From Phycisphaerae bacterium (GTDB taxonomy: Bacteria; Planctomycetota; Phycisphaerae; Phycisphaerales; UBA1924): a stretch of DNA of 48,685 bases. The notes below the pieces were generated by a model, which ran no database searches, was not told the origin of the DNA, and saw nothing but the letters and a program-made list of their open reading frames with translations. The stretch is from assembly GCA_030426395.1 (NCBI GenBank), contig JAUHYE010000014.1, positions 1 to 48,685 of the forward strand, given 5' to 3'. The translations under genes were made by a program, and so were the position numbers. Shown here piece after piece: positions 1 through 48,685 of the stretch. Positions within the stretch are counted from its first letter, which is position 1. Every line of letters begins with the position of its first letter.

Positions 1-1444
1 GAAAGCCATTGGTTCCATCGATATCTGCTAAAGGAATCACAGCAGGGAAGCTGCCGCTGCTCGCGCCGCGCCCGTAGACCACGTAGGACGTAGCAGTGTA
101 ATAGGTCGTCCCGATGATCAGGTCGTCCACGCCGTCACCGTTGACGTCGCCCGCTGACGCGACGGGCTCGCCAGTAAAATCGCTCGAATCAATACCGTCG
201 ATGCGAGCGCCCATGACACCATCGAGATCGGCCAGTTGCAGCGCCGCAGGGAAAGGGTTGCTGATGTCGCGGCCGAACACGACGTAGCTCGAGCCTGCCC
301 ACATGTGCCCGCCGGGATCGGCCCCGCGCGCCGAAACAATCACATCGTCGATGCCGTCGCCATTCACGTCTCCCGCTTGAGCGACGGGCCTGCCGCTGGT
401 ATCGAACGCCGCCGCGCCGTCGATCCTAAATCCCTCAGACCCGTCCAGCGAGGAAACGTTGAACACGGCGGGAAAGCCACCGCCCGGGGCGGCGTCGCGA
501 CCGAACACGACATAGCTCGTGCCGGCGTTCTCGCGGCCGCCGGGGTCGGTACCCGTAGCCCCAACGATCAGGTCGCCGACGCCATCGCTGTTTATGTCGC
601 CGCCAGACGCAATGTTCAGGCCAAAGTAATCGCCCGCTTCAGTGCCATTGAGGCGAAAGCCCGACTCGCCATCAAGACCGCCCAGTGGGAGCACGGCAGG
701 AAAGGGCGAGCTGCCGTCACGACCGAACACGACGTAGGCCAGGCCAGGAAGGTCGTCGCCGAAGGGATACGAGCGCCGTACCCCAATGATCACGTCGCCG
801 ATGCCGTCGCCATTAATGTCGCCCCCACCAGCAACGCGGTAGCCGCTATGGGTTTCCTCTTCGTCGCCGTCGAGCCGAAAACCGTTGGTGCCATCGAGAT
901 CGGCGAGTCGGAACATGGCGGGGAAGCCACCGTCGCTTCCAAACACGATGTAGCTCGAGCCAGCGCGATAGCGCCCCCCCGGACTAGCGTTGTGCGCACC
1001 AATGACGAGATCTTCGATGCCGTCGCCATTGATGTCGCCCGCTGAGTCGACCGAGTAACCTGCGCTCTGGCGCTCTACGCCTCCAAGTCGGAATCCGTTG
1101 GTCCCGTCCAAGTCACCAAGTTGGAGCACCGACGGAAATCCAGCGCCGGCGATGGCATCGCGACCGAAGACAACGTAGCTCTCTCCAGGAGCGACTTGCG
1201 AACCGATGATCATGTCATCTATTCCGTCCCCGTTGACGTCACCCGCCGACGCGACGTTTACGCCGGTAAAGCCATCACGAACTTCACCGTCGATCCGGAA
1301 CCCGATCACCCCATCCAAGTCCGACAACTCCAGCACCGCCGGGAACGGCTCGGTGAGCGGATCGCTCTGGGCCAGCGATGCATTCTCGGTCGCCAGGGCC
1401 AACCCACTGGCGGCCATGAGCACGGAAACTCGGATCTCGGGCAT
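1..1444 (-). CDS. FG-GAP (integrin alpha-type) repeat surface protein, partial
   Basis: The minus-strand frame is open from an ATG at 1444 to the window edge, giving at least 481 residues with the C-terminus missing. A hydrophobic N-terminus ending near ASLAQ looks like an export signal. Six copies of a unit of about 65 residues follow. Each carries a calcium-loop motif such as GDVNGDGIDDMIIG, then SYVVFGRD, then FPAVLQLADLDG and GFR. This is the FG-GAP beta-propeller pattern of integrin alpha chains and many secreted bacterial proteins, normally calcium-stabilised and used in adhesion or binding. The ligand cannot be told, and any C-terminal anchor lies outside the window. It has the same orientation as dus but is separated from it by 369 bp of repeats and a hairpin, so it is probably transcribed separately. 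Overlapping plus-strand frames are shadows of the repeated codons. Confidence 0.88.
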   Translation of the reverse strand, partial: MPEIRVSVLMAASGLALATENASLAQSDPLTEPFPAVLELSDLDGVIGFRIDGEVRDGFTGVNVASAGDVNGDGIDDMIIGSQVAPGESYVVFGRDAIAGAGFPSVLQLGDLDGTNGFRLGGVERQSAGYSVDSAGDINGDGIEDLVIGAHNASPGGRYRAGSSYIVFGSDGGFPAMFRLADLDGTNGFRLDGDEEETHSGYRVAGGGDINGDGIGDVIIGVRRSYPFGDDLPGLAYVVFGRDGSSPFPAVLPLGGLDGESGFRLNGTEAGDYFGLNIASGGDINSDGVGDLIVGATGTDPGGRENAGTSYVVFGRDAAPGGGFPAVFNVSSLDGSEGFRIDGAAAFDTSGRPVAQAGDVNGDGIDDVIVSARGADPGGHMWAGSSYVVFGRDISNPFPAALQLADLDGVMGARIDGIDSSDFTGEPVASAGDVNGDGVDDLIIGTTYYTATSYVVYGRGASSGSFPAVIPLADIDGTNGF

Positions 1445-1574
1445 CGGGGCGCTCCTTCTGCGGACAGCATACCGGAAAACCGCCGCGCGTGCAAGGCATT
1501 CGTGGCCGGCCGGTCCGATCGGGCTCGCCGCCGGCGCGGTGACGCGGGTGGGGCGCGCTGGGGTGCTGGCGGCG

Positions 1575-1742
1575 CCACATGTCGTTGCGATGGGGCCATC
1601 CATGGTTCTGGCGGAACGATCTGAGGTCCTGGCAAGACCATCTGTGGTTCTGGAAAAACCACCTGTGGTTCTGGCGAAACCATGTGTGGTTCTGCCAAAA
1701 CAATCCATGGTTTTGTCAAAACCATGGATTGTTTTGCGGGTT
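1575..1742. repeat. Degenerate 21-bp tandem array, about 8 units
   Basis: Units start at 1575, 1596, 1617, 1638, 1659, 1680, 1701 and 1722, each exactly 21 bp. The better-conserved part reads CCATCTGTGGTTCTGG followed by a purine-rich end such as CGAAA. The outer units are more degenerate. There are no unique spacers, so it is not CRISPR. Period and core resemble the array at 10320-10508. Confidence 0.85.
1701..1731 (-). terminator. Perfect 14-bp palindrome, possible terminator of dus
   Basis: The arms CAATCCATGGTTTT (1701-1714) and AAAACCATGGATTG (1718-1731) are exact inverse complements around a 3-nt loop. Read on the minus strand, downstream of dus, the hairpin is followed by TTTTGG, a short U-tract. 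Its A/T-rich stem is unlike the GC-rich terminators elsewhere here, and the left arm is also a repeat unit. Terminator function is inferred. Confidence 0.5.
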
Positions 1743-1797
1743 TTCGCGCTCGGTTTCGGACGGTGGGACGGCCTGGCGCGGGCGTGAGGAGGGATTC

Positions 1798-1820
1798 CTC
1801 GAACACAAACCGATCATTCG
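1798..1820. repeat. 23-bp element shared with 10283-10305 (copy 1)
   Basis: This stretch matches 10283-10305 at 21 of 23 positions (shared core CGAACACAA and CCGATCAT). It overlaps the last codons and stop of dus. Both copies lie near 21-bp tandem arrays, which suggests a dispersed repeat unit. Confidence 0.6.
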
Positions 1821-2914
1821 TCCACAACACCACGCGCAGGTCCTGCGCCCGGGGGCGGGCCGTCGGGACGCCAGGCGTCCAGGGCCGCGTGGACGGCGGC
1901 GGGGTTCTCCGCCGTTCGGATGGCCTCCCGCAGCTCCTTGCAATGCCCGCCGTTGATGCGTTTGGCGAACCAGGAGATGCGGCGGCGGATGTGCGTCATG
2001 GCGTAGTGCTCGTCGCGGAAGGCGAGCATGCGCTCGAAGAAGGCGCGGACGATGTCGAGCTTGTCCTGCTCGCTGGGCTCGGGTGGGATCTCGCCGGTGG
2101 TCTGGAGCGCCCACGCGTCGCGGAAGAGCCAGGGCGTGCTCAGCGCGCCGCGGCCGATCATGACGCCGTCGCAGCCGGTGGCGTTGAGCATGTCGACGCA
2201 GTCGTGCGCGGTCCTGACATCGCCGTTGCCGATGACGGGGATGTGCGGGTAGCGGTCCTTGACGGCGCGCACGACGCGGGCGATGTCTTCGCGGCGGCAC
2301 TCGCCGCTGAACTTCATCTCGGTGGTGCGGCCGTGGACGGTGATGGCGGCCACGCCAACCTCCACAAGACCAAGTGCGAGCGCGCCCGCTACGCCGTTCT
2401 GGCAATCTTCCTCGCTCCACCCCAGGCGCATCTTCGCCGTCAGCGGCACCGAGTCGGGCAACGCCGCGCGCACGGCCTCGGCGATGCGCACGGCGTTGGG
2501 CACGTCGCACATCAGCTTGCTGCCGCCGTCCTTCTTGCAGACCTTGTCCACCGGGCAGCCCATGTTGATGTCGACGATGGTCGCCCCGTGGTCGGCCGCC
2601 CACTTGGCCCCCTCGGCCATGATGGCGGGGTCGGCCCCGTAGAGCTGCATGCCCACGGGGGTGTCCTCCGCATTCGTCCTGGCCAGGTCGAGGCTGGCCG
2701 CCGAGCCGCGGAGCAGGCCCTGGGGGCTTAAGAGGTCGGTGCAGGCCAGGCCCACGCCACCCTGATCGCGGCAGGTCAGGCGGAAGGCCAGGTCGCAGTA
2801 GTTGGCGATGGGGGCGAGGAGCAGGTTGGTTGCAAGTCCAACGCCGCCAATGGCTAAGGGCCGGCCGATGGCCGGGTTCTGGGCGTGGATCGGGCTCGTG
2901 GCGACGGCGGTCAC
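1814..2914 (-). CDS. dus: tRNA-dihydrouridine synthase
   Basis: This 366-residue protein belongs to the FMN-dependent Dus family, which reduces uridines in tRNA D-loops using NADPH. Visible hallmarks are the early barrel strand LLAPIANYCDLAFR, the active-site segment DINMGCPVDKV with the catalytic Cys, then KMRLGWS, ITVHGRT, IGNGDV and the phosphate-binding GVMIGRGAL. The frame extends upstream into the divergent pseudopilin gene, so the GTG at 2914 is preferred: it starts just ahead of the first barrel strand. No clear Shine-Dalgarno is seen. The last codons overlap a 23-bp dispersed element. The Dus subfamily (A, B or C) cannot be assigned with confidence. Confidence 0.93.
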   Translation of the reverse strand: MTAVATSPIHAQNPAIGRPLAIGGVGLATNLLLAPIANYCDLAFRLTCRDQGGVGLACTDLLSPQGLLRGSAASLDLARTNAEDTPVGMQLYGADPAIMAEGAKWAADHGATIVDINMGCPVDKVCKKDGGSKLMCDVPNAVRIAEAVRAALPDSVPLTAKMRLGWSEEDCQNGVAGALALGLVEVGVAAITVHGRTTEMKFSGECRREDIARVVRAVKDRYPHIPVIGNGDVRTAHDCVDMLNATGCDGVMIGRGALSTPWLFRDAWALQTTGEIPPEPSEQDKLDIVRAFFERMLAFRDEHYAMTHIRRRISWFAKRINGGHCKELREAIRTAENPAAVHAALDAWRPDGPPPGAGPARGVVDE

Positions 2915-3014
2915 CGGCAATCTTAACGATGAATTGGCGATGGGTTCCTGGTAACGCCTTCTCACTATGAGTAGTATTGAAAGCGCAGTCTCAAGAACAG
3001 CCTGGGAGCCAGCC

Positions 3015-3803
3015 ATGCGGCACGCCTTCACGCTCATCGAGTTGCTCGTGGTCATCGCGATCGTCGCGGTGCTCGTCGGCATCCTGCTGCCGGCCCTGGG
3101 CCAGGCGCGGGCGACGGCTCGCGGGGCGGTGTGCCTGAGCCAGGTGCGCTCGCTGGCGATCGCCCAGCGGCTGTACGCCGACGACAACAAGGGCGCGTTC
3201 GTCGATGCGGGCCTGGCGCACGGCGGGATCGCGGATCTGCCCAACTCGTGGCCGGTGCTGCTGGCCGACTACACCGAGAACGGCATCGCGATCCGCTCGC
3301 CGGTCGACCGCAGCCCGTTCTGGTCCGTCGAAGAGGGCGGCCAGTTCGAGGGGATGGGCTTCACCGAAGCGCTGCGGCGTGTGCGTGCCGGCGAAACGAG
3401 CGGGCTTGGTGAACTCGCCCGCTGGACCAGCTACGGGCTGAACAACTACACGACGCGCAGCGTGGCGCCGTCCCCCGATGAAACGTTCGACAACGACCGA
3501 CTGATCGAGCGGCCATACGCCACCGTGCAATGGCTGATGATGACCTTCGGCGAGACCGACGCGAGCGCGGACTTCGCACGGACGGATCACGTGCACGCCG
3601 AGGACTGGGGGGGCGCACCCGGCGGGCGTATCCCGTTGCGTGCATCGCTCGAGAGCCAGATCAACGCGCACGGCGGCCACGCGGGAGATTGGTCGGCCAA
3701 GGCAACGTACGGCTATCTCGACGGACACGCGTCGATCGAGAAGTTCGAGGACGTGTACAAGAGTTACCAGAAGAACCGCTTCGACCCGCGCGTGGCCCAA
3801 TAG
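3015..3803 (+). CDS. Prepilin-type N-terminal methylation domain protein (H-X9-DG class)
   Basis: The 262-residue product opens with MRHAFTLIELLVVIAIVAVL, a type IV pilin/pseudopilin signal: short basic leader, processing before Phe with Glu at +5, and a long hydrophobic helix. A cleaved N-terminal helix followed by a globular domain and a late YLDGHAS segment matches the very abundant planctomycete pseudopilin-like family (DUF1559/H-X9-DG type), thought to sit in the inner membrane or in a secretion-type pseudopilus. The frame is open to 2967, but the ATG at 3015 puts the basic leader in the usual place. The next secreted protein starts 27 bp downstream, so co-transcription is likely. Substrate and partners are unknown. 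Confidence 0.9.
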   Translation: MRHAFTLIELLVVIAIVAVLVGILLPALGQARATARGAVCLSQVRSLAIAQRLYADDNKGAFVDAGLAHGGIADLPNSWPVLLADYTENGIAIRSPVDRSPFWSVEEGGQFEGMGFTEALRRVRAGETSGLGELARWTSYGLNNYTTRSVAPSPDETFDNDRLIERPYATVQWLMMTFGETDASADFARTDHVHAEDWGGAPGGRIPLRASLESQINAHGGHAGDWSAKATYGYLDGHASIEKFEDVYKSYQKNRFDPRVAQ

Positions 3804-3830
3804 GTCCCGCGCGTGGAGAAAGGGATCAGG

Positions 3831-4595
3831 ATGCGCATCAGGACTTCATCGGCCGTGCTGCTCACGCTCTGCGTCACCGCCATGGCGCAGACGCACGAGG
3901 GCGACATTGTCATCACCGGCGAGCATGGCGTCATCGAGACCGGGTATGCCGACTCGGGCTCGCCCGTCTACGGCCGGCGCGTGTTCGATACGACCTTTGG
4001 CAAGTTGCCCAACTGGACCAACGATCCTGGTTTCGATTCGGTCGTTGGGGCCTTTGCACCGGCCGCCGCGCTGGGCTTTGACATCCAGGGCCCGGTACTG
4101 GTGTGGGACGGTGCCGCGTTCGAGGACGTGGCCGAGTCGCAAATCCTGATCACGAAGGGGCCGCTCTTTGCCACGACGCCGCTCGATGGGGGTTTGCCGG
4201 GCTTCGTGTTCGGCCAGGCCAGCACGACGGGCAAATTCCACCATCACATGGGCTACGAGTTGCTCGACCCCGCCAGCGACGGCGTGTACCTGCTGGAGTT
4301 GACGCTATGGGAGGAGACGGGCGCGATAGAGGAGAGCGCGCCCTTCTTCCTGATCTTCGGCCAGAACGCGGAGCCCGACGAGTTGGCCGACGCCGTGGCG
4401 TGGGTCGAGGACACGCTGGTTGGCACGCCCTGTCGTGCCGATTTGGACGGCGACGGGAGCCTGAGCATCTTCGACTTCCTGGCGTTCCAGAACCTGTTTG
4501 ACGCGGAAGACCTCGCCGCCGATTTTGACGGCGATGGAGCGTTGACGATTTTCGATTTCCTGAGTTTCCAGAACGAGTTCGACGCGGGCTGCTGA
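3831..4595 (+). CDS. Secreted protein with GC-type dockerin-like tail
   Basis: This 254-residue protein has a signal peptide ending at TAMAQ, a beta-rich domain beginning THEGDIVITG, and a C-terminal tail of two EF-like calcium loops (DLDGDGSLSIFDFLAFQN and DFDGDGALTIFDFLSFQN) ending FDAGC. The tail is the planctomycete dockerin-like module with a Cys before the first loop and a terminal Gly-Cys; it presumably mediates surface attachment or sorting. The ATG at 3831 is chosen because AGGGATCAGG lies just upstream; an in-frame GTG at 3813 is the alternative. The N-terminal domain is related to the next gene, which has a different tail. Function is otherwise unknown. Confidence 0.85.
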   Translation: MRIRTSSAVLLTLCVTAMAQTHEGDIVITGEHGVIETGYADSGSPVYGRRVFDTTFGKLPNWTNDPGFDSVVGAFAPAAALGFDIQGPVLVWDGAAFEDVAESQILITKGPLFATTPLDGGLPGFVFGQASTTGKFHHHMGYELLDPASDGVYLLELTLWEETGAIEESAPFFLIFGQNAEPDELADAVAWVEDTLVGTPCRADLDGDGSLSIFDFLAFQNLFDAEDLAADFDGDGALTIFDFLSFQNEFDAGC

Positions 4596-4634
4596 GGCCG
4601 TCCGGTTGTGAGAAGAGATGAGAGGAGTTCCACC

Positions 4635-5285
4635 ATGCGTACAACAATCACCACCATCGCGGCGTTCGCCATCGCTGGCGTCGCGACCGCCCACGAGGGC
4701 GACGTCGGCCTGAAGATCATCGACGGCAGCATCGTGACCGGCATCGTCGACGATGGCCCCGGCGGCGAGATCGTTCTGCCAGGCGAGCGTGTGTTCGCCG
4801 GCGAGATGTTCGAGTTCGGCGGCCAGATCTACGCCGACGGTCCCGGCCTCTTTGCCGAGGTGGGCCAGTTCCCCGATAGCGATCTGATCTTCGACTTCGC
4901 CAGCCCCGTGCAGCGCTGGAACGGCTCGGGGTTCGAGAGCACGACCCAGACCTTCACGCTCGAGTACGGCCCGATGAGCGCCACGAGCCCGGCAGCCGGC
5001 TCTGGCGCGGGTTTTGGCATCGGTGTCGGCCCGGCAGGATTCGACGAACACTACGACTTCTACCTCAACGACGCCGAGACGGGCGTGTACCTGCTGGCCC
5101 TCGATTTCTCGAGTAGTGATGCTGGCATCGGCGCCGCGCTGACAACCTATCTGGTCTTCAACAACGGCGAGGACGAGAGCGTTCATGACGCGGCGATCGA
5201 GTACGTCGAGGACGTGATCATTCCCGCTCCGGCATCGCTGGCGGTGCTGGGCCTTGGCGCGTTCGCGATGCGTCGCCGTCGCTAA
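4635..5285 (+). CDS. Secreted protein with PEP-CTERM-like tail, paralogue of the preceding gene
   Basis: The 216-residue product has a signal peptide (TTIAAFAIAGVATA), a domain starting AHEGDVGLKI and a C-terminus PAPASLAVLGLGAFAMRRRR. The Pro-Ala-Pro, hydrophobic helix and Arg cluster match PEP-CTERM sorting signals, which are processed by an exosortase and sort proteins to the envelope. The domain shares its HEGD start, the GVYLL segment and a late YVEDVI-like motif (WVEDTL in the neighbour) with 3831-4595, so the two are paralogues. GAGGAG before the ATG at 4635 supports this start over an in-frame one at 4608. The stop overlaps the convergent rluA-type gene by 4 bp. No exosortase is in the window. 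Confidence 0.85.
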   Translation: MRTTITTIAAFAIAGVATAHEGDVGLKIIDGSIVTGIVDDGPGGEIVLPGERVFAGEMFEFGGQIYADGPGLFAEVGQFPDSDLIFDFASPVQRWNGSGFESTTQTFTLEYGPMSATSPAAGSGAGFGIGVGPAGFDEHYDFYLNDAETGVYLLALDFSSSDAGIGAALTTYLVFNNGEDESVHDAAIEYVEDVIIPAPASLAVLGLGAFAMRRRR

Positions 5286-5932
5286 AACTGTGGGTCGCTG
5301 GTGACGTGTAACAACTCTCCAGTAAACGGATCCTTGTATTCCAGGCTCCACGCGTGCAAGAGCAGGCGTGGGGCCTTTGTCGTGTCGCCGTAGAGGGGGT
5401 CGCCGAGGATGGGTGCGCCAAGGCCGCGCTCGTCGGCGGCGTGAACGCGCAACTGGTGGCCGCGACCCGTCAGCGGCGTGAACTCGACGCGGGTGTTGCC
5501 ATCCTCGATCTTCAGCACGCGGTAACGCGTCTGGCTTGGGCGCCCGTCCTCTGCGACGATGTGCTTCGGGCGGTTGGGCCAATCGATGCGTAGTGGCAGG
5601 TCGATCAGGCCGGCGTGTTCCTTGAGTTCGCCCTCGACCACCGCGATGTAGCGCTTGGTGACCTTTCGGTGCTCGAAAACCTGGCTCATGGCCCGCTGCC
5701 CGTCGGCGTCGAGGCCGACGACGATCAGGCCGCTGGTGTCCTGGTCGAGCCGGTGGACGGTCATGGGGCCGGTCGCATCTGGGTACATCGCAAGCACGCG
5801 GCTTCGCACGCAGTCGGCCTTCTCGGGGCCCTTGCCCGGCACGCTCAGGAGGCCGCTGGGCTTGTCGACCACGACGTAGCGGCCGGCGTCGAGGACGATC
5901 TTCAGGAGGTGGTCGGCGGGGCTGTCGGGCAT
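5282..5932 (-). CDS. RluA-family pseudouridine synthase
   Basis: The 216-residue protein converts a uridine in rRNA or tRNA to pseudouridine. VVVDKPSGLLSVPG near the N-terminus and HRLDQDTSGLIVVG, holding the catalytic Asp, are diagnostic of the RluA family. KRYIAVVEG, TGRGHQLRVH and ILGDPLYG complete the fold. There is no S4 domain, and the length fits short RluA-type enzymes of the RluA/TruC kind, so the target site is undecided. The ATG at 5932 follows a short divergent region shared with the PD40 protein. The end overlaps the preceding plus-strand gene at CTAA. Confidence 0.92.
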   Translation of the reverse strand: MPDSPADHLLKIVLDAGRYVVVDKPSGLLSVPGKGPEKADCVRSRVLAMYPDATGPMTVHRLDQDTSGLIVVGLDADGQRAMSQVFEHRKVTKRYIAVVEGELKEHAGLIDLPLRIDWPNRPKHIVAEDGRPSQTRYRVLKIEDGNTRVEFTPLTGRGHQLRVHAADERGLGAPILGDPLYGDTTKAPRLLLHAWSLEYKDPFTGELLHVTSDPQF

Positions 5933-5944
5933 GGACTTGGACGA

Positions 5945-5950
5945 TATACT
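5945..5950 (+). promoter_or_regulatory. Possible -10 box for the PD40 protein gene
   Basis: TATACT matches the sigma-70 -10 consensus at five of six positions and lies in the divergent gap between the rluA-type gene and the gene starting at 6016. No good -35 box is seen, so this is a weak call. Confidence 0.3.
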
Positions 5951-6015
5951 CCCCTTCGTTGCGACAGAGTCTCAAGAGCAGAACAAGCCCGGTGCGAGCC
6001 GGGAAAGGGTGGACG

Positions 6016-7257
6016 ATGATCGGGATTCGTTTTGGTGTGCTGGCGTTGGTGGGGTTGGCCGGCTTGGGGTGTTCGGCGGCGGCCCAGTCTCACAACGGAG
6101 TGATCCAGAACGGCCCCGCGAGCGAGGGCTGGCGCCAGGCCGAGGCGTCGATCCTGACCAATCACCGCCAGCTCACCAGCCGCGGCATGTTCACCCGCGC
6201 GGGCGAGGCGTACTTCAACGCCAACAGCAGCATGGTGATCTTCCAGGCCACGCCCGTCCCCGAGGGCGACGCGGCCCCGAGCCCCCACTACGAGATGTTC
6301 GTCGCGCCGTTCACCAACAACGGCGGCACCATCGACGGCATCAGCACGCCAATCCGTGTTTCCACCGGCGGCAGCGCCAACACCTGCGGCTGGTTCCACC
6401 CAACACAGGCCAACATCGTGCTCTTCGGCAGCACCATCGAGCCGCCGTCGGCCGACAACGTGCCGGGCTACCAGCGCGGCACCGGGCGGTACGCCTGGAG
6501 CTTCCCCACCGAGATGCAGATCGTCAGCGGCAGCATCAGCTCGACGATCATCCCTGCCGAGGGCGAGACCGGTTATCACGCGTTGCGGCCGGCGATCACC
6601 GACGCGGTCTTCGAGAAGCCCGGCTACACGGCCGAGGCGTCGTGGAGCCCCGATGGTCGGACCGTGCTGTACGCGCAAGTCGACGAGGCCAAGAGCGACG
6701 CGGCCGGCCGGCCCGACGCCGACATCTGGGCATACGACACCGAGACGGGCACGCACCACCCGCTCGTGGAAGCGAGCGGCTACGACGGCGGCCCGTTCTT
6801 CAACCACGACGGCACGAAGATCTGCTACCGCAGCGACCGCGCGGGCAACAACCTCTTGCAGCTCTTCGTGGCCGACCTGGAACTGAACGAGGACGGCGTG
6901 CCCGTGGGCATCACCAAGGAAACCCAGCTCACCGACAACGAGCACGTGAACTGGGCGCCCTACTGGCATCCCGACGGCGACCTGCTCGTCTACGCCACCA
7001 GCCAGGTGGGCCACCGCAACTACGAGGTCTTCGCCATCTGGGCTGATGCGAGCAAGGGAACCGTACCCGTGCGCCTCACCGAGTCCGACGGCGCCGACGT
7101 GCTGCCGGTGTTTAGCCCCGATGGGAAGTACCTGATGTGGACCGCCCAGCGCGGCGAACTGGCCGAGGGCGAACAGCGGCCGAGCAGCCAGCTCTGGATC
7201 GCGGAGGTGGACAGCGAGGCGATCCGCACGAAGTTGCGCGAGGCGAACGGCGGCTGA
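6016..7257 (+). CDS. Exported PD40/TolB-like beta-propeller protein
   Basis: This 413-residue protein begins MIGIRFGVLALVGLAGLGC, an export signal whose LAGLGC could be a lipobox. The body contains WD40-like PD40 repeats, seen as EASWSPDGRTVLYA, GPFFNHDGTKICYRSDRAG, APYWHPDGDLLVYATS and PVFSPDGKYLMWTAQR, as in TolB propellers. Such proteins act as periplasmic or surface binding scaffolds; the partner is unknown. GGGAAAGGG precedes the ATG at 6016, which is therefore preferred over an upstream in-frame start at 5959. The stop at 7255-7257 directly abuts the stop of the convergent elbB-like gene with no spacer. Confidence 0.85.
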   Translation: MIGIRFGVLALVGLAGLGCSAAAQSHNGVIQNGPASEGWRQAEASILTNHRQLTSRGMFTRAGEAYFNANSSMVIFQATPVPEGDAAPSPHYEMFVAPFTNNGGTIDGISTPIRVSTGGSANTCGWFHPTQANIVLFGSTIEPPSADNVPGYQRGTGRYAWSFPTEMQIVSGSISSTIIPAEGETGYHALRPAITDAVFEKPGYTAEASWSPDGRTVLYAQVDEAKSDAAGRPDADIWAYDTETGTHHPLVEASGYDGGPFFNHDGTKICYRSDRAGNNLLQLFVADLELNEDGVPVGITKETQLTDNEHVNWAPYWHPDGDLLVYATSQVGHRNYEVFAIWADASKGTVPVRLTESDGADVLPVFSPDGKYLMWTAQRGELAEGEQRPSSQLWIAEVDSEAIRTKLREANGG

Positions 7258-7929
7258 TCACACCGCCGCGGGCTGGCGCGCCATCTCCATCACCTTGTCC
7301 ACCATCTTGCCGATGCCCGTGAAGACGCTGGTAATTCGCTGGTCGTACATGTAGGCGGGCGTCGAGACGATGCGGTGGCGGTTGTCGACGACGATGCCGT
7401 CGCCCTCGCAGTTCTGGTGCGTGGCGCCCATGGCTTCCAGGCCGTCGGCTGTTGCCTTGTCGTCGCCGATGGTCAGGTTGGGGCCCAGGTCCTTGCCGAA
7501 TACGCGCGCGGCAACAGCGGGGCTGATGCACGCGAAGCCGAGGGGTTTGCCGGCCTTCTGCGCTTCTTTGAGCACACGCGCTACTTGCTCTTGCGCGGTG
7601 CAATCCGCACCCTTACTCGCAAAGTCGCACAGGTTCTTGGCCGCGCCGAAGCCGCCGGGCAGCACGATGGCGTCGAAGTCGGCCCCGTTCACTTTCGCAA
7701 GGGGCGTGACGTCGCCGCGGGCGATGCGAGCCGATTCCATCAGCACGCTGCGCTTCTTGCCCGTGGGCTGCTGGCTCAGGTGGTTGATCTCGTTGAGTTC
7801 CATCTCGGGCGCGAGGCATACCGCCTGGGCACCGTGCCGATCGATGGCGTGCAGCACGGCCACCGCCTCGTGGATCTCCGAACCGTCGAATACGCCGCAG
7901 CCGCTCAGTATCACTCCGATTTTCGGCAT
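7258..7929 (-). CDS. elbB: ElbB-type DJ-1/PfpI superfamily glyoxalase
   Basis: The 223-residue protein matches ElbB (isoprenoid biosynthesis protein with amidotransferase-like domain), a DJ-1/PfpI family glyoxalase. Diagnostic stretches are the N-terminal VILSGCGVFDGSEIHEA, VLPGGFGAAKNLCDFA and the nucleophile-elbow Cys in GFACISPAVAA, followed by TPAYM. The true start is the ATG at 7929, preceded by GAAGGAGGCG; the frame extends to 7980 without another ribosome site. The cellular role of ElbB is still not firm; E. coli ElbB has weak glyoxalase activity. It stands alone here between convergent and tandem neighbours. Confidence 0.92.
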   Translation of the reverse strand: MPKIGVILSGCGVFDGSEIHEAVAVLHAIDRHGAQAVCLAPEMELNEINHLSQQPTGKKRSVLMESARIARGDVTPLAKVNGADFDAIVLPGGFGAAKNLCDFASKGADCTAQEQVARVLKEAQKAGKPLGFACISPAVAARVFGKDLGPNLTIGDDKATADGLEAMGATHQNCEGDGIVVDNRHRIVSTPAYMYDQRITSVFTGIGKMVDKVMEMARQPAAV

Positions 7930-8001
7930 CGTCGCCTCCTTCGATGTGGTCTGGATTACTGTACGGATATACCGCCGCACGCCGGCAAGCGTTGCACCCC
8001 G

Positions 8002-8850
8002 TTAGCGCGATATTACATCGGGCAGCTTCTCGAGCCCGGCGGTCAGGTTCCGCGGCCCGTCCTGCGTGATGAGAATATCCGCCTCGTAGTGCACGCTCTG
8101 GCTGCCGTCGGCGATGTCCAGCGGCCAGGCGTTGCCGTGCTGGGTGATGCGGCCGGTGCCCACGGCGATCATGGGCTCGACGGCCAGCAGCATGCCGGGC
8201 ACGAACGGGTCGTGGGCCTCGCGCCACTCGAACGCCGCGACCTTGGGCACGGTGTTCGAGATAAAAGGCGGGGCGTGCAAGGTGCGGCCGTAACCGTGGC
8301 CGCCCAACCCCCGCACCATGTGGAACTTACATACATTCTCGACGTGGTGCTGGATGGCTTTGGCCCACTCGACCATCTCGGCCCCGGGCTGCATGGCCTC
8401 GATGCCCAGCCGCAGGGCCTCCTTGCCGCAGTCCATGAGCCGGCGGGTGGTGGCGTCGGGCTCGCCGAAGCTGTAGGTGTACGCCGCGTCGCCGATCCAG
8501 CCGTGCTTGCTCACGCCGATGTCGACCTTGAGCAGGTCGCCGGCTTCCAGAGATCGTTGGAAGCTGCCGGGGTGGCCGTGGACGACGGTCTCGTTGACGC
8601 TCAGGCAGGCGTGGGCGGGGAAGGGCGGGTGGCGGCCGGCGCGGTAGCCCTTGAAGCAGCTTTTGGCGCCCATCTTGGCGAGGGTCTCGCCCACGAAACG
8701 GTCGATCTCGGCGAGGGTCTGGCCGTGCCGCAGGTAGCCGACGATGGCCTCGTGGGTGTCCACGACGCAGCGGGCGGCCTGGGCGGCCAGTTCGACCTGG
8801 GCGTCGGTAATGGGCGGCTGGGCGCTCTTGCGCCGGGTCGTTGGGGCCAT
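8002..8850 (-). CDS. map: Methionine aminopeptidase, type I
   Basis: This 282-residue enzyme removes the initiator Met from nascent proteins. The pita-bread fold and dinuclear metal site are evident: an early metal Asp in KVDIGVSKHGWIGD with the second Asp at the end of that stretch, His in GGHGYGRTLH, Glu in AVEPMI and Glu in HYEADILIT. ACLSVNETVVHG is the family stretch near the substrate pocket. The frame runs far upstream over pyrC; the ATG at 8850, preceded by AAGAGGAA, is the sensible start. It is divergent from pyrC across 57 bp. A basic N-terminus (APTTRRKSAQ) is short, and there is no zinc-finger extension. Confidence 0.94.
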   Translation of the reverse strand: MAPTTRRKSAQPPITDAQVELAAQAARCVVDTHEAIVGYLRHGQTLAEIDRFVGETLAKMGAKSCFKGYRAGRHPPFPAHACLSVNETVVHGHPGSFQRSLEAGDLLKVDIGVSKHGWIGDAAYTYSFGEPDATTRRLMDCGKEALRLGIEAMQPGAEMVEWAKAIQHHVENVCKFHMVRGLGGHGYGRTLHAPPFISNTVPKVAAFEWREAHDPFVPGMLLAVEPMIAVGTGRITQHGNAWPLDIADGSQSVHYEADILITQDGPRNLTAGLEKLPDVISR

Positions 8851-8907
8851 GGGTGCGTTCCTCTTGGCTAGCCTAGGTCGATCTCGCGCCCCGACCAAGG
8901 AACGACC

Positions 8908-10245
8908 ATGCCCCCCACCGCCCCCAGAGTCCGCATCGACAACGCCACCTGCGTCCTCCCCGATGGCACCCGCCGCGCCTCGGTGCTCCTTGGCAATGGG
9001 GCCATCCTCGATATCGATCCCGCCCCCACCGCTGCCGCCGACGAGACGATCGACGCGTCCGGCCTGCACCTCATCCCCGGCGTCATCGACGACCAGGTGC
9101 ACTTCAGGGAGCCCGGTCTGACGCACAAGGAGAATCTCCATACCGCCAGCCTCGCGTGCGCCAAGGGCGGCGTCACGACCTTCCTGGAGATGCCCAATAC
9201 CGTTCCGAATGCCATCACCCAGGCGGGCGTGGACCACAAGCTCGAGCTCGCCGCCGACCGCTGCGTGGTGAACTACGGCTTCTACATCGGCGCGACCCCG
9301 GACAACATCGAGGACCTCAAGACGGCCACGCGCACGCCGGGCATCAAGATCTTCATCGGCTCGAGCACGGGCGATCTTTTGGTCGACCAGCAGGAGGCCC
9401 TCGAGCGCATCTTCGCGGAAACAACGTTGCCCCTCACGGCCCACTGCGAGGACGAGGCGACCGTGCGCGCCAACGCCGAGCGCTTGGGCGGCGGGAAGAC
9501 CGTGCACGACCACAGCAAGATCCGCGACCACGCCGCCGCGCGCATCTCGACGGCCCGCGCCATCGACCTGGCCACGCGGCACCAGCACCGCTTCCACGTG
9601 CTGCACGTCTCCACCGCCGACGAGATCCCGCTCATCGCCGCCGCGCACAAGAGCCATCCCGGCGTGATTACCGCGGAAGCGTGCACGCACCACCTCTGGT
9701 TCACCGTCGACGACTACGACCGCCTGGGCACGCGCATCCAGATGAACCCCTCCATTAAAACACGCGCCGACGTGGACGCCTTGTGGCAGGCCCTGCGCGA
9801 CGGCGTGCTCGAAGTCGTCGCCACCGACCACGCGCCGCACACGCTCGACGAGAAGAAGCAGCCCTACCCCAAGAGCCCCAGCGGCCTGCCCGCGGTCGAG
9901 AACTCATTGGCCCTCATGCTCACCGCCATGCACGACGGCAAGTGTTCCCTCGAACAGATCGTCGACTGGATGTGCGCCAAGCCCGCCAGGACCTGGCGCA
10001 TCGTGGGCAAGGGCTCGATCGTCCCCGGCTTCGACGCCGACCTGGCCCTGGTGGACATCAACAAGACGCACATCGTGAAAGACGACGAGCAGCTCACCAA
10101 GTGCCGCTGGAGCCCCTGGCACGGTGAGCGTCTGAAGGGCAAGGTCGTCCGCACCATCGTGGGCGGCAAGACCGTCTTCGACGATGGCAGGATCGACCCC
10201 ATGCACCGGGGGAGCCCGGCCCGCTACGCCCACGAGCTGGGCTGA
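8908..10245 (+). CDS. pyrC: Dihydroorotase
   Basis: The 445-residue amidohydrolase cyclises carbamoyl-aspartate to dihydroorotate in pyrimidine synthesis. Metal-site features are [10 protein letters not shown], the carboxylated-Lys position in [12 protein letters not shown], His in TAHCEDE, His in [10 protein letters not shown] and the catalytic Asp in ATDHAPH. The first His of the classical HxH is Gln here (QVH), a variant I recall also in Bacteroidetes-type enzymes, so it need not mean loss of activity. [11 protein letters not shown] and MNPSIKT are typical of this subgroup. The ATG at 8908 fits. A repeat-bearing intergenic region follows. Confidence 0.94.
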
Positions 10246-10282
10246 GCAGAAGGGCGGCCTGGAAGCGTCGTGCGGGGCCTTT

Positions 10283-10305
10283 CTCGAACACAACCCGATC
10301 ATCCG
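10283..10305. repeat. 23-bp element shared with 1798-1820 (copy 2)
   Basis: It differs from copy 1 at only 2 of 23 positions and has the same orientation. Here it precedes the 21-bp array, while at locus 1 it follows the array. Confidence 0.6.
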
Positions 10306-10319
10306 AGGGCGCAGATCGA

Positions 10320-10508
10320 CCATCTCTGATCTGGGATGACCCATCCCTGATCTCGCGCCGACCATCTCTGATCTGGGATGACCCGTCCCTGATCTCGCGC
10401 GAGCCGTCTCTGACCTGGGATGACCCGTCCCTGATCTCGCGCCGGCCATCTCTGATCCGGGATGACCCATCCCTGATCTCGCGCCGGCCGTCTCTGATCC
10501 GGGGTGGG
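10320..10508. repeat. 21-bp tandem array, 9 units, arranged as 42-bp A-B dimers
   Basis: Unit starts are 10320, 10341, 10362, 10383, 10404, 10425, 10446, 10467 and 10488. Type A begins CCATCTCTGATCTGGG and type B begins CCATCCCTGATCTCGC. They alternate A-B throughout, with A/G variation at position 3. Conservation is much higher than in the array at 1575-1742, so this array is younger or under selection. Confidence 0.92.
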
Positions 10509-10542
10509 CCGCGTCCGACGCGAACCCGCGCAGCGGAGCCCC

Positions 10543-11634
10543 TTACCAGCGTTCGTCGTCGGATTGGGGCGCCATCTGGGCCGCCTCGCTCTTGACGCCG
10601 TTCACGGTGGTGCCGCCCTGGATGGCGTTGTCGATGTTGGCCAGGAACGAGTGGGGGAAGATGGGGTCGGGCGCGCTTAGCTCGTCGAGCCGCTTCGTCT
10701 CGTCCTCGGTCAGTTCGAGGTCGAGGGCCTTGAGGTTGTCCTCGAGCTGGTCGAGCTTCCGCGCGCCGATGATGGTGGACGCGACGCCCTCGCGGTCCTG
10801 CACCCACTTGAAGGCCACCTGCGCGGCGCTGGCGTCGTGGGCCTTGCCGATCTCGACGAGCGCGTCGATGATCTTGAAGGTCCGTTCGGTCAGGTGTTTG
10901 CTGTCCTCCTTGTAGCGGCCCTCGCCCTCCTTGGGCGTGTTCTCGCGCGTGTACTTGCCGCTGAGGATGCCGCCCTTGATCGGGCTCCACGGCGTGACGC
11001 CCAGGCCCATCTCGCGCGCCATCGGCATGAGGTCGTGCTCGACGGTGCGCTCGAGCAAGGAATACTCGATCTGCAACGCGATCAGCGGCGACCAATTCCG
11101 GAATATCGCCTCGTACTGCGCCTGCACGACCTTCCACGCGGGCGTATCGCTGAAGCCGATGTAGCGGACTTTTCCTGACCTGACAAGATCGTCCAGCGCC
11201 CGCATCGTCTCGTCGATGGGCGTGTGCTTGTCATGGAAGTGCATCCAGTACAGGTCGATGTAATCGGTCTTGAGACGCCGCAGGCTCTGCTCGCAGCTCT
11301 CGTAGATTGTTTTGCGCGAGGCCCCGCCGCCGTTGGGGTCGCCCAGGTACATGTTGCCCAGGAATTTCGTGGCGATGACCACGCGATCGCGCTTCCCGTC
11401 ACCCGGGCCGCCGTGGAAATAGTCGCCGATGACGACCTCGCTGTGGCCCTTGGTATACATGTTGGCGGTGTCCAGGAAGTTGCCGCCGGCCTCGAGGAAC
11501 GTGGTGATGACCTCGTTGGAGGTCTCGACGTCGCTGCCCCAGCCCCATTCTTTTCCGAAGGTCATGGTGCCCAGGCAGAAGGGGCTGACGCGAAGGCCGC
11601 TGCGGCCGAGGGTGACGTAGTCGGTCAGGGGCAT
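10543..11634 (-). CDS. Aldo/keto reductase
   Basis: This 363-residue NADPH-dependent oxidoreductase has the whole catalytic tetrad in view: Asp and Tyr in FLDTANMYTKGHSE, Lys in VIATKFLGN and His in DLYWMHFHD. The TIM-barrel continues through KVRYIGFSD, IALQIEYSLLER, GVTPWSPIKGG and the cofactor-binding STIIGARKLDQLEDN. The substrate is not predictable. CAAAGGAGAGAG just before the ATG at 11634 fixes the start. It lies 36 bp downstream of the bamA stop on the same strand and may be its last co-transcribed gene. Confidence 0.93.
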   Translation of the reverse strand: MPLTDYVTLGRSGLRVSPFCLGTMTFGKEWGWGSDVETSNEVITTFLEAGGNFLDTANMYTKGHSEVVIGDYFHGGPGDGKRDRVVIATKFLGNMYLGDPNGGGASRKTIYESCEQSLRRLKTDYIDLYWMHFHDKHTPIDETMRALDDLVRSGKVRYIGFSDTPAWKVVQAQYEAIFRNWSPLIALQIEYSLLERTVEHDLMPMAREMGLGVTPWSPIKGGILSGKYTRENTPKEGEGRYKEDSKHLTERTFKIIDALVEIGKAHDASAAQVAFKWVQDREGVASTIIGARKLDQLEDNLKALDLELTEDETKRLDELSAPDPIFPHSFLANIDNAIQGGTTVNGVKSEAAQMAPQSDDERW

Positions 11635-11670
11635 GTCTCTCTCCTTTGGATGCGAATCAGATAGCTCGAT

Positions 11671-13524
11671 CTAGAACGGCACCTCAACCGTAAACGTAAA
11701 AATCCGCGTGTCGTCGGTGGGCATCTTCCGGATGGGGAAACCAAAGTCGAACGCGAGGGGGACCGGCGTCAGGGCGGGCACCGTCAGGCGGAGCCCCACA
11801 CCCGCGGTGATGCGCCAGTCCTCGAAGCCGGGCTTGTTGGTGATGGTGCCCATGTCGCTGAAGAAGACCAGGCGGAAGTTCTCGTTGATGATGGGCTGCT
11901 GGATCTCGCTGCTGACGAACAGCTCCCACGTGCCGCCCACCTGGTCGTCGCCCAGCGTGCCCGTGTCGTTGCGGATGCCCACCGGCCCGATGCCGCGCAC
12001 GCCGAAGCCCCGAAAGCGGGCGCCGCCGGTGTTGAGTCGCTCGAACACCGGCACGTCGTCGGGCGAGTCGGGGATGTAGCCGATGCGCGACGAGAAGTTG
12101 GCCACCGTCGCCCGGCCCAGGAAGTCCTCCTGGATCGGCACGTACACGATGCCCGATGCGCGTAACCGGGTGAAGTCCCAGTCGTCGGTGAGCAAGCCGG
12201 CCTGCTCCACGCTGAGCTGCAGCGCCGAGCCGCGCGTGGGCAGGATTGGCCGGTCGAAGCTGCTGCGCGACAAGGTCAGCCCCTGGATGTCCAGCAGGCT
12301 GGTGCCCTCCGAGTCGAACAGGTCGACGGGGCGATCGGGCTCGATGTCGCCGACGCCGACTTCCTCGAAGCGCGTCGAGAGGCTGGCGCGCCACTGGCTG
12401 CCGAAGGAGCGACCGAAGGCCAGCGTGCCGCCCACACGCCGCTCGTCGTAGTCGTCGTACTCGAAGGACGAGTAGTACGCGCTGGTGTCCAGGCTGTAGT
12501 TGCTCTCGAAGATGAACGGGTCGCGGAAGCGAACACGATAGCTCTCGCTGATGTTGCCCGGCTCCAGGCTGATGCTGGCCGACTGCCCGCCGCCGCGGAA
12601 CGCCCGCCGGCTGACGAACTCCTCGAAGCTCTCGGGCCAGTCGGTGATGTCGAAGTTGCTCTCGCTGATGGAGAGCTGGCCGATGAGGCCCGAGTCGCTG
12701 CTGATGGCCGCGCCGACCTCGAAGCGGGCCGTGGAGGCCTCCTTCAGGCTGATCAAGACGTCGCGGTGGCCGTCGGGGCCGACGGGGTCTTGCAGCACCA
12801 CCTGGACATCGGGCCGGCCCGTGGGCCCGAAGAGCCGCGAACGCTCGAGCTGGAGCCTGGTCTTGTCGCCGGCCGAGTCCTCGACGATGCGGTTCTCGTG
12901 GATGTCGGCGGGCTCGTCGGGCTGCAGTTCGATGTAGCGGTACACGACCTTCATCTTCGTGATCGGGTTGCCGATGACATTAATGAGCCCGGTCTTGCTG
13001 GCCGACGACTGCACGATGCGCACGCGCAGATCCACCAGGTTCTCCTCGGCGTCGGTCAGGTCCTCGACGTACACGTTGCACTGGGTGTACCCCATGCGCG
13101 TCAGGGCGGCGTAGATATCCTCCACGCCCTTTCGAATGAGCCCGGCGTTGTAGATATCGCCCGTCTTGATCGACATCAGGCCGCGGATCTGCTCGGGGCT
13201 CAGGCGGGGGACGAACGCTTCGCCCTGCCGCTGGTCGGCGTACTCCACCATCACGTCGCGCACGGTGTAGCGCTCGCCCTCGGCCACGTGGTACACCACG
13301 ATGACCTCGCGGTTGTTGGGCGCGTCCACGCGCTGCCAGCCCGCGCGCACGTCGACATAGCCGCGATCGCGATAGAACTGGATGAGCTTCTGCACGTCCT
13401 CTTCGGCCTTCTGCTCGTCGAAGCGGCCCTTGCTCAGCACGGGGGTGTAGGTGCTCATCTCAACCTGCGAGCGGAGCTGGCGGTCGCTGAAGACGGCGTT
13501 GCCCTCGAAGCGGACGCCCGTCAC
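11671..13524 (-). CDS. bamA: BamA/Omp85 outer-membrane assembly protein, C-terminal part after in-frame TAG
   Basis: This 617-residue frame holds the later POTRA modules and the 16-strand barrel of an Omp85 protein, which folds outer-membrane proteins. VTGVRFEGNAVFSDRQLR starts a POTRA repeat; the barrel contains the L6 motif RFRGFGVRGIGPVG and ends FTFTVEVPF, with the terminal Phe typical of outer-membrane proteins. It is in the same frame as the upstream part (13540-14178), from which a single TAG separates it. The GTG at 13524 is the first possible internal start after the stop, with no strong ribosome site. The two parts are most simply one gene of about 835 codons interrupted by a nonsense change or a sequence error. 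Confidence 0.85.
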   Translation of the reverse strand: MTGVRFEGNAVFSDRQLRSQVEMSTYTPVLSKGRFDEQKAEEDVQKLIQFYRDRGYVDVRAGWQRVDAPNNREVIVVYHVAEGERYTVRDVMVEYADQRQGEAFVPRLSPEQIRGLMSIKTGDIYNAGLIRKGVEDIYAALTRMGYTQCNVYVEDLTDAEENLVDLRVRIVQSSASKTGLINVIGNPITKMKVVYRYIELQPDEPADIHENRIVEDSAGDKTRLQLERSRLFGPTGRPDVQVVLQDPVGPDGHRDVLISLKEASTARFEVGAAISSDSGLIGQLSISESNFDITDWPESFEEFVSRRAFRGGGQSASISLEPGNISESYRVRFRDPFIFESNYSLDTSAYYSSFEYDDYDERRVGGTLAFGRSFGSQWRASLSTRFEEVGVGDIEPDRPVDLFDSEGTSLLDIQGLTLSRSSFDRPILPTRGSALQLSVEQAGLLTDDWDFTRLRASGIVYVPIQEDFLGRATVANFSSRIGYIPDSPDDVPVFERLNTGGARFRGFGVRGIGPVGIRNDTGTLGDDQVGGTWELFVSSEIQQPIINENFRLVFFSDMGTITNKPGFEDWRITAGVGLRLTVPALTPVPLAFDFGFPIRKMPTDDTRIFTFTVEVPF

Positions 13525-13539
13525 GCGCAGGCGGCTGCC

Positions 13540-14178
13540 CTAGCGCACGCGCAGGAAGAGCTGGCCGGTCTCTTCGACCTCCGACAGGTCGGCCTTCACC
13601 TGCGCCTCGGTGTAGCCCTCGATCGCGTACGCCCGCTCGACGTCGCGAGCCACGTTCTGGATCTGCACCGGGTCGACCGGGTTGAGCACCAGCACGTCGG
13701 TCAGGGCCGAGATCTTCTGGTCGCTCAGCGCCCGGTTGCCCACCGGCTGCACGACGTAGATCAGCGGCTGGGGGTCGAGCGTGAACACCACCACCACCGA
13801 GCCGTCGCCCTGGGGCACCGCCTCGACGACGATCCGCCGGAATCGGCCCAGCCGATCGAGCGTGCGGCGGTCCTGCAGCAGCGTGGGCGGGTCGAGGGCC
13901 GAGCCCGGCGTGGTGCGCACCTGCTGGCGGGCCATGGTCTCCAGCGTGGCGTCGAGCTGGCCGAAAGTGCCATTGTCCAGCGGCCGGCGGAACATCACTT
14001 CGCGCACGAGGGCGTCGGCGTAGTCGGCCACCGGGCCGGTGACCTCGTCGAGGCGGTCCTGGTCCCCCGTCGGAGCCTGGGCGCACGCCCCGCCGGCGGC
14101 CGCCAGCAGCGCGGCGATCGCCACAGCGCGGGGCCATCGCCCGCCAGTCAGACCTCGTTCGGTTCGTGCCGTTCCCAA
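13540..14178 (-). CDS. bamA: BamA/Omp85 N-terminal part (signal peptide and first POTRA domains), ends at in-frame TAG
   Basis: About 212 residues precede the TAG at 13540-13542. The segment carries a basic n-region, a hydrophobic stretch AVAIAALLAAAGGACAQ and POTRA-like sequence (LDRLGRFRRIVVEAVPQ, VVVVFTLDPQPLIYVVQPVGN, YTEAQVKADLSEVEETGQ). The last codons read LFLRVR, then TAG, then GSRLRV. POTRA repeats normally have a Glu-Gly pair there, so the TAG most likely replaces GAG. No ATG fits: TTG at 14178 retains the basic residues before the hydrophobic core, and GTG at 14124 is an alternative. The upstream neighbour is the CPBP protease, 73 bp away. Confidence 0.75.
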   Translation of the reverse strand: MGTARTERGLTGGRWPRAVAIAALLAAAGGACAQAPTGDQDRLDEVTGPVADYADALVREVMFRRPLDNGTFGQLDATLETMARQQVRTTPGSALDPPTLLQDRRTLDRLGRFRRIVVEAVPQGDGSVVVVFTLDPQPLIYVVQPVGNRALSDQKISALTDVLVLNPVDPVQIQNVARDVERAYAIEGYTEAQVKADLSEVEETGQLFLRVR

Positions 14179-14251
14179 AGCCCCGGACAGTACCGGCGTT
14201 GGCGGCCGCAAACAAATCGGTCGGGTCGCTTCCGCCGGTCCGGCCAGGGCC

Positions 14252-15406
14252 CTACCGCTGGCCGCCCGAACCCGGCTGGGCCCCGGGCTGAGCGGGTTGA
14301 GGCTGGCCCGGCTCCACCTGCTCGGTGATGGGCATGCCCCGCTCGTCGTATTGCGTGGCCTGGGGCGTCGGGTCGGCCATCCACAGCACCAGGGCAATGT
14401 TGATGGCGTTGAAGCCCGCATGCATCGCGATGGGCACGCCCAGGCCCTTGAACCGCTCGTACGCCACGCCGATCGCCAGCCCGAGCACGAACAACGCGGG
14501 GATGGCGTGCCACGGCACGGCGTCGCCCACGCGGTGCACCAGGGCAAAGACCGCCGACGTGATGATGACCGCCAGCCATGCCGAGCCCATCATCCGCAGA
14601 AGGGCCGTCTGGACGAAGGCCCGGAAGATGAGCTCCTCGATGATCGCCGCCCCGAGGATGGCGGTGACGATGATGACCCAGGTCCAGGGGTCGTCCGAGT
14701 TCTGGCGGATCATCTCCAGCGTGGCGTGGGCGACCGTCGATTGCTCTTCGCCGCTGGCATACTGGAACGCCAGCCGCGAGGCCTCGCCCGCCGCGGCAAC
14801 CACTGGGAAGGCGATGAGCACCGCCAGCAGGCCCAGCGGGATATCCCCGGCCCCGAAACGCATGCCCTCGTCGTGCTCGCGCTTGTTGAGCAGGTAGACC
14901 ATCACCCCGCCGGCGAAGGCGCCGAACAGCACCGAGCCGAGTTGGGTGAGCGCCTCGTCGCGCGTCTCGCTCTCGCCGAGCGATTGCACCGGGCCGCCCT
15001 GGCCGGCCAGCCATTCCCAGAGCTCGGTGATCTGGCTGAAGGCCTGGGCCCCGAAGATCTGGGCCGAGACGACCACGAAGGCGCCAAACAGCCACACGGG
15101 CCACTGGTAGGCCACCACGTCGCGCTTGCCCGCGCGCTGGAACGAGCCCGGACGGATGAAATCGGCCAGGAACAGGATGACCAGCACCAGAGGGGCGGCG
15201 ATGCGGATGGTGATCGCCAGCCAGTCGCTTGCGGTCAGGGCCTTCACGCCCTCGCCCATGGGCGGGGCGCTCTGGACTTGTGCAAGCGATTGGCCCAGGG
15301 CCGCATGAGCAACGAGCAGGAACGCGACAGCCCCCGCCGCCAGCCCGAGGCGGGGCGAGATCGTCCGTCGGTTCGTTCGATTCAGAGCCACGTCGCTCAA
15401 GGCCAC
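14252..15406 (-). CDS. CPBP family intramembrane metalloprotease
   Basis: The 384-residue multi-pass membrane protein belongs to the CPBP/Abi (Rce1-like) proteases. The catalytic motifs are visible: EELIFRAFVQTAL (EExxxR), then FALVHRVGD with a metal-binding His, then HAGFNAINIAL. A signal-like N-terminus (LGLAAGAVAFLLVAHAALGQ) is followed by several hydrophobic segments, and the last 45 residues are a Pro/Gln/Gly-rich tail. The substrate is unknown. It sits 73 bp upstream of bamA on the same strand, so a link to envelope biogenesis is possible but is inferred from position only. The ATG at 15406 is supported by the basic n-region before the first helix. Confidence 0.88.
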   Translation of the reverse strand: MALSDVALNRTNRRTISPRLGLAAGAVAFLLVAHAALGQSLAQVQSAPPMGEGVKALTASDWLAITIRIAAPLVLVILFLADFIRPGSFQRAGKRDVVAYQWPVWLFGAFVVVSAQIFGAQAFSQITELWEWLAGQGGPVQSLGESETRDEALTQLGSVLFGAFAGGVMVYLLNKREHDEGMRFGAGDIPLGLLAVLIAFPVVAAAGEASRLAFQYASGEEQSTVAHATLEMIRQNSDDPWTWVIIVTAILGAAIIEELIFRAFVQTALLRMMGSAWLAVIITSAVFALVHRVGDAVPWHAIPALFVLGLAIGVAYERFKGLGVPIAMHAGFNAINIALVLWMADPTPQATQYDERGMPITEQVEPGQPQPAQPGAQPGSGGQR

Positions 15407-15539
15407 AGGCCCTCCGCACGCACGCGGCTATCGCGCACGGCCCATGGCATCGGCCAACGCGCCCCGCGGCGGAAAAAGATTGTTGGCAACGAGGAAAACC
15501 GGCGGCCCCACCGTCGGAAATCGCCCAGGTGATTCGCGA

Positions 15540-15875
15540 TCAGGCCGCGACGGCCGCCATCGCGCCCTCGTGGGCGAACGCCAGACCGACGCGCTGCGTG
15601 CCGTCCTTGCCGGGGCTCACGTGCGCGATCCGTGCCTCGACCACGTCATCGCCATCCATGATGGCGCTATGGCCGTCGCTGATCATCACCTCGATGGGCT
15701 CGCCGATCATCAGCGGCCGCTCGCTCTTGATCTCGAGCAATAGCCCGCCCAGCGAGACGTCCAGCGCCCGCACCGGCAGATACCGCAGGGCCCGGCGGAC
15801 GTACACCTTGCCGGCCCGGTTGACCGGTGAGCGGCGGAAACGGCGGCGGTCGGCGTCTTGGAGGCGCTGGTCCAT
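15540..15875 (-). CDS. PilZ domain protein (c-di-GMP binding)
   Basis: A stand-alone 111-residue PilZ domain. The two signature motifs for cyclic di-GMP binding are present: an Arg-rich RRRFRRSP near residue 10 and DVSLGG at about residue 39. LPVRALDVSLGGLLLEI and the later RVGLAFAH fit the beta-barrel. PilZ proteins act as effectors that respond to c-di-GMP, often on motility, adhesion or polysaccharide. The next gene upstream on the same strand is a glycosyltransferase, 122 bp away, so control of exopolysaccharide is a reasonable inference. The start is the ATG at 15875. Confidence 0.85.
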   Translation of the reverse strand: MDQRLQDADRRRFRRSPVNRAGKVYVRRALRYLPVRALDVSLGGLLLEIKSERPLMIGEPIEVMISDGHSAIMDGDDVVEARIAHVSPGKDGTQRVGLAFAHEGAMAAVAA

Positions 15876-15997
15876 GCGAACAATTCCCCAATCTCTGGCG
15901 GGCGTCCATGCCCAGTCAGACCCTTCTTATCGTCAAAACCGACACGAACCGACAGAAAGCCCCGCCCATCGGCAGCTCTTGCCGACCGATAACTCGA

Positions 15998-17377
15998 TCA
16001 CGCCGCCGGGATCTGCCGCGGGCGGACCTCCATCGAGGCCAGAGCCTGGGTGATCGCCGCCAGGTGGGCCTCCTGATCGCCCTCGACCCGGCTGAGGTAG
16101 TCGCCGATGGCCCGCGTCCATGCCTTGGCGCCGTCCTGGGGGCCAAGTTCGGCCAGCCCCTCACCCGCCAGGATGAGCGCCGGGCTCGCGGTGTGGGTCT
16201 GCTGGCCGGCGATCTCGATCGCGGCCCGCTGGGCCTTGGCCATCGCCTCGGCGACGACGAGGCTGGAGTGGGACAGGTACGCCCGCTCGCGGGCAGCGTT
16301 GCCTAGCGCGTCACGCCAGGGGGCGTCCATGAGCAGACCCCCGAGGGCACGCGCGAGCGCCTCGGCCTCGGCCGGCATGCGCAGGCCCGAAACGCCGTGC
16401 ACCACCTCGAGCGCACACAACGGGTCGACCGCCAGCACCAGCGGCGTGCCGGTAGCCATGGCCTCGAACACTGCGGGCGGGTTGGTCTCGCTGGTGGCCG
16501 TGTACACCATTAACGCACACTGGTGCAAGGCGAGGTTGGCCTCCTCGGCCGTCGGGCTGGCGACGATTTCCAGCGGAACTTCCAGCTCTTCGGCTTGGGC
16601 CTTAAGCATGGCCGCCTCGGGCCCGGCCATGAGAATGCGCAGCTTGGCCTTGGGGTAGTCGGTCTTGCGCAGGTACGCCACGGCGTCGATCGCCAGGTTC
16701 AGCCTGGCCCGCTTCGTCGCAGGGCCGAACGCCAGGATCAGGTCGTCGTCGCGCTGCTCGGCGTGGGCTCGGCAGGTGTCGGCCAGCACCGGCATGGGCA
16801 CCACCCGGACACGCTCGGCCGGCAGGTTGAACCGCCACACCAGGTCGTCGGCCACCGGCCCGCACCCCGCCAGCACGACATGGGCCGACGTGCACGCGAG
16901 TTGCTCGCGGTACGCCGCCTCGAGCGCCGCCCGCGACGTGGGCCCGAACTCGCAGATCGACTGGCGGCTCCACAGGTCGGCGCCCTCGGCCAACAAGGCG
17001 GTCTTCACGCCGGCCTGGGTCAGGGCGCCGGTCACCGAGAGGGCCGTCGGCGCGGCCATCAGCCCCACCGCCTGCACCACCGCGGTCTTGCACCCCTTGA
17101 GCAACTCGGCCACCTTGCCCGCGGCGCGATCCTGGTGCTCGTGGGCCAGCGTGCCCCGGTCGTCGCACACGCACTCGGCCCCGAGCCCCTTGGCCAGCTC
17201 GACAGCCTTTTGCGCCTCGTCGCCGCGATCGTGGGAGACGATCACCATCCGCCCGTGCTGGCGACCCATGGCCGTCCAGAGCGAGCGGTGCTGCTCGAGC
17301 GTGCCATTGCGGTCGAGGTGGACGAGCGGCGAGCCCTCGTCGAGCACGAGTACCAGTGCGTCGGAGATGTGGTCCAT
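15998..17377 (-). CDS. Glycosyltransferase, GT-B fold (family 4-like)
   Basis: The 459-residue product has a GT-B layout. The C-terminal half shows DDLILAFGPATKRARLNLAI at the domain junction, KLRILMAGPE, then YTATSETNPPAVFEAMATGT with the E-x7-E-like donor-binding motif, and LVLAVDPLCALEVVHG. The N-terminal acceptor half contains the HVVLAGCGPVADDLVW stretch. Sugar donor and acceptor are unknown. The start is the ATG at 17377 rather than an upstream frame extension at 17458. It is divergent from the cytidylyltransferase/kinase fusion (73-bp gap) and close to the PilZ gene, forming a polysaccharide-related neighbourhood. Confidence 0.82.
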   Translation of the reverse strand: MDHISDALVLVLDEGSPLVHLDRNGTLEQHRSLWTAMGRQHGRMVIVSHDRGDEAQKAVELAKGLGAECVCDDRGTLAHEHQDRAAGKVAELLKGCKTAVVQAVGLMAAPTALSVTGALTQAGVKTALLAEGADLWSRQSICEFGPTSRAALEAAYREQLACTSAHVVLAGCGPVADDLVWRFNLPAERVRVVPMPVLADTCRAHAEQRDDDLILAFGPATKRARLNLAIDAVAYLRKTDYPKAKLRILMAGPEAAMLKAQAEELEVPLEIVASPTAEEANLALHQCALMVYTATSETNPPAVFEAMATGTPLVLAVDPLCALEVVHGVSGLRMPAEAEALARALGGLLMDAPWRDALGNAARERAYLSHSSLVVAEAMAKAQRAAIEIAGQQTHTASPALILAGEGLAELGPQDGAKAWTRAIGDYLSRVEGDQEAHLAAITQALASMEVRPRQIPAA

Positions 17378-17450
17378 GTCTGAGGTTCCCCGTAGAGGTG
17401 AATTCTGCCCTGGATCGCCAGGAACGCAGGCGGGAGGCCCGATCGGCTCC

Positions 17451-19160
17451 ATGACCAACTTCGGCCCTTTCTACCCGGACCTTCACTTCACTCGCCCCAT
17501 CATCGGTGCCGATAAGCCTTGTGTGAGCCCTTCCACCCCCCATCCGGCCATCCTGAGCCGCGCGGACCTGCTGGCCTGGCGACAAAGCCTGCGAGATCGC
17601 GGCCTGCGGGTCGTCCAGTGCCACGGCTGCTTCGACATCGTGCACCCCGGCCACGTGCGGCATTTGCGATGGGCCCGGGCCCAGGGCGACGCGCTCCTGG
17701 TCACCATCACCGCCGACATGGGCATCAATAAGGGTGTGGGCCGCCCGCTCATCCCCCACGACCTGAGGGCCGAGAACCTCGCGTCGCTCGACATGGTCGA
17801 CGCCGTCCACATCGTCGACGAGCCGACCGCCGAGGGAATCCTGCGGGCCGTCGAGCCCGACGTGTACGTGAAGGGCCGTGAGTACGAATCGAACAACGAC
17901 CCGCGCTTCGCCGCCGAACGCGCCGCCGTCGAGCACGCGGGCGGGCGCGTGGTGTTCAGCTCAGGTGACATCGTGTTCAGTTCGTCGGCCCTCATCGCTG
18001 CCCTCGAGAGTGGGCGCGACACCGGAGTGGACGCACCGACCGGCGCGCTCGCGCAGCTCCTCCGCCGCCCGGGCATGGGTGCCGATGATCTTGCTTCGGT
18101 GCTCGACGCCGCGCAGGGCAAGAGCGTGCTGGTGATCGGCGAGGCGATCGAAGAGGTCTATCGCGTCTGCCAGTCGCCACAGATCGGCACGCGCGAGCCC
18201 GTGATGACATTGCGCCCCGCCGGCGAGCGTCGCTTCGATGCCGGGGCCGCGGGTGTAGCGATGCAGTTCGCCGCGATGGGCATGACGCCCACGCTGCTCA
18301 CATGCCCGCCGGAGGGTGACAGCGGCCGGCGGTTCGCAGAACGGTTGCGATTGTCGGGCGTCGAGCTTGCGCTACTACCCACCACACCCGACTCGCTGCT
18401 CGTCGAGCACTACATCGCCGGCGCGCAGAAATTGATGACCGTCGACCACGCGCGGCCCATCGCCGCCGACACAATGCTGAGATCAGCACTCACGACGAGC
18501 GTGCGCGAGTTCGCCGACGCGTTCGACGCCGTTTGCATCGCCGACCAGGGCCTCGGGTTGTTGGCCGGTCCGATTTCACGCACCATCAGCGAACTTCTGC
18601 GTGAGCGTTCGAGCATCCTCACAACGAGCGCGCAGGGCCGGAGCGCAAGCCCGCTGGCCATCCGCCACGCCGACATGCTGTGCGCAGGCGAGCAGGACCT
18701 CCGCCGCGCCGTCGCGAACCCCAGCGGCAGCCTGACCTCCGCCGCGTGGTCGGCCATGGACGCTGCCCAGGCCGCATCGGCCATCGTGGGTCTCGGTCCG
18801 GAAGGCCTGCTGGCGTTCGACCGCCTGCCCGAGCCACTCGACACCGGCGACGGCTGGCCCAGCCGCGTGCGTGCCCAACCGGTACCGAGCCTGTCGCCGC
18901 TCTCGCTTGACGCCGCCGGCGCCGACGCGGCCGTGCTGGCCGCCGCAACGCTCGCATTGGTTGGCGTGCGAGATCGAGACCCTTCGACCGCACTCACGAT
19001 CGCCGCCCTGTTCGGAGCGTGCGCGGAATCGTCCGCCGTCTCGCGCCCGGGGTACGCCACCGTGTCTCGCGAGGATCTGTCCACCGCGCTCGCTCGCCTG
19101 CACCGCTCGCACCTTGTGTATCGCGAAGCAACCCAGCTCTCGGGCAAGGCCGCCTCGTGA
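17451..19160 (+). CDS. Cytidylyltransferase fused to a degenerate PfkB-like kinase domain (HldE-like, reversed order)
   Basis: The 569-residue protein starts with a nucleotidyltransferase domain: GCFDIVHPGHVRHLRWA holds the HxGH motif, followed by RPLIPHDLRAENLASLDMVD and VKGREYESN, as in the RfaE2/HldE C-terminal domain. Residues from about 225 on (SVLVIGEAIEEVYRVCQ, AAGVAMQFAAMGM) resemble a PfkB sugar kinase. The order is the reverse of E. coli HldE. The kinase signature DTTGAGD is reduced to DAAGADAA, so the kinase is probably weak or inactive. The ATG at 17451 with GGGAGG upstream is used; GTG at 17523 is an alternative. It overlaps the next gene at GTGA. A role in sugar-nucleotide synthesis for the adjacent glycosyltransferases is inferred. 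Confidence 0.82.
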   Translation: MTNFGPFYPDLHFTRPIIGADKPCVSPSTPHPAILSRADLLAWRQSLRDRGLRVVQCHGCFDIVHPGHVRHLRWARAQGDALLVTITADMGINKGVGRPLIPHDLRAENLASLDMVDAVHIVDEPTAEGILRAVEPDVYVKGREYESNNDPRFAAERAAVEHAGGRVVFSSGDIVFSSSALIAALESGRDTGVDAPTGALAQLLRRPGMGADDLASVLDAAQGKSVLVIGEAIEEVYRVCQSPQIGTREPVMTLRPAGERRFDAGAAGVAMQFAAMGMTPTLLTCPPEGDSGRRFAERLRLSGVELALLPTTPDSLLVEHYIAGAQKLMTVDHARPIAADTMLRSALTTSVREFADAFDAVCIADQGLGLLAGPISRTISELLRERSSILTTSAQGRSASPLAIRHADMLCAGEQDLRRAVANPSGSLTSAAWSAMDAAQAASAIVGLGPEGLLAFDRLPEPLDTGDGWPSRVRAQPVPSLSPLSLDAAGADAAVLAAATLALVGVRDRDPSTALTIAALFGACAESSAVSRPGYATVSREDLSTALARLHRSHLVYREATQLSGKAAS

Positions 19161-20284
19161 CGCCAATCAGCTACGTCACCTGCACGCGCAACCGCGCCGC
19201 CGAACTGACCGCCACCATCCGCCGGCTCGACGAGTTGCACAGTGGCCATTGCGAGCCCGTCGAGTTCGTGATCGCCGACAATGGTTCGGACGTGCCGGTA
19301 CTCGACAGCCTACCCGAAACAAGCATTCCCGTGCGCGTTGTTCGCCTACCCGGAAACATCGGCGCCGCCGCGCGAAACCACGCCGCTGCCGAAGCCGAGC
19401 ACGACTGGCTCGTGATGCTCGACGACGACAGCGCGCCAAAGGATCTCGGACATCTTGATATTCTTGCGAAGGCGCACGAAAACACCGCCGTCGTCACCGC
19501 CGACATCACCCTGCCCGACGGCTCGCGCGAGCGGGGCGGGCTCCCGGAAGTTCTCGTCGGCTGCGGCGCGGCCATCCGCAAGCGGGCCTACCTCGACGCG
19601 GGCGGCTACGACCCCAGCTTCTTCTTCGCTGCCGAGGAGCCCGACCTTTGCGCCCGCATCATTGCCGCCGGATGGCGTGTTGAAGCGAGCCCCTGGTTCC
19701 GCGTGCTGCACCACAAGACCCCGACCAACCGCGACCTGAACCGCATGATCCGGCTGCTGACACGCAACCAGGGCGTCATCGTCGAACGCACCACGCCCGA
19801 GTACGACCGGGGCTTCCTGCGTCGCGACCACATCCGCCGCTGCGCGTGGATCGCCAACAAGGAAAACGCGACGGCGGGTTTCCGCCAAGGCCTCGCCGAG
19901 CTTCGGACCATCCGCCACACCCTCAAACGCGAACCGCTCAGCGACCTCCACTACGAACGCTTCGTCGGCCTCCATCACGCACGCGAAGCCGTGCAACAGG
20001 ATCGGTTCGATACGGCTTGCATTGTGCACGAGGGTAAGCACGCCTGGGCCGTGCGGCGGGCCCTCGCCGAAGCAGGCATCAGATGCGTCGGTGCGAGCGA
20101 GGCCGACCGCTTGGTGATTGGCACACTCTCGCCGGGGCCTATGCTCGATGCGCTGGCGGGGCTACGGGCCGCGGGCGAAGCTGAGCGTGCCCTCGCACCG
20201 TGGATCGAAGCGCCCTATCTGCTCGACTGCGCTACCCGCCAACCCGAAGCCGCAGCGCCCGCTCGAGCAAAGATCCGCGCGTAG
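19157..20284 (+). CDS. Glycosyltransferase family 2 with C-terminal extension
   Basis: This 375-residue protein begins at a GTG overlapping the previous stop (GTGA), so it is translationally coupled to the fusion enzyme. The GT-A features are ISYVTCTRNRAAELTATIRR, FVIADNGSD, GNIGAAARNHAAAEA, the donor/metal motif MLDDDSAP and a late EEPDLCARIIAAGW. After about residue 230 comes an extension (KHAWAVRRALAEAGIRC, ADRLVIGTLSPGPM) that looks like a small Rossmann-type unit of unknown role. Donor and acceptor are unknown. Its last 53 bp overlap the convergent Nudix gene. Confidence 0.87.
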   Translation: MTPISYVTCTRNRAAELTATIRRLDELHSGHCEPVEFVIADNGSDVPVLDSLPETSIPVRVVRLPGNIGAAARNHAAAEAEHDWLVMLDDDSAPKDLGHLDILAKAHENTAVVTADITLPDGSRERGGLPEVLVGCGAAIRKRAYLDAGGYDPSFFFAAEEPDLCARIIAAGWRVEASPWFRVLHHKTPTNRDLNRMIRLLTRNQGVIVERTTPEYDRGFLRRDHIRRCAWIANKENATAGFRQGLAELRTIRHTLKREPLSDLHYERFVGLHHAREAVQQDRFDTACIVHEGKHAWAVRRALAEAGIRCVGASEADRLVIGTLSPGPMLDALAGLRAAGEAERALAPWIEAPYLLDCATRQPEAAAPARAKIRA

Positions 20285-20723
20285 CCAGCAGGTGCGTCGC
20301 TTCTTCACACGCACGGCATTGCCCGGGCCACATGAACATCTCACGGACACTGGACACTTCGACCCACCGATGCGAGTCGTGCGCATCATCACCAGATAAA
20401 TCGGGCTCCCACAGCCCGTCCACCAGCACCAGAAGCCTCGGCGACAGCACCACCGCGTCAAGCGCCGCCACGAAATAGGGGTGCACCTCCTCGAGCTGCC
20501 AGAAGCCGAGCCACGCCAGATCAGCCGCTCGCAACCCGACCTCTTCGCCCAACTCACGAACTGCCGTCTGCACCGCGCTCTCGCCGGCTTCGACGTGTCC
20601 CATCACCGGCTGCCACGTGCCAGCCATGGGCTCGGCCGTGCGACGCAATTGCAAAAACTCAACAGCCCCACTGCGCTCGCGCGCAACATACACATCGACG
20701 AGATCGGCGCGAATGCCAGGCAC
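20232..20723 (-). CDS. Nudix hydrolase, translationally coupled to pabB
   Basis: A 163-residue Nudix protein. The box GHVEAGESAVQTAVRELGEE followed by VGL fits G-x5-E-x7-REUXEEXGU exactly, so it should hydrolyse a nucleoside diphosphate-X substrate. TWQPVMGHVEAGE resembles the corresponding part of NudB-type dihydroneopterin triphosphate pyrophosphatases. The frame has no ATG; GTG at 20723 shares its first base with the pabB stop (TAGTG), which implies coupling to the folate gene pabB and makes a folate role plausible but unproven. The C-terminus overlaps the convergent GT2 gene by 53 bp. Confidence 0.85.
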   Translation of the reverse strand: MPGIRADLVDVYVARERSGAVEFLQLRRTAEPMAGTWQPVMGHVEAGESAVQTAVRELGEEVGLRAADLAWLGFWQLEEVHPYFVAALDAVVLSPRLLVLVDGLWEPDLSGDDAHDSHRWVEVSSVREMFMWPGQCRACEEATHLLATRGSLLERALRLRVGG

Positions 20724-21952
20724 TACGCGTCGTCCTCGATGATCGCCCCCACCGCCCTCAACGGCCCGGCCTTGGCCAGCGTCTCGGCCCACTCCAACTC
20801 GGGATCGCTCTCGGCCACGATGCCCGCCCCCACCGAGTAGCGAATCTCGTTCCCCACGATGACCGCCGTGCGGATGCCCACGGCCAGCTCGGCATTCCCG
20901 TGCTCGTCGATGAAACCAATGGCTCCGCAGTATGGCCCACGCGGTGTGGGCTCCATCTCGTGGATCACCTGCATCGCGCGCACCTTCGGGGCGCCCGTGA
21001 TCGACCCCGCCGGCAGCAACGCTCGCAACGCTTCGTCGAGCGCCAACCCATCACGCAGCCGCCCGCTCACCCGCGCGCTCGCCTGCCACACGCCGCCCTC
21101 GCTGGGTCCGTGATGCACCAGCATCCGCGGCTCATCAACTCGAACAGAACCGATGTCGCTCACACGCCCCAGGTCGTTGCGCATCAGATCGACAATCATC
21201 GCCAGTTCGGCTTTGTCCTTCTCCGTGTCACGCAATTCATCCAAGCCCGCGTCGGTGCCAACACGGGTTCCCTTCATCGGCTCGGTCGTCAGCGTTCGAG
21301 AGCAGGCGTCGTACCGCAGCAGCAACTCCGGGCTCAGGCTCAGCACCGCCCTCCGCCTCCCGTCGGCCAAGGGCGGCAACTCGAGATAACACCCCATTGC
21401 CGGCGATGAAGCCCGAGCCAACTCAGCGAACAACGCCCGAGGGCAGCCCCCAAACTCGCCTACCAGGGCGTGCGTCAGATTCACCTGGTACATGTCGCCG
21501 GCATGGATCAGTTCGACCGCCCGCGCAACGGCGGCGATGTACCGCTCCCGCCCCCACACGCTCCGCATCGCGCCAAGCTGATACGAACCCTGCCCGTCCT
21601 CTCGCTCGCGCGATGGACCCGTTGGTCCCAGAGCCATCCACCCACCAAACCCCCACGCCGCATCCGGGCTCGCGCCGGATGGCAACGCCCCAGGCCGCGC
21701 CGCCGTGCTCGTGGGCTCCAATTCGTGCCCGACCTCATACGACACGAACCCCGCGAACGAGCCTTTCTCCGTGGGGATCAGCGAATCCGAAGTTACGTCC
21801 TGCCACACCCCGCACCCATGCACCGACACCCGATCCCCGCGCACAATCGTGGCTATCGGACGTTCCGCGTCGGCGTTCAGTAGCCGGTTCCACGCCGAAG
21901 CTTCGTTCACCGGGCCTCTGGCAGAATCAGTAGGTGCGGTCGTCACGGGCAA
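20723..21952 (-). CDS. pabB: Aminodeoxychorismate synthase component I
   Basis: This 409-residue chorismate-using enzyme forms 4-amino-4-deoxychorismate for p-aminobenzoate and folate. EPMKGTR contains the Lys that marks PabB (TrpE has Ala there). Other family stretches are YQVNLTHAL, LSLSPELLLRYD, EKDKAELAMIVDLMRNDLGR, PAGSITGAPKVRAMQVI, YCGAIGFID and SVGAGIVAESDPE. No ATG start exists; the TTG at 21952 is preceded by AGAGGA with 5-nt spacing, and GTG at 21946 is the alternative. The Nudix gene follows with a one-base overlap. It is divergent from ppdK (143 bp). Confidence 0.92.
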   Translation of the reverse strand: MPVTTAPTDSARGPVNEASAWNRLLNADAERPIATIVRGDRVSVHGCGVWQDVTSDSLIPTEKGSFAGFVSYEVGHELEPTSTAARPGALPSGASPDAAWGFGGWMALGPTGPSREREDGQGSYQLGAMRSVWGRERYIAAVARAVELIHAGDMYQVNLTHALVGEFGGCPRALFAELARASSPAMGCYLELPPLADGRRRAVLSLSPELLLRYDACSRTLTTEPMKGTRVGTDAGLDELRDTEKDKAELAMIVDLMRNDLGRVSDIGSVRVDEPRMLVHHGPSEGGVWQASARVSGRLRDGLALDEALRALLPAGSITGAPKVRAMQVIHEMEPTPRGPYCGAIGFIDEHGNAELAVGIRTAVIVGNEIRYSVGAGIVAESDPELEWAETLAKAGPLRAVGAIIEDDA

Positions 21953-22095
21953 AAACGTCCTCTAAGATTCAACTCCAAGCGATCGAAAACCCGCCGCCGG
22001 GCCGACCGGTGGCGAACCTTCACGCTAGGCAGGCTCGCATCGTGCGATGGGGCCTGGCGAGTATCCAACCATAAGACGAACAGGACGCGCCGCCG

Positions 22096-24843
<2,748 letters not shown>

Positions 24844-24871
24844 GCAAGCGCCCCCAATTCACACAAGCAAG

Positions 24872-24910
24872 AACGCCCGCGACTCTCAAGGCCGCGGGCG
24901 TTTCTTCTTT
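24872..24910 (+). terminator. Rho-independent terminator of ppdK
   Basis: The arms AACGCCCGCG (24872-24881) and CGCGGGCGTT (24893-24902) pair perfectly around an 11-nt loop and are followed by TCTTCTTT. Position 29 bp after the ppdK stop fits. Confidence 0.88.
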
Positions 24911-24926
24911 GCCCGGTTCACGAATT

Positions 24927-24955
24927 CCTGAAACGCGAACTACACGCGTTTCAGG
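24927..24955 (-). terminator. 11-bp perfect hairpin across the methyltransferase stop codon
   Basis: CCTGAAACGCG (24927-24937) and CGCGTTTCAGG (24945-24955) are exact inverse complements with a 7-nt loop. The right arm encodes the last residues of the minus-strand gene and the stop lies in the loop. No U-tract follows, so it is either a weak terminator or a 3' stabilising hairpin. Confidence 0.5.
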
Positions 24956-25782
24956 ATCGCCGCGCCCTTCTCGGCATTCGGCCACCGAACCTCGTACTTC
25001 TGTGTACCGGCGGTCCAGCGCCTGACGATCTCGCGTTCGCCAGCCCGACCGGCGTCGTCCACCATCACGAGCGCTCGGGCCGAGAGCTTGTGCTGGAGCA
25101 CCGGCAACGCGGGCTCCCGGGCCATCTTGTCGTCCCGGGCGGGCGGGCCATCGACCACCAGCAGGTCGATCTCGCGCGCCTCGATCGACGCCAACAGTTG
25201 CGACGTGTCGTACCAACGCCGCGTCGATCCATCGACCTTGGTCTCCACCAGCGGTGCGTCGATGATCGTGGCCCACTTCTCCAGGCCGTGGGCCGCGAGG
25301 TTGTTCCGCGTGATGGATGCGTACAGCGGCTCGTGATCGAGCGAATAGATATGAGCGCTCTCGTCGCCGATGACCTCGAGCGCATACGCCGTGAGCACCG
25401 TGGAAACACCACTGCCGAGTTCGACCACAGTCTTCGGGCGTTTGCTCAGCGTGCCCGACACGATCTCACGCGCGAAATCCGGCGACATCACGTGCCCCCG
25501 CATCGCCGGCAAAGGGGTTCGGATCGGCAAGGTCGCATACAGGCCTGCCAATGCCTCGGCCTGCTCGTAGTGCGCCACCGCGCCCTCCTGCAAGTGCCGC
25601 ATGATGCGGAGCAGGATCCATACCGCGGCACCGACCGCGCCGGCCGCGATCACCGCCGGCGCATACGCGCCAACACCCAGAACAACGAGCACTGCGGTGA
25701 CCAAGAGCCCACCAACAAGCATGGCGGCCGCGATGGCCGCCGCCCGCTTGCGGTCCGAGACGATCGTGGCGTGTGGAACCAT
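24940..25782 (-). CDS. Membrane-anchored class I SAM-dependent methyltransferase
   Basis: The 280-residue protein has two hydrophobic segments (AAAIAAAMLVGGLLVTAVLV and YAPAVIAAGAVGAAVWILL) within the first 65 residues, then a Rossmann methyltransferase domain. Motif I is VVELGSGVSTVLTAYA, followed by IYSLDHEPLYA with the acidic residue that binds the SAM ribose, ATIIDAPL and DLLVVDGPPARDD. The general layout resembles class I O-methyltransferases with a DGPP motif. Substrate unknown. The ATG at 25782 is the only reasonable start. A perfect hairpin overlaps its stop. Confidence 0.82.
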   Translation of the reverse strand: MVPHATIVSDRKRAAAIAAAMLVGGLLVTAVLVVLGVGAYAPAVIAAGAVGAAVWILLRIMRHLQEGAVAHYEQAEALAGLYATLPIRTPLPAMRGHVMSPDFAREIVSGTLSKRPKTVVELGSGVSTVLTAYALEVIGDESAHIYSLDHEPLYASITRNNLAAHGLEKWATIIDAPLVETKVDGSTRRWYDTSQLLASIEAREIDLLVVDGPPARDDKMAREPALPVLQHKLSARALVMVDDAGRAGEREIVRRWTAGTQKYEVRWPNAEKGAAILKRV

Positions 25783-25833
25783 AGAGAAACCCCCGAACGC
25801 CCGACCGCTCTGGCCCGACGCATCCGGGGTAGC

Positions 25834-27267
25834 TTAGTTGCCGCCGCCCTGGTTTCCACCCTGGTTGCCGCCTTGGTTGCCACCCTGGTTTCCACCTTGG
25901 TTGCCACCAGTCTGGTTGCCACCGCCCTCGGTCGTGGTGGTGGTCCGGTCGCCCTGGCTCTGCAGCGTGGTCGAGGTGCCGCTCTTGAATTCGCCGTCCA
26001 GCGCCTTCTGCACCTGCTCGGCGATATTCGTGCGGAAGGTCTCCGCGTTGTACTCGTTGAGCGTGTAGACCAGCTTGCCCTCTTGGGTCACGACGAACAC
26101 CGTGGGGAAGCTACTGACGGCGTATTCCATCGCCACCTCGTCGGCGCCGGTCGCCAGCGAGTAGGTGCCGCCGCTCTGCTTCCACGCGTCGATGCCAGCC
26201 TGCACGCGGTTACGCTCGCGCCAGGTCATGCTCAACACGCGAACGGGCTCATCCTTGAATTGCTCGGCGATCGCCTGGATGTCGCCGCGCGAGTCCTTCG
26301 ACGTGCCCGACCAGCCGGTCCAGAAGTCCAGCACCACCACGTTGCCCTCGAGGCTCTCCAGGCTCACCGTCTCGCCCTTGTCAGGGCCCTCGGCAATGGT
26401 CACCTCGAACGGCTTGGCGTTGGGGTACGTCGCCACCTGCGGCTGGCGCCCCTGCTGCGGGTTGCGCACTGTCGAGTTGAACGCGTAACCGTCCGGACGC
26501 TTGTACTCCCAGACATCCTCGGGGATCTCTTCGTTGATCGCGATGTTGGTGATCGTGTACTTCTGCACGTTGTCGGCGCCCAGCCGCGTCTCCTTGCGAC
26601 GGGGCAGGTCGGTCGCCTGGCTGATCGACCAGCGGACCACCTGGCGCTGATCGCCGAAGGAAACCTCCACCACGTCGCACACATCGTCGCCAACCGTGTC
26701 AGCGCCAATGTTCAGCGTCAGCTTCACCTCGGGCAGCGTCAACTCACGCTCGAAGGGGTTGTCGTCGGCAAATTCGGCGATCCAGCCGGTCTGCGCCACC
26801 GTCACGCTGCGGTGACGGGCCGCACGGTGGTACCGCTCGTACACGGTGCGCAGGTCGTGGGCCGTATAGGTCACGTTGGGGCCCTTGCGGAGCACGTCGA
26901 ACTCGACCCGCTCGGTCTTGGGGTTGCCCTCCTCGTCGGTCTCCATGCTGCGCACGACGACGTGGCCCTGGCGGCGGTGATCCCAGTCGCCCGCGGCACC
27001 CTCGCCCTGGCGCTTCATAAACACCGTGCACTCGAGTTCCTCGATCGTGCCAAACAGGCCGCCCTCGGCCTCGACGCTGCCGGTGTACATCAACGACTCG
27101 AGGTTCTGGATCGCCTCGCGCGACTCTTCGAGCCGCGTCCGCGCTACCTCACCCTCCTGCGCGTACGCGGGAGAAACCATGCACACCGCCGCCGACACCA
27201 TACCGGCGGCGCTCAGAACCCAGCCACCAGCCGGGACGAATTGACCTCTGCGAGCGAGCATCCTCAT
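25834..27267 (-). CDS. Exported thioredoxin-fold protein lacking the CxxC, with Gly-Asn-Gln repeat tail
   Basis: A 477-residue exported protein: signal peptide (WVLSAAGMVSAAVCMVSPAYA), a DUF-like beta domain, then from about residue 300 a TlpA/thioredoxin fold (VTIAEGPDKGETVSLESLEG, NVVVLDFWTGWSGTSKD, SFPTVFVVTQEGKLVY). Where TlpA proteins have WCxPC this one has WSGTS, so both redox cysteines are absent and disulfide chemistry is not expected. The C-terminus is a low-complexity run of GGNQ units (25837-25920) made by 12-bp repeats. GAAGGAGGC before the ATG at 27267 fixes the start. It probably lies in the periplasm and may be a binding protein. Confidence 0.82.
   Translation of the reverse strand: MRMLARRGQFVPAGGWVLSAAGMVSAAVCMVSPAYAQEGEVARTRLEESREAIQNLESLMYTGSVEAEGGLFGTIEELECTVFMKRQGEGAAGDWDHRRQGHVVVRSMETDEEGNPKTERVEFDVLRKGPNVTYTAHDLRTVYERYHRAARHRSVTVAQTGWIAEFADDNPFERELTLPEVKLTLNIGADTVGDDVCDVVEVSFGDQRQVVRWSISQATDLPRRKETRLGADNVQKYTITNIAINEEIPEDVWEYKRPDGYAFNSTVRNPQQGRQPQVATYPNAKPFEVTIAEGPDKGETVSLESLEGNVVVLDFWTGWSGTSKDSRGDIQAIAEQFKDEPVRVLSMTWRERNRVQAGIDAWKQSGGTYSLATGADEVAMEYAVSSFPTVFVVTQEGKLVYTLNEYNAETFRTNIAEQVQKALDGEFKSGTSTTLQSQGDRTTTTTEGGGNQTGGNQGGNQGGNQGGNQGGNQGGGN
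25837..25920 (-). repeat. 12-bp coding microrepeat (GGNQ units)
   Basis: Six or so 12-bp units encode GGNQ at the C-terminus of the thioredoxin-like gene. Short perfect units of this type can change number by slippage, so the tail length may vary among strains. Confidence 0.8.
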
Positions 27268-27494
27268 GCCTCCTTCGAGTCTGTTCAACTTCGGCCCATC
27301 TTCGCCCCGGGCCCTCCCCTTTGGGGCCTCGTCGGGCGGGCCGCCCCACCACCACCCAGCGATGCGCCGGGACGCCGAATCCTGCCGACCGCCGGCCAAC
27401 ACCCATCGGCTGGCCCGCATGGTATGGACCGACAGCCCGCGCAACGAATACGACCCGCCTGAGGGTCGTCCGGGCTGACTCGTTATCGGGCGTT

Positions 27495-27523
27495 TTGGGT
27501 GCCTGCCAGACACCGTGTATCAT
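27495..27523 (+). promoter_or_regulatory. Candidate sigma-70 promoter of phhA
   Basis: TTGGGT (27495-27500) and TATCAT (27518-27523) are separated by exactly 17 bp. The -10 box matches consensus at 5 of 6 positions. It would give a leader of about 30 nt to the phhA ATG at 27561. Confidence 0.5.
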
Positions 27524-27560
27524 CATCGAGAGGATCTACTTCAGCCGGAGGGCACAACGC

Positions 27561-28409
27561 ATGAACGCCAGTCTTGAGAGCAGCAAGGTCATCGACAGCG
27601 ACGAGGCACGCAAGGCCCAGGCCGCCGCCGACAAGGCCCCATTCCAGGCTTCGGCCGACATCGACCCCTCCAAGTTCTTCATTACCCAGAACATGGACGG
27701 CTACACCGAGGAGAACCACGAGGTCTGGCGCATCCTCTATAGCGAGCGGATGAAGACCCTCGACCAGCAGGCCTCCACCGTCTTCCTCGAGGGCATGCGC
27801 GCCATCGGCCTGCCCAGCGACGCCGTGCCCGAGGTCGCCGCCATCAACGCCAACCTGGCCCAGCGTACCGGCTGGCAGAGCCGCCCCGTGCCGGGCTACC
27901 TGCCCGCCAAGGCCTTCTTCGCCTGCCTCGCTTCGGGCCAATTCCCCACCACCATCACCATCCGCCCCCGGAAACAACTCCACTACCTGCCCGAGCCGGA
28001 CATCTTCCACGACATCTTCGGCCACGTCCCACTCCACGCCGACCCGGTCTTCGCCGAGTTCCTGCGCACCTACGGCCAGGCCGCCCTGCACTGCGACGAC
28101 CCCTACCACATCGAGCGCCTGGGCCGCCTCTTCTGGTTCACCGTCGAGTTCGGCCTCATCAAGGAAGAAGGCAGGACCAAACTCTACGGCAGCGGCCTCA
28201 TCAGCAGCCTGGGCGAGAGCGAGCACGCCCTGCGCAGCCCCAACGTCGACCGCCGCCCCTTCGACATGGACCGCGTCTGCGAAACCCCCTTCGAGATCGA
28301 CCACTACCAGCCGATCCTCTACGTGCTCGAGAGCTTCGAGCAGTTACGGGACTCGATGAACAAGTATGCGGAACGGGTGATGAATGCGAGGAAGACGAGC
28401 GCGGCCTAA
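27561..28409 (+). CDS. phhA: Phenylalanine 4-monooxygenase
   Basis: A 282-residue aromatic amino acid hydroxylase that converts Phe to Tyr with tetrahydrobiopterin, O2 and iron. The iron ligands are visible: two His in DIFHDIFGHVPLH and Glu in FWFTVEFGL. LHYLPEPDIFHD and YGSGLISSLGE are typical of bacterial PhhA. The ATG at 27561 follows GGAGGGCAC and removes a frame extension from 27321. A pterin cofactor supply is not seen in the window. The stop overlaps the convergent YcxB-like gene by four bases (CTAA). Confidence 0.94.
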   Translation: MNASLESSKVIDSDEARKAQAAADKAPFQASADIDPSKFFITQNMDGYTEENHEVWRILYSERMKTLDQQASTVFLEGMRAIGLPSDAVPEVAAINANLAQRTGWQSRPVPGYLPAKAFFACLASGQFPTTITIRPRKQLHYLPEPDIFHDIFGHVPLHADPVFAEFLRTYGQAALHCDDPYHIERLGRLFWFTVEFGLIKEEGRTKLYGSGLISSLGESEHALRSPNVDRRPFDMDRVCETPFEIDHYQPILYVLESFEQLRDSMNKYAERVMNARKTSAA

Positions 28410-28990
28410 CCGCACACTGGTGCTCGTCCCCGGATAAGTGCATCGAGCTCGTGCTTGTCTGAAACAACCCGATCCGGCAATCGCAACAACATCTCATTGC
28501 TGGCACGCAAGTACCACGCATTATCGACGTGGATCGCGCGATCGATCGACTCCCAGGGAAAGAACATCACGATGCCGTCATGCTCGTGCGTGATGCCCTC
28601 TTCGTCCAGCCGAAAGAGGTTCGGTGTCAAATTGGACGTGTCCGTGGTCCGACTGATGAGCCGCTCAAGCCTCCGCAAAGCGGCCCCGCTCATCGGTTCT
28701 CGCGTTGCGGCACGCACCACCTGGTATATCCAGACAACAACGAAGACGACCAGACCCGCAATGAAGCTCGGTCGCAGGCTCGCGCCATGATTGATAAGTG
28801 CAATGATCGTGAACAACCCCACCACCGCCAGCGCACCAAGGAGTGGGAACACGAGTGCGCCAATCACCGCCTTCTGGCGAGCGACCCCTCGCATCTTGGG
28901 CGAGTCAAAGCCTCGGGCAGCCTGCACCCGCACCGCGACCACATCTTCCGGCGTTGGCGTGAACTCGACCTCGATCACAGGCTCATGCAT
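28406..28990 (-). CDS. YcxB-like membrane protein
   Basis: A 194-residue protein with two hydrophobic helices (AVIGALVFPLLGALAVVGLF and SFIAGLVVFVVVWIYQV) and a C-terminal beta domain: LFRLDEEGITHEHDG, MFFPWESIDRAIHVDNAWYL and LPDRVVSDKHELDAL. The arrangement of a helical hairpin followed by a beta domain with W-x-x-I resembles YcxB-like proteins, whose function is unknown. The start is the ATG at 28990. It is convergent with phhA and ends within its stop codon; no other operon partner is obvious. Confidence 0.7.
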   Translation of the reverse strand: MHEPVIEVEFTPTPEDVVAVRVQAARGFDSPKMRGVARQKAVIGALVFPLLGALAVVGLFTIIALINHGASLRPSFIAGLVVFVVVWIYQVVRAATREPMSGAALRRLERLISRTTDTSNLTPNLFRLDEEGITHEHDGIVMFFPWESIDRAIHVDNAWYLRASNEMLLRLPDRVVSDKHELDALIRGRAPVCG

Positions 28991-29024
28991 GCGAGCTTAG
29001 ATTAGGCTGGCCGCTTGTCGCGAC

Positions 29025-29918
29025 TCACCCACACCCAGCCGCAAACTCGTTCTGGAACCGCAGGAAATCGAACAGCGTCAGCTCCCCATCGCCGTCGAAG
29101 TCGGCCGCCAGGTCGCCCGCGTCGAACAGGTTCTGGAACTCGAGGAAGTCGAAGATGGTCAGTTGGCCGTCCTCGTCCAGATCAACCCGGCAATCCGTGC
29201 CGCACACGTCCTGCATGATCGCCAGCCCCTGCACTGCAAATGCGGGGCCGATCAGGCCCAAGTCGACCAACTCCAGCGTGTCCACGTCGACGCGGTAGAA
29301 GTTGCCGCTCACTGACACGCTCAGGTACAGCGCCCGCTCGGCCCGGTCGAACGCCAGCCCGCGCCAGTTGCGTACCGGCAGCACCAGCGGCAGTTCGGTC
29401 ACCTCGGCCGTGTCGGGGTCGATGGTCACGATGCGCTGCGTCAGGGCGCTCACGCCGTACAGCGTGTTGGTGTCACAGTCGAAGGCGAGCCCCTCAACCT
29501 CATTGGCGCCCACCAGTTCGCCCACGATGGCCGACGCGCCCGTAGCCGGGTCGACCGTGTACAGCCGGTTGTTGTTGTTGTCGCTCACATAGATCACGTC
29601 ACGGCCCGCGTCGTACGCAAGCCCGTTCGCGTTGCTCGCCCCGGTCACCGGCGCCAGCAGCAGCGTCGCGCCCGTGTCGGGGTTGATGGTGAACACCGAG
29701 TTGAACCCCGCATCGACGCCGTACAGCGTGTTGCGACCGGCGTCATAGGCCAGCCCCTGCGGCTGCACGCCCACGGGCGCGCGGAACACCGTCGACCCGC
29801 TCGTGCGGCTCATCTCGACAAGCTGGTTGGGGTTCAGGGTCCCGCCGAAGATGGTGCCATCCTGTCCCAACGCGGCGACGGCAACGCTCGCCACGACAAG
29901 GCCGCTCAACTTCATCAT
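29025..29918 (-). CDS. Secreted beta-propeller protein with GC-type dockerin-like tail
   Basis: The 297-residue protein has a short signal peptide (LSGLVVASVAVAALGQ) and repeated propeller-like blades of about 42 residues: PQGLAYDAGRNTLYGVD, ANGLAYDAGRDVIYVSD, VEGLAFDCDTNTLYGVS and WRGLAFDRAERALYLSV. The tail has two calcium loops (DLDEDGQLTIFDFLEFQN and DFDGDGELTLFDFLRFQN) ending FAAGCG, one residue longer than its paralogues. It presumably binds at the cell surface. The ATG at 29918, with GAGGAGAGAG upstream, is chosen; the next ATG at 29915 is equally possible. Confidence 0.86.
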   Translation of the reverse strand: MMKLSGLVVASVAVAALGQDGTIFGGTLNPNQLVEMSRTSGSTVFRAPVGVQPQGLAYDAGRNTLYGVDAGFNSVFTINPDTGATLLLAPVTGASNANGLAYDAGRDVIYVSDNNNNRLYTVDPATGASAIVGELVGANEVEGLAFDCDTNTLYGVSALTQRIVTIDPDTAEVTELPLVLPVRNWRGLAFDRAERALYLSVSVSGNFYRVDVDTLELVDLGLIGPAFAVQGLAIMQDVCGTDCRVDLDEDGQLTIFDFLEFQNLFDAGDLAADFDGDGELTLFDFLRFQNEFAAGCG

Positions 29919-30030
29919 GTCTCTCTCCTCAAGGGGTCAATTGGGGTGGCCCACGAGTGGTGCAGCATACACGCTACTGCCCAGCACGCCTACCCCGTTA
30001 CACCCGCACCACCAATTCGATGCGTCCAAT

Positions 30031-30063
30031 AAGAAACACCCCGCCCTCCCCAGGCACGGGGTG
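30031..30063 (-). terminator. Terminator of the small exported protein gene
   Basis: On the minus strand CACCCCG and CGGGGTG pair around a 13-nt loop and are followed by TTTCTT. It lies about 33 bp after the stop of 30096-30566. Confidence 0.65.
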
Positions 30064-30095
30064 CTCTCTCACAGAGTCGAGACCGTGATTCCGAT

Positions 30096-30566
30096 TCAGC
30101 CGATGGCGCGGGCAACAGCGTCGCGGATCGCGCTCACGCCGCGACGACCGGCCATACCGATGTCCTCGCGAGCGCCGGCAGCCGCATCACGCACGCGATG
30201 GATCAGCGCACGATCGGCACCAAGCCGGGTCAGCAGCGAAACACAGTGACGCTCGATGTGGCTCACCCGGCCCGTGCCCGCCATCGCGGCGTTGGCCACA
30301 GCCTGGGTGCCGCGACGGCCGGCGGCGATGATGTCCTCATCCGAAGCGCCCGCCCGGTCGAGACGCGCGATGCGGCCGATGGTCTCTTGGGTGATGTCGC
30401 CGATGGCCGCCGACGTGCGGTCGGCCACTTCGCCCATCTGGGCCACACAGCGATGGGCAACCATGGTCGGGTCGGGGCTGTCGTTGCCCAACCCCTGGGC
30501 CAGCGATGTGGTGGCGGTCAGCAGGCAGGCCAGCAGGGCCGCCATGATCGAGATGCTCCTGGTCAT
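30096..30566 (-). CDS. Small exported helical protein of unknown function
   Basis: A 156-residue protein with a clear signal peptide (ISIMAALLACLLTATTSLAQ) and an all-helical mature part rich in Ala and Arg, with two Cys residues (HRCVAQMG and RHCVSLL) and a repeated R-R-G/A-T-pattern (AAGRRGTQAVANAAM, MAGRRGVSAIRDAVA). I do not recognise the family. AAGGAGC is 7 nt before the ATG at 30566, which is preferred over an upstream TTG at 30572. It is divergent from truA across 135 bp and followed by its own terminator. Confidence 0.75.
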   Translation of the reverse strand: MTRSISIMAALLACLLTATTSLAQGLGNDSPDPTMVAHRCVAQMGEVADRTSAAIGDITQETIGRIARLDRAGASDEDIIAAGRRGTQAVANAAMAGTGRVSHIERHCVSLLTRLGADRALIHRVRDAAAGAREDIGMAGRRGVSAIRDAVARAIG

Positions 30567-30701
30567 CTTCAAGCTCCTTTATCTCACCGTCTCGATTCTC
30601 TTCTCGCGGTCGACCCCCCAGAGGCCGGCCCGGGGGATCAACGCCCGCCACCACCCACTATTGCGGCCCCCGCTGGCCATTTGCACCGTACCCTCAACCC
30701 C

Positions 30702-31610
30702 GTGCCCACCTACCGCCTCACCCTGGCCTACGACGGCACCGCCTTCTGCGGCTGGCAGAAGCAGGAACCGCCGGCCCCAGCCGATGGCCTGCCCCTGGCC
30801 ACCGCCTCGGCCGTCCACCACGCCGACCCATCCCTGCCCGCCCCACCGGGCCGGGTGGCCCTTCGGACCGTCCAAGCCGTGGCCGAGCAGGCGGTCCGCC
30901 AGATCGTTCGCGAGCCCATCATCCTGACGGGGGCCAGCCGCACCGACGCCGGGGTCCACGCGCACGGCCAGACCGCCGCCTTCACCTGCTCCGACGGTAC
31001 CGACCCCGCCCGACACGGCGGCGGCTGGCCCCTCGAGCGCGGCCTGGACACCCTCGTCCGAGCCATCAACGGCCGCCTGCCCGAAGACGTGCTCGTCAGC
31101 TACGCCCAGCCGGTGCACGATGGCTTCAATCCCATCGGCGACGCCGAGCGAAAGGCTTACACCTACACCTTCCACGACCACCACCGGCGGCCGCTCTTCG
31201 ACCGGGCCTTCGTCACCCACACCCACCACACGCTCGACGCCGACGCCATGCACACCGCCGCCCAGCACCTTGTGGGCGAGCACGACTTCGCCGCCTTCAC
31301 GCAGATCAACCACGACCGCCAGCACACCGTGCGCACCATCTACGACCTCGCCGTCGAGCGCACCAGCGAGCACCGCGTCCGCATCACCGTCACCGGCAGC
31401 GGCTTCCTCTACAACATGGTCCGCATCATCGCCGGCACCCTGCACGAAGTGGGCCGCGGCAAATTCTCCCAGAGCGCCATACCAGCCATGCTTGCCAGCA
31501 AAGACCGACGCCAGACGGGACCGACCTCCGGACCATCGGGGTTGTGCCTCGAGTGGATCCACTACCCGGGCGATGAAACCGGCGTATTTCCGCCACTTTT
31601 GCGTGACTGA
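30702..31610 (+). CDS. truA: tRNA pseudouridine(38-40) synthase TruA
   Basis: A 302-residue TruA forming pseudouridine at tRNA positions 38-40. RLTLAYDGTAFCGWQKQE opens the fold, the catalytic Asp is in TGASRTDAGVHAHGQ, and YNMVRIIAGTLHEVGRG is the characteristic C-terminal stretch. About 32 extra residues (PPAPADGLPLATASAVHHAD onward) lie between GWQKQE and RTVQAVAEQAV, a loop that is only a few residues in E. coli TruA. There is no ATG ahead of YRLTLAYDG; GTG at 30702 is the best start. No strong ribosome site is seen. Confidence 0.92.
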   Translation: MPTYRLTLAYDGTAFCGWQKQEPPAPADGLPLATASAVHHADPSLPAPPGRVALRTVQAVAEQAVRQIVREPIILTGASRTDAGVHAHGQTAAFTCSDGTDPARHGGGWPLERGLDTLVRAINGRLPEDVLVSYAQPVHDGFNPIGDAERKAYTYTFHDHHRRPLFDRAFVTHTHHTLDADAMHTAAQHLVGEHDFAAFTQINHDRQHTVRTIYDLAVERTSEHRVRITVTGSGFLYNMVRIIAGTLHEVGRGKFSQSAIPAMLASKDRRQTGPTSGPSGLCLEWIHYPGDETGVFPPLLRD

Positions 31611-31687
31611 TCGCGTCTCTCTCCGCTCTGTGGTAGAGCGGGAACCCACGTTCCCGATCCCCTCGGAAACACGCAAGGAGAACGCAG

Positions 31688-32575
31688 ATGCTTCGCAAGA
31701 CCCTCTTCGCCCTCGCCGCCGCCGGCCTGGCCGCCACCGCCCAGGCCGACCGCATGTACGCCGTCGATGCAAGCACCGACAGCCTCTATACCTTCGATAG
31801 CGAGACCGGCGCCACGCTCAGCATGATCGGCCCGCTCCATCCCGACCCGACCCGCTACGTCACCCCCGTCAGCATGGCCGTGACCAACTCGGGGCTCATC
31901 TACGTCATCAACAACAGCCCCGACAGCGACGAGGGCCTCAGCCGAGTTGATCCCGCGACGGGCCTGGCCACCCACATCGGCGGAGACGTGCGCGGCTCGA
32001 TCTCCATCGGTCCCGGAAGCGTGATCTACGGCACCGACCTCGCCGGCCGCCTCGGCACCGTCAGCTCGTCCACCGGCACCGTCCGCTTGCTCGGCGGATC
32101 GACACTGCCCCGCCTCTTCGGCCTCGACTACAACACCCGCGACGGCTTCTTCTACGGCATCACGAGCGCCAGCCCGGGCTCCATCCCCGAGTTGCTGAAG
32201 ATCAATGCCTCGACCGGCGCCCTCGTCGCCACCATCCCCCTGAGCACCACCATCGTCGGCAGCGCCCCGGGCAGCATCGCCTTCCAACGCGACGGCACGC
32301 TCGTCATGACCGAGAACGGGCGCCGCCTGTGGGAGATCAACATCACTACCGGCCTGACCACGCTACGGGCCATCACGGCCAATGCGCCCCAGGGCCTGGG
32401 CCTTGCCCCTTGCATCGCAGACTTCGACGGCAACGGCACGCTCGACCTGTTCGACTTCCTCGCCTTCCAGAACGCCTTCGATGCGGGTGAGTTGGAAGCC
32501 GACCTCGACGGCGACGGCGTCCTCACGCTCTTCGATTTCCTGGCCTTCCAGAACGAGTTCGACGCCGGCTGCTAA
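31688..32575 (+). CDS. Secreted protein with GC-type dockerin-like tail
   Basis: A 295-residue protein with a signal peptide (TLFALAAAGLAATAQA), a propeller-like domain with repeated blades (MYAVDASTDSLYTFDSETGA, LSRVDPATGLATHIGG, LFGLDYNTRDGFFYGI, LWEINITTGLTTLRAI) and a C-terminal dockerin-like tail: DFDGNGTLDLFDFLAFQN, DLDGDGVLTLFDFLAFQN and FDAGC. Propeller plus dockerin is the same architecture as 29025-29918, so they are likely paralogues. AAGGAGAA precedes the ATG at 31688. Ligand unknown. Confidence 0.87.
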   Translation: MLRKTLFALAAAGLAATAQADRMYAVDASTDSLYTFDSETGATLSMIGPLHPDPTRYVTPVSMAVTNSGLIYVINNSPDSDEGLSRVDPATGLATHIGGDVRGSISIGPGSVIYGTDLAGRLGTVSSSTGTVRLLGGSTLPRLFGLDYNTRDGFFYGITSASPGSIPELLKINASTGALVATIPLSTTIVGSAPGSIAFQRDGTLVMTENGRRLWEINITTGLTTLRAITANAPQGLGLAPCIADFDGNGTLDLFDFLAFQNAFDAGELEADLDGDGVLTLFDFLAFQNEFDAGC

Positions 32576-32791
32576 GAGCCCAGGAGAATGCCAAAGTTAG
32601 CATTTACCCACATGCATGGAACAAGCCGCAACAGATTGCGAATAGAAGATTGACAGAGCATGACAAAGCCCGGGCCAATTCAGGCCCACCCGCATGAGAA
32701 TAAGTGGGTAAAAGGCCTCAACACACCACACCAGGCATGGCCAGCGTCCGGACTCATCCCCCGGCCCCTGGCCATGCCTTCTTTTGTGCGC

Positions 32792-34495
32792 TCAGCGGCG
32801 GTTGTCTTCTTCCTCGTCGTCGCCGAAGACGAACACCTCGGCGTCCTCGAAGACCTCTCCCCCGATTTCACCACCAACACCATCCTCGTCGACGAACGGC
32901 TCGCCATCACCCCCGCCCTCACCGGGAATGCGGAACAGGCTCTCGATCTCCTCGGGCGTCAGTTCGAGGTCCTCGCCCCGGTCGAGCGCGCTGGTGTCGA
33001 TCAGCCCGCGCTTGTCGCGCTTCTCGGCTTCCTCGCGACGCTTATCGAACTGCTTGCGACTCCGCACGAACACCCGGAACGGGATCTCGTCGAACGGCGC
33101 CTGCTCGCGCAAACGGTTCATCAGGTACCGCATGTAATTGGGCGTGAACAGCTTGGGCTCGTTCACCACCATCGCGATCGTCGGCGGGGCCGTCCCGACC
33201 TGCGCCACATAGAACACCCGGGCCATGGTGCCCAGCTTGTTGCTCGGCCCGCGCTTCTCCAGGATGCTCCGCACCAGCCGGTTGAGCGCCCCCGTCGATA
33301 CCCGCTCGTGTGCCTGCCCCTTCAGGTCGAAGGCCAAGTCCAGCACGCCATCGACGTTCAGCCCCTGCTTCGCGCTCAAGAGCGCAATGGGAGCAAACGG
33401 CAAACCCTTGAACCCCTCGCGCACGTACTTCTCGTACCGCTCGGGCGTCACGGGCCGGCCCTTGTCGTCGGTCTGCCCCTCGGCCAGGTCCCACTTGTTC
33501 ACGCCGATGATCGTCGGCTTGAACGCGTTCTGGCACAGCATGGCGAGCTGCTGGTCGACCTGGCTCGTCGGCTCGGTCGCGTCGACCATCAGCAGCACCA
33601 CGTCCGCACGGTCGATGGCCCGCTGCACCCGATCGAACGCGAACCACTCCACGCGGCCCTGGAAGCTCTTCTTCCGCCGCATGCCCGCCGTGTCGATCAC
33701 GATGATCCGCTTGCCATCCTTCTCCACCAGCACGTCGATGGCGTCGCGCGTCGTGCCGGCGATCTCCGACACGATCACCCGCTCGGCCCCCGCCAGCGCG
33801 TTCACCAGCGTGCTCTTGCCCGCGTTGCGCTTGCCGATGACCGCGATCGACAAATCAGCCGGCGGCGTGCTGGCCGTCTCCTCGTCGTCGGGCAGCAGCT
33901 CGTACAGCCGATCGCTCAGATCGCGCCGCATGTAGTTGTTCTTGGCGCTGCACATGAGCGGCTCGCCAAAACCCAGCGCGCTCATCTCGTACGCGTGGGT
34001 CTCCCACTTGGGCCCGTCCACCTTCGTCGCCACCACGTGCACCGGCGCCCGCTTGCCCAGGCTCGGGTCGAGTTTGGCAAGGTGGGCACGATCCTTCCGC
34101 CCCAGCTTCTGTTCGCGCAGCAGGCGGGCGATCTCCTCGTCGCGCGGCGTCAGCCCCGCCTGCACGTCGATGCAGAACAAAATCAGGTCTGCATCGGCCA
34201 CCGCCGCCTCGATCTGCCCCTCCACGTCGTCGGTCAGGGTCGACAGGTCGGCCCCCACCTCGTCAAACCGCTGGCCCTCGGCCACGTAGACCCCATAACC
34301 ACCCGTGTCGGTGATCTCCACGGGCCGCTCGCCCCGCCCGTCGCTGTGGGCCAGGTCGATGATCGTCGTCACGCGATCGCGCGTCACCCCCGGCATGTCG
34401 TCGACGATCGACACCTTCGAGTGGGCCAGCATGTTCATCAGCGAGCTCTTGCCCACATTGGGCCGGCCCACGATCGCGATCCGTGGTATAGGCAT
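32792..34495 (-). CDS. der: Ribosome biogenesis GTPase Der (EngA)
   Basis: A 567-residue protein with two tandem GTPase domains and a KH-like end, acting in 50S subunit maturation. Domain 1: GRPNVGKSSL, DTGGYG and, unusually, ATKVDG where NKxD is expected. Domain 2: GKRNAGKSTL, DTAGMRRKK and GVNKWDLAEG, all standard. KLFTPNYMRYLMNRLREQAP belongs to the KH-like domain. Beyond it are about 80 residues of charged linker and a very acidic tail (VFVFGDDEEEDNRR), longer than the usual 440-490 residue enzymes. The ATG at 34495 removes an upstream frame extension. Confidence 0.94.
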   Translation of the reverse strand: MPIPRIAIVGRPNVGKSSLMNMLAHSKVSIVDDMPGVTRDRVTTIIDLAHSDGRGERPVEITDTGGYGVYVAEGQRFDEVGADLSTLTDDVEGQIEAAVADADLILFCIDVQAGLTPRDEEIARLLREQKLGRKDRAHLAKLDPSLGKRAPVHVVATKVDGPKWETHAYEMSALGFGEPLMCSAKNNYMRRDLSDRLYELLPDDEETASTPPADLSIAVIGKRNAGKSTLVNALAGAERVIVSEIAGTTRDAIDVLVEKDGKRIIVIDTAGMRRKKSFQGRVEWFAFDRVQRAIDRADVVLLMVDATEPTSQVDQQLAMLCQNAFKPTIIGVNKWDLAEGQTDDKGRPVTPERYEKYVREGFKGLPFAPIALLSAKQGLNVDGVLDLAFDLKGQAHERVSTGALNRLVRSILEKRGPSNKLGTMARVFYVAQVGTAPPTIAMVVNEPKLFTPNYMRYLMNRLREQAPFDEIPFRVFVRSRKQFDKRREEAEKRDKRGLIDTSALDRGEDLELTPEEIESLFRIPGEGGGDGEPFVDEDGVGGEIGGEVFEDAEVFVFGDDEEEDNRR

Positions 34496-34579
34496 AGGCC
34501 CAATCGTACGCCGGTCGGCCCCCCGCCCCGGCCCCATCGGCCCGGACTGGCCGGCCAGAACCCCCTACCATCGCCAGTC

Positions 34580-34846
34580 ATGGAAAACCTCACCCCCGGC
34601 GCCACCGTGCGTATCACCCAGCAGTTCCCCCGCATGAGCGGCACGATGGTCACCACCGTCGAGGGCGTCGTCGTCCGCGTCGGCCAGGAAAAGTCCGGCT
34701 CCTGGTTCGCCCACACCAAGGACAACAAGGTCTGGATCGACCGCGTCGAGCTCCGCAAGAAGGACGGCGAGCTCGTCGTCCTCAACCTCGACCGCTTCTC
34801 GGCCGTCGAGGTGCTGGAAACGCCCAAGGCCGGAACGACCGGCTGA
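34580..34846 (+). CDS. Small conserved-looking protein of unknown function
   Basis: An 88-residue, beta-rich, SH3-barrel-like protein (VRITQQFPRMSGTMVTTVEG, VVRVGQEKSGSWFAHTKDN, VWIDRVELRKKDGELVVLNL). I do not recognise a named family. It starts at the ATG at 34580, 84 bp from the divergent der gene, and ends 9 bp before the next lipoprotein gene, so the two are probably co-transcribed. No signal peptide is seen, so it is probably cytoplasmic. Confidence 0.75.
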   Translation: MENLTPGATVRITQQFPRMSGTMVTTVEGVVVRVGQEKSGSWFAHTKDNKVWIDRVELRKKDGELVVLNLDRFSAVEVLETPKAGTTG

Positions 34847-34855
34847 GGCAACCCG

Positions 34856-35635
34856 ATGACGCCAGGGCCCCGAGCCATCTCAGCCCTGCTGCTCGCCCTG
34901 GCATTGCTCATTCCCCTTTCCGCCTGTGGCGCCCGCGGCGGGACCATCATCACCATCCGGGGCTCCGACCCCGACGAAGCGGAAGCCCTCCGGGCGTACT
35001 TCCCGCGCATCGAGACCGCCGTCGATGAGGTCGTCGCCGCCTACGGCATCGAGCACCTGACCGTCCGCGTCATCATCAAACCACTGGGCGGCCTGGGCGA
35101 GACCACGCCCGAAATCAGCTACACCGCCCGCGTGTTCGGTGGCAGCGTCTCGCTCAACAAACGACTCCTGCTCGACCCGCCGGACAACCTCGACGAAGTC
35201 CTGCTCGGCCTGTTCGCACACGAGCTGGCCCATGCCATGCATTACGACGCGATGAACACCGTCGACCTGATCATCTTCGGGCAGCGCTATCTCGCGTTCT
35301 ATAACAACCCCAACGGCGCCAACCAGAAGTGGGCCCGCTCCTACGAACGCCTGACCGACCTCACCGCCATCGCCCACGGCTTCGCCGGCCCCCTGGCCGC
35401 CCAGAAGCAAGCCAGCACGCACAACATCGAGAAGTATCGCCCCCGGAAGGTCTGGGACTTCTACCTCACCGGAGACGAGATCGCCCTCGCGGCCATGGAC
35501 GGCTCCGACCTGACCCAGCGCATCGACGCCCGGCTCGAAGAAGTGAAACTTCCCAGCCTGACCAACTGGGCCAAGCGCCGCCTGCTACCCCTGGTCGAAC
35601 AGCCCGAGACCCTTGCCCTCTCGACGCACGATTGA
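34856..35635 (+). CDS. Putative lipoprotein with HExxH metallopeptidase motif
   Basis: A 259-residue exported protein: LLLALALLIPLSACGARG has a lipobox (LSAC). The motif HELAHAMHYDAM is a gluzincin/minigluzincin-type HExxH with two His and Glu. Downstream, ERLTDLTAIAHGFA may contribute the third ligand (Glu or Asp), as expected for such peptidases. No family name can be given from sequence alone. It lies 9 bp after the 88-residue gene. The following 327 bp separate it from the phage-like cassette. Confidence 0.75.
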   Translation: MTPGPRAISALLLALALLIPLSACGARGGTIITIRGSDPDEAEALRAYFPRIETAVDEVVAAYGIEHLTVRVIIKPLGGLGETTPEISYTARVFGGSVSLNKRLLLDPPDNLDEVLLGLFAHELAHAMHYDAMNTVDLIIFGQRYLAFYNNPNGANQKWARSYERLTDLTAIAHGFAGPLAAQKQASTHNIEKYRPRKVWDFYLTGDEIALAAMDGSDLTQRIDARLEEVKLPSLTNWAKRRLLPLVEQPETLALSTHD

Positions 35636-35962
35636 TGTCCCGCACATCATGATTCCAAGATCACGCCTGCTTCTAAAAGCCGCTCACGCTCTCCCCGCTT
35701 CGCCGTCCCACACGGCTTTTCTTTTCCTCTGTGCCTCTGTGGTTATCTCCACTTTCGCGCGCACGTATTGACGCCATCCGCTTCTGGCGCACAACAAATC
35801 TGGAAGCAGGCCAAAGCCCGACAACTCAAGGGCGAATACAACCGCGCACGCGCACCCCACCACCACCCCCGCGCGCCCACACCCGTCCGACCGCCCGTTG
35901 GGTGACAGGCCCCCGAGTTCACGGGGCCAGCACCAAACGCCCTTTTGCAAGGGAGGTCGCCC
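35636..35962. other. Non-coding junction upstream of the phage-like cassette
   Basis: No gene of normal kind is supported. Around 35717-35750 is a pyrimidine-rich stretch, CCTCTGTGCCTCTGTGGTT, whose inverse complement reads as the ACCACAGAGGCACAGAGG type of sequence I recall as a dispersed element in several bacterial phyla. A TTG-started frame at 35768-35905 encodes 45 residues (GAQQIWKQAKARQLKGEYNR) but has no supporting evidence. No terminase gene is here. Confidence 0.6.
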
Positions 35963-37426
35963 GTGGCGTTCAATCTGGCACCCTTCACCGACACCACCCT
36001 GTCACCGCAGGCCCTCGAGATCATCCTGGCCGAGCACGAGCGCGACATCGCGCCCCGCCTCCACTGGCTCTGGGGCTACTTCCGCAACGAGCCAACACGC
36101 CCCGGCGGCGAGCTCCCCCAAGCCGCCGGCCTGCCGCCCAGATTGCGCGGCGCGTGGGACCCGTGGTCCGACGACCGCATGGTCGACGCCGCCACCAACG
36201 AGGTCGTCATCGAGAACGACATCGCCTGGCGCATCCACACCATGGTCGACTTCATGCTGCCCGAGCCGCTCGTGCTGCTCAGCACCGCCGGCCAGCCCCA
36301 GCACCGGCGCAACATCGAATCGGCACTCGACGCGGTGTGGGATGCCTCGGGCGGCCTCGCACTCCTGCACGACGCGCTCCTGCTCGGCCATGTGTACGGC
36401 CACGTCGACCTGCTCCTCCGCTGCGACATCGAGCGCCTCACAGCGCTCGCGCTCGATCTCGACACACTCCTCGAACTTCCCGGCGAGGTGCTCGCCGAGG
36501 CCATCCGCGTCGAGGCCGTCGACCCAACCCGCGGCGTGCCCATCGTCGACGCGGCCGACTACCGCCGCCTCGAGGCCTACGCCATCGACTTCACCCGACG
36601 CACGTCGCAGATCGACGAGCACGACCGCCACGGCCGCACACTCGACACCGAACGCGTCACCGAAGTCATCAGCGGCGCGTGGCGACAGGTGTACGTCGAT
36701 GGCGAGCTTGTGGCCGAAGGCCCCAATCGAGCATCGCCCGGCCGCGTCCCGGTGGTGCACATCCAGAACATCCCACAGCCGCTCTGCTACGCCGGCATCG
36801 GCGAGGTCGAGCCGCTCGCGCCGCTGCAAGACCAGCTCAACACACGCCTGAGCGACCGCGCCGCACGCGTGACCATGCAGAGCTTCAAGATGTACCTGGC
36901 CAAGGGCATCGAGGGATTCGATCAGGTCCGCATCGGCCCGGGCCGCGTGCTGAGCACCGACAACCCCGACGCGCAGGTCACGGCCTTCGGCGGCGACGCC
37001 GACTCGCCCAGCGAGACCGTCCACGTCGAAGAAATCCGCGAGGCGATGGACAAAGCGTCGGGCGTGCCGCCCATCGCCGCCGGCGTCGTCCGCGCCAAGA
37101 TCGGCAACCTCTCCAGCGGAAACGCGCTCCGCGTCACCATGCTGGGCCTGCTTAGCAAGACACGCCGCAAACGCGTCGGCTATGGCTCGGGCGTGGCGCG
37201 CATGAGCGCGCTCATTCTGGAGGCCCTTGATCGAGCCGGCACCTTCGTCACCGAACCGCAGGACCGCAAGGTCACGGTGCATTGGCCCGACGCCATCGAC
37301 CTCGACCAGGACGAGCGGCTGTTGAACGCCGAACGCAAGAACGAGCTGGGCATCAACCCCGAGCGCGTGCTGGCCGAGCTTGGCTACGCCCAAACCACAC
37401 CCAAATCGGAGAACACCAATGCCTGA
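35963..37426 (+). CDS. Phage portal protein
   Basis: A 487-residue protein with the layout of a tailed-phage portal (SPP1 gp6/HK97-like): an N-terminal wing (WLWGYFRNEPTRPGGE, IENDIAWRIHTMVDFMLPEP), a clip/stem region (GEVEPLAPLQDQLNTRLSDR) and a crown-like helical C-terminus with KASGVPPIAAGVVRAKIGNL and SGNALRVTMLGLLSKTRRKR. It would form the dodecamer through which DNA enters a capsid. The GTG at 35963, six nt after AAGGGAGG, is preferred to a TTG at 35945. The scaffold gene overlaps its end by eight bases. Identification is from overall pattern, not a close match. Confidence 0.75.
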   Translation: MAFNLAPFTDTTLSPQALEIILAEHERDIAPRLHWLWGYFRNEPTRPGGELPQAAGLPPRLRGAWDPWSDDRMVDAATNEVVIENDIAWRIHTMVDFMLPEPLVLLSTAGQPQHRRNIESALDAVWDASGGLALLHDALLLGHVYGHVDLLLRCDIERLTALALDLDTLLELPGEVLAEAIRVEAVDPTRGVPIVDAADYRRLEAYAIDFTRRTSQIDEHDRHGRTLDTERVTEVISGAWRQVYVDGELVAEGPNRASPGRVPVVHIQNIPQPLCYAGIGEVEPLAPLQDQLNTRLSDRAARVTMQSFKMYLAKGIEGFDQVRIGPGRVLSTDNPDAQVTAFGGDADSPSETVHVEEIREAMDKASGVPPIAAGVVRAKIGNLSSGNALRVTMLGLLSKTRRKRVGYGSGVARMSALILEALDRAGTFVTEPQDRKVTVHWPDAIDLDQDERLLNAERKNELGINPERVLAELGYAQTTPKSENTNA

Positions 37427-37883
37427 GAACACGCCCAACGAACCAGCCACCCCCGACAACGACCTGCGCGAGGCCCTGGCCGAACGCACGCAAATGGCGC
37501 ACGACCTGGCCGACCAGCTCCGCGCCCGCGACGCCGAACTCACCGACCTGCGCGACCGCGCCAGCAAGCTCGAACGCCGCGGCTCCATCGAGCGCGGGTT
37601 GGCCCAGGCCGGGGCGATCGACACCGAGTCGCTCGCGCTGCTGGTCGAGAGCCGTCTTGAGGGCGATGCCGACACCACCCCCCAGCGGGTGATCGCCCAA
37701 TTGCAACGCGAGCGGCCAGCGCTGTTCCGCTCGAGCTCGGCACGTGCGTCGGCCATGAGCCCGAGCCATCCCTCCCAGGGCGCGCCGGGTCGCGCGGTGG
37801 TCGATCGTGCGCACGACGACGCACGCGCCACCGGCGACCGGCGCGCCCTCATGAAGTACCTGCGGCTGCGACGCAGCACCTAA
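37419..37883 (+). CDS. Probable capsid scaffolding protein
   Basis: A 154-residue protein predicted largely coiled-coil: ALAERTQMAHDLADQLRARD, AELTDLRDRASKLERRGSIE, then a Ser/Arg-rich hinge and a basic tail (RALMKYLRLRRST). Position between portal and major capsid genes, small size, high charge and helical structure with a basic C-terminus are usual for phage scaffolds, in which the C-terminus contacts the coat protein. It starts with an ATG overlapping the portal stop. No sequence homology is claimed. Confidence 0.65.
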   Translation: MPENTPNEPATPDNDLREALAERTQMAHDLADQLRARDAELTDLRDRASKLERRGSIERGLAQAGAIDTESLALLVESRLEGDADTTPQRVIAQLQRERPALFRSSSARASAMSPSHPSQGAPGRAVVDRAHDDARATGDRRALMKYLRLRRST

Positions 37884-37958
37884 CCCCATCAACTCCGATT
37901 CGCGCCCTTGCCCCCGCTCCTGTTTCGCACGCCACGCAATTGATCAAAGGAGATTCGC

Positions 37959-39131
37959 ATGGCATTCACTGGTAAGGCAACCTTCTCGGCCGGCAGCTCG
38001 CTGCCCGAACTGGTCGAGGACGTGTCGGACATCATCGGCATCGTCAGCCCCTTCGAGACCCCGTTGCTCGACCACCTGGGCGACGCCCGCCGCGCCGCGG
38101 CCAGCACCGTCCACGAGTGGATCGAGGACGAGCTGCTGCCCAACACAGCGCTCGTCGACGCCCAGGCATTCTCGCCCACCGCCCAGACCGATACCACCGT
38201 CGACGTCGACGACGGCTCGCGCTTCCGCGTGGGCGACCTGGTCCGCCCCGGCGAGGGGCCCGAGGTCATGCTCGTCACGGGCATCTCGACGGACACCCTC
38301 ACGGTTGTGCGCGGGTACGGCTCGACCAGCCCTGTGTCGCTGGCCGAGGACATGGTGCTCACCATCCTGGGCAACGCGGCCCTCGAAGGCGCCGACGCGC
38401 CCGATGCGCGGTTCACCAACCGCGTGCGCAAGGCAAACTACACGCAGATCTTCACCGCCGCGGTCGAGGTCAGCGGGTCGATGCAGGCCGTCCGCGCGCA
38501 CGGCATCGCCGATGAGCTGGATTATCAGAAGCAGGAGCGCATGCGCGAGCTGCTACGGGATCTGGAAAACTGCGTCATCAACGGCGTGGCACCTGCGACC
38601 ACGCAACAGGGCTCGGGCACGGTCCGCCGTTCGATGAACGGCCTCATCCACAGCCTCCAGACCAATTTGTTCGAGCCTGGCGAGGGTGCCATGCCCGGCG
38701 GCTCGGGCGGCGCCAGTGACGGGCTGACCGAAGAGGTGCTCAACGCCTCCCTGCGCGAGGTGTGGGAGCAGTCGTCGGGCCCGATCGACACCATCGTGTG
38801 CGGCGGGCTCCAGAAGCGGCGTATCAACGCATTCCTGACATCGTCTCGTCGTTACGGCCCGAGCGATGATCGCTACAGCGACCTGGTGAGTGTGTACGAG
38901 AGCGACTTCGGCGTGTGCCGGGTGGTGGTCTCTCGTTGGATGCCATCCGACAGCCTGTTGCTGCTGGATTCCAGCCGCATCGAGGTGATGCCACTGGAAG
39001 GCCGCAGCTTCCACTACAAGCCGCTGGCGGCGACGGGTGATGCGGCGATGGGCCAGGTCATCGGCGAGTACACGCTCGAGATGCGCAATGAGAACGCGCA
39101 CGGCCTGCTGAGCGGCTTGGCGACTAGCTAA
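37959..39131 (+). CDS. Major capsid protein, SU10/DUF5309-like
   Basis: A 390-residue HK97-fold coat protein candidate. It begins ATFSAGSSLPELVEDVSDII and GIVSPFETPLLDHLG, has a beta insertion TTVDVDDGSRFRVGDLVRPG that resembles the inserted domain of SU10-type coats, and a helical spine segment DELDYQKQERMRELLRDLEN. The C-terminus has EVMPLEGRSFHYKPLAATGD and GEYTLEMRNENAHGLLSGL, close to the typical end of this family. CAAAGGAGA before the ATG at 37959 is the best ribosome site of the cassette. A strong hairpin follows at 39204. Confidence 0.8.
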   Translation: MAFTGKATFSAGSSLPELVEDVSDIIGIVSPFETPLLDHLGDARRAAASTVHEWIEDELLPNTALVDAQAFSPTAQTDTTVDVDDGSRFRVGDLVRPGEGPEVMLVTGISTDTLTVVRGYGSTSPVSLAEDMVLTILGNAALEGADAPDARFTNRVRKANYTQIFTAAVEVSGSMQAVRAHGIADELDYQKQERMRELLRDLENCVINGVAPATTQQGSGTVRRSMNGLIHSLQTNLFEPGEGAMPGGSGGASDGLTEEVLNASLREVWEQSSGPIDTIVCGGLQKRRINAFLTSSRRYGPSDDRYSDLVSVYESDFGVCRVVVSRWMPSDSLLLLDSSRIEVMPLEGRSFHYKPLAATGDAAMGQVIGEYTLEMRNENAHGLLSGLATS

Positions 39132-39203
39132 GCGGCCCGTCTCTCTCCCTCTGTGGCCCGCAGCGAAGGGCTCGGCGGTTTCGTGTGGGGGCGGCCGCCG
39201 GCT

Positions 39204-39233
39204 CGCGGGTCGGGTAACACCGGCCCGCGGGTT
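39204..39233 (+). terminator. Hairpin after the capsid gene, partial terminator
   Basis: The arms CGCGGGTCGG (39204-39213) and CCGGCCCGCG (39220-39229) pair with one G-U wobble around a 6-nt loop, followed by GGTTT. A leaky terminator here would raise coat-protein mRNA relative to downstream genes. Confidence 0.45.
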
Positions 39234-39276
39234 TGAAGAACGAAGGAACGGCGCCGGATGGCGCAAGGAGCACGCT

Positions 39277-39906
39277 ATGTTTGCACAGGACAGGGACATG
39301 CTCGCGATCGAGCCGCACGCCTTCACCGATGCGCTCTGGGCGGGGCGACGCCTAGCCTCGGGCCTTGGCAGCGTGAGCGGCACAACGCTGACCGCCACTG
39401 GCGCAACAGCCACCTTCATCGAAGCCCAGGCCGAGCCGGGACAAATCGTCGTGTTCAACGGCGTGCCTCTGGAGGTGGTCGAGGTCACATCGGGTACCGT
39501 ACTCGAGGTCTCGAAGCTGCGTGCATCGGTCGAGGACGACGCGCTGCCACCGGGGGATGGTTCTGGCGTCTCGTTCACACTGGTGTCGTTCGCGCCCCAA
39601 CTTGCCATCGTGCATCGGCAGTTATTGGGCATGCTGGGGCTCGATCGGCCGGACGGTCCCGGCGAAGAGGTTGTCGTCGATACGGCATCACTCGCGCACG
39701 CCGAGGCACTCGGCGCGCTGCATCTGGTCTACGCGGCGGCATCGGCGCTGAGTGGGCCCAATTCGGCGCTCGGCGCGCGAGCGGCGATGTACGCGGACAT
39801 GTTCTCGCGTGCGCGACAGGCGTTGGCCGTGGGCCTGGACCTGGACGGCGACGGTGTGGTCGACGCCACGCGGCGGCCCGCTCTGACGCAACTGGTGCGT
39901 GGCTGA
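39277..39906 (+). CDS. Phage-like head/connector protein of unknown precise role
   Basis: A 209-residue protein in the slot where head-tail connectors lie. The first part is beta-rich (GTTLTATGATATFIEAQAEP, QIVVFNGVPLEVVEVTSG); the second is helical (LAHAEALGALHLVYAAASAL, YADMFSRARQALAVGLDLDG). GDGVVDATRRP near its end is an Asp-rich loop like a calcium site. AAGGAG precedes the ATG at 39277. Assignment as connector is inferred from gene order only. Confidence 0.6.
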   Translation: MFAQDRDMLAIEPHAFTDALWAGRRLASGLGSVSGTTLTATGATATFIEAQAEPGQIVVFNGVPLEVVEVTSGTVLEVSKLRASVEDDALPPGDGSGVSFTLVSFAPQLAIVHRQLLGMLGLDRPDGPGEEVVVDTASLAHAEALGALHLVYAAASALSGPNSALGARAAMYADMFSRARQALAVGLDLDGDGVVDATRRPALTQLVRG

Positions 39907-39919
39907 AAGGAGGCTAGCG

Positions 39920-40339
39920 ATGCTGGTTCTGAATCCACAATCGGTGACGCTGCTGGGCGAGGTCGTGCAGCGAGTGCGGCGGGTTGCCGTCAATCGAGTG
40001 CCCGAGCGGGCGCTGCTGGAGTGGGGCAACATGGGCCCGTACGCGACGTTTGCGGACGTGCCAGAGCAGCGTGTTGAGCTCGAACTGGTGGCCGACCTGG
40101 AGCGTGGCTCGCTCGATGGACCGACGCCCGGTGATGCGGGCGAATTGGTGCTGTTTACCTCGCCCACGGCGGGCAGCGGTGGTCGGCGGCGCGTCGAGGC
40201 CAGCGTCGTGATCACGGCCGTGTACGACGAGGTCGAGCCGGGCGGGAAGGCGCAGCGGCGGATCAAGATGGCGGCGTTGTCGAGCGACGGCGTCGAGGAT
40301 CCGATCGATATCTCTCACGCCGAAGACGGCTCACGATAA
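39920..40339 (+). CDS. Phage-like head-completion candidate
   Basis: A 139-residue beta-rich protein (YATFADVPEQRVELELVADL, GELVLFTSPTAGSGGRRRVE, VVITAVYDEVEPGGKAQRRI). AAAGGAGG is 6 nt before the ATG at 39920, and the ribosome site lies in the gap after the preceding stop, which selects this start over a GTG at 39899. It is placed after the connector-like gene, but I do not recognise the family. Confidence 0.55.
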   Translation: MLVLNPQSVTLLGEVVQRVRRVAVNRVPERALLEWGNMGPYATFADVPEQRVELELVADLERGSLDGPTPGDAGELVLFTSPTAGSGGRRRVEASVVITAVYDEVEPGGKAQRRIKMAALSSDGVEDPIDISHAEDGSR

Positions 40340-40355
40340 GAAAGGAGCGTGTGTG

Positions 40356-40751
40356 ATGCCGAGCATGTTCAATGGATCGCCGTTGTTCGCAAGTGGTCCG
40401 CACCGGTTCGTGATGCAGCGGCGGGGGCAGACCGAGATCGAGCCTGGTAAGCCGGCGACGATTCAGACGCAGCCGAACCCAAAGTGGACGCAGATCGGGT
40501 TGGTGCAACTGTCGATTTCGGTGCGTGGTCGGCTGGTGGCGGCCAGCGAAGAAGACCTGTGGACGCTGCGCGATGCGATCACGGGTGCGCTGGCGGCTAC
40601 GCCCGGCGCGGGCTCGGGAACGCTCGAGGACGGCAACGGGCAGACATGGCCTGACATGTGGCTTATCGGGTATACCGAGACCGGACCGGTGGACGCGGGA
40701 CGTGAGTGGTCGATCGGGTACGAGGCCGTGTTCCGGTATGTGGGGCAGTGA
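40356..40751 (+). CDS. Phage-like tail-completion/unknown protein
   Basis: A 131-residue protein (FVMQRRGQTEIEPGKPATIQ, QIGLVQLSISVRGRLVAASE, TWPDMWLIGYTETGPVDAGR). AAAGGAG lies upstream of ATG at 40356. Its stop overlaps the start of the next gene by one base (TGATG). Size and position are compatible with a tail terminator/completion factor, but that is an inference from order alone. Confidence 0.5.
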   Translation: MPSMFNGSPLFASGPHRFVMQRRGQTEIEPGKPATIQTQPNPKWTQIGLVQLSISVRGRLVAASEEDLWTLRDAITGALAATPGAGSGTLEDGNGQTWPDMWLIGYTETGPVDAGREWSIGYEAVFRYVGQ

Positions 40752-41038
40752 TGATGCAGGGCGACGTCGTTGGCATGTTGGCGCAGTTCGGGATGGCCGG
40801 GCTGATCGCCTGGATGTGGTTGACCGAACGACGGGCGGCGCTCGTGCGTGAGAAGCAGATCGAGGAGAGCCACCGCCGGCTGTCGCAGGAGCGCGAGGCA
40901 CTGGGCGTGGTGCTGGGCGTGGTGGAGGCGAACACCCGGGCAATGGTGTCGCTCGAGCTGGGGCAGCGCGAGCTTGTGGGATTGCTGCGTGGCATGGGCG
41001 TGGATGGTGCGGCTGGTGTCGCGCAGCGTGTGAGCTGA
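40751..41038 (+). CDS. Small membrane/coiled-coil protein, holin-like
   Basis: A 95-residue protein with one N-terminal hydrophobic segment (VVGMLAQFGMAGLIAWMWLT) followed by a charged helix (ERRAALVREKQIEESHRRLS). This single-helix-plus-charged-coil layout resembles BhlA/UviB-type holin proteins. It is the last gene of the cassette, coupled to the preceding gene through TGATG. Toxicity or lysis activity is untested. Confidence 0.5.
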   Translation: MMQGDVVGMLAQFGMAGLIAWMWLTERRAALVREKQIEESHRRLSQEREALGVVLGVVEANTRAMVSLELGQRELVGLLRGMGVDGAAGVAQRVS

Positions 41039-41044
41039 GCGCAC

Positions 41045-41080
41045 AAAAAAGTGGGACCCCCGGCGGACTCCGGGGGCCCC
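41045..41080 (-). terminator. Strong terminator of the dockerin gene at 41138
   Basis: The arms 41053-41063 and 41070-41080 form an 11-bp GC-rich stem with one mismatch; AAAAAA at 41045-41050 gives a U-run on the minus strand. It also faces the phage-like cassette, so it may end transcripts from both sides. Confidence 0.85.
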
Positions 41081-41137
41081 GTGGTCACTCAGAAGGTATT
41101 ACTTGTGACCAGAATTCGGGATGTCGAATCGTGTGGA

Positions 41138-42715
41138 TTACTCGCAGCCGGCGTCAAATTCGTTCTGGAAGACCAGGAAGTCGAAGAGGGTCAGGATGCC
41201 GTCGCCGTCGAGGTCGGCCATCAGGTCGCCCGCATCGAACTGGTTCTGGAAGCAGAGGAAGTCGAAGAGGGTCAGGACGCCATCGCCATCGCAGTCGGCG
41301 ATGCAGCCGGCGTCACCCTGGGTGTAGCCGATGTCGTCGAAGCAGCTCTCGCGGCCGTCGACACGAACCGAGCCGATGAGGCTGTCCGAGACGTAGCTGA
41401 AGGGGACCATGGTGCCGTCGCCGGGGCCGAAGCCACCGACGATGCGGAACGCACAGACCTCGTTGCCGGCCATGTCGAAGAAGGTGACGACGTCGTCGCC
41501 GACGCCGGCGGCCGTGGCCATGCCCTTGAAGCCGGTGATGCCACCGATGCCGGTGAAGTCGTAGGTGAAGCTCCCGAAGCCGAACTGCACGCCGAACTTG
41601 GTGCCACTGCTGGCCTGGACGACGCCGCCGGGCGAACGGAAGTCGCTCCAGTTGCCCTCGTCGACCGAAGCGTGGAAGACCGAGCCGTCGATGATCGGAA
41701 CGTCGCCGCCGAAGACAGCGGTGATGGCCGAACGGGCGCCGGGGTAGCTCTCGTAGTCATCGGTGGCGTCGGCGGTGAAATCGCCTTCGGTCACCGGGCA
41801 CGGGGGAGCCAGGAAGGTGTCGGTGCGCCAGCCGGCGCCACCGCTGCCGAATGGCGACGCGGTAACGGTAACCTCGGCGGTGTAGCTGCCGTTGGCAAGG
41901 CTGACGTAGCCGCTGGACCAACGTGGGTCGGCGAAGGCGCTGTCATAGTCGCCGCCGATGCTGTCACCCTCGGTGGGATCGGGGCTGGTGGAGAACGCGG
42001 CGACTTCCGAGCCACCCTGGAGAATGCGGACGTCGAACTCGTCGCCCGAAAGGAAGGCGTCGGTGATCTTGAAGGTCGGGCAACCGGCGGTGATGTCGAA
42101 ATCGAATTCGACCACGTCGCCGAGGCCACCGAAGGTGAAGGGCGTCCAGTCGATGCAGGGCGCGATGCCGTCGCTGGAGATACCCAGGTCATCGAAGCAT
42201 GTCTCGCGACCGGTCAGGCGGATCGAACCGATCGGGACCGGCGAGACGAAGCTGAGGGCCTGCATGGTGCCGTCGCCGGGGCCGAAGCCGTCGGGATCGG
42301 TCACGGTGCCGGTCATGGGGTTACCGGCCATGTCGAAGAACTCGATCATGTCGGCGCCCACGCCGGCGGCGGTGGCGTTGCACGAGAAGCCCGTGATGCC
42401 ACCGATGCCGGTGAAGTCGAGCGAGAAACCGCCGAAACCGAACTGCACGCCGAAGATGCCACCCGAGGTGGGAACAACCGGGCTGCCGCCACGGAAGTCG
42501 ATCCAGTCGCCGGCGTTGACGGAGTTGTGGGTGACGGTACCGGGAACGACGGGCACGAGTCCGGCGAACAGGTTATTGATGACGACGCGACCGCCGCCAG
42601 TGCCCTCATAGTCCTCGGTGGCGGAAGGCGCAAACGCGCCGGGCGAAACCTGGGCGAACGTGGTACCAGCGGCCGCGAGGATCGCGGCTGCGACGAAAGC
42701 CTTCTGAGTATTCAT
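41138..42715 (-). CDS. Secreted 525-residue protein with internal duplication and GC-type dockerin-like tail (paralogue A)
   Basis: A signal peptide (NTQKAFVAAAILAAAGTTFA) precedes two copies of one beta domain, near residues 25-180 and 310-460. Both show YEGTGGGR/YESYPGAR, then SVNAGDWIDFR/SVDEGNWSDFR, FGVQFGFG, DFTGIGGITGF and FFDMAGN. Between them is a unique segment with DITAGCPTFKITDAFLSGDE. The C-terminal dockerin-like pair (DCDGDGVLTLFDFLCFQN, DLDGDGILTLFDFLVFQN) ends FDAGCE. Its role is unknown but surface association is likely. It is the same length as 44661-46238 and very similar along the whole length. Start is ATG 42715. The gene has a long upstream region with conserved blocks and its own terminator. 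Confidence 0.88.
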   Translation of the reverse strand: MNTQKAFVAAAILAAAGTTFAQVSPGAFAPSATEDYEGTGGGRVVINNLFAGLVPVVPGTVTHNSVNAGDWIDFRGGSPVVPTSGGIFGVQFGFGGFSLDFTGIGGITGFSCNATAAGVGADMIEFFDMAGNPMTGTVTDPDGFGPGDGTMQALSFVSPVPIGSIRLTGRETCFDDLGISSDGIAPCIDWTPFTFGGLGDVVEFDFDITAGCPTFKITDAFLSGDEFDVRILQGGSEVAAFSTSPDPTEGDSIGGDYDSAFADPRWSSGYVSLANGSYTAEVTVTASPFGSGGAGWRTDTFLAPPCPVTEGDFTADATDDYESYPGARSAITAVFGGDVPIIDGSVFHASVDEGNWSDFRSPGGVVQASSGTKFGVQFGFGSFTYDFTGIGGITGFKGMATAAGVGDDVVTFFDMAGNEVCAFRIVGGFGPGDGTMVPFSYVSDSLIGSVRVDGRESCFDDIGYTQGDAGCIADCDGDGVLTLFDFLCFQNQFDAGDLMADLDGDGILTLFDFLVFQNEFDAGCE

Positions 42716-42950
42716 CTCTTACAAGCCCCCTAATACAGGAACTCCAAACTTGTGCGGCTGGTACGGCACCAGCCACTACAGAACCACAGACAACCGGCAT
42801 CCCTCCTCGAGACGCCAGGGTCAGCAAGTACTTCAAAGATCACGAACAAGAACAACGCGTGTGTTGAACCCGCCGCGATACCTCCTTTGGGAGCCCCCAC
42901 TCCAAGTCACAAGCCACCATCCGGTCACGAGCCGGGCGATGCCTTGCTTC
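42716..42950 (-). promoter_or_regulatory. Putative conserved 5' leader of dockerin paralogue A
   Basis: Upstream of the ATG at 42715 are blocks that recur in the same order upstream of paralogue B. Plus-strand coordinates: hairpin GGCTGGT/ACCAGCC 42756-42774 preceded by GTGCGG; GGGTCAGCAAG 42818-42828; CCCGCCGC 42869-42876; CTCCTT 42882-42887; CCGGTCACGA 42921-42930. Distances from the start are about 41, 103, 154, 167 and 206 nt. No credible protein spans the region. A transcribed leader is inferred. Confidence 0.5.
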
Positions 42951-43071
42951 GTCCGTCGGCGGTGCGAGCGTTGCTGGAACGGCAGTCAACCGCTGGGCCC
43001 GTAGGCGTGGGTCGATGCGAGAAGCCTGCCCCCAAGAATCCCTCGTGCCTCTCCGACTTCGATCACATTTA

Positions 43072-43100
43072 GTAATGCGATGGACTCGTGGACTTGTCAA
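43072..43100 (-). promoter_or_regulatory. Candidate promoter for dockerin paralogue A
   Basis: A perfect TTGACA lies on the minus strand (43100-43095). The -10 around 43077-43071 (CATTAC or ATTACT) is weak. If used, it gives a leader of about 350 nt. Confidence 0.4.
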
Positions 43101-43129
43101 GAGCATTTTGGTGCTCGTGAGAATATTTT

Positions 43130-43158
43130 TTGACCAACGTGGTAATTCTGCGTAGAAC
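43130..43158 (+). promoter_or_regulatory. Candidate sigma-70 promoter of the KAS gene
   Basis: TTGACC (43130-43135) and TAGAAC (43153-43158) have 17-bp spacing and lie 95 bp before the ATG at 43253. Confidence 0.5.
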
Positions 43159-43252
43159 CAAGTGCCCAGCAGCACCGCCGAGTCGGGCGGGCGGTGGGGC
43201 TACGGTCTCGCCGTTTGGTTTCACGTTGGGTGTTTGACGATGGAGTGAACTC

Positions 43253-44584
43253 ATGCGGGACGAGCGTCGGGTCGTGGTCACGGGCATGGGCTGGGTCACG
43301 CCCCTTGGGAGCGATCTGGACGGGGCGTGGGAGGCTCTGATGGCCGGCCGGAGCGCGGCGGGGCCGGTGCTGGGATTCGACGCGAGTGGGTTCGCCACCA
43401 GTTTTGCCGCCGGGGTGCGGGGGTTTGATCTCGTGGACCACATGGGAGCCCAGGCGGCTGGGCATGCCTCGGCGGGACGAGCAACGGCGTTCGCCCTGGC
43501 GGCCGGCAGCCAGGCGTGGCGGCGGGCGGGGCTGGGAGGTGGCGGTGTCGACCCCCGGCGGGCGGGGTTGTATCTGGGGGCGGGCGAGAGCAGCCCCGAC
43601 AGTGCGGTGTTCGGGCGGCTATGTATCGGTGCCTGGGATGCCGAAGCCCGGGCCCTTGACGATCGCCGGTGGGCGGATGGGTCGGGCGAGCTCGACGTGA
43701 TGCGGGAGGTGGAGCAGGAGCCGCAGATGGCCCTGGCGCACCTGGCCGCGGCGCTGGACCTTCGGGGCCCCTCGATGAACTGCATGACGGCCTGTGCGGC
43801 GAGCACGCAGGCGATCGGCGAGGCGACCGAGGTGATCCTGCGGGGCGACGCCGACGTGATGGTCAGCGGGGGTTGCCACTCGATGATCCACCCGCTTGGG
43901 ATGACCGGGTTCGTCCGCCTCACGGCGATGAGTACGCGCAACGATGATCCGGCCGGGGCGTCTCGGCCGTTCGATCGGACGCGTGACGGGTTTGTCATGG
44001 GCGAGGGGGCGGGCGTGCTTGTGCTCGAGGGGTTGGAGCACGCGCGTGCGCGCGGGGCGCGGCCGCTTGCGGAAGTGGTTGGGTATGGCTCATCGGCCGA
44101 CGCGTATCGGATCACGGACATCGACCCCGAGGGCGAGGGCGCGTGGCGCGCGATGTCGCGGGCGCTCGAGCAGGCTGGGATCGATCCGGCCGAGCTCGGC
44201 GGGGATGGTCGGCCGGGCGTGCATTACATCTCGGCGCACGGGACCGGCACGCGGGAGAACGACGGCATCGAGACCCGCGCGGTGAAACGGTTGTTTGGCG
44301 AGCACGCGGGCGGGGTGCCCATGAGCAGCGTGAAGAGCATGCTCGGGCACCTGATCCAGGCCGCGGGTGCTGTGGAGCTGATCGCGTGCATCCGTTCGAT
44401 GCAAACGGGCTGGCTGCCGCCGACGATCAACTATCGCGAGCCCGACGAAGCGTGCGACCTGGACTATGTGCCCAATGTCGCACGGGACGTGCGCGAGGCC
44501 GGTGGTGTTGGCGTGTGCCTGTCAAATAGTTTCGGTTTTGGCGGGCAGAACGATTCGGTCGTCGTGCGTCGCTGGATGGAGTGA
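43253..44584 (+). CDS. Beta-ketoacyl-ACP synthase, FabF-like
   Basis: A 443-residue thiolase-fold condensing enzyme. VVVTGMGWVTPLGSDLDGAW opens the N-terminal half; the catalytic Cys is in MNCMTACAASTQAIGEA; the first active His is in YISAHGTGTREND; VKSMLGHLIQAAGA contains the Lys and second His; the end is CLSNSFGFGGQNDSVV. It would extend acyl chains with malonyl-ACP in fatty acid or polyketide synthesis. No ACP, reductase or dehydratase is adjacent, so this is an isolated copy and its product is unknown. The ATG at 43253 fits MRDERRVVVTGMG. It lies between two dockerin paralogues; a hairpin follows. Confidence 0.92.
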   Translation: MRDERRVVVTGMGWVTPLGSDLDGAWEALMAGRSAAGPVLGFDASGFATSFAAGVRGFDLVDHMGAQAAGHASAGRATAFALAAGSQAWRRAGLGGGGVDPRRAGLYLGAGESSPDSAVFGRLCIGAWDAEARALDDRRWADGSGELDVMREVEQEPQMALAHLAAALDLRGPSMNCMTACAASTQAIGEATEVILRGDADVMVSGGCHSMIHPLGMTGFVRLTAMSTRNDDPAGASRPFDRTRDGFVMGEGAGVLVLEGLEHARARGARPLAEVVGYGSSADAYRITDIDPEGEGAWRAMSRALEQAGIDPAELGGDGRPGVHYISAHGTGTRENDGIETRAVKRLFGEHAGGVPMSSVKSMLGHLIQAAGAVELIACIRSMQTGWLPPTINYREPDEACDLDYVPNVARDVREAGGVGVCLSNSFGFGGQNDSVVVRRWME

Positions 44585-44592
44585 GCACAATG

Positions 44593-44620
44593 AAAAAGGC
44601 CCCGGACGAATCCGGGGCCT
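44593..44620 (-). terminator. Terminator between KAS gene and dockerin paralogue B
   Basis: AGGCCCCGGA (44597-44606) and TCCGGGGCCT (44611-44620) pair perfectly with a 4-nt loop. A-run 44593-44597 gives a U-run for the minus-strand transcript; the hairpin also follows the KAS stop by 12 bp. Confidence 0.88.
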
Positions 44621-44660
44621 CGAACTTACTCAGAAGGTATTCGAACGAACCGTGCTGGAA

Positions 44661-46238
44661 TTACTCGCAGCCGGCGTCGAAGGCGTTCTGGAAGCAGAGG
44701 AAGTCGAAGAGGGTCAGGATGCCGTCCTCGTCGCAGTCCGCGGCCAGATCGCCCGCATCGAACTGGTTCTGGAAGCAGAGGAAGTCGAAGAGGGTCAGGG
44801 TGCCGTCGCCATCGCAGTCGGCGAAGCAGCCGGCGTCGCCCTGGGTGTAGCCGATGTCATCGAAGGTGCTCTCGCGACCGTTCACGTTGACACGGCCGAT
44901 GGGAGTGTCCGAGACGTAGCTGAAGGGCACCATGGTGCCGTCGCCGGGGCCGAAGCCGCCGGTGATGGTGAACTGGCAGACTTGGTTGCCGTCCATGTCG
45001 AAGAAGGTGACGACGTCGTCGCCGACGCCAGCAGCCGAGGCGTTGCCCTTGAAGCCGGTGATGCCACCGATGCCGGTGAAGTCGTAGCTGAAGTCACCGA
45101 AGCCAAACTGCACGCCGAACTTGCTGCCGCTGGTGGGCTGGATCGGGCCACCGGGGGTGCGGAAGTCGCTCCAGCCGCCGGCGTCAACCGAGGCGTGGAA
45201 GACCGAGCCGTCGATGATCGGAACGTCGCCGCCGAAGACAGCGGTGATGGCCGAACGGGCGCCGGGGTAGCTCTCGTAGTCATCGGTGGCGTCGGCGGTG
45301 AAGTCACCCTCGACGACCGGGCACGGGGGAGCCAGGAAGGTGTCGGTGCGCCAGCCAGCGCCACCGCCGCCGAAAGGCGAAGCGGTAACGGTGACCTCGG
45401 CGGTGTAGCTGCCGTTGTCGAGGGAGACGTAGCCGCTGGACCAGCGGGGATCGTCGAACGCCATGTCGAAGTCACTGGTGCTGTCGCCCTCGGTGGGATC
45501 GGGGCTGGTCGAGAACGCGGCGACTTCCGAGCCACCCTGGAGGATGCGGACGTCGAAGGTGTCACCCGACAGGAAGGCGTCGGTGATCTTGAAGGTCGGG
45601 CAGCCCGCGGTAATGTCGAAGTCGATCTCGACCACGTCGCCGACGTCCCCGAAGCTGAAGTTGGTCCACTCGACGCAAGGCGTGATGCCGTCGGTGGAGA
45701 TCTGGATGTCATCGAAGCAGCTCTCGCGACCGGTCAGGCGGATCGAGCCGATGGGCTCGGTCGAGACGAAGCTGAGGGCCTCCATCGAGCCGTCGCCGGG
45801 GCCGAAGCCGTCGGGATCGGTCACGGTGCCGGTCATGGGGTTGCCGGCCATGTCGAAGAACTCGATCATGTCGGCGCCCACGCCGGCGGCGGTGGCGTTG
45901 CAGGCGAAGCCGGTGATGCCGCCCAGGCCGGTGAAGTCGAGGGTGAAGTCACCGAAGCCGAACTGGACACCGAAGAGGCTGCCCGAGGTCGGGGTGACCG
46001 GGCCGCCGGGCGTGCGGAAGTCCTGCCAGTCGCCGAAGCTGACCGAGTTGTGGGTGACGGCGCCGGGGATGACCGGAACCAAGCCACCGAACAGGTTGTT
46101 GATGGTGGCGCGGCCGCCGCCGGTGCCCTCGTAATCCTCGGTAGCCGAGGGGGTAAAGGAACCGGGAGCGACCTGAGCAAACGTGGTGCCAGCGGCAGCC
46201 AGGATGGCGGCGGCGGCAAAAACCTTCTGAGTGTTCAT
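44661..46238 (-). CDS. Secreted 525-residue protein with internal duplication and GC-type dockerin-like tail (paralogue B)
   Basis: The same architecture as 41138-42715: signal peptide (NTQKVFAAAAILAAAGTTFA), duplicated beta domain (YEGTGGGRATINNLFGGLVP and YESYPGARSAITAVFGGDVP), a central CPTFKITDAFLSGDTFDVRI region and a dockerin-like tail DCDGDGTLTLFDFLCFQN, DCDEDGILTLFDFLCFQN, FDAGCE. It is also 525 residues. The second calcium loop is altered (DCDEDG). The ATG at 46238 is chosen to match paralogue A, although another ATG directly precedes it at 46241. Its 3' region has the same CTCAGAAGGTATT and hairpin layout as A. Function unknown. Confidence 0.88.
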   Translation of the reverse strand: MNTQKVFAAAAILAAAGTTFAQVAPGSFTPSATEDYEGTGGGRATINNLFGGLVPVIPGAVTHNSVSFGDWQDFRTPGGPVTPTSGSLFGVQFGFGDFTLDFTGLGGITGFACNATAAGVGADMIEFFDMAGNPMTGTVTDPDGFGPGDGSMEALSFVSTEPIGSIRLTGRESCFDDIQISTDGITPCVEWTNFSFGDVGDVVEIDFDITAGCPTFKITDAFLSGDTFDVRILQGGSEVAAFSTSPDPTEGDSTSDFDMAFDDPRWSSGYVSLDNGSYTAEVTVTASPFGGGGAGWRTDTFLAPPCPVVEGDFTADATDDYESYPGARSAITAVFGGDVPIIDGSVFHASVDAGGWSDFRTPGGPIQPTSGSKFGVQFGFGDFSYDFTGIGGITGFKGNASAAGVGDDVVTFFDMDGNQVCQFTITGGFGPGDGTMVPFSYVSDTPIGRVNVNGRESTFDDIGYTQGDAGCFADCDGDGTLTLFDFLCFQNQFDAGDLAADCDEDGILTLFDFLCFQNAFDAGCE

Positions 46239-46441
46239 CATCTCTACAAACCCCATATCTTGTATGGACTACATGGGTGCGGTCGGCACGCTGCCGAACG
46301 CATCGAAACAGGAACCGTGGCCATTGTCCGCATGGCCGCGGGTCAGCAAGCCTGGTTGTGGGCGTCAGCTCGGCGGTTGCCCGCCGCTCATCCCCCAATG
46401 TGCTCCTTCGTGGGACCCGGTCACGACCCTCCCGTCGCTTC
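46239..46441 (-). promoter_or_regulatory. Putative conserved 5' leader of dockerin paralogue B
   Basis: It has the block order of leader A: GTGCGG plus hairpin TCGGCA/TGCCGA (46283-46297), GGGTCAGCAAG (46340-46350), CCCGCCGC (46380-46387), CTCCTT (46403-46408) and CCGGTCACGA (46417-46426). Distances to the ATG are 45, 102, 142, 165 and 179 nt. The hairpin stem sequence differs from A while position and flank are kept, which is suggestive of compensatory change. Confidence 0.5.
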
Positions 46442-46642
46442 CGGGCCGGCCCCGTCGTTGGGACCAGCGCTCTCTACCTGCCGCTCAACAAATCAACCCG
46501 AGCGGCACCCGCAGTACATCGTGGGTCAGAACAACAACACCCCGCCACCGGCCATTGGGCTCGGCACCGGGGCTCGATCAGCGTTCCATCTTGTGGATGC
46601 GAATCAGAAAAATATCGCTGTCCTCCACGAATCTCTGCCCTC

Positions 46643-46648
46643 TACAAT
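46643..46648 (+). promoter_or_regulatory. Possible -10 box of a nearly leaderless gene
   Basis: TACAAT matches the -10 consensus at 5 of 6 positions and ends 8 nt before the ATG at 46657, so the transcript would begin at or near the start codon. No convincing -35 is present. Confidence 0.35.
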
Positions 46649-46656
46649 GGCCCAAG

Positions 46657-47331
46657 ATGGCTGCAATGTCAAGCGGGAATCGCACGCGAAGCCGAATTTT
46701 CACATCCGGGCTTGCCCTGATTACCATGCTGCTTGCAGTGATCGGTGGTTACTTGGTGCTTTCTCGGGCCAGGGCCGATTTAAGGGCCGATATCTATCGC
46801 GACCGGCTCGAGGAAATCGCGAACGACTACACCGCTTTGGTTGACCAGTTTAACTCCGCCGTTGCGCAATCCGCTGTCACGGAACTAGTTGTGGAAGACG
46901 GCGCGATGAGCGTGCGCGTGCGCAGCCGCCGCGGTGTCGAGACCGTGATCCCAACACCGTACGACCCCGAGCGCGAGATCTACGTCGACTATGTGGTTAT
47001 CGGGGGTCGGCTGTGGATCCGGCGCGTGTTCGATGAGGTGACGCCGCCGATGGACGGCATCGTTATCGACCCCGAGGTCGCCGAAGTCGATTGGGAGCAG
47101 CCGGGCGCGCTGGTGGGCAAGGCGGTGTATCGGGCGCTGGGCGAGGGCGTGTGGCAGGTGAGCGTGACCGGGCAAGGGGCGCTGGGGCTGATGCGCGTGG
47201 ACGAGAGCCAGCGTCGGCCGCTGGTCGAGGCGCCCGAGATCGTCGAGTTCGACGTGATCGACGCCAAGGTGCGCGAGGAGGCAGAGCGGGTATCGTTCGG
47301 CGACCTGTTGCGCAAGGCCTTTGGCGGCTGA
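46657..47331 (+). CDS. Membrane-anchored protein of unknown function
   Basis: A 224-residue protein with one N-terminal helix (IFTSGLALITMLLAVIGGYL) followed by a helical linker (RARADLRADIYRDRLEEIAN) and a periplasmic beta-rich part (VDYVVIGGRLWIRRVFDEVT, GVWQVSVTGQGALGLMRVDE). The layout is like a single-helix-anchored periplasmic domain. I do not recognise the family. The ATG at 46657 gives a basic N-terminus before the helix (NRTRSR); an internal ATG at 46666 is possible. It is 66 bp upstream of glyS in the same direction. Confidence 0.65.
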   Translation: MAAMSSGNRTRSRIFTSGLALITMLLAVIGGYLVLSRARADLRADIYRDRLEEIANDYTALVDQFNSAVAQSAVTELVVEDGAMSVRVRSRRGVETVIPTPYDPEREIYVDYVVIGGRLWIRRVFDEVTPPMDGIVIDPEVAEVDWEQPGALVGKAVYRALGEGVWQVSVTGQGALGLMRVDESQRRPLVEAPEIVEFDVIDAKVREEAERVSFGDLLRKAFGG

Positions 47332-47397
47332 ACGGCAGGAAACCGGGATCGGGCGATGGTCCGCGTGCTCACGCACGCGGCTCGGTTGGAGACTCTG

Positions 47398-48685
47398 ATG
47401 AGCGACGCGGTGGCGGACGGGGCCAATTCGGTCCAGGGCAAGTCGATGGAAGAGCTGGTGAGCCTGTGCAAGCGGCGAGGGTTCATCTTTCCGGCCAGCG
47501 AGATCTACGGCGGTCTGAACGGCTTCTGGGACTATGGCCCGCTGGGCGTGCAACTCAAGAAGAACCTGGCCGACCGCTGGTGGCGCGACATGACGCTGAC
47601 GCCGCCGCTGCGCGATGGGCAGCCGGTGTCGATCGTGGGCGTGGATTCGAGCATTATCCAGAATCCGCGGGTGTGGGAGGCGAGTGGGCATGTTGGTGGG
47701 TTCAGCGATCCCATGGTGGATTGCACGGAAACGAAGTACCGCTATCGCGCCGATCACCTGATCTGCATCGGTGAGAAGGGCGACACGAGCGGCCAGATCT
47801 ATGTCCACATCGAGGACGACGATGAGTCGTACGCCGCGGCACGCAAGAAGCTGGACAAGTACAAGAAGCGTTCGCTGGGCGATGACGAGATCGATGTTTG
47901 TTCGTTCGTTTCGCTGAGCGCTGACGAGCGAAAAATCGCCGTGGGTCCGCACGCGAAGGCCCCTGGCACGCTGACCGAGCCGCGCGCGTTTAACTTGATG
48001 TTCCAGACCTATGTCGGCGCGACGGCCAGCGAGGACGACAAGGCGTACCTCCGCCCCGAGACGGCCCAAGGCATCTTCCTGAACTTCGCGAACATCACCG
48101 ACACTTCACGCGTACGCGTGCCCTTCGGCATTGCCCAGATCGGCAAGGCCTTTCGCAATGAGGTCACGCCTCGCAATTTCATCTTCCGGTCTCGTGAGTT
48201 CGAGCAGATGGAGATGGAGTTCTTCTGCCACAAGGACGAGGCGCAGGAGTGGCTCGACTATTGGGTGGCCGAGCGGAAGCGGTGGTGGAAGAGCGTTGGG
48301 TTGAGCGATGACAACATGATCGTGCGCAAGCATGATGACGACGAGCTGGCGCACTACTCGAAGAACGGCGCGGGCACGTACGACATCGAGTATCGCTGGC
48401 CGTTCACGCACCCGGGCTTTGGCGAGCTGGAGGGCGTGGCGCACCGGAGCAACTTCGACCTGACCCAGCACAAGGAGCACTCGGGCAAGAAGCTGGACTA
48501 CTTCGACCAGGATCGCAACGAGCGGTACCTGCCCGACGTGATCGAGCCGGCGGCGGGCCTGACGCGCGGCGTGCTGGCGCTCTTATGCGAGGCGTTCACC
48601 CCCGACGAGTCACGCGCGAGCAAGGTGGTGATGAAGTTCAAGCCCAGCATGGCGCCGATCAAGGCCGCCGTGTACCCGCTGGTGA
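47398..48685 (+). CDS. glyS: Glycyl-tRNA synthetase, dimeric type, partial
   Basis: The window ends inside this gene after 429 codons. It is the alpha2-type (class IIa, GlyS/GRS1-like) enzyme that charges tRNA-Gly: LVSLCKRRGFIFPASEIYGG, GFWDYGPLGVQLKKNLADRW, YLRPETAQGIFLNF (motif 2 region), GKAFRNEVTPRNFIFRSREF and EFEQMEMEFF. The ATG at 47398, after GGAG, is in phase; an ATG at 47355 is out of frame. The C-terminal anticodon-binding domain is not in the window. Confidence 0.95.
   Translation, partial: MSDAVADGANSVQGKSMEELVSLCKRRGFIFPASEIYGGLNGFWDYGPLGVQLKKNLADRWWRDMTLTPPLRDGQPVSIVGVDSSIIQNPRVWEASGHVGGFSDPMVDCTETKYRYRADHLICIGEKGDTSGQIYVHIEDDDESYAAARKKLDKYKKRSLGDDEIDVCSFVSLSADERKIAVGPHAKAPGTLTEPRAFNLMFQTYVGATASEDDKAYLRPETAQGIFLNFANITDTSRVRVPFGIAQIGKAFRNEVTPRNFIFRSREFEQMEMEFFCHKDEAQEWLDYWVAERKRWWKSVGLSDDNMIVRKHDDDELAHYSKNGAGTYDIEYRWPFTHPGFGELEGVAHRSNFDLTQHKEHSGKKLDYFDQDRNERYLPDVIEPAAGLTRGVLALLCEAFTPDESRASKVVMKFKPSMAPIKAAVYPLV

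Follow-up and report, generated by a model that had tools for sequence, protein, structure and literature searches.

The seven-gene cassette at positions 35963-41038 of the window, by which we mean the whole 48,685-nucleotide stretch of Phycisphaerae DNA analysed, is best explained as one half, comprising the head and a short tail, of a tailed phage that its host has domesticated and kept, with the other half at a second locus. We consider it likely that the two together form a vertically inherited system of Planctomycetota resembling a gene transfer agent (GTA); its particles, packaging and transfer are inferred, and none has been observed.

The head cassette and its products

All seven genes are on the same strand and have intact reading frames. 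The features considered here are as follows.

34580..34846, + strand: c8, conserved neighbour, 88 aa; no Pfam family above cut-off
35885..35905, + strand: conserved block GTCCGACCGCCCGTTGGGTGA upstream of the portal gene, from an alignment of six same-genus upstream regions
35963..37426, + strand: gene 1, portal protein, 487 aa, GTG start; PF05133 4.2e-12, phrog_104 5.5e-20
37419..37883, + strand: gene 2, scaffold-like protein, 154 aa; position between portal and capsid genes, same-place homologues
37959..39131, + strand: gene 3, major capsid protein (MCP) of SU10 type, 390 aa; PF17236 (SU10_MCP) 1.5e-87
39277..39906, + strand: gene 4, probable head-tail adaptor, 209 aa; position and same-place homologues
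39920..40339, + strand: gene 5, tail tube protein by model, 139 aa, alternative GTG start at 39899; AlphaFold2 pLDDT 92.6
40356..40751, + strand: gene 6, baseplate-hub/Dit-like tail-tip protein by model, 131 aa, alternative GTG start at 40353; AlphaFold2 pLDDT 85.8
40751..41038, + strand: gene 7, holin/spanin-like, 95 aa; one hydrophobic segment and a charged, coiled-coil-like tail

The coordinates agree with the tight packing described in the first-pass annotation, the portal gene overlapping gene 2 by 8 bp (37419-37426) and gene 6 overlapping gene 7 by 1 bp (40751). The strong ribosome sites that it reported hold for six of the seven genes, which by eye are preceded by GGAG/AGGAG-type sites; gene 7 has no clear site by the same inspection. 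Its statement that base composition is similar to that of the neighbours also stands, because the cassette has a GC of 0.678 against 0.660 across the surrounding 21.7-kb stretch. Across genomes the GC of the cassette tracks that of the host over a range of 0.41-0.71. GC skew changes at the capsid gene in the window and in four of five other same-genus loci, though not as a general rule. The cassette was rightly placed between ordinary genes: Pfam was searched with 22 of the 35 other called genes in the window, and every gene that matched is a household gene, such as a tRNA pseudouridine synthase, an EngA-type GTPase, a ketoacyl synthase and a class II tRNA synthetase. The neighbour c8, which may be a host gene, lies upstream of the portal gene in several loci of the window's family (f1) and in one from f5, and in two f2 loci it flanks the cassette. 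The block GTCCGACCGCCCGTTGGGTGA is a candidate promoter or activator site, a function inferred from its conservation.

On profile evidence the identities of the portal and MCP, as originally annotated, are certain, and the gene 3 profile additionally matches the solved capsids 9ny2, 9in6 and 7z45. The scaffold-like character assigned to gene 2 is supported by its position and same-place homologues and only weakly by profiles (PF06810 at 0.017, below cut-off; phrog_206 at 0.04). Genes 4-7 match no Pfam or phrog family above any cut-off. Homologues of gene 4 occupy the equivalent position in each of the 20 order loci compared and in four class loci; its probable role as a head-tail adaptor is inferred, without a family or useful PDB match. 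The model of gene 5 finds the tail tube of phage R4C as its top PDB match (1.5e-4), with chains of the RcGTA particle and lambda V ranked lower, and that of gene 6 matches the baseplates of phages Milano, 7-7-1 and Mu as well as SPP1 Dit; a gene 6 homologue in f5 has a weak DNA_circ_N match (0.0025, below cut-off). Genes 5 and 6 therefore model as tail-tube and baseplate-hub/Dit-like proteins, and not as the two completion-like genes originally proposed, so that the description of the cassette as lacking a tail was wrong. Gene 7, with a hydropathy peak at residues 6-22, has weak matches to phrog_32121 (0.0045, unknown function) and phrog_2429 (0.13), and its homologue in locus L046 weakly matches phrog_89, a spanin (0.019), and phrog_1625 (0.022). 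The window gave no recognisable tape-measure or receptor-binding protein.

A second locus and common descent

The cassette lacks a terminase only in its immediate surroundings. An intact large terminase (TerL; phrog_2 1e-16, PF17289 8e-6) lies on another contig of the same genome, in an operon with the order HTH–ABC ATPase–GNAT–TerL, and motifs which we identified by eye as Walker A (RGGGKT), Walker B (RCDE) and the nuclease aspartates D317, D371, D457 and D461 are invariant in all 12 sequences aligned. The family PF03237 proved too insensitive for this protein, matching in eight of 23 genomes at E<=0.01 and exceeding its cut-off in three. Among phages, those of Arthrobacter rank first for TerL, with 23-26% identity. 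In other lineages the operon additionally carries ParB-like and TerS-like genes, and this TerS-like gene is missing from the window's own genome. One palindromic site, CAAACAWT-N9-WTTGTTTG, and a divergent gene for an XRE-HTH/S24 (CI/LexA-like) repressor precede the operon. As this palindrome was not found at the head cassette, and a search for a palindrome common to both loci found none, co-regulation of the two has not been shown.

The two modules co-occur. In 301 genomes of the order, an even draw and not all of its genomes, the MCP (sought with one protein, E<=1e-3) was matched in 159, and the portal and TerL (sought with profiles, E<=1e-10) in 162 and 168, respectively. All three were found in 145, or in 141 once matches weaker than 1e-20 were excluded (MCP in G110, G011, G191 and G269; TerL in G031, G052, G112, G166 and G199; portal in G110, G288 and G292). 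Without the weak TerLs, 147 genomes have both MCP and TerL, 12 only the MCP, 16 only TerL and 126 neither. Within f1, all three are present in 102 of 118 genomes and no genome lacks all of them; outside f1, TerL is found in 43 of the 46 genomes with MCP and portal as opposed to 13 of the 137 without that pair. Beyond the order, TerL was matched in ten of ten same-class MCP carriers, in all ten tested of 24 carriers from other classes (weakly, and in the nuclease part only), and in none of six non-carriers. The co-occurrence test makes no correction for shared ancestry. Twelve genomes have TerL with neither MCP nor portal, four of them by weak matches; one of the twelve, G025, is a single-contig genome with a strong TerL. 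The first-pass annotation had offered modules elsewhere as one option and had advised looking in the rest of the genome for a terminase of co-varying presence; the conserved terminase operon, at its separate locus, fits that option.

In the order the terminase and head loci are loosely linked, with a median distance of 40 kb in the 52 genomes where MCP and TerL places are listed on one contig (a set that favours short distances and leaves out G297 and G059) and with distances of 27-129 kb in eight single-contig genomes. In some class genomes they are farther apart: G573 has them about 0.17 Mb from each other, G595 0.7 Mb and G422 1 Mb. By profile or by place, no terminase adjoins the cassette in the 20 order loci and eight class or phylum loci compared; in exception lineages the terminase operon lies 10-20 kb away and extra fibre-like genes occur inside the cassette. 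Complete prophages at this locus in relatives would have refuted the original proposal, and none was seen in these 28 loci, with the reservation that the integrase search did not cover every flanking gene.

The MCP tree of 30 genomes from seven families, with G033 represented by residues 57 onward only, is correlated with that of RpoB (Mantel r 0.80, a value reached in 0 of 999 permutations); the two trees have 18 of 27 splits in common, and 17 of the 21 strong RpoB splits are recovered. For TerL the correlation is 0.95 (n=12, being those of the 30 genomes with a fetched, whole-looking TerL, including G059, with an extra stretch, and G297). Uncorrected pN/pS is 0.10-0.44 for the system genes and 0.17-0.33 for the neighbouring ketoacyl synthase gene. 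Gene 2 was sampled in three genomes and genes 4-7 in four; locus L033, with no full portal, was omitted, and the portal of L036 has one in-frame stop, probably from a hand-set end. Judged by these comparisons, both modules descend with the chromosome, and the cassette and terminase genes are under purifying selection. For the MCP most genomes give a single match, and most of the places listed have stop-free frames. Many genomes have two portal matches or a partial one; the portal of G053, when fetched, was in one piece, and in G012, one of seven same-genus species, the gene is in pieces about 67 kb apart. Together with the at least 15 of 159 late-starting MCP matches described below, the split portal of G012 suggests that loss is tolerated.

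Those features of a GTA that sequence can reveal are present: head and packaging genes of phage origin with an intact TerL, vertical inheritance with near-universal presence in f1, purifying selection and, within the genes searched (the seven cassette genes, the searched genes of the TerL operon and the 22 of 35 other window genes), the absence of integrase, replication or other self-mobilising genes. The functional features, particles filled with mostly random host DNA in amounts too small for the system's own genes and delivery of that DNA to recipient cells, are inferred. A GTA-like unit with its other modules elsewhere, the first of three options originally offered, is strongly supported because the terminase operon co-occurs with the cassette, the capsid tree follows the host and selection is purifying. 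In the sequence of events that we infer, stress would relieve the S24 repressor and the HTH protein would switch on the head cassette; scaffold and capsid would then assemble on the portal, the terminase would fill the head with chromosomal DNA, and the short tail would be added to the filled head. Gene 7 may help to lyse the cell, and the particles would deliver host DNA to relatives. Counting against the GTA-like reading are the minimal tail, the missing TerS-like gene, the lack of a common palindrome, the signs that loss is tolerated, the genomes with TerL alone, the wide separation of the loci in some class genomes and the viral contigs with related capsids.

Competing explanations and capsid-bearing elements

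The capsid is the most conserved part of the system, with a mean column identity of 74% (alignment A6) against 38-53% in other alignments, no tail gene was recognisable in those loci of f2, f4 and f8 that were read, and the window's own genome is without the TerS-like gene, all of which would suit a domesticated capsid that no longer packages DNA and serves as an empty or protein-filled shell, as a killing particle or in some other host use. However, such a shell needs neither a portal nor a terminase, so the conservation of both (TerL with its catalytic motifs) and their co-occurrence with the capsid count against it, as does the tail tube retained in f1, and we regard this reading as unlikely. 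Particles might also package DNA for a purpose other than gene transfer (DNA sequestration, nutrient sharing and phage interference are examples), which would be compatible with a tail that is minimal here and unrecognised in several lineages. The tail tube and tail-tip genes kept in f1, together with fibre-like modules at the G010 (f5), G039 and G061 (f6) and G573 (f9) loci, make this highly improbable.

A remnant of an ordinary prophage might likewise comprise only structural genes, the 22 flanking genes searched include no phage gene and no integrase, and the broken portal of G012 has the look of decay; but near-universality in a family, mostly single matches per genome, mostly stop-free frames, a tree congruent with that of RpoB and purifying selection leave this barely credible. 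The earlier judgment that this is not a decayed prophage of the usual kind is upheld by the intact frames, the selection and the tree, and an ordinary prophage, complete or decayed, was rejected given a distribution that is not patchy in f1, household genes among the flanking genes searched and a host-like tree. Origin of the cassette as a fragment of a phage satellite, or of a mobile element of another kind, would account for the few genes and for the lack of a visible lysogeny module, and real capsid-bearing mobile elements do exist in these genomes. Those elements behave in the opposite way to the cassette, which descends with the host: the mobile capsid element is 92-95% identical across families whose MCPs are about 62% identical. 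We therefore hold the fragment reading to be very unlikely.

The elements themselves interrupt the capsid gene. In at least 15 of the 159 order genomes with an MCP match, that match begins only at residue 55–57, and in all seven such loci fetched the gene is interrupted, at one conserved site (codons 57-60), by a 10.4–11.6-kb serine-recombinase element that carries a capsid gene of its own. Four of the recombinases are 92–93% identical across families with MCPs of about 62% identity. The element also encodes a sigma-like factor, and its capsid has, by eye, a protease-like front part; the capsid match is partial or broken in five of 12 linked copies, and no terminase, portal or tail match was found in the one copy annotated. 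It is possible that these elements are parasites of the GTA-like system. A fuller version, which we put forward only tentatively and would not yet favour, is that in nature the system carries DNA from one species to another and that the approximately 11-kb elements are its satellites: they would integrate in the capsid gene, silence it and supply their own capsid and sigma-like factor, and the portal, terminase and tail borrowed from the system would then package the element and not host DNA. Capsid-forming phage satellites (cf-PICI) have their own capsid gene and depend on a phage. The present elements are similar in carrying a capsid gene, integrating at one site and, in the one copy annotated, giving no terminase, portal or tail match, and differ in sitting in the capsid gene of a vertically inherited system, with no phage dependence seen. 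If they do depend on the system, they would be natural evidence that its particles really move DNA.

Relation to viruses and known gene transfer agents

SU10-type phages and their uncultivated relatives have the same capsid family (PF17236) as the cassette. A scan of viral contigs with a single protein returned one 41-residue match, and a scan with the capsid profile found 171 stretches encoding relatives, of which 80 were kept; a purely cellular capsid was accordingly rejected. Among the best 80 of the 171, the closest capsids are 63, 60 and 56% identical, followed by 43% and below. Of the three closest, contig L332 has a long cassette (portal, scaffold-like gene, MCP, gene 4, gene 6 and more) and may be a misfiled chromosome, and in L275 and L276 no portal could be recognised with the capsid. 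Of 16 capsid contigs inspected, six (IMG/VR L279, L281, L282, L284, L287 and L288) encode the same kind of TerL upstream of the capsid (E 3e-47 to 4e-58). These are contigs of 10-102 kb with capsids only 37-40% identical to that of the cassette, and the three stretches read hold many further genes. A complete, contiguous SU10-type phage genome was excluded here, the searched flanks of the window being household and TerL on another contig.

Encapsulins are a domesticated HK97-fold shell, and encapsulin systems are not known to have a portal, terminase or tail. An encapsulin nanocompartment, with a lone shell gene and a cargo enzyme, was ruled out since portal and terminase co-occur with the capsid.

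As described in PMC9662315, RcGTA and RcGTA-like GTAs (Rhodogtaviriformidae) likewise have host-inherited structural and packaging genes over several loci, and RcGTA likewise combines TerL and an HK97-type capsid with vertical descent. Moreover, the models of genes 5 and 6 match solved RcGTA particle chains (6toa_G and 6tba_50). In contrast to RcGTA, the cassette capsid matches only SU10-type families (no RcGTA sequence was aligned), the terminase operon includes the ABC ATPase and GNAT genes and elsewhere ParB-like genes, the phylum is different, and no tape measure was recognised in the Phycisphaerales system. The SU10-only capsid matches and the ranking of Arthrobacter phages for TerL speak against membership of Rhodogtaviriformidae, an inference made without RcGTA sequences or a joint tree. 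The GTAs of Bartonella (type II), Brachyspira and others are also domesticated tailed-phage genes, with which no sequence was compared, and are independently exapted groups according to PMC9662315. The prevalence of GTAs is unknown, since they resemble prophage remnants and are split over loci (PMC11841831), and those studied are mainly from Alphaproteobacteria, plus Desulfovibrio and Brachyspira (PMC12946183). We found no described GTA of Planctomycetota in the literature searched.

A two-locus, vertically inherited packaging system that spans the order, its class and, probably, further Planctomycetota classes would add what looks like an independent origin of GTAs. The combination of an SU10-type capsid cassette with an HTH–ABC–GNAT–TerL operon gives a genomic signature for searches elsewhere, and why hosts keep such systems becomes a directly testable question.

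The head cassette and its tail-like genes

Seven intact genes occupy window positions 35963-41038 on the forward strand, as the first-pass annotation had described, and its account of gene overlaps and base composition agrees with ours. Three have recognisable roles from profile matches:

Gene 1, forward strand: portal (PF05133, phrog_104)
Gene 2, forward strand: scaffold-like, a weak assignment
Gene 3, forward strand: SU10-type major capsid protein (PF17236, 1.5e-87)

The capsid profile also matched the solved heads 9ny2, 9in6 and 7z45, and genes 4-7 gave no curated-family match above the cut-off. Gene 4 is a probable adaptor on the basis of position only, and gene 7, with a single hydrophobic stretch followed by a charged coiled-coil-like tail, could be a holin, a spanin or neither, a question that stays open. 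The ordinary surroundings noted earlier were also recovered: among the 22 of 35 other called window genes searched in Pfam, those that matched were household genes and no integrase or phage gene was seen.

The cassette had been thought to lack tail genes, a view not borne out by AlphaFold2 models of gene 5 (57-sequence alignment, mean pLDDT 92.6) and gene 6 (61-sequence alignment, 85.8). For the gene 5 model the top match was the siphophage R4C tail tube (E 1.5e-4); further tail and neck proteins came next, among them lambda V and chains from the particle of RcGTA, a known gene transfer agent (GTA). For gene 6, the highest-ranked matches were Milano and 7-7-1 phage baseplate proteins (5e-4), with RcGTA chains, the Mu baseplate and SPP1 Dit below them. 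Since the TM-scores of these matches are moderate (0.64 or less), we claim only a fold class, and not close kinship, in describing genes 5 and 6 as predicted tail proteins.

Uncorrected pN/pS against the source genome was 0.10-0.44 for the seven cassette genes and the large terminase (TerL), and 0.17-0.33 for the adjacent ketoacyl synthase gene, while cassette GC tracks that of each host from 0.41 to 0.71. Several local features were also observed. The GC skew flips sign near the capsid gene (window 30000-47000), as it does in four of five other same-genus loci, a pattern that is not general. A block 5' of the portal, GTCCGACCGCCCGTTGGGTGA (35885-35905), conserved across six same-genus genomes, is perhaps a promoter or activator site. 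The protein encoded at 31688-32575 ends in two copies of a FDFLAFQNxFDAG tag, and downstream of the cassette the ketoacyl synthase gene is flanked by two minus-strand members of one protein cluster (41138-42715 and 44661-46256), neither with a Pfam family match.

Across 20 loci compared, capsid and gene 4 were present in all, the portal lay within the stretch in 19, and the scaffold-like gene and gene 7 were each found in 18. The portal of genome G033 lies beyond an inserted element, and only the portal end falls within the stretch of the same-genus genome G012. There (L033, L175; G012:C1:3226064-3294751) the portal gene is split, with roughly 67 kb between its two parts. A lipoprotein-like gene then follows in 11 of 21 clustered loci, none from the window's genus. 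Gene 5 was recognised only in loci of the window's family, f1; gene 6 was recognised in families f1, f5 and f6 and in a single f9 locus. The cassettes of G010 (f5), G039 and G061 (f6) and G573 (f9) also hold several kilobases of genes that resemble fibre or lectin genes, a label resting on weak tail-collar and tail-fibre matches and on Laminin_G matches, one of them strong; these genes are missing from the G049 (f6) and G437 (f9) loci, and the f2, f4 and f8 loci read held no recognisable tail genes. As we read these differences, either the ancestral cassette was longer and has eroded in several lineages, or tail genes have moved to other places; the data do not discriminate between the two. 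In another class, three genomes of family f30 (L208-L210) carry the same capsid type in a longer cassette, each adjoining what by eye looks like an arginyl-tRNA synthetase gene, possibly a parallel vertically inherited system.

A terminase operon away from the cassette

The absence of a terminase does not hold genome-wide, as a TerL profile search of the source genome found an intact 482-aa gene (phrog_2 1e-16, PF17289 8e-6) on contig C106, away from the cassette. In 12 aligned homologues its RGGGKT and RCDE motifs never vary, nor do four acidic residues, D317, D371, D457 and D461. TerL is the last gene of an operon that begins with a sigma-r4-like HTH gene, an ABC ATPase and a GNAT gene; relatives' operons have extra genes 5' of TerL, one labelled ParB-like on a weak match (PF02195 0.13) and one TerS-like on position only. 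In G059 (L083 8634-10703), TerL is a 689-aa open frame in which an in-frame extra stretch, possibly an intein, separates the two matching parts.

Beside the operon lies a divergent gene whose product, with HTH and S24 peptidase domains (read in the G012 copy, 87% identical to that of the source genome over 228 residues), is by its domains a CI/LexA-like repressor. Between the two, next to a promoter-like stretch, is the palindrome CAAACAWT-N9-WTTGTTTG. Allowing up to two mismatches, it occurs at this place in six of seven same-genus genomes and at five further places across the seven, and was not found at the head cassette.

An element inside the capsid gene

Of the 159 order genomes that carry the capsid, at least 15, representing 15 genera, have a match that starts at residue 55-57. 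In all seven such loci fetched (L196-L202; G164, G033, G128, G242, G143, G122 and G097), the first 60 or so capsid residues are split from the rest by 10.4-11.6 kb, the insertion lying at codons 57-60 of the GTA-like capsid gene. The annotated G033 element encodes a large serine recombinase, HARE-HTH, AAA_25, a sigma-r2 protein, a DNA methylase and a 632-aa Phage_capsid_4/Mu gpT-type capsid, the front of which looks by eye like a prohead protease; no terminase or portal match was found in it.

Four of the seven elements, counting the f2 copy and spanning f1 and f2, have recombinases 92-93% identical to that copy. Of the f1 copies in this group, three in all, two have intact element capsids 94-95% identical to that of f2, although the hosts' own capsids in this comparison share 61-63% identity. 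The remaining three elements are less closely related (recombinases 63-69%). In 12 of the 15 genomes, 3.8-5.4 kb separates the element capsid from the downstream portion of the interrupted gene; five of these 12, G164 among them, give a partial or broken match to the element capsid. Relatives of the element capsid occur in 85 of 301 order genomes. Eight of 11 further stretches examined share a common 3.2-kb capsid module with no such recombinase in the stretch read, so the module is not tied solely to the GTA-like gene; in another, G029, recombinase and capsid-gene piece are again present. That the element depends on the GTA-like machinery is a hypothesis.

Descent, distribution and relatives

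Capsid and RpoB trees were compared in 30 genomes of seven families, 12 of them with TerL. Capsid and RpoB gave a Mantel r of 0.80, a value reached in none of 999 permutations, shared 18 of 27 splits and agreed on 17 of 21 strong RpoB splits; the two trees disagree chiefly near f5, f6 and the class-level families. TerL (n=12) gave r 0.95 with RpoB and 0.92 with capsid.

An even draw of 301 order genomes held capsid in 159, TerL in 168 and portal in 162, with all three in 145 and none in 121. Within f1, 102 of 118 genomes had all three and no genome lacked them all. Outside f1, capsid and portal occurred together in 46 genomes, 43 of which also had TerL, against 13 of 137 others, counts that are uncorrected for shared ancestry. 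TerL stood without capsid or portal in 12 genomes, including the single-contig G025. When 392 phylum genomes were scanned with the capsid profile, 53 matched: 19 belong to the order, another 10 to the rest of the class and 24 to other classes, two of the 24 matching weakly. TerL accompanied capsid in all 10 class genomes outside the order, across most of its length, and in all 10 tested of the 24 beyond the class, weakly and in the nuclease part only; it was absent from all six capsid non-carriers outside the order. A capsid scan of named genomes, of which the best 80 of 232 stretches were kept, included two non-phylum titles, 'Cyanobacteria' and 'Vicinamibacteraceae', which we take for misnamed bins. 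Head and TerL loci lie close together in the order, 10-649 kb apart (median 40 kb, 52 same-contig cases, a set biased toward short distances) and 27-129 kb apart in eight single-contig order genomes of 3.5-5.2 Mb; in the class the distance varies from about 11 kb (G613) through about 0.17 Mb (G573) and 0.7 Mb (G595) to 1 Mb (G422).

Against 50,697 phage records, the best-ranked matches reached 33% identity for capsid and 26% for TerL. The capsid profile found many distant capsids in IMG/VR. Of 16 capsid contigs inspected there, six (L279, L281, L282, L284, L287 and L288; capsid 37-40%) also encode this kind of TerL (E 3e-47 to 4e-58), 5' of the capsid; two more had weak TerL pieces. A phage group with both genes together therefore exists, and is plausibly a cousin of the system's ancestor. 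The viral contigs L275 and L276 have capsids that share 63% and 56% identity with the GTA-like capsid, with no recognisable portal beside them, and may reflect exchange with phages or misfiled DNA.

We found no description of a GTA in Planctomycetota in the literature searched, although preprints and most subscription journals were outside its scope and a description may exist. In the portions available, PMC8597652 describes three Phycisphaerales MAGs with incomplete prophage regions (tail, tail fibre) and raises GTAs only as a general possibility, PMC13055281 places a GTA operon in a Rhodobacteraceae MAG, and in PMC12213060 the term appears only among the references. Membership of the Phycisphaerales system in the RcGTA family is not shown and looks unlikely because of its capsid type. 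Particles, packaging and transfer are inferred here, and the earlier suggestion of a GTA-like unit with modules elsewhere gains support from an intact packaging motor outside the cassette, the joint occurrence of the modules, their descent with the host and purifying selection on them, which together favour a cassette and TerL that work like a gene transfer agent.
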